Source: Deltaproteobacteria bacterium (GTDB lineage Bacteria; Desulfobacterota; Syntrophia; Syntrophales; Smithellaceae). Taken from it: DNA of 18,272 bases. The stretch is from positions 1 through 18,272 of the forward strand of contig JAGVUJ010000219.1 in NCBI GenBank assembly GCA_019136325.1. Direction: 5' to 3'. Made by a program: the position numbers and the translations under genes. The notes beneath the pieces are model-generated. The model had not been told where the DNA came from. It made no database searches and saw only the letters and a program-made list of their open reading frames with translations. This document shows, piece after piece, positions 1 through 18,272 of this stretch; position 1 is the stretch's first letter; the number at the start of each line of letters is the position of its first letter.

Positions 1-1302
1 GCTGAAACGGCGCTGGCGCAGATCATCCGTCTGGTGGAAGAAGCTCAGGGATCCAAGGCTCCGATTCAGCGTCTGGCGGACAAGGTTGCCTCCGTTTTTG
101 TTCCGGCCGTGTTTCTGATTGCCGTGATAACCTTTGCCGTCTGGTATTTCCTTCCCGCGGAAGGTAATTTCAGCCGTGCGTTGATCAATTTCGTTTCCGT
201 GCTGGTGATTGCCTGTCCCTGCGCTCTGGGACTGGCCACACCGACAGCCATCATGGTGGGCACGGGCCTGGGAGCGCAAAGCGGTATTCTCATCAAGGGC
301 GGCGAAGCGCTGGAAAAAATCCATAAACTTTCGGTGATCGTTTTTGATAAAACAGGCACCCTGACGAAGGGGGAACCGGATGTCACCGATATTGTGACCG
401 CGGACGGTTTTGAGGAAAGTCAGATTCTTTCGTTCGCCGCAGCCCTGGAAAAAAGTTCCGAACACCCGCTGGCCCGCGCCATCGTACGAAAAGCCGAACA
501 GAACAACGTGGGTATCTCGGCGGTTGAAAAATTTACGGCGCTGTCCGGTCTGGGAGCCCAAGCCCTGATTGACGGCCAACGTGTTTTTATCGGCAATCGT
601 TTCTTAATGACAGGCGAAGACATTCCCATGGATGACTGGAACCTCTCTGCGGAAAGACTGGCCGGAGAAGGAAAGACGGTAGTTTATCTGGCTTTGGGAA
701 AATCGGTTGTGGGTCTGATTGCCCTGGCCGATACGCCGAAAGCGTCGGCTGCGCGGACGGTTCAACGTCTCCAGAGCAGGGGAATGAAGGTCGCGATGAT
801 TACGGGAGACAACGAAGGCACGGCCCGCGCCATCGCCAAACAGCTGGGCATTGAAAACGTTATGGCCAATGTCCTGCCGGGAAAAAAGGCGGATGAAATA
901 AAAAATCTGCAAAACGCCGGCGAGGTTGTCGCCATGGTCGGCGACGGCATCAACGATGCGCCGGCGCTGGCGGCTGCCGATGTCGGCATTTCCATCGGGG
1001 CGGGAACGGATGTGGCGATTGAAGCCGGCGACATCACGTTGATCCGCGATGATTTGCTGGGCGTGCCGGCCTCCATCAGCCTTTCCAAGGCCACCATGCG
1101 CACCATCAAACAAAATCTCTTCTGGGCGTTTATTTATAACGTCATCGGCATTCCCGTGGCCGCGGGAGCCTTGTATCCGTTCTTCGGCATACTGCTCAAT
1201 CCCGAGTTTGCCGCCGCCGCCATGGCCCTGAGTTCGTTTTCGGTGGTGAGCAATTCCCTGCGGCTGCGCCGCGTGTGGGAAAGGGCATCAGAAACTTTTT
1301 AA
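1..1302 (+). CDS. copA: Copper-translocating P1B-type ATPase, 5' end cut by window
   Basis: Heavy-metal (P1B) ATPase that uses ATP to export Cu(I) or a similar ion across the cytoplasmic membrane. The frame is open from base 1, so the N-terminal metal-binding domains, first helices and most of the actuator domain lie outside the window; 433 residues remain. Visible in order: end of the actuator domain, a membrane pair carrying the ion-binding CPC motif ([13 protein letters not shown], around residue 72 of the fragment), the phosphorylated Asp in [10 protein letters not shown] (Asp about 116), the P1B-typical [10 protein letters not shown] nucleotide-domain motif, [18 protein letters not shown], and two C-terminal helices. 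CPC with HP and GDGxNDxP is diagnostic of P1B; copper is the commonest substrate for CPC, but silver cannot be excluded. Its stop codon overlaps the stop of the convergent phosphoesterase gene, and no terminator is visible between them. Confidence 0.93.
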
Positions 1303-2264
1303 TTTGTTTTGTTTCTTCGGAGAAAATTGAATTGACGGTAAATCATTATTCCGCTGAAAATAATAAGAATTATCCCTAACCATAAAATAAGCGAATTATA
1401 AATGGAGAAATAATATTCAAAATATTCTCTTCCCTGGGTATAAGTGTCAAGTATGGCCTGATGGGTAATGGTTCCGTTGTCATTAAAGAACAGTTGGACA
1501 TATCCGTATGGGGTCTTTTCTTTCGTGCGAGGTCTCTGTCCGGACGGGGGAAGAATCAATAAATCTACATCGTGAAATTTCCCGTATAGATATTGGTGAA
1601 TATGACCGGAGATGATCATTGAAACCGAATGATCTTTTATCGCATCGTAAAAGCGGTCGGCATCTTCCTCCGGCAGACAATATCTTTTGCCTGGTCTGAG
1701 ATCAACCGGGGGAATATGGCAATAAATGACACAACGTTTATAGTGTCGGCGTTCCTCTTTTAAAAGAGATGCAAGCCAATTTTTATTTTCTTCAGAAAAG
1801 TTGAAATGTGACGTATTCAAGCCGATAAAAATGGTGTCACCGTATGAAAAATAATATCTATCCTGCCCGAAAAATTGATGAAAAAGTTTTAGTCCTCCGC
1901 CTCCATCTACATCGGTATCATGGTTGCCGGGAATCGCATAAAGCGGAATGGTCAGCTTTTCAGACATTTCATAGTTGAGATGGGCAAATCCATTGAAACT
2001 TCTTTGTTCCGCGATGTCGCCGCAAAAGATGGTAAATTCATTGCCCGATTTGGAAATTTTACCGATAATTTCTTCCATCGGGTTTTCTTTCAGGCTGGAA
2101 TCGGAAAAAAAAGCGACTTTGAAATGTGTTTTTTGGGGCTGAAGATGCTCTCCTGCCGGCGGAAGAAATGAAGAATGCCTTTCCGTTAAGATTTTTAATT
2201 GATAAAAAGCACCGATAATAAATACAATACCGACTAAGCCGATAAAAAAATAATATTTTTTCAT
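1299..2264 (-). CDS. Membrane-anchored calcineurin-like metallophosphoesterase
   Basis: Predicted 321-residue phosphoesterase of the calcineurin-like family; substrate unknown. A hydrophobic segment at residues 5-22 and another near 290-309 suggest a catalytic domain held at the membrane, probably outside the cytoplasm. Motifs seen: FFSDSS (Asp55), CGDIAE (Asp83), IPGNHD (Asn114, His115), YCHIPP (His183) and SGHIHQ (His221, His223). The first motif is normally DxH; here the His position is Ser57, so one metal ligand is changed. Some family branches tolerate this, so activity is likely but not certain. The start at 2264 is preferred over 2330 because GAGAAGG stands a few bases before this ATG and the encoded protein then begins directly with Lys-Lys and the membrane segment. 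Base composition is clearly more AT-rich than its neighbours, which hints at separate acquisition. Confidence 0.85.
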
Positions 2265-2360
2265 TTCTGCCTTCTCAGGTTGATATCTTTTATTCGTGAA
2301 GCAACGTTTAACGAAACAAAATAGATCCATTTTGGCTGCGGATTAAAGTCTAACCTTGGC

Positions 2361-2366
2361 ATTATA
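2361..2366 (-). promoter_or_regulatory. Possible -10 box for the metallophosphoesterase gene
   Basis: The minus strand reads TATAAT here, a perfect sigma-70 -10 hexamer, about 97 bases before the phosphoesterase start and just past the stop of the acyl-CoA dehydrogenase gene. No good -35 match stands 16-18 bases upstream, so the call is weak. It would let the phosphoesterase be transcribed independently of the MoxR operon. Confidence 0.3.
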
Positions 2367-2394
2367 CCCGATCACAGGACGAAAGAAATTTTAA

Positions 2395-3519
2395 TTATCG
2401 CGCTCCGTGAAGCAGTTCGTCGCCCAGTTTTGCCTGCTTGTCCTGAAGGGTTTTTTCCTGCAGCGCGCCCAGAACGTTAATATCGGTCTGCAGAACCTTG
2501 AAACGTTCCGGGGTTTTGATGTCCCATTTGGCGATGGCGGCGGCGATTCTGGCCTGAAATCCGGCTGCCAGTTCTTTGAAGGTGACGATCAGCGGAACGG
2601 CGGCGTTGTCGCGTTCATCAACTTTCTTGGCGGTTTCACGGACAATGGCGCGCATCGTTTCCAGCAGGGAATCCAGCGCGCCGACTTCGCTTTGCAGCGC
2701 TTTATCTTTATGAACGTTGCGTTTGTCGCTTTCCATGATCAGATCCATGAGCTCCGCGCCCATGCCTCCGGTGACCGCACCCATCAGAACCATGTTTTCC
2801 GCATCGCTAAACGGGATGACGATATTTGCATAGGCGGTGTCTTTTTCTCCTAAGATGGAGGAAGCGGGGATGCGGCAATTATTTAATTTGATGCCGCCAT
2901 GCGGCGCAGGCTTCAGGAAGTCGAATTTCAGCCTGGGCTTGATCACCAGGCCTTCATGATCGGCGGGAACCAGAAAGGCGCTGAATCTCTTCTGATCTTT
3001 ATCGCGGCCGGTGATGGCGATAACGATGAAAAGACCGGCAATCGGCGCATTGGTCAGATATGTTTTTTCTCCGTTGAGGATGTAGGATGCATCCTGCAAA
3101 TCGGCTGTGGATGTCAAAAGCTTCGGCCGCGCCCCGTGTTTCGGTTCGGAAACGGCAAAAGAAACCGTCAGGCTTCCTTTGGCCATCGGGGGCAGATAGC
3201 GTTTTTTTTGTTCTTCCGTGCCGAAACCGGACATCAGATGAATGGCGATAATCTGCTGATAAAGCCAGGAGAGGGCCAGTCCCATGTTGAACCCGCTGCG
3301 GACGAATACCTCTCCGGCGCCGGCCAGTTGCGTTAATCCTCCTCCAGTGCCGCCGTATTGCGGGGAGATGCCTAATTTAAAAAATCCCGCTTCCCCCATT
3401 TTTTGCCAGATGTCGTGCGGAAAATCCTGCAGGGTCTGCAAATCGTTACGGGAAGCGATGAATTCGATGGCGAAACGGGAAATCCAGCTGTAAGAGGGTT
3501 CTTTCGTTGACATGTTCAT
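2395..3519 (-). CDS. Divergent acyl-CoA dehydrogenase family protein
   Basis: 374-residue FAD-dependent acyl-CoA dehydrogenase relative. The N-terminal helical domain has the family loop YGGTGGG (residues 55-61). The middle beta domain is recognisable from SFAVSEPKHGA (usually AlTEPxxGSD), YILNGEKTYLTNAP, FSAFLVP and the CRIPASSILGE segment. The C-terminal domain is odd: the usual IYEGTxxIQR-type segment that carries the catalytic Glu in many family members is not seen, and the last 100 residues are rich in Lys, Ala and Glu. It may be a dehydrogenase with a differently placed base, or a non-catalytic acyl-CoA binder. The start is set at 3519, one base after the VWA stop; ATG at 3513 is equally possible. 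This tight junction indicates co-translation with the VWA gene. Substrate unknown. Confidence 0.8.
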   Translation of the reverse strand: MNMSTKEPSYSWISRFAIEFIASRNDLQTLQDFPHDIWQKMGEAGFFKLGISPQYGGTGGGLTQLAGAGEVFVRSGFNMGLALSWLYQQIIAIHLMSGFGTEEQKKRYLPPMAKGSLTVSFAVSEPKHGARPKLLTSTADLQDASYILNGEKTYLTNAPIAGLFIVIAITGRDKDQKRFSAFLVPADHEGLVIKPRLKFDFLKPAPHGGIKLNNCRIPASSILGEKDTAYANIVIPFSDAENMVLMGAVTGGMGAELMDLIMESDKRNVHKDKALQSEVGALDSLLETMRAIVRETAKKVDERDNAAVPLIVTFKELAAGFQARIAAAIAKWDIKTPERFKVLQTDINVLGALQEKTLQDKQAKLGDELLHGAR

Positions 3520-3520
3520 T

Positions 3521-4900
3521 TTATAAAACCAGCTCCTCGATAAAAGTAAATAATTGGTTAACGTTGCGGCATTGACGCACCTCGTGGCAGTGGGGGATAT
3601 ACGACCTGATTTCACTGTCTCCCGATCCCCAGAGATTTTCCTGTTCGGGATTAAGCCAGATCACCCTCCGGCAGCGTTCCCGCATCTGGCCGAGGATCGC
3701 GTCTTCCGGATTCATGTAGTTGGTGCGTCCGTCGCCGACGATAATCAGCGTTGTTTTCTTGGTTAAACGTTCCATATAATCTTTTTTAAAATTCCGCAGC
3801 GTTTCGCCGTAATCCGTGGAGGCATTATAGTTGATGTCCGGTTTTTCCAGCACCAGGCGAATCGCCTCGTTGATGTCATGCTCTTCGAATATGCCGGTTA
3901 CCTCCGACAGACGATCGATAAACACGAAGCTGTTGACCTTGTCAAAGCAATCCTGCAGCGCATAAAGCAGGTTCAGCATGAAGCGTGCCGCCGCCCACAC
4001 GGAACCGGAAACATCACAGAGGGTGACAATCCGGCTTTTGCGCTTCGCTTTGTGGCGATATTTGATTTCCACAGGGACGCCATTGTATTTGGCTGAAGCG
4101 CGCAGAGTCTTTTTGACGTCAATGCTTCCCCGGTTGCGGACGGCATAGCGGCGGCTGACGATGTTTTTTAATTTGCGCACCAGTTTATCGATGGCATCGC
4201 GCATTTCTTCGACTTCTTCGCGCGTGAAGGATGAAAAAGATTTTTCGCCCAGCCCTCTGAGCTTCTGCTCTTCCGTTTTTGTTTTTTTGGCGCCGGATTT
4301 ACTCTGATCGGGCTCATACACGAGCATGGAGCGGGCTGTTTCCACGCGCTCTTCGAAATAGGCGGCGAGTTCCCGACCGGCTGCCGAATCCGTTTTCATG
4401 AAATGATCTTCCACCAGAGCCTTGGCGGCGGACGCGGCTTTATTAATCTGCAGCATGACATTAAGGCGGTTGCCCAGCGGACCCAGATTAAACCGCAACA
4501 TGACCGCTTCTTCTTCCGTTTGAATCCGGCGCATTTCCTGCAAAAGCGCCGTGGGATTCCCCTGTAGAAAATCGACTACGGCATCGAATATCGGATTGTC
4601 ATGAGGCATTCGCTTCAGAATCTCGGCGGATTTTTTTATCTGCTCGGAATAATCAGCCGCCTGTCGCATATCGGACATTTCCATGTGCATTTCATGGAAA
4701 AAAAGATGATAAAGACGGTCGAAATGCTGAACATCCCGCATGCTTTTGGCGAAATTGGAACGAAGCAGTGAACGGAATTGCTGTTCGTCGGTCGGATCAA
4801 TCAACCGCATCTGTTTGAGACTGTCGAGAACTTCGGACGTGGATATCCGCATTCCCGATGCGCGACAACAGCCGACAAATTGTTGAATTAATTTAACCAT
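3521..4900 (-). CDS. VWA domain protein, CoxE-like partner of MoxR
   Basis: 459-residue protein with a helical N-terminal region (about 1-280, with charged linker around 195-230) and a C-terminal von Willebrand factor A domain. The metal-ion-dependent adhesion site is complete: DVSGS (Asp296, Ser298, Ser300), Thr362 in NASTDYGETL, and Asp390 in IIVGDGRTN. This architecture matches CoxE-like VWA proteins, which work with MoxR AAA+ ATPases as chaperones for cofactor insertion or remodelling of target enzymes; the family role is known, the target here is not. No signal peptide or membrane helix is seen, so it should be cytoplasmic. The MoxR gene lies 126 bases upstream and the acyl-CoA dehydrogenase gene abuts downstream. 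The ATG at 4900 lacks a clear ribosome binding site, but the following residues fit the usual N-terminus of the family. Confidence 0.88.
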   Translation of the reverse strand: MVKLIQQFVGCCRASGMRISTSEVLDSLKQMRLIDPTDEQQFRSLLRSNFAKSMRDVQHFDRLYHLFFHEMHMEMSDMRQAADYSEQIKKSAEILKRMPHDNPIFDAVVDFLQGNPTALLQEMRRIQTEEEAVMLRFNLGPLGNRLNVMLQINKAASAAKALVEDHFMKTDSAAGRELAAYFEERVETARSMLVYEPDQSKSGAKKTKTEEQKLRGLGEKSFSSFTREEVEEMRDAIDKLVRKLKNIVSRRYAVRNRGSIDVKKTLRASAKYNGVPVEIKYRHKAKRKSRIVTLCDVSGSVWAAARFMLNLLYALQDCFDKVNSFVFIDRLSEVTGIFEEHDINEAIRLVLEKPDINYNASTDYGETLRNFKKDYMERLTKKTTLIIVGDGRTNYMNPEDAILGQMRERCRRVIWLNPEQENLWGSGDSEIRSYIPHCHEVRQCRNVNQLFTFIEELVL

Positions 4901-4958
4901 ACGTTATTGCTTAAAGTCTGAAACGTTTCTGTCATGTTGAGGAGTCCCGATTGGCCGG

Positions 4959-5006
4959 AACGGCGAAAAATCTGATTTTAAAATTGCCACGCCGTTTGAG
5001 AAACGG
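4959..5006 (-). promoter_or_regulatory. Overlapping inverted repeats in the MoxR-VWA gap
   Basis: Two perfect inverted repeats share one arm. AACGGCG (4959-4965) pairs with CGCCGTT (4990-4996) around 24 bases; CCGTTT (4992-4997) pairs with AAACGG (5001-5006) around 3 bases. In minus-strand RNA the two hairpins are mutually exclusive, the arrangement seen in attenuators. No U-run follows either stem, so a role in termination is speculative; differential translation or mRNA stability of the downstream genes is also possible. Confidence 0.35.
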
Positions 5007-5026
5007 TTCGCCATGACATCGTTACA

Positions 5027-5935
5027 CTACGGCAGGATCCGATTGATATTTTTCCGGACCTTTTCCATATCCACCTGGTACTTGCAGATGATGTTCAACG
5101 TTTCTGAAACAACGTCCGGCGTGAGCTCGTTGATCTGCAGGGCGATCAGCGATTGCGCCCAGTCAATCGTTTCCGAGATGCTGGGATTTTTCTTCAGATC
5201 CAGCTTGCGGATTTTACGGATCGCGTCAACCAGAGCGTTGCAGAGCTTTTCCTCGATTCCCGGAATTTTCAGCCGGACAATGGATATTTCCGTTTCCCGC
5301 GCGGGATAATCAATATAGAGGTGAACGCAGCGGCGTTTCAGCGCATCGCTCATGTCGCGGTAATTATTCGATGTCAACAGCACAAAAGGAATCTGAATCG
5401 CCTTGCGGGTGCCCAGTTCGGGAATGGACACCTGGAAATCGCTCAGGAGTTCCAGAAGAAACGCTTCGAATTCCGGATCGGACTTGTCCACTTCATCGAC
5501 AAGAAGCACGACGGGTTTTTCCGAACTGATGGCCTGCAACAACGGACGATGCTGAATAAAACGGTCGGAAAAGAAAGCGTCTTCCTGCGCGGCTATCTGA
5601 TCGACCGCCTGCGTCAGAGTGGCGGCGGAGGAAATAATATCGTTGAGCCGGTCCTTGACCATCTGGGTGTAAAGAAGTTGTTTGGCGTATTCCCATTCAT
5701 ACAGAGCCTTGGCTTCATCCAGGCCTTCATAACACTGAAGTCGGATCAGTTCTCTGTTCAGAGAGCGTGCGATAGCCTTGGCCAGTTCTGTTTTGCCGAC
5801 GCCGGCCGGACCTTCTACCAGAACCGGTTTTTGCGTTGCCGCGGCCAGAAAAACAACCGTGGCAATTTCCCGCGACGGAATATATCCGGCATCCGTCAGT
5901 TTTTCGTGAACATCATCAACGCTTTTATATTCCAT
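5027..5935 (-). CDS. MoxR-family AAA+ ATPase
   Basis: 302-residue cytoplasmic AAA+ ATPase of the MoxR group, which couples ATP hydrolysis to maturation or remodelling of client enzymes, usually with a VWA protein. Seen: Walker A GPAGVGKTELAK (Lys48), Walker B VVLLVDEVDKSD (Asp147, Glu148), sensor-1 region LLTSNNYRDMS, and the Arg-rich ALKRRCVHLYI segment that normally carries the arginine finger. The start is placed at 5935, not the in-frame ATG at 5995, because AAGGA precedes this ATG by about 10 bases and because a TTGACA/TATGCT promoter lies between the two ATGs, so a transcript from it would not contain the upstream ATG. First gene of a minus-strand operon with the VWA and acyl-CoA dehydrogenase genes. 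Confidence 0.92.
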   Translation of the reverse strand: MEYKSVDDVHEKLTDAGYIPSREIATVVFLAAATQKPVLVEGPAGVGKTELAKAIARSLNRELIRLQCYEGLDEAKALYEWEYAKQLLYTQMVKDRLNDIISSAATLTQAVDQIAAQEDAFFSDRFIQHRPLLQAISSEKPVVLLVDEVDKSDPEFEAFLLELLSDFQVSIPELGTRKAIQIPFVLLTSNNYRDMSDALKRRCVHLYIDYPARETEISIVRLKIPGIEEKLCNALVDAIRKIRKLDLKKNPSISETIDWAQSLIALQINELTPDVVSETLNIICKYQVDMEKVRKNINRILP

Positions 5936-5966
5936 GAGAGAATGAATTCCTTTTCGAATTGCGCAA

Positions 5967-5995
5967 AGCATAGGTGATTTGTCAGGGTATGTCAA
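5967..5995 (-). promoter_or_regulatory. Sigma-70-type promoter of the MoxR-VWA-ACAD operon
   Basis: On the minus strand a perfect -35 TTGACA (plus positions 5990-5995) is followed after 17 bases by TATGCT (5967-5972), matching four of six -10 positions. Transcription would begin near 5960, leaving a leader of about 25 bases that holds the AAGGA ribosome binding site of the MoxR gene. This also decides the MoxR start codon. Confidence 0.6.
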
Positions 5996-6285
5996 TCAGG
6001 AATAGATATCCCAAACCGACGCAAGGGGGGCATCTATTCTCACCATCCGAGCGTTCCTGATCACGCTTCCCGTCGGGGATAATTTCCGGGAGCAAAGCCA
6101 TTGGAAAGTCCGATCTACGCTTTCTGTCGTCCGCGGGTCTCACGACCGCCGACGCTTCAGACTTCATCCTGACGGATCGTGATTCGTTTTCAGCGCGTCG
6201 TATGAAAAAGCGTTTTTCTCAAAAAGTCTTTCATGCTATGATAATGTCAAATTGCTTTCTCAACAGGAAATGAAAAGTACCTGAA
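5996..6285. other. Divergent intergenic region without a recognised gene
   Basis: About 290 bases between the minus-strand MoxR operon and the plus-strand HD-GYP gene. It must hold the HD-GYP promoter. A minus-strand reading frame of 61 codons exists but has no recognisable features and no ribosome binding site. Short GC-rich stem-like stretches (for example TCCCG near 6068 with CGGGA near 6087) do not add up to a known RNA family. Confidence 0.5.
6234..6242 (+). promoter_or_regulatory. Possible extended -10 promoter for the HD-GYP gene
   Basis: TG-N-TATGAT (TG at 6234-6235, TATGAT at 6237-6242) is an extended -10 match about 45 bases before the HD-GYP start. The -35 region is only a T-rich stretch, which extended -10 promoters tolerate. 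Tentative. Confidence 0.3.
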
Positions 6286-7668
6286 ATGGCAGATCGTCCT
6301 CTAAAATCAGCACTGAAAGATTTTTTCTTTTTCTGGAAACCGTCTCTGGCCAGAAGACTGACGCTGGCCTTCACCGTTTTTGGCCTGGTCATTGGCTATG
6401 CCGTCCTTATTTATCTCGCGGTTTTTTCAACCAACACGTTGATTAAACAGGCATCGGATTCGGTGGGAGAGTACCTGACGTACATGTCCAGGGAAAATCT
6501 GCGTGAAAATCAGGGGGAGCTTCTTAAATTCATTGATCAGCGCATGACGAACATTGTCAATATGGCGGAAGCCATGCAGGTGGTATTGCTTCCCGTTCAA
6601 TTCGAACTTTATTTTAAGAAAGACGGGAAATGGCTGCATACGTATACCGATGAACACGGCGTCGTCAAATCGGCAACAATCAACAATCCCGGACTATCCG
6701 GTTTGCTGGAAGATGCCAAAAATCAGAACATTACGACATCGTCAAAATTTTTCTATGGCGCGAAAAACAAGGTCAACGTCAAAATCAACATCAGCCCCCG
6801 TGAAAAAGATTATACGCAACTTATTTCGTTCGATATTTATCGGATAGGCGTGTTAAAGATTCTTCAGGAAAACATTTACAAAGCGGTGATCTTCTTTCTG
6901 ATTCTGCTGATTGTTTCGCACACGCTGGGACATCTGTTCAGCTATCTTCTGGCCCGTCCTATTGAGCATCTGTCCGGGGAAGCGGAGATGATTGCAAACG
7001 GAGATTATGAACGCCGTTTTACCAGTGGGCGTAAAGATGAAATCGGCAAGCTGGCTGATGCGCTCAATACCATGGCCTCCCGGATTATCGACGGGACGAA
7101 AGAAAGAGAAAAAATTCTGATCGGAATTTTGATTGCTCTGACCCGGGCGATTGATGCCAAGTCTCCCTGGACGGCGGGCCACAGCGAACGGGTGACCCGG
7201 TTTGCCGAAGCTGTCGGTCGCGGCATGCGTTTAAATGAAGACCAGATGCGCGTGCTGACCATTTCCGCGATTCTCCATGATATCGGTAAAATCGCCGTTC
7301 CGGAACAGATTCTTGATAAGCCGGGCAAACTGACCGATGAGGAATTTGCTGTTGTCAAAAAGCATTCGCAGGCGGGCGCGGATATCATTTCTTCGATTCC
7401 TTCTTATGAAACCATTCTCCCGGGAATTCTTTACCATCATGAACGCTGGGACGGCGGCGGTTATCCGGAAGGCCTTCAGGGAAGCAGCATACCTCTTTTT
7501 GCGAGAATAATCTGTATTGCCGATGTTTATGATGCGCTGACGGAAGACCGGCCTTACCGCAAAGCCTGGAGCCGGGAACAGGTCCGGCAGTTTTTTGAAG
7601 AACAGAAGGGGAAAATGTTCGATTCCGAACTGGTTGACATATTTCTGAAACTTCCGGATAGCCGCTGA
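6286..7668 (+). CDS. Membrane sensor with HAMP and HD-GYP c-di-GMP phosphodiesterase domains
   Basis: 460-residue inner-membrane signalling protein expected to hydrolyse cyclic di-GMP. Layout: transmembrane helix at about 24-48; an extracytoplasmic region of about 145 residues with no family I recognise by eye (Cache-like is possible); second helix at about 197-219; HAMP linker about 216-268; HD-GYP domain from about 275 to the end. Key residues are present: His299 in GHSERVTRF, His331-Asp332 and Lys335 in LHDIGK, and HHERWDGGGYP from His384, which is the HD-GYP signature. The presence of the full GYP motif separates it from plain HD phosphohydrolases. The gene is single, between a divergent operon and a convergent gene, and no ribosome binding site stands out before its ATG. 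The signal sensed is unknown. Confidence 0.92.
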   Translation: MADRPLKSALKDFFFFWKPSLARRLTLAFTVFGLVIGYAVLIYLAVFSTNTLIKQASDSVGEYLTYMSRENLRENQGELLKFIDQRMTNIVNMAEAMQVVLLPVQFELYFKKDGKWLHTYTDEHGVVKSATINNPGLSGLLEDAKNQNITTSSKFFYGAKNKVNVKINISPREKDYTQLISFDIYRIGVLKILQENIYKAVIFFLILLIVSHTLGHLFSYLLARPIEHLSGEAEMIANGDYERRFTSGRKDEIGKLADALNTMASRIIDGTKEREKILIGILIALTRAIDAKSPWTAGHSERVTRFAEAVGRGMRLNEDQMRVLTISAILHDIGKIAVPEQILDKPGKLTDEEFAVVKKHSQAGADIISSIPSYETILPGILYHHERWDGGGYPEGLQGSSIPLFARIICIADVYDALTEDRPYRKAWSREQVRQFFEEQKGKMFDSELVDIFLKLPDSR

Positions 7669-7721
7669 GAACATTTTATCCGGGTGCACGTTATTCCGGA
7701 TTCCAGCCGGATACATGCAAA

Positions 7722-7755
7722 CGCGGAAAAAACATGTTATAACGTTTTTCCCGCG
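7722..7755 (-). terminator. Hairpin terminator between convergent genes
   Basis: Twelve-base arms at 7722-7733 and 7744-7755 enclose a 10-base loop. Read as minus-strand RNA all 12 positions pair, one as G-U; read as plus-strand RNA there is one A-C mismatch. It lies 25 bases past the stop of the flavin reductase-rubredoxin gene and 54 bases past the HD-GYP stop, so it may serve both. The U-run after the stem is short (UUU) on the minus strand, so strength is uncertain. A smaller ATCCGG/CCGGAT inverted repeat lies at 7678-7701. Confidence 0.5.
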
Positions 7756-7779
7756 TCGATGATGATTCGCAACAACTTT

Positions 7780-8472
7780 TTATTTTTCTTTTTCAAACTT
7801 TGATTTGTCGGCGCCGCAAATGGGGCAGGTCCATGAATCCGGCACATCTTCAAATTTTGTTCCGGCCGCGACGCCGTTATCGGGATCGCCTTTAGCCGGA
7901 TCATATACATAACCGCAGACGCTGCACACATAGCTGGCATTGGCCTGAGGAGCTGCGGCGGCCGGTTCTTCCTTGGAGTAGGTCGGGGCCGTTTTCGGTG
8001 ATTTGCCACCTTTGACCTGCTGATAATAAGCGTAGGTCATGGGCGCGGCATCGCTGACCATGTCACAGTCGACAATGTTGCCCGTGAAAATGGTATGCGT
8101 TCCGCAATCCAGGTCGTTTTCCACTTCCACCTCGATGTACGATACGGTATTCTCCAGAATGATAGGCACGTTGGTCTGGCCGGTTTTTACCTTAATGTTT
8201 TGCAGTTTGTTCACATCACGGCCGCTTTTAAATCCGAAGAGGCCGATCAGGGGCATTGGCGCCGCTTCCGAAAGAATGGATACCACGAATTTGCGGCTGC
8301 GTTTTATCAAGTCGTGCGTGTAGTTTTCCTTGTTGATGCTGATGGCCAAGGTTGCCGGATTTGATGTGACCTGAAATATGGCGTTGGCAATTTGACCGTT
8401 GAAGGTACCGTCCTGACCGGAAGTGATGATATAGAGTCCGTAGCTGATTTTATGAAGCGCTGATCTGTTCAT
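7780..8472 (-). CDS. Flavin reductase-like protein fused to rubredoxin (Hrb/flavoredoxin type)
   Basis: 230-residue fusion. Residues 1 to about 150 are a flavin reductase-like FMN-binding split barrel (start [13 protein letters not shown], then [13 protein letters not shown] and [11 protein letters not shown], typical of the family). An Ala/Pro-rich linker at about 158-178 leads to a complete rubredoxin domain with Fe ligands Cys183, Cys186 (CSVCGY) and Cys216, Cys219 (CPICG). Such proteins, called high-molecular-weight rubredoxin or flavoredoxin in acetogens and sulfate reducers, pass electrons from NAD(P)H through FMN and rubredoxin iron to partners such as flavodiiron oxygen or NO reductases. 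AAGGAG stands 7 bases before the ATG, confirming the start. Monocistronic, with its own promoter and terminator. No partner gene is visible here. Confidence 0.92.
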
Positions 8473-8501
8473 GGTTTTCTCCTTTTGACGTCTTGCGTGC
8501 T

Positions 8502-8530
8502 TTTATAGCTTAATTTCATTTTCAGCGCAA
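8502..8530 (-). promoter_or_regulatory. Promoter of the flavin reductase-rubredoxin gene
   Basis: Minus strand: -35 TTGCGC (plus positions 8525-8530), 17-base spacer, -10 TATAAA (8502-8507). Transcription would begin about 20 bases before the ATG, leaving a leader that is mostly the ribosome binding site. Confidence 0.45.
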
Positions 8531-8611
8531 ACAGAAATGAGCGGCCATGATCGTCCCGGAAAATGAATTAAACCCGTAATGCTTTGGAATGCTTACCGTC
8601 CCTTTTTTCTT

Positions 8612-8638
8612 TTGACAAAGCGGACCTTTTCCTATAAT
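8612..8638 (+). promoter_or_regulatory. Promoter candidate for the FabA-led cluster
   Basis: Perfect TTGACA (8612-8617) and perfect TATAAT (8633-8638), separated by only 15 bases. Sigma-70 promoters prefer 17, and short spacers often mark promoters that need an activator which twists the DNA, such as MerR-type regulators. Whether it is used that way is a guess. The leader to the FabA start would be about 130 bases. Confidence 0.5.
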
Positions 8639-8777
8639 TGACTCCCATCAGAGTAAAAAATCCGGCGTTCAAAATGACTGATCGTGTTTGTGATTGTCCG
8701 GACATTCAACGCATGTTTTGAAAAATATTTATGAGCGTTATCTAAACGATATCAAACGCATGAAGTGAAAAACCATT

Positions 8778-9368
8778 ATGAAATATCAGGAATATTTAAA
8801 ACGAGATCACTTTAATTTCGAAGAAGTTCTTGCTTTCGCTTACGGGAAGCTGGTTGATGACCCTCCTGAACATTTTGATGCTAAATTTCCGGTGCCTCCT
8901 TTTCTCATGGTTGATCGGATATTGTCGATTGAGAGCAACGGCAAGCAGGGGAAAATTGTCGCCGAACTGGATATCAAGCTGGATGCCTGGTATTTTCAAT
9001 GTCACTTTCCGGGCGATCCGGTGCAGCCCGGATGTCTGGGTGTGGACGCGATATGGCAGTTGCTTGGTTTTTTCTGCGTCTGGCGCGGCGCGCTGGGAAC
9101 GGGCCGGGCTCTGGGCTGCGGTGATGTTGCTTTCAACGGCCAGATTCGCCCTTTTAACAAATGTGCCCGGTTTGAAGTCGATGTGCGGCGGTATTCGTTA
9201 TTAAAAGAGTCCGGAGCCAGTATTGTCATCGGTGACGGTCGCATTTATATTGACGATGAACTGATTGCCACCGTGAACCAGGCTCGCACCGGCGTTTTTA
9301 AGGATATTGCTTATACGGATTATCCGCTGCGTTCTAAACATTCAATCGGCGGAATCATGGAACGTTAA
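8778..9368 (+). CDS. fabA: FabA-type 3-hydroxyacyl-ACP dehydratase
   Basis: 196-residue hotdog-fold dehydratase that removes water from a 3-hydroxyacyl-ACP. It matches FabA rather than FabZ: YFQCHFPGDPVQPGCLGVDA has the FabA catalytic pair His76 and Asp90, spaced 14 residues as in E. coli (His70, Asp84), followed by IWQLLGFF and GRALGCGDVAFNGQIRP. FabA can also isomerise trans-2 to cis-3 double bonds; whether this one does cannot be read from sequence. It is about 25 residues longer than E. coli FabA, mostly at the N-terminus and a C-terminal tail. It is the first gene of the co-directional cluster, which suggests it serves this pathway and not general fatty acid synthesis. The ribosome binding site before ATG 8778 is weak, but alternatives would cut conserved sequence. 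Confidence 0.88.
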   Translation: MKYQEYLKRDHFNFEEVLAFAYGKLVDDPPEHFDAKFPVPPFLMVDRILSIESNGKQGKIVAELDIKLDAWYFQCHFPGDPVQPGCLGVDAIWQLLGFFCVWRGALGTGRALGCGDVAFNGQIRPFNKCARFEVDVRRYSLLKESGASIVIGDGRIYIDDELIATVNQARTGVFKDIAYTDYPLRSKHSIGGIMER

Positions 9369-9384
9369 TGCAGCAGGGAATATT

Positions 9385-9768
9385 TTGAGCCTTATCAAAA
9401 GAACAGCCGTTTATTTTGCCCGGAAGGAATTCTGCAAAACAGCGATCAATGAATGCGCTGATTTGAGTTTTATCAGGGAACACCACACGGTTCCTGTCCT
9501 GATCGGCATTTTTCTGATTGTCGTCAGTTTTCTGATCGGCTTACCGGCGGTTTTTGCCGTTGGAATCATTGCCGCCTGGATCAGGAAACCGTTGATCGGC
9601 GCCATCGGGATTCCGGTGGTTTACGGACTTTCGTGGCTGCTGCTGATGCTGGGCATGTATCTGACCGGTCCGGATTACGCCCGGGCGCTGGGAAAGTGGC
9701 TTGTGAAAGTTGTCTTGGAAAAGATTCTCGGGGAAGAAGCGAAACGCATCGCCTCGCCTCAAAGTTGA
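9385..9768 (+). CDS. Small two-helix membrane protein of unknown family
   Basis: 127-residue protein I do not recognise. The N-terminal 35 residues are polar with two Cys, followed by two strongly hydrophobic segments (about 37-64 and 69-93) joined by a short RKP turn, and a basic amphipathic C-terminal tail. It therefore should be an inner-membrane hairpin protein. The start is placed at TTG 9385, 16 bases after the FabA stop, because GCAGGGA precedes it at suitable distance; the frame is open further upstream, but those codons overlap the FabA gene. Position between dehydratase and ACP genes suggests a membrane tether or a subunit for handing over the ACP-bound chain, which is inference only. 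Confidence 0.7.
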   Translation: MSLIKRTAVYFARKEFCKTAINECADLSFIREHHTVPVLIGIFLIVVSFLIGLPAVFAVGIIAAWIRKPLIGAIGIPVVYGLSWLLLMLGMYLTGPDYARALGKWLVKVVLEKILGEEAKRIASPQS

Positions 9769-9791
9769 AATATTGAAAACAGGAGTGCTAA

Positions 9792-10064
9792 ATGAGTCAG
9801 ATTGAAGAAATGGTAAGTGAACTCAAAGTTAAAATTATTGATACGCTGGGACTGATTGATGTCGCACCGGAAGACATCAAGGATGATGAGCGTCTGGTCG
9901 GCGGTGATCTGGGGATTGATTCCATCGATGTGCTGGAACTGGTGATGATGATTGAAAAGGATTACGGTGTTAAAATTGACAATAAAGAATTGGGCGTCAA
10001 GGTTTTTAAATCCGTCCGCGCCCTCGCCACGTACATTGCGCAACATCAGAAAAAGAAGAGTTAA
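9792..10064 (+). CDS. Acyl carrier protein (first of two)
   Basis: 90-residue ACP. The 4'-phosphopantetheine attachment site is Ser44 in LGIDSIDVLEL, followed by the usual acidic helix II (MMIEKDYGVKI). The motif DSID differs from the DSLD of housekeeping FabF/FabZ-serving ACPs, and the C-terminal tail is Lys-rich. AGGAG stands 7 bases before the ATG. It probably carries the growing chain for this cluster; division of labour with the ACP at 12917 is unknown. An inverted repeat lies just past its stop. Confidence 0.9.
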   Translation: MSQIEEMVSELKVKIIDTLGLIDVAPEDIKDDERLVGGDLGIDSIDVLELVMMIEKDYGVKIDNKELGVKVFKSVRALATYIAQHQKKKS

Positions 10065-10078
10065 GGGTCATCTGACTC

Positions 10079-10101
10079 GATGAATCATGATGCCATTCAT
10101 C
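10079..10101 (+). repeat. Inverted repeat after the first ACP gene
   Basis: GATGAAT (10079-10085) and ATTCATC (10095-10101) form a perfect 7-base stem with a 9-base loop, followed at a short distance by a T-rich stretch. It could weaken read-through or protect the upstream mRNA. It is too weak to call a full terminator. Confidence 0.4.
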
Positions 10102-10122
10102 CATGATCTTTATTTCTAATTT

Positions 10123-11472
10123 ATGAAAGTACTGCTCATTTCGGCCAATACCCTCAGAATCCCGTATCCGGTTTATCCGCTGGGGCTGGACTATGTGGCC
10201 GGTTGTCTGGATTCCCGCTATCAGACCAGGATTGCCGATTTGAACGATTTTTCCAGTCCGGAAACTCTGGAGGCGATGATCGGCGAATTTTCTCCCGACG
10301 TTGCCGGGATATCCATTAGAAACATCGACAACACCGATGTGCTCAACTGCCGCAGTTTCCTGCCGGAATATCAAACCTTAATCGGCCGGATCAGAAAAAA
10401 ATCAGAAGCAAAAATAATCCTGGGCGGCAGCGGTTTTACGATTTTTCCCGTTGAATTCATGCAGGCGCTGGATGCTGATTACGGAATCGTTGGTGAAGGC
10501 GAAAGACTTGCGCTGCTTCTGGACGCACTGGAGAAAAACGAGGATGTCCTTCACATACCCGGTGTCCTGGCAAAAGATAAAACAGAAATCGTTTATGAAC
10601 CGTATAGCGGAACAATCAGCAGGCATTTTGATCCTGAAGAAACGCACACACGCTTTTACCTTGCTTACGGAGGCATGCTTAATCTCCAGACAAAAAGGGG
10701 ATGCCCCTTTCATTGCGGTTACTGCACCTATCCCCATATTGAAGGCGGCAAGATGCGATTCTATGATCCGGATGAGATTGCCCGCAGCGCACGCGCGTTG
10801 CAGGATGCCGGAGCTAAATACATTTTCATTACCGATTCCGCCTTCAATGCCAGCTATGAGCACAGCGCCCGGGTGGCGAAGGCTTTCATGAAGGCGGGCG
10901 TGTCCATCCCCTGGGGAGGTTTTTTTGTCCCCACCGTTCCTCCGGCCGATTACTTCAACTGTCTGGCGGATGCCGGTTTGACCCATGTGGAATTCGGCAC
11001 CGAATCTTTATCCGATCCGGTGCTTCAAAATCTGCATAAACCTTTCAAATCGGAAAATGTTTTTAAAGCGCAACAGGGAGCGCTGGAAGCCGGATTGCAT
11101 ATTGCGCATTATTTCCTGCTGGGCGGTCCCGGCGAGAACAGGGAAACACTGCAGACAACCCTGACGGGAATCGATAAACTGGAAAAAGCGGTTTTCTTTT
11201 TTTTCTGCGGCATTCGCATTTATCCGCACACGGCGCTGTATGATGTTGCCGTGCGTGAAGGCCAGATTAAAGCGCAGGATAATATTCTTCCTCCCGTATT
11301 TTACCGTTCGCAGGGAATAACCGTTGAAGACATTATGAAGACGGTGGAAAAACATGCCAACGGCCGGTTAAACTGGCTGATCGGCGCCGGCGAAGCCAAG
11401 GCCACACGCATCCTGCCGAAACTTTACAGACGCGGATTTACCGGACCGTTGTGGGAGTATCTGATTCAGTAA
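10123..11472 (+). CDS. B12-binding-type radical SAM enzyme
   Basis: 449 residues. The N-terminal 135 residues have the fold pattern of a cobalamin-binding domain (KVLLISAN start, YPLGLDYVAGCL, then IILGGSGFTIFP and DYGIVGEGE), followed by a radical SAM domain with the [4Fe-4S] ligands Cys194, Cys198, Cys201 in CPFHCGYC and conserved GGPGE and FGTES elements. Such enzymes often methylate unreactive carbons or perform ring chemistry using a 5'-deoxyadenosyl radical. The DxHxxG cobalamin-ligand motif is absent, as in many base-off members of this class, so B12 use is likely but not certain. In this setting the substrate is probably an ACP-bound or free acyl chain. Start ATG 10123 lacks a strong ribosome binding site, but the protein begins directly with the first beta strand, so it fits. 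Confidence 0.88.
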   Translation: MKVLLISANTLRIPYPVYPLGLDYVAGCLDSRYQTRIADLNDFSSPETLEAMIGEFSPDVAGISIRNIDNTDVLNCRSFLPEYQTLIGRIRKKSEAKIILGGSGFTIFPVEFMQALDADYGIVGEGERLALLLDALEKNEDVLHIPGVLAKDKTEIVYEPYSGTISRHFDPEETHTRFYLAYGGMLNLQTKRGCPFHCGYCTYPHIEGGKMRFYDPDEIARSARALQDAGAKYIFITDSAFNASYEHSARVAKAFMKAGVSIPWGGFFVPTVPPADYFNCLADAGLTHVEFGTESLSDPVLQNLHKPFKSENVFKAQQGALEAGLHIAHYFLLGGPGENRETLQTTLTGIDKLEKAVFFFFCGIRIYPHTALYDVAVREGQIKAQDNILPPVFYRSQGITVEDIMKTVEKHANGRLNWLIGAGEAKATRILPKLYRRGFTGPLWEYLIQ

Positions 11473-11488
11473 AAGCGACATTGTAATG

Positions 11489-11560
11489 GTCATTTCGGGG
11501 AACGAAGAGACGACAAATCTTTTTCTGCACAGGAAGATGTCTCCCTTTGGCCGACATGAC
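11489..11560. repeat. REP-like imperfect palindrome
   Basis: GTCATTTCGG (11489-11498) pairs with CCGACATGAC (11551-11560) in nine of ten positions. Inside, an AAATCTT segment near 11515 faces AAGATGT near 11533, and the parts between also pair partly, around a loop near 11525. Outer arms of the GTCATTTCG/CGAAATGAC kind are typical of dispersed intergenic palindromes in many Gram-negative genomes. It fills the gap between the radical SAM and deacetylase genes and could form a long hairpin in the mRNA. An apparently degenerate half copy starts at 4931. Confidence 0.6.
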
Positions 11561-11581
11561 AGGCACGTTAAAAGGTTATCC

Positions 11582-12379
11582 ATGAATAATCGATCTTCAT
11601 CTTTCAGTCCCGCTCAAATCACCGGAATAATTCTTCTGCTTGTCGCGGCGGTGCTCTTTTTTTTCAATCCGCTGATTGCGGCAGCCGTCGCCTTTTTTTA
11701 CATTGTTGTTTGTGTTGCCGCTTCGTTTTTCCCGCAAAGCAGCTTTTATTTGCCTGTCATCAGCCGCGGCCACACCGGCAAAAATTTGGTTTCGCTGACT
11801 TTCGATGACGGCCCGTCCGAACCGACGACAAAACAAATACTGGATTTGCTGGACCAATATTCGGCCAAGGCGACTTTTTTTGTTTCCGGCGTCAATGCCT
11901 TAAAGCATCCGCAAATAATCAGCGAGATCATCTCCCGCGGCCATACCGTCGGCAATCATTCGTTCCATCACAATCCGTTTTTGATGCTGGGCGGTTACAA
12001 TTATCTTTATGGGGAGATCTTTCGGACTCAGGAAATTTTACAACACATGGGCATCAACCCGCTGATCTTTCGGCCACCGGTGGGAATCATCAGCCCCAAA
12101 CTGCCGTCCGTTCTGAATAAACTGGAAATGTTCTGCGTGACGTTCAGTTGCCGCGCCGGTGACTTCGGCAATCGCCGTGTTAACCATCTCAGTTCAAGCA
12201 TTCTTGAAAAAGTTAAAGCCGACGATATAATATTACTGCATGATGCATCGCCACGCAGCGGGGAAGCCCAGACTGTGTTATTAGGCGAAATCGAAAAGAT
12301 ATTGCAGGGACTCAATCATCACGGTTTCAAAGTCGTTCCTCTTGCCGATTTGATCGGCAGACACGTATCATCCACATGA
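11582..12379 (+). CDS. Membrane-anchored polysaccharide deacetylase (NodB-type)
   Basis: 265-residue carbohydrate esterase family 4 protein. Two N-terminal hydrophobic segments (about 12-30 and 31-49) anchor it to the membrane. The NodB domain has all main motifs: SLTFDDGPS (Asp75 as base, Asp76 as metal ligand), NHSFHH (His126 and His130 as metal ligands), RPPVG and LLHDASP. Such enzymes remove N-acetyl or other acyl groups from amino sugars. Its place inside a fatty-acid-like cluster suggests a glycolipid or another amide-bearing product, but that is inference. The start is placed at ATG 11582, preceded by AAAGG at 6 bases; the upstream in-frame codons lie in the palindrome. Confidence 0.85.
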   Translation: MNNRSSSFSPAQITGIILLLVAAVLFFFNPLIAAAVAFFYIVVCVAASFFPQSSFYLPVISRGHTGKNLVSLTFDDGPSEPTTKQILDLLDQYSAKATFFVSGVNALKHPQIISEIISRGHTVGNHSFHHNPFLMLGGYNYLYGEIFRTQEILQHMGINPLIFRPPVGIISPKLPSVLNKLEMFCVTFSCRAGDFGNRRVNHLSSSILEKVKADDIILLHDASPRSGEAQTVLLGEIEKILQGLNHHGFKVVPLADLIGRHVSST

Positions 12380-12511
12380 TGTAACCTCACGTCATCAATA
12401 ATTAATGGTTGACCTTGTAAAAAAATTTTGATTGAAGAATCAAACAATGATATGAATTTCCACTTTTTTGGTGAAGGTTTAACGAAGACGGAAGCCAATG
12501 AGGTATGTTGA
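12380..12511. other. AT-rich gap with inverted repeat and possible internal promoter
   Basis: 132 bases, more AT-rich than the surrounding genes. TTTGATT (12427-12433) and AATCAAA (12438-12444) form a perfect 7-base inverted repeat with a 4-base loop. Overlapping it, TTGATT (12428-12433), a 17-base spacer and TATGAA (12451-12456) form a modest sigma-70-like promoter. The second half of the cluster may thus be transcribed independently, with the repeat as a possible operator. Confidence 0.4.
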
Positions 12512-12877
12512 TTGGAAAATCAATGGAATTTGTTAAAGGAAGTAAAAGAAACAAATAATAATGATATTGAAGCTTTGGCGAATGTTCCGGCTGATTCTTC
12601 GTGGTTTTCGGGACATTTTCCGGGTGAACCGATTCTTCCGGGAATAGCATTGGTTCATCTGGTCAAACAGGTGATTGCCCGAGGGAGGCAAAAAAAAAGA
12701 GAAAAACTGCAATTTTATGCTCTCAGAAGGATCCGGTTTACTCAGCCGGTGCGGCCGGGAGATTCATTGTCGGTAAATATAAACGCTGAAGATGCAGGGG
12801 AAGAAATTCTGTTCCACTTTAAAGTTGTCTGCCGGGGAAACATTGTCAGCAGTGGAATGATTGCCGCAAAAAAATAG
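12512..12877 (+). CDS. FabZ-like hotdog protein with altered active site
   Basis: 121-residue protein aligned over its full length with FabZ-type 3-hydroxyacyl-ACP dehydratases: SGHFPGEPILPGIALVHLVK carries the catalytic His35, and RRIRFTQPVRPGDSL and the final GMIAAKK match the family. The catalytic acid 14 residues after the His (Glu68 in E. coli FabZ, Asp in ApeI-like proteins) is His49 here. It may be a partner for an active dehydratase, an ACP-binding scaffold, or an enzyme with a changed mechanism. The start codon is TTG 12512, supported by GAGGT seven bases upstream; an ATG at 12505 leads to a quick stop in another frame. It is followed after 39 bases by the second ACP gene. Confidence 0.82.
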   Translation: MENQWNLLKEVKETNNNDIEALANVPADSSWFSGHFPGEPILPGIALVHLVKQVIARGRQKKREKLQFYALRRIRFTQPVRPGDSLSVNINAEDAGEEILFHFKVVCRGNIVSSGMIAAKK

Positions 12878-12916
12878 AATGGTAAAAAAATATAAATAAG
12901 TCGAATAAGGAGGAAC

Positions 12917-13192
12917 ATGATGCCTGCAAGTTATGATATCAAAGGCATTATAAGGCGCGTAGCCGAAATCATTATTGATGAGTTGAAACTGGAAGATGTG
13001 ACTGCAGATACCTTTAGTCCGGATATGGATCTGGTTGATGAACTGGGGATTGACAGCATGGATCTGGCGACGATCGCTCTGGTTCTGCAGGATGAATACA
13101 GAATTACGATCGATGAAGACGATTATCCCACATTGAAGACCATTCGTCTCATCTCCGAATATATTAAGGAGAAACTGCCTGTCAGACATTAA
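12917..13192 (+). CDS. Acyl carrier protein (second of two)
   Basis: About 90-residue carrier protein with phosphopantetheine site Ser47 in LGIDSMDLATI and an acidic C-terminal half. It is clearly different from the ACP at 9792 (DSMDLATIAL against DSIDVLELVM), so the two probably have different partners. A strong ribosome binding site, AAGGAGG, precedes two adjacent ATG codons; the second (12920) has better spacing. The gene ends 4 bases before the next radical SAM gene, implying translational coupling. Confidence 0.88.
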   Translation: MMPASYDIKGIIRRVAEIIIDELKLEDVTADTFSPDMDLVDELGIDSMDLATIALVLQDEYRITIDEDDYPTLKTIRLISEYIKEKLPVRH

Positions 13193-13196
13193 TGCA

Positions 13197-14291
13197 ATGA
13201 AGCAAAGGGGTATGCCGGTTAACAATAACGTAGCCACGGAATCATCCAAACCGAAATTTTCCGACCTTTTAGCGCATCCGGACGTCAAAGCACGCTGGGA
13301 GAAAGTCAGAAAATATTTTTTTCTGCGCGAATCGACGTACGACATGTCCAATCGCTGCAATATCCGTTGCGACGGATGCTACTATTATGAAGGTGAAAAA
13401 CAGTTTGCCCGGGAGGTGTCGGATGTTGAGGCGTGGCGCGAGCTGATGCGTGCGGAAAAAGCACGCGGGATTACCTATGTCGTGCTGGCCGGCGCCGAGC
13501 CGTCTCTGGTGCCGGCGTTGCTGGAGGTCTGTTATCAGGAAATGCCGCTGGGCAGTATTGCCACGAACGGTTTTAAAAAAATACCGGAATCCGTCGGTTA
13601 CAAACTGCACGTTTCCGTCTGGGGCAATGATGAAACCAGCCTGAAAATCAGGAAGGCGAAAAACCTTTTGAAAAAACAGATTGAAAATTACGAAAACGAT
13701 CCGCGGGCGGTTTTTGTCTATACGTTTACGCGGGACAATATTGACGAGGTGAACGACGTCACGGAAGCGCTTGTCGCTCATAACTGCAAACTGACGTTTA
13801 ATGTTTTTTCTGCTCCGGTCGGTTACGATGGAAGGCTTCGGCATGATGATGAATCACTCGGGCGGACCCGACAGACGATGATCGGGCTTTTGCGGAAATA
13901 TCCGCGCCATGTCCTTTTTTCTGTTTATAATGCCGTGGCGCACACTCACACAAAAGGATTGCACGATCTATACCGTTGCTCCTATCCCCGTCAGAATCCC
14001 TCGCAGGATATCGGCTTGGGCAGGTCTTTCCGCCAGTACAGGACGGATTTGAACTGGGACCGGTCGGTTGCCTGCTGTGTGCCGGACACGGATTGCGTGG
14101 ACTGCCGCCATTACGCCGCCGGCTCCGCGGTGGTCACGGCGCGACTTTATCGCCACGTGAATAATCTGGACACCTTTAAATCGTGGCTGGATTATGTCGA
14201 TACTTATCTGGCGGTATGGGTCATGGGCTATGAAAAAGACGACAATCTTTGTCATGAAATTATAGAACCGCCCTATGCGGCGACATCATAA
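13197..14291 (+). CDS. Radical SAM enzyme with C-terminal cysteine cluster (paralogue A)
   Basis: 364 residues. Radical SAM ligands are Cys54, Cys58, Cys61 in RCNIRCDGC, preceded by TYDMSN, and followed by VVLAGAEPSL (the GGEP position) and IATNGF. A second cysteine set lies at Cys261 (YRCSYP), Cys293-Cys294, Cys300 and Cys303, a likely site for one auxiliary Fe-S cluster, in the manner of SPASM or Twitch domains, though the spacing does not match a textbook SPASM motif. The chemistry is unknown; auxiliary clusters are common in enzymes that dehydrogenate or cross-link. The next gene is a paralogue. Start 13197 overlaps no other gene; ATG 13212 is an alternative, and neither has a good ribosome binding site, in keeping with coupling to the ACP gene 4 bases upstream. 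Confidence 0.88.
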   Translation: MKQRGMPVNNNVATESSKPKFSDLLAHPDVKARWEKVRKYFFLRESTYDMSNRCNIRCDGCYYYEGEKQFAREVSDVEAWRELMRAEKARGITYVVLAGAEPSLVPALLEVCYQEMPLGSIATNGFKKIPESVGYKLHVSVWGNDETSLKIRKAKNLLKKQIENYENDPRAVFVYTFTRDNIDEVNDVTEALVAHNCKLTFNVFSAPVGYDGRLRHDDESLGRTRQTMIGLLRKYPRHVLFSVYNAVAHTHTKGLHDLYRCSYPRQNPSQDIGLGRSFRQYRTDLNWDRSVACCVPDTDCVDCRHYAAGSAVVTARLYRHVNNLDTFKSWLDYVDTYLAVWVMGYEKDDNLCHEIIEPPYAATS

Positions 14292-14311
14292 AAATATAGT
14301 GTTGTTTCGTT

Positions 14312-14343
14312 CCGGCACGCGCGACCTGCAGATGACGTGTCGG
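14312..14343 (+). repeat. Hairpin between the two radical SAM genes
   Basis: CCGGCACG (14312-14319) and CGTGTCGG (14336-14343) can pair over 8 positions including one G-U in RNA, around 16 bases. It lies in the 80-base gap and is not followed by a T-run, so it is not a terminator. It may tune expression of the second enzyme. Confidence 0.3.
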
Positions 14344-14371
14344 ACCGGAATAACATAAACAGGAAGGATAG

Positions 14372-15370
14372 ATGAAGACAGTCAGTTCCCTGCTGGACAA
14401 AGAATGGCATGATCGATACAGACGGATTTCCAGTCTGAACATTCGCAGTTCAATCTACGACGTTACCAATCGCTGTAATTTGCGCTGCAAGGGTTGTTTT
14501 TTCTTTTCTTCGGGAGAACATGAAGCGGCTCCGGAAGAAATGGACATCAAAAAATGGGAAGCATTTATCGACCGTGAAAAAGAGCGTGGCGTCAACCTGG
14601 CGATTCTGATCGGCGGAGAACCGACGCTCTGCCTTGACCGCGTCGAAGCCTTTTATAAACGTCTGCCCACCTATTGCGCCACCAACGGTCTGATCAAGGT
14701 TCCCCGGGATAAGTTTCCCGATATGATGGTAGGAATTTCTCTCTGGGGCAGCGCTGAAGATGAAAAGATTCTCCGCGGACGCGATACCTTTGCCGTCTCG
14801 AGTAAAAATTATGAGGGTGACGCTTACACCTACTATCTCTATACCATCACGCCGCGTCAGGTGGGCAAGATCGAGCCGGTCATCAAAAGAATCGCCGATG
14901 TCGGTCTGAAAGTTCATTTGCAGCTTTTGTCCAACGACGAAGGCGTGGACGGATTTTCCTGGCGGGAAGAAGAACTGAACGATTTACGTTTTGAAATGGA
15001 TGAAATGCTCGACCGGTATCCGCGCACGGTCATTTCCTGCAAATATTATCATGAAATCATCACCACCGGTAAAATGATGGGCCGGACATTCGGCTGGCAG
15101 GAATGCCCTTCCGTGACCGAAGCCCTGGACAACAGAGCCAGCCGGCCGAGGCGCCTGATTCACTTTGCCCGCTGGGCATCCGATTTGAAAACCGTTCATC
15201 GCTGCTGCACGTCGGCGACCCGCGACTGTTCCACCTGCAAGGACGGCGCAGCGCATATGAGCTGGGTCATGGTCAACAAACGCGAACATTTGAAATCAAC
15301 ACGCGATCTGCAAAACTGGATTGAAGTTTACGAGATGTTTGCCAAACTGTATCACTTTATTCCTTGGTAA
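14372..15370 (+). CDS. Radical SAM enzyme with C-terminal cysteine cluster (paralogue B)
   Basis: 332 residues, paralogous to the preceding gene product along its length. Radical SAM ligands are Cys35, Cys39, Cys42 in RCNLRCKGC; LAILIGGEPTL and CATNGLIKVP follow at matching positions, as do GISLWGS (VSVWGN in the neighbour) and RYPRTV (KYPRHV). The C-terminal cysteines are conserved: Cys245 (QECPS), Cys278-Cys279, Cys286 and Cys289. It is shorter by about 20 residues at the N-terminus and also at the C-terminus. The two proteins may form a heterodimer or act in sequence on related positions of one substrate. AGGAAGG precedes the ATG, so its translation is independent of the first gene. Confidence 0.88.
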   Translation: MKTVSSLLDKEWHDRYRRISSLNIRSSIYDVTNRCNLRCKGCFFFSSGEHEAAPEEMDIKKWEAFIDREKERGVNLAILIGGEPTLCLDRVEAFYKRLPTYCATNGLIKVPRDKFPDMMVGISLWGSAEDEKILRGRDTFAVSSKNYEGDAYTYYLYTITPRQVGKIEPVIKRIADVGLKVHLQLLSNDEGVDGFSWREEELNDLRFEMDEMLDRYPRTVISCKYYHEIITTGKMMGRTFGWQECPSVTEALDNRASRPRRLIHFARWASDLKTVHRCCTSATRDCSTCKDGAAHMSWVMVNKREHLKSTRDLQNWIEVYEMFAKLYHFIPW

Positions 15371-15381
15371 TACCCCATAAA

Positions 15382-15433
15382 TTTTGATATAGATCCCTCT
15401 ATCAAAACCCCGCTTTGTTTATTTTTACGGGGG
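15382..15433 (+). promoter_or_regulatory. Two consecutive inverted repeats before the ketosynthase genes
   Basis: TTTTGATA (15382-15389) and TATCAAAA (15400-15407) form a perfect 8-base inverted repeat around 10 bases, and CCCCG (15408-15412) with CGGGG (15428-15432) form a second stem followed by a T-rich run. The first looks like a repressor operator or hairpin; the second resembles a weak terminator or attenuator. Together they could set the level of the ketosynthase block relative to the radical SAM genes. Confidence 0.45.
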
Positions 15434-15458
15434 ATGTTTTTGTTTTTAAGGACGGGCA

Positions 15459-16709
15459 ATGAGTTTTAAAAAAACCTTAATCCTGGGCTACGATGCCGTG
15501 TCGTCTCTGGGGACGGATCTGGATACGCAATGGCAGAGAGCCGTTGCCGGAGATTGCGGTATCGGGAATCTGACCCGGTTCCCGCTGGGGGAAAATTTTC
15601 CGGTCCGGGTTGCCGGTGAAGTGGCGGACATCGATTCACGTCCGTATCCTTTTCTGCAGCCCAGGGATTTGGCGCATTGGACCTCACCCATCTTCAAATA
15701 CGCGCTGCTGGTGGTGCATCGCGCTTTGGAGCGCAGTGGAATCGCTTTGACGAAGGCATTGGCTCCACGAGTGGCGATAACTTTCAGCTCGGCCGTCGGC
15801 GGGCTGGATGCTGTTTTGCAGGCGGATCGCCTGATGGTTAAGGACGGCAAGCTGCCTCATCCGTTTACCAATCCCAATTCCTGCATCAATATGGTCGGCG
15901 GTAAGGTATCCATTCTCACCGGCGCGACGGGTCCCATTTGTTCGACCATCACAGCCTGCGCTACCGGCGTTACGTCACTGGTCATCGGCGAGATGCTGCT
16001 GCAGCGGAATATGGCGGATGTCGTGATCGGCGGCGCGGTTGATTTTCCCCTGGTGGAGCCGATTGTCGCCGGATTTGCGACGATGAACGGCGCATACCGT
16101 CCCAAAGAAGGACAGCCTCCGGAGCGGCCCGAAAAAACCAGCAGACCGTTTTCCATCAACCGGCGCGGTTTTGTCGTTTCCGAAGGGGCGGGTTGCATTA
16201 TTCTGGCGACGGATGAATTTGTCAAAACCCATGGGCTCAAATCAAACATCGAAATGGCCGGTTGGTCCATGACGTCAGATGCCAGCCATTTCGTTTCGCC
16301 GAATTTGGCCACGGTGCAGAGGTGTATGGAGGAAACGATTGCCCATGCCGGATTAAAGCCGGAAGATGTTGACGCGATTAACGCGCATGCGACCTCGACA
16401 AAAATAGGCGATAAGATAGAGGCCGATGCGCTGAAAAATATTTTCGGCGATAGAATGCCGCCGGTATCGGCGAACAAGTCGCAGCTGGGACACGCGATGG
16501 GCGCGTCCAGCGCCATCGAAGCGATTCTGGCGATGGAAGGAATGAAACAAGATACATTATTGCCGACAATCAATTACAGCCCTGATCGGGAAATCGTGAT
16601 CGACTGCGTTGCCGAAGGCGCAAGAAAATTACAGCAGGAATTTGTTTTAAAAAACGCATTCGGATTCGGCGGATGCAATTCGTGCATCGTCTTGCGCAGA
16701 ACAGGTTAA
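15459..16709 (+). CDS. Beta-ketoacyl-ACP synthase, FabF-like (first of two)
   Basis: 416-residue condensing enzyme that extends an acyl chain with malonyl-ACP. The full Cys-His-His triad is present: Cys167 in ITACATG, His310 in INAHATST and His345 in NKSQLGHAMG, with Lys340. HATST replaces the usual HGTST. The C-terminal FGFGGCNSCIVLR has Cys where most family members have Thr-Asn or Ser-Asn. AAGGA lies about 8 bases before the ATG. The gene ends 4 bases before the second ketosynthase gene, so the two are probably co-translated and may form a heterodimer. The complete triad argues against a chain-length factor. Confidence 0.92.
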   Translation: MSFKKTLILGYDAVSSLGTDLDTQWQRAVAGDCGIGNLTRFPLGENFPVRVAGEVADIDSRPYPFLQPRDLAHWTSPIFKYALLVVHRALERSGIALTKALAPRVAITFSSAVGGLDAVLQADRLMVKDGKLPHPFTNPNSCINMVGGKVSILTGATGPICSTITACATGVTSLVIGEMLLQRNMADVVIGGAVDFPLVEPIVAGFATMNGAYRPKEGQPPERPEKTSRPFSINRRGFVVSEGAGCIILATDEFVKTHGLKSNIEMAGWSMTSDASHFVSPNLATVQRCMEETIAHAGLKPEDVDAINAHATSTKIGDKIEADALKNIFGDRMPPVSANKSQLGHAMGASSAIEAILAMEGMKQDTLLPTINYSPDREIVIDCVAEGARKLQQEFVLKNAFGFGGCNSCIVLRRTG

Positions 16710-16713
16710 AAAT

Positions 16714-17979
16714 ATGAAAGCTCCGAAAAACAGAAGAGTGTTTGTCGTCGGTTATGGAACGGCCACGCCGCTGGGAAGCACCTTTGAAAAAACATGGAAG
16801 AGGGCGGTGAAAGGCGAGGCCGGCTTTCGCAGGGTCACGCGCTGCAAGGTTGAATCCGCCTGCGACGTGGTCGGCGAAATACCGGACTGGTATCCGCTGG
16901 AGCTTGACTTTACGGACGCGAAGGAAGTGTATAACTGGAATGCGGCGTTCGTTATCTTAACCATGGCCGTCTGTAAGGAAGCGCTGCAAAATGCCGGCAT
17001 AACCGTCGATGTCCAGATAGCGCCGCGTATGGCCTGCCTGATCGGTTCAGCGCTGAACGGCGCGGATGCCTTTCGCGTGGCGGTTCATGATCTGGAACAC
17101 CGCGGCCCGCTCCGGGTCAGTCCCTACCTGTTGCCCAATTTGTGCGCCAATCTTCCTTCCGGCAAGGCGGGAATGCTGCTGAAATTTACCGGGCCGATTT
17201 TTTCGCCGCAGGGCGCATGCGCGTCGGGCAATCACGCGATCGGCATCGGGGCAAGAATGATTCGGGACGGCGACTGCGATTTTGTGCTGGCTGGCGGAGC
17301 CGACACGCCCATTCTGCCGGAGTTGATCCACGGCTTTGCCAATATGAACGCCACCATCAAAGTGAATCCGAAGGATCGCGCCTATGAAAATCCTTTACAG
17401 GCGTCGCGTCCGTTCAGCGCCGACCGGAAAGGCTTTGTCCTTTCCGAGGGAGCCGGCGTTGTCATTCTGGCGGCTGACGAAGCCGTGAAAGCTTACGGGT
17501 TAAAACCCAAAGCGGAAGTGCTGGGCGTCGGCTGGTCATCGGACGCTCATCATTATACCAGCCCGAATATGCCGACCATTATCCGCGCCATCCGGGAGAC
17601 CATCGAGGATGCGGAATTGACGCCGGAAGATATTCAGTATATCAACGCTCACGGCACGTCCACCCCGAAGGGCGACAGCACGGAAATAAAATGTCTGCGC
17701 GAGGTGTTCGGGAAAAACATAGAAAAAATTCCCGTATCGTCAAATAAATCGCAGCTGGGGCATACGCTGGGCGCAACGGCGGCCATTGAGGCGGCCCTGA
17801 CGATTGAGGGAATGAGAAAGAGTTTAATTCTACCAACGATTAATCATATTTCCGATCCGGATTTCTCCGATATCGATGTTGTGCCCAATGAAACGCGTAA
17901 ACAAAAATATGAAATTGCCCTTTCCAACGCATTCGGTTTCGGCGGAACGAACTGTTGTGTCATTTTCAGAGGAGTGTAG
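16714..17979 (+). CDS. Beta-ketoacyl-ACP synthase, FabF-like (second of two)
   Basis: 421-residue condensing enzyme, paralogous to the preceding one. Triad: Cys169 in GACASGNHAIG, His313 in INAHGTSTP, His350 in NKSQLGHTLGA, with Lys345; the C-terminus has the standard FGFGGTNCCVIF. The residue before ACASG is Gly instead of the common Thr. Since both synthases are catalytically complete, they probably act on different chain lengths or different intermediates, as the paired ketosynthases of aryl polyene clusters do. The thioesterase gene follows after 2 bases. Confidence 0.92.
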   Translation: MKAPKNRRVFVVGYGTATPLGSTFEKTWKRAVKGEAGFRRVTRCKVESACDVVGEIPDWYPLELDFTDAKEVYNWNAAFVILTMAVCKEALQNAGITVDVQIAPRMACLIGSALNGADAFRVAVHDLEHRGPLRVSPYLLPNLCANLPSGKAGMLLKFTGPIFSPQGACASGNHAIGIGARMIRDGDCDFVLAGGADTPILPELIHGFANMNATIKVNPKDRAYENPLQASRPFSADRKGFVLSEGAGVVILAADEAVKAYGLKPKAEVLGVGWSSDAHHYTSPNMPTIIRAIRETIEDAELTPEDIQYINAHGTSTPKGDSTEIKCLREVFGKNIEKIPVSSNKSQLGHTLGATAAIEAALTIEGMRKSLILPTINHISDPDFSDIDVVPNETRKQKYEIALSNAFGFGGTNCCVIFRGV

Positions 17980-17981
17980 TC

Positions 17982-18272
17982 ATGAGACCCAAACCTTTTA
18001 AACCGGACATATACAACCAGGATGAACATTATGTGCGCGACCGGACGACCGGTCTCGTCTGGCATCGCTCCACATACAGGGTTTTGTATATTGATACGGA
18101 TCGTTCGCAAGTGGTGTATCATTCCAATTACCTGCGTTATTTTGAATTTGGACGGACATCGCTGATGCGGGATCTGGCATACCCCTACAAGGAAATCGAA
18201 GACAGCGGCTATGTCTATCCTATTTTCGATCTCGGGATCAGCTTTCATCAGCCTCTGTATTATGATGACGTC
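17982..18272 (+). CDS. Acyl-CoA/acyl-ACP thioesterase, 4HBT/YbgC type, 3' end cut by window
   Basis: The first 97 codons are visible and open to the window edge. The hotdog thioesterase signature YIDTDRSQVVYHSNYLRYFE (about residues 37-56) aligns with the DTDxxGvVyhxNYl motif of YbgC and 4-hydroxybenzoyl-CoA thioesterases, and the Asp of DRS sits at the catalytic position. The usual Gly after it is Gln. The N-terminus is about 30 residues longer than YbgC. GAGGAG precedes the ATG, and the start is 2 bases past the ketosynthase stop, so it belongs to the same operon. It probably releases the finished or aberrant acyl chain; 4HBT proteins of aryl polyene clusters are comparable. The rest of the protein and any later genes are not visible. 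Confidence 0.82.
   Translation, partial: MRPKPFKPDIYNQDEHYVRDRTTGLVWHRSTYRVLYIDTDRSQVVYHSNYLRYFEFGRTSLMRDLAYPYKEIEDSGYVYPIFDLGISFHQPLYYDDV

Follow-up and report, generated by a model that had tools for sequence, protein, structure and literature searches.

The window, i.e., the whole stretch of 18,272 nucleotides that was analyzed, reads as Smithella-like in origin. Annotation with Pfam and NCBIfam placed eleven complete genes and one cut gene between positions 8778 and 18272, all on the + strand and separated by short gaps, and all twelve members of the co-directional series given in the original prediction could be confirmed. The same annotation bore out the description of the locus as a type II fatty acid synthase (FAS II)-type cluster with radical SAM enzymes. 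The gene order was kept across loci in other genomes, and its recurrence in relatives excludes chance. The expectation of a single block stood with respect to conservation but not as one fixed operon: the junction between the genes NODB and DHZ is a break at which relatives carry inserts of up to 4.4 kb, and we therefore describe the block as two modules. The upstream module, comprising a FabA-like protein, a small membrane protein, the acyl carrier protein ACP1, a B12-radical SAM enzyme and a NodB-like protein, is the variable part. The downstream core, with a FabZ-like dehydratase, the carrier protein ACP2, the radical SAM enzymes RS1 and RS2, the ketosynthases KS1 and KS2 and a thioesterase, was near-invariant wherever the 80 loci reached. 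Each gene was counted only in loci extending far enough, and close loci are L001-L042. Literature and database searches returned no characterized product for the same gene set.

The upstream module starts with DHA (8778-9368), a FabA-like 3-hydroxyacyl-ACP dehydratase/isomerase (Pfam FabA, 130 bits) that scored above the cut-off of NF003509 (196.5 bits, cut-off 124) and below that of TIGR01749 fabA (155.9 bits, cut-off 238.15). The FabA His and Asp, which we take to be the catalytic residues, were aligned and kept in 21/21 sequences, window included. FabA was present in 21/31 close loci and absent from 24/24 distant loci, so the FabA step is not universal. The gene for the predicted small membrane protein (MEM) is present, conserved in 29/32 close loci and hydrophobic by eye, but the start of its listed open reading frame (9307-9768), which overlaps DHA, is uncertain; no family in Pfam or NCBIfam matched it. 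ACP1 (9792-10064; PP-binding, 42.4 bits) is followed by the cobalamin-binding radical SAM enzyme B12 (10123-11472), which belongs to TIGR04072 rSAM_ladder_B12 (385.3 bits, cut-off 360). Its CxxxCxxC motif was found in 48/48 sequences and the gene in 31/32 close loci, and its best PDB match was 6wte, a B12-dependent tryptophan C2-methyltransferase. TIGR04072 was above the cut-off in 25/29 genomes carrying RS1 vs 2/51 other genomes. The module ends with NODB (11486-12379), a polysaccharide-deacetylase-like protein (Pfam, 95 bits) whose TFDD and H[ST]xxH motifs were kept in 48/48 sequences and whose gene occurred in 33/34 close loci.

The first core gene, DHZ (12512-12877), encodes a FabZ/ApeI-like dehydratase that exceeded the cut-off of the ApeI-like family PF22818 (34.4 bits, cut-off 28.5) and scored higher with the Pfam FabA-like model (44.6 bits). 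It was present in 35/36 close and 34/34 distant loci, and ACP2 (12917-13192; PP-binding, 39.7 bits) in 39/39 and 37/37. RS1 (13197-14291) was assigned to the radical SAM enzymes by Pfam/NCBIfam and by its motifs, CxxxCxxC and a C-terminal CCx5Cx2C, which were found in 73/73 sequences; no NCBIfam model reached its cut-off. The predicted fold (pLDDT 82.3) had SPASM/twitch-type radical SAM enzymes as structural neighbors, and the C-terminal cysteines may be candidate ligands of an auxiliary cluster. RS2 (14372-15370) is a paralogue with 27% identity to RS1, in which CxxxCxxC and a C-terminal CCx6Cx2C each occurred in 57/57 sequences, and it was present in 37/37 close and 26/26 distant loci. Both ketosynthases are FabF-like and scored below the TIGR03150 cut-off of 493.75 (KS1, 15459-16709, 323.6 bits; KS2, 16714-17979, 384.7 bits), and both retain the active-site residues Cys-His-Lys-His in alignments to 4ls5 and 3o04, respectively. 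KS2 was present in 24/25 close loci. The last gene, TE (17955-18272), is a 4HBT/YbgC-type thioesterase that is cut by the window end and has an uncertain start (PF13279, 28.1 bits, cut-off 25.5); a full-length relative (L013:14918-15499) scored 79.5 bits with TIGR00051, above the cut-off of 68.7, and TE was found in 23/24 close loci. RS2, KS1 and KS2 came after RS1 in nearly every far-reaching locus, a few of which had insertions between them. RS1, RS2, KS1 and KS2 form a clear core.

In relatives the cluster continues beyond 18272, which was one of the two options given in the original prediction. Past TE they carry a double-hotdog dehydratase-like gene (PS-DH) and a PlsY-type glycerol-3-phosphate acyltransferase, the only downstream genes recurring in >9 loci. 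The PS-DH family match was weak and above the cut-off in one of three tested proteins. The PlsY of L001 matched PF02660 (G3P_acyltransf) with 121.7 bits and fell below the cut-off of TIGR00023 (97.5 bits, cut-off 137.2). Catalytic motifs were mostly kept in the cluster, and in PlsY this applied to NxGxxNxxR and GGKG (33/33); the third motif is altered, since two search patterns matched 0/33 and 1/33 sequences, and the alignment variants listed show NHRxN. Among 80 genomes of the order, 28 had both RS1 and PlsY, 1 had RS1 only, 3 had PlsY only and 48 had neither (raw counts, kinship ignored), and 18 of the 28 pairs shared one contig at a distance of 5.7-10.8 kb. PlsX was found in 0/80 of these genomes by a search that was positive in 8/14 control genomes, and a PlsB-like protein was present in 68/80, including 24 of the 29 RS1 carriers (one as a 115-bit fragment). 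From this distribution PlsY looks dedicated to the product of the cluster. The acyltransferase that had been missing is thus present in relatives, and the predicted lipid or envelope destination gains support from it. PlsY usually acts on an acyl-phosphate made by PlsX. With PlsX missing, the acyl donor lacks an explanation, which counts against the reading that we prefer.

The conserved FAS block, the three radical SAM enzymes and the own acyltransferase in relatives point to what is probably an unusual membrane lipid. Our main reading, to which we assign a probability of about 60%, is that the cluster encodes a type II synthase for an acyl chain that is unsaturated, modified by radical enzymes and destined for a glycerophospholipid, the predicted product. 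The locus would be an anaerobic FAS II-like line for a dedicated membrane-lipid acyl chain, which would be carried on the two carrier proteins and elongated by KS1 and KS2. Double bonds would arise via the FabA-like and FabZ-like dehydratases and, in relatives, the double-hotdog dehydratase-like protein. FabA-type dehydratase/isomerases can form cis double bonds without oxygen. Such chemistry would resemble that of the Pfa polyunsaturated fatty acid synthase, from which the cluster differs in its discrete type II proteins; the window has no large Pfa proteins. No enoyl reductase was recognized among the window genes with Pfam/NCBIfam, so the chain would stay unsaturated unless a reductase encoded elsewhere acts. 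A cluster-linked reductase may be encoded in the NODB-DHZ gap, where an SDR lies on the opposite strand in 5 of the 10 close loci read; the one tested matched adh_short best and also adh_short_C2 (Pfam title: enoyl-ACP reductase). RS1, RS2 and the B12 enzyme would use radical chemistry, possibly C-C bond formation, cyclization or desaturation, to alter the chain either on its carrier or after release, and the thioesterase and the cluster-dedicated PlsY would release the chain and put it on glycerol-3-phosphate, yielding a special glycerophospholipid. The unsaturation, the radical modification and its order, and the lipid class are predicted features, and the chain might have rings, branches or cross-links or be a polyene, as originally proposed. 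In a possible but considerably more speculative elaboration, RS1 and RS2 may found an unnamed radical SAM family whose members work as a pair and, together with the B12 enzyme, convert a polyunsaturated chain bound to ACP into a cyclized or cross-linked membrane lipid. This lipid would occur widely among uncultured anaerobes of the Desulfobacterota and Spirochaetota and would be attached to glycerol-3-phosphate by a PlsX-independent PlsY. Since a dedicated PlsY predicts its destination, the product could be searched for by lipidomics. If the main reading is true, the lipid would belong to a new class and might serve as a biomarker, and the radical enzymes would form a new family with acyl chains as substrates.

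Other products were considered. For the FAS II clusters of Desulfotalea psychrophila, a Deltaproteobacterium in which, by the paper's description, FAS II genes likewise occur with radical SAM enzymes, anaerobic synthesis of polyunsaturated fatty acids is proposed in the available portion of Rattray 2009 (PMC2649909), which also records that a bacterium carrying FAS II/radical SAM clusters contains C31:8 and C31:9. The same portion reports the D. psychrophila clusters with phytoene-dehydrogenase-like genes and a CoA ligase, syntenic with Kuenenia, whereas the window has none of these genes. Following that work, the present cluster could supply a polyunsaturated chain for C31:9-type hydrocarbons via the Ole head-to-head pathway, and 6 of 14 carriers, including the hosts of L001 and L003 (G001 and G002), had an OleC-family match above the cut-off. 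We consider this unlikely, since 8 of the 14 (draft genomes) had no above-cut-off match (one was near, 465.3 vs 478 bits), the cluster-linked PlsY indicates a glycerolipid instead, and the accessible part of PMC3098273 ties C31:9 of Geobacter to a different, Pfa-like synthase. Somewhat more improbable is an aryl-polyene-like pigment cluster that acquired radical SAM genes. Aryl polyene clusters contain type II KS, ACP and ApeI-like dehydratase parts, and their aryl starter is made by, e.g., an ammonia-lyase and an AMP ligase. The resemblance noted in the original prediction was borne out in distant relatives, which have ApeP-like and LolA genes. The shared type II parts, the score of DHZ for the ApeI-like family and the lack of a recognized enoyl reductase among the window genes would fit a pigment as well. 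However, none of the 12 window genes was recognized as an aryl-starter gene, only distant loci fall into the ApeP-like and LolA gene clusters, and neither a linked PlsY nor a set of three radical SAM genes is, to our knowledge, a feature of aryl polyene clusters. Ordinary unsaturated fatty acid synthesis by the KS, dehydratase and ACP genes, with the radical SAM genes as unrelated neighbors, would suit FabA, FabZ and FabF as ordinary families; this explanation, already unlikely, becomes very improbable given the trailing of RS1 by RS2, KS1 and KS2 and the absence of RS1 from 51/80 genomes of the order.

That the locus encodes a complete ladderane pathway in a non-anammox bacterium is, in our view, extremely improbable. 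The window's B12 enzyme is 34-35% identical to TIGR04072 enzymes of ladderane-candidate FAS II clusters of anammox bacteria, the type represented by kuste3335-3352 of Kuenenia in the available portion of Rattray 2009 (PMC2649909), and several KS, ACP, a FabZ-like dehydratase and a polysaccharide-deacetylase domain protein are also shared with such clusters. This B12-radical SAM family of ladderane-candidate clusters thus also occurs in a compact, putative lipid module of other anaerobes. Distant loci further show a KS didomain or pair resembling the anammox pair of KS and altered KS (in the one didomain tested, L044, the second half had no C-terminal KS domain match), and some have a phytoene-desaturase-like gene. 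A direct match to the anammox ladderane loci was nevertheless not supported; only the B12 enzyme is clearly common. In 17 anammox-like genomes TIGR04072 reached 411.8-440 bits in 3 and stayed below the cut-off in 14, and no RS1 orthologue was found (best 46.6 bits over ~100 residues vs 677-738 in carriers); the RS1 profile gave ~141 bits even on the paralogue adjoining RS1 in carriers, and nothing near that in these genomes. The cluster is therefore ladderane-cluster-like and not a member. RS1/RS2, FabA and the thioesterase in the window, and PlsY in relatives, set the cluster apart from the anammox ladderane-candidate clusters. Conversely, the anammox-type L125/L126 have AMP ligase, MMPL and glycosyltransferase genes that the window does not, SAM methyltransferases and a phytoene-desaturase-like oxidase, neither recognized among the window genes with Pfam/NCBIfam, and a deacetylase with an extra DUF3473 domain. 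No KS paralogue without catalytic residues occurs in the window, and ladderanes are not reported from D. psychrophila in the same portion of Rattray 2009. A kuste3343-like SPASM radical SAM gene beside the B12 gene is absent from the window and present in L123/L125, and one such gene was located near a core locus (L079:10878-12041).

The DNA at 8778-18272 is occupied by twelve genes, all in one direction. Family matches identified, in order, a FabA-like dehydratase (DHA), a small protein without a family (MEM), an ACP (ACP1), a B12-binding radical SAM enzyme (B12), a NodB-type deacetylase (NODB), a FabZ/ApeI-like dehydratase (DHZ), a second ACP (ACP2), a pair of radical SAM paralogues (RS1 and RS2), two FabF-like ketosynthases (KS1 and KS2) and a thioesterase (TE) truncated at the window end. 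These matches and the near-constant gene order in relatives confirmed that the predicted radical SAM/FAS II block is real. The B12 enzyme scored 385.3 bits against TIGR04072, rSAM_ladder_B12 (cut-off 360). RS1 and RS2 were 27% identical to each other and matched NCBIfam models solely far under the cut-offs. The region 5' of the block (1-8472) encoded a partial P-type ATPase, a metallophosphatase, an acyl-CoA dehydrogenase, a VWA/AAA pair, a HAMP/HD-domain protein and a flavin reductase-rubredoxin; the gene for the last of these adjoined the cluster in 28 loci, the window included.

The conservation of the block was investigated by scanning genome contigs with RS1, which returned 306 relatives, and the best 80 loci were retained. 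RS1, as the query, is present in each of them by construction. The loci were divided by similarity rank into a near (L001-L042) and a distant group (L043-L080), with the split being our choice. To be scored as present, a gene had to be on the same strand and on the expected side, at a distance of up to 10-11 kb, and loci with enough flank served as denominators. Gene order was almost constant over these 80 loci. In the near group the core genes were found in 39/39 (ACP2), 37/37 (RS2), 35/36 (DHZ), 30/32 (KS1), 24/25 (KS2) and 23/24 (TE) loci, and the upstream genes in 33/34 (NODB), 31/32 (B12), 30/32 (ACP1), 29/32 (MEM) and 21/31 (FabA-like). The distant group gave 37/37 (ACP2), 34/34 (DHZ), 26/26 (RS2), 22/22 (KS1), 14/15 (KS2) and 14/15 (TE) for the core, and 18/25 (B12), 16/27 (NODB), 16/25 (ACP1), 8/25 (MEM) and 0/24 (FabA-like) upstream. 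The core from DHZ to TE is therefore almost invariant and the upstream module variable. Interruptions of 0.9-4.3 kb within the core were present at L037, L041, L048, L066, L067, L073 and L075. Insertions are frequent where the two modules join, in the gap that separates NODB from DHZ (12380-12511 in the window). Among ten close loci whose gap was read (L001, L004-L006, L008-L011, L013 and L019), five held an opposite-strand SDR, and single loci held a BchE-like B12-radical SAM (L009), another B12-radical SAM (L019) or a further radical SAM (L013); unrelated genes also occurred among the inserts of relatives.

The window is of Smithella-like origin: the ten best-ranked loci, titled Smithella, Syntrophaceae or Deltaproteobacteria, had an RS1 84-90% identical to its own. 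A protein search with RS1 gave 2056 matches (E <= 0.001), and the 120 best of these carried generic names wherever the source gave one. RS1 also occurred in 10 of 198 genomes sampled from the phylum of the genome holding the Spirochaetes-titled locus L067, one of the ten being weak (168.7 bits). The core on a contig titled Planctomycetota (L050) resembled Desulfobacterales versions, which may reflect either a transfer or an error in binning.

In relatives TE is followed by a protein of ~307 aa (46 loci) and then by one of ~195 aa (35 loci). Three of the former were compared with the PS-DH polyketide dehydratase domain, with a weak match of 25.7 bits (cut-off 23.7), one of 22.9 bits below it, and no hit. 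The ~195 aa protein is a PlsY-type glycerol-3-phosphate acyltransferase (121.7 bits). Among 14 genomes with RS1, 13 had one PlsY over the cut-off and G012 had two; 11 of the single-copy genomes had PlsY and the B12 gene of the cluster on one contig, and the other two (G007 and G014) had them on different ones. A first reading of these 14, with PlsY as the main acyltransferase, was dropped after 80 genomes of the taxonomic order of L001 had been sampled. RS1 was present in 29 of them, PlsY in 31 and both in 28 (28/1/3/48; Fisher p 4e-17, shared ancestry ignored). Both genes lay on one contig, 5.7-10.8 kb apart, in 18 of these 28 genomes and on separate contigs in 10. PlsX was found in 0/80 genomes by a search that was positive in 8/14 control genomes. 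A PlsB-like protein was present in 68/80; the family cut-off (618.5 bits) was exceeded in none of these, but a score of 400 bits was exceeded in 63. Of the 29 RS1 genomes, 24 had the protein, one of them as a 115-bit fragment. From the co-occurrence and these PlsX and PlsB counts it follows that PlsY belongs to the cluster, and that the PlsB-like enzyme probably carries out the usual acylation of phospholipids. TIGR04072 was over its cut-off in 25/29 genomes with RS1 versus 2/51 others of the order. Fatty acid kinase, which according to the entry for PMC9136124 yields acyl-phosphate in other bacteria, is a possible acyl-phosphate source for PlsY without PlsX.

Distant loci carried extra genes for FabG, an ApeP-like dehydratase, LolA, a phytoene-desaturase-like oxidase, a PlsC-type acyltransferase and a BchE-like B12-radical SAM (168.4 bits against the BchE model, cut-off 481.35). 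They also had a KS didomain whose first half resembled an anammox KS; the second half of the one tested (L044) gave no C-terminal KS domain match.

The original prediction of a radical-SAM-rich FAS II cluster for an unusual acyl chain (rings, branches or cross-links) ending in the envelope was sound in its general idea. The window system is a conserved putative lipid module with, in relatives, a dedicated acyltransferase, partly related to, yet distinct from, the ladderane-candidate clusters. The sections seen of Rattray 2009 describe clusters in Kuenenia and Desulfotalea that combine FAS II genes with radical SAM genes, report that Desulfotalea contained the hydrocarbons C31:8 and C31:9 and that ladderanes were not found in it, and propose anaerobic PUFA synthesis; the Kuenenia genes are listed in Javidpour 2016 (seen in part). 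A Kuenenia-type cluster was located in two anammox-like genomes, with these genes (Pfam run on L125 and L126): KS, KS with N-terminal domain matches only, methyltransferase, KS, AMP ligase, SPASM radical SAM, B12-radical SAM, FabZ-like, methyltransferase, MMPL, desaturase-like and glycosyltransferase. Its B12 enzyme was 34-35% identical to that of the window and was set apart in a tree from 20 window-type sequences (support 99/99), and no RS1 orthologue was found in 17 anammox-like genomes (best 46.6 bits). At a Desulfatitalea locus (L079:10878-12041) a radical SAM sharing 44% identity with the SPASM enzyme of the anammox cluster lay just 3' of the core on the opposite strand.

The ladder-building enzymes were not yet identified according to an extract of Uegaki 2023 (PMC9821293). 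Portions of a 2023 survey (PMC9902471) list antiSMASH 'ladderane' clusters of unknown function in Desulfobacterota and other phyla, and thus clusters of similar general look had already been noticed. No publication on RS1, RS2 or their product was found in the open-licence literature. A TIGR04072 paralogue below the cut-off (305-339 bits) was present in 10 of the 17 anammox-like genomes. In the three neighborhoods read (L127:9329-11825, L128:9941-12483 and L129:7662-10187) it adjoined an ORF of 353-383 aa, and the one tested (L128) was a type III polyketide synthase.
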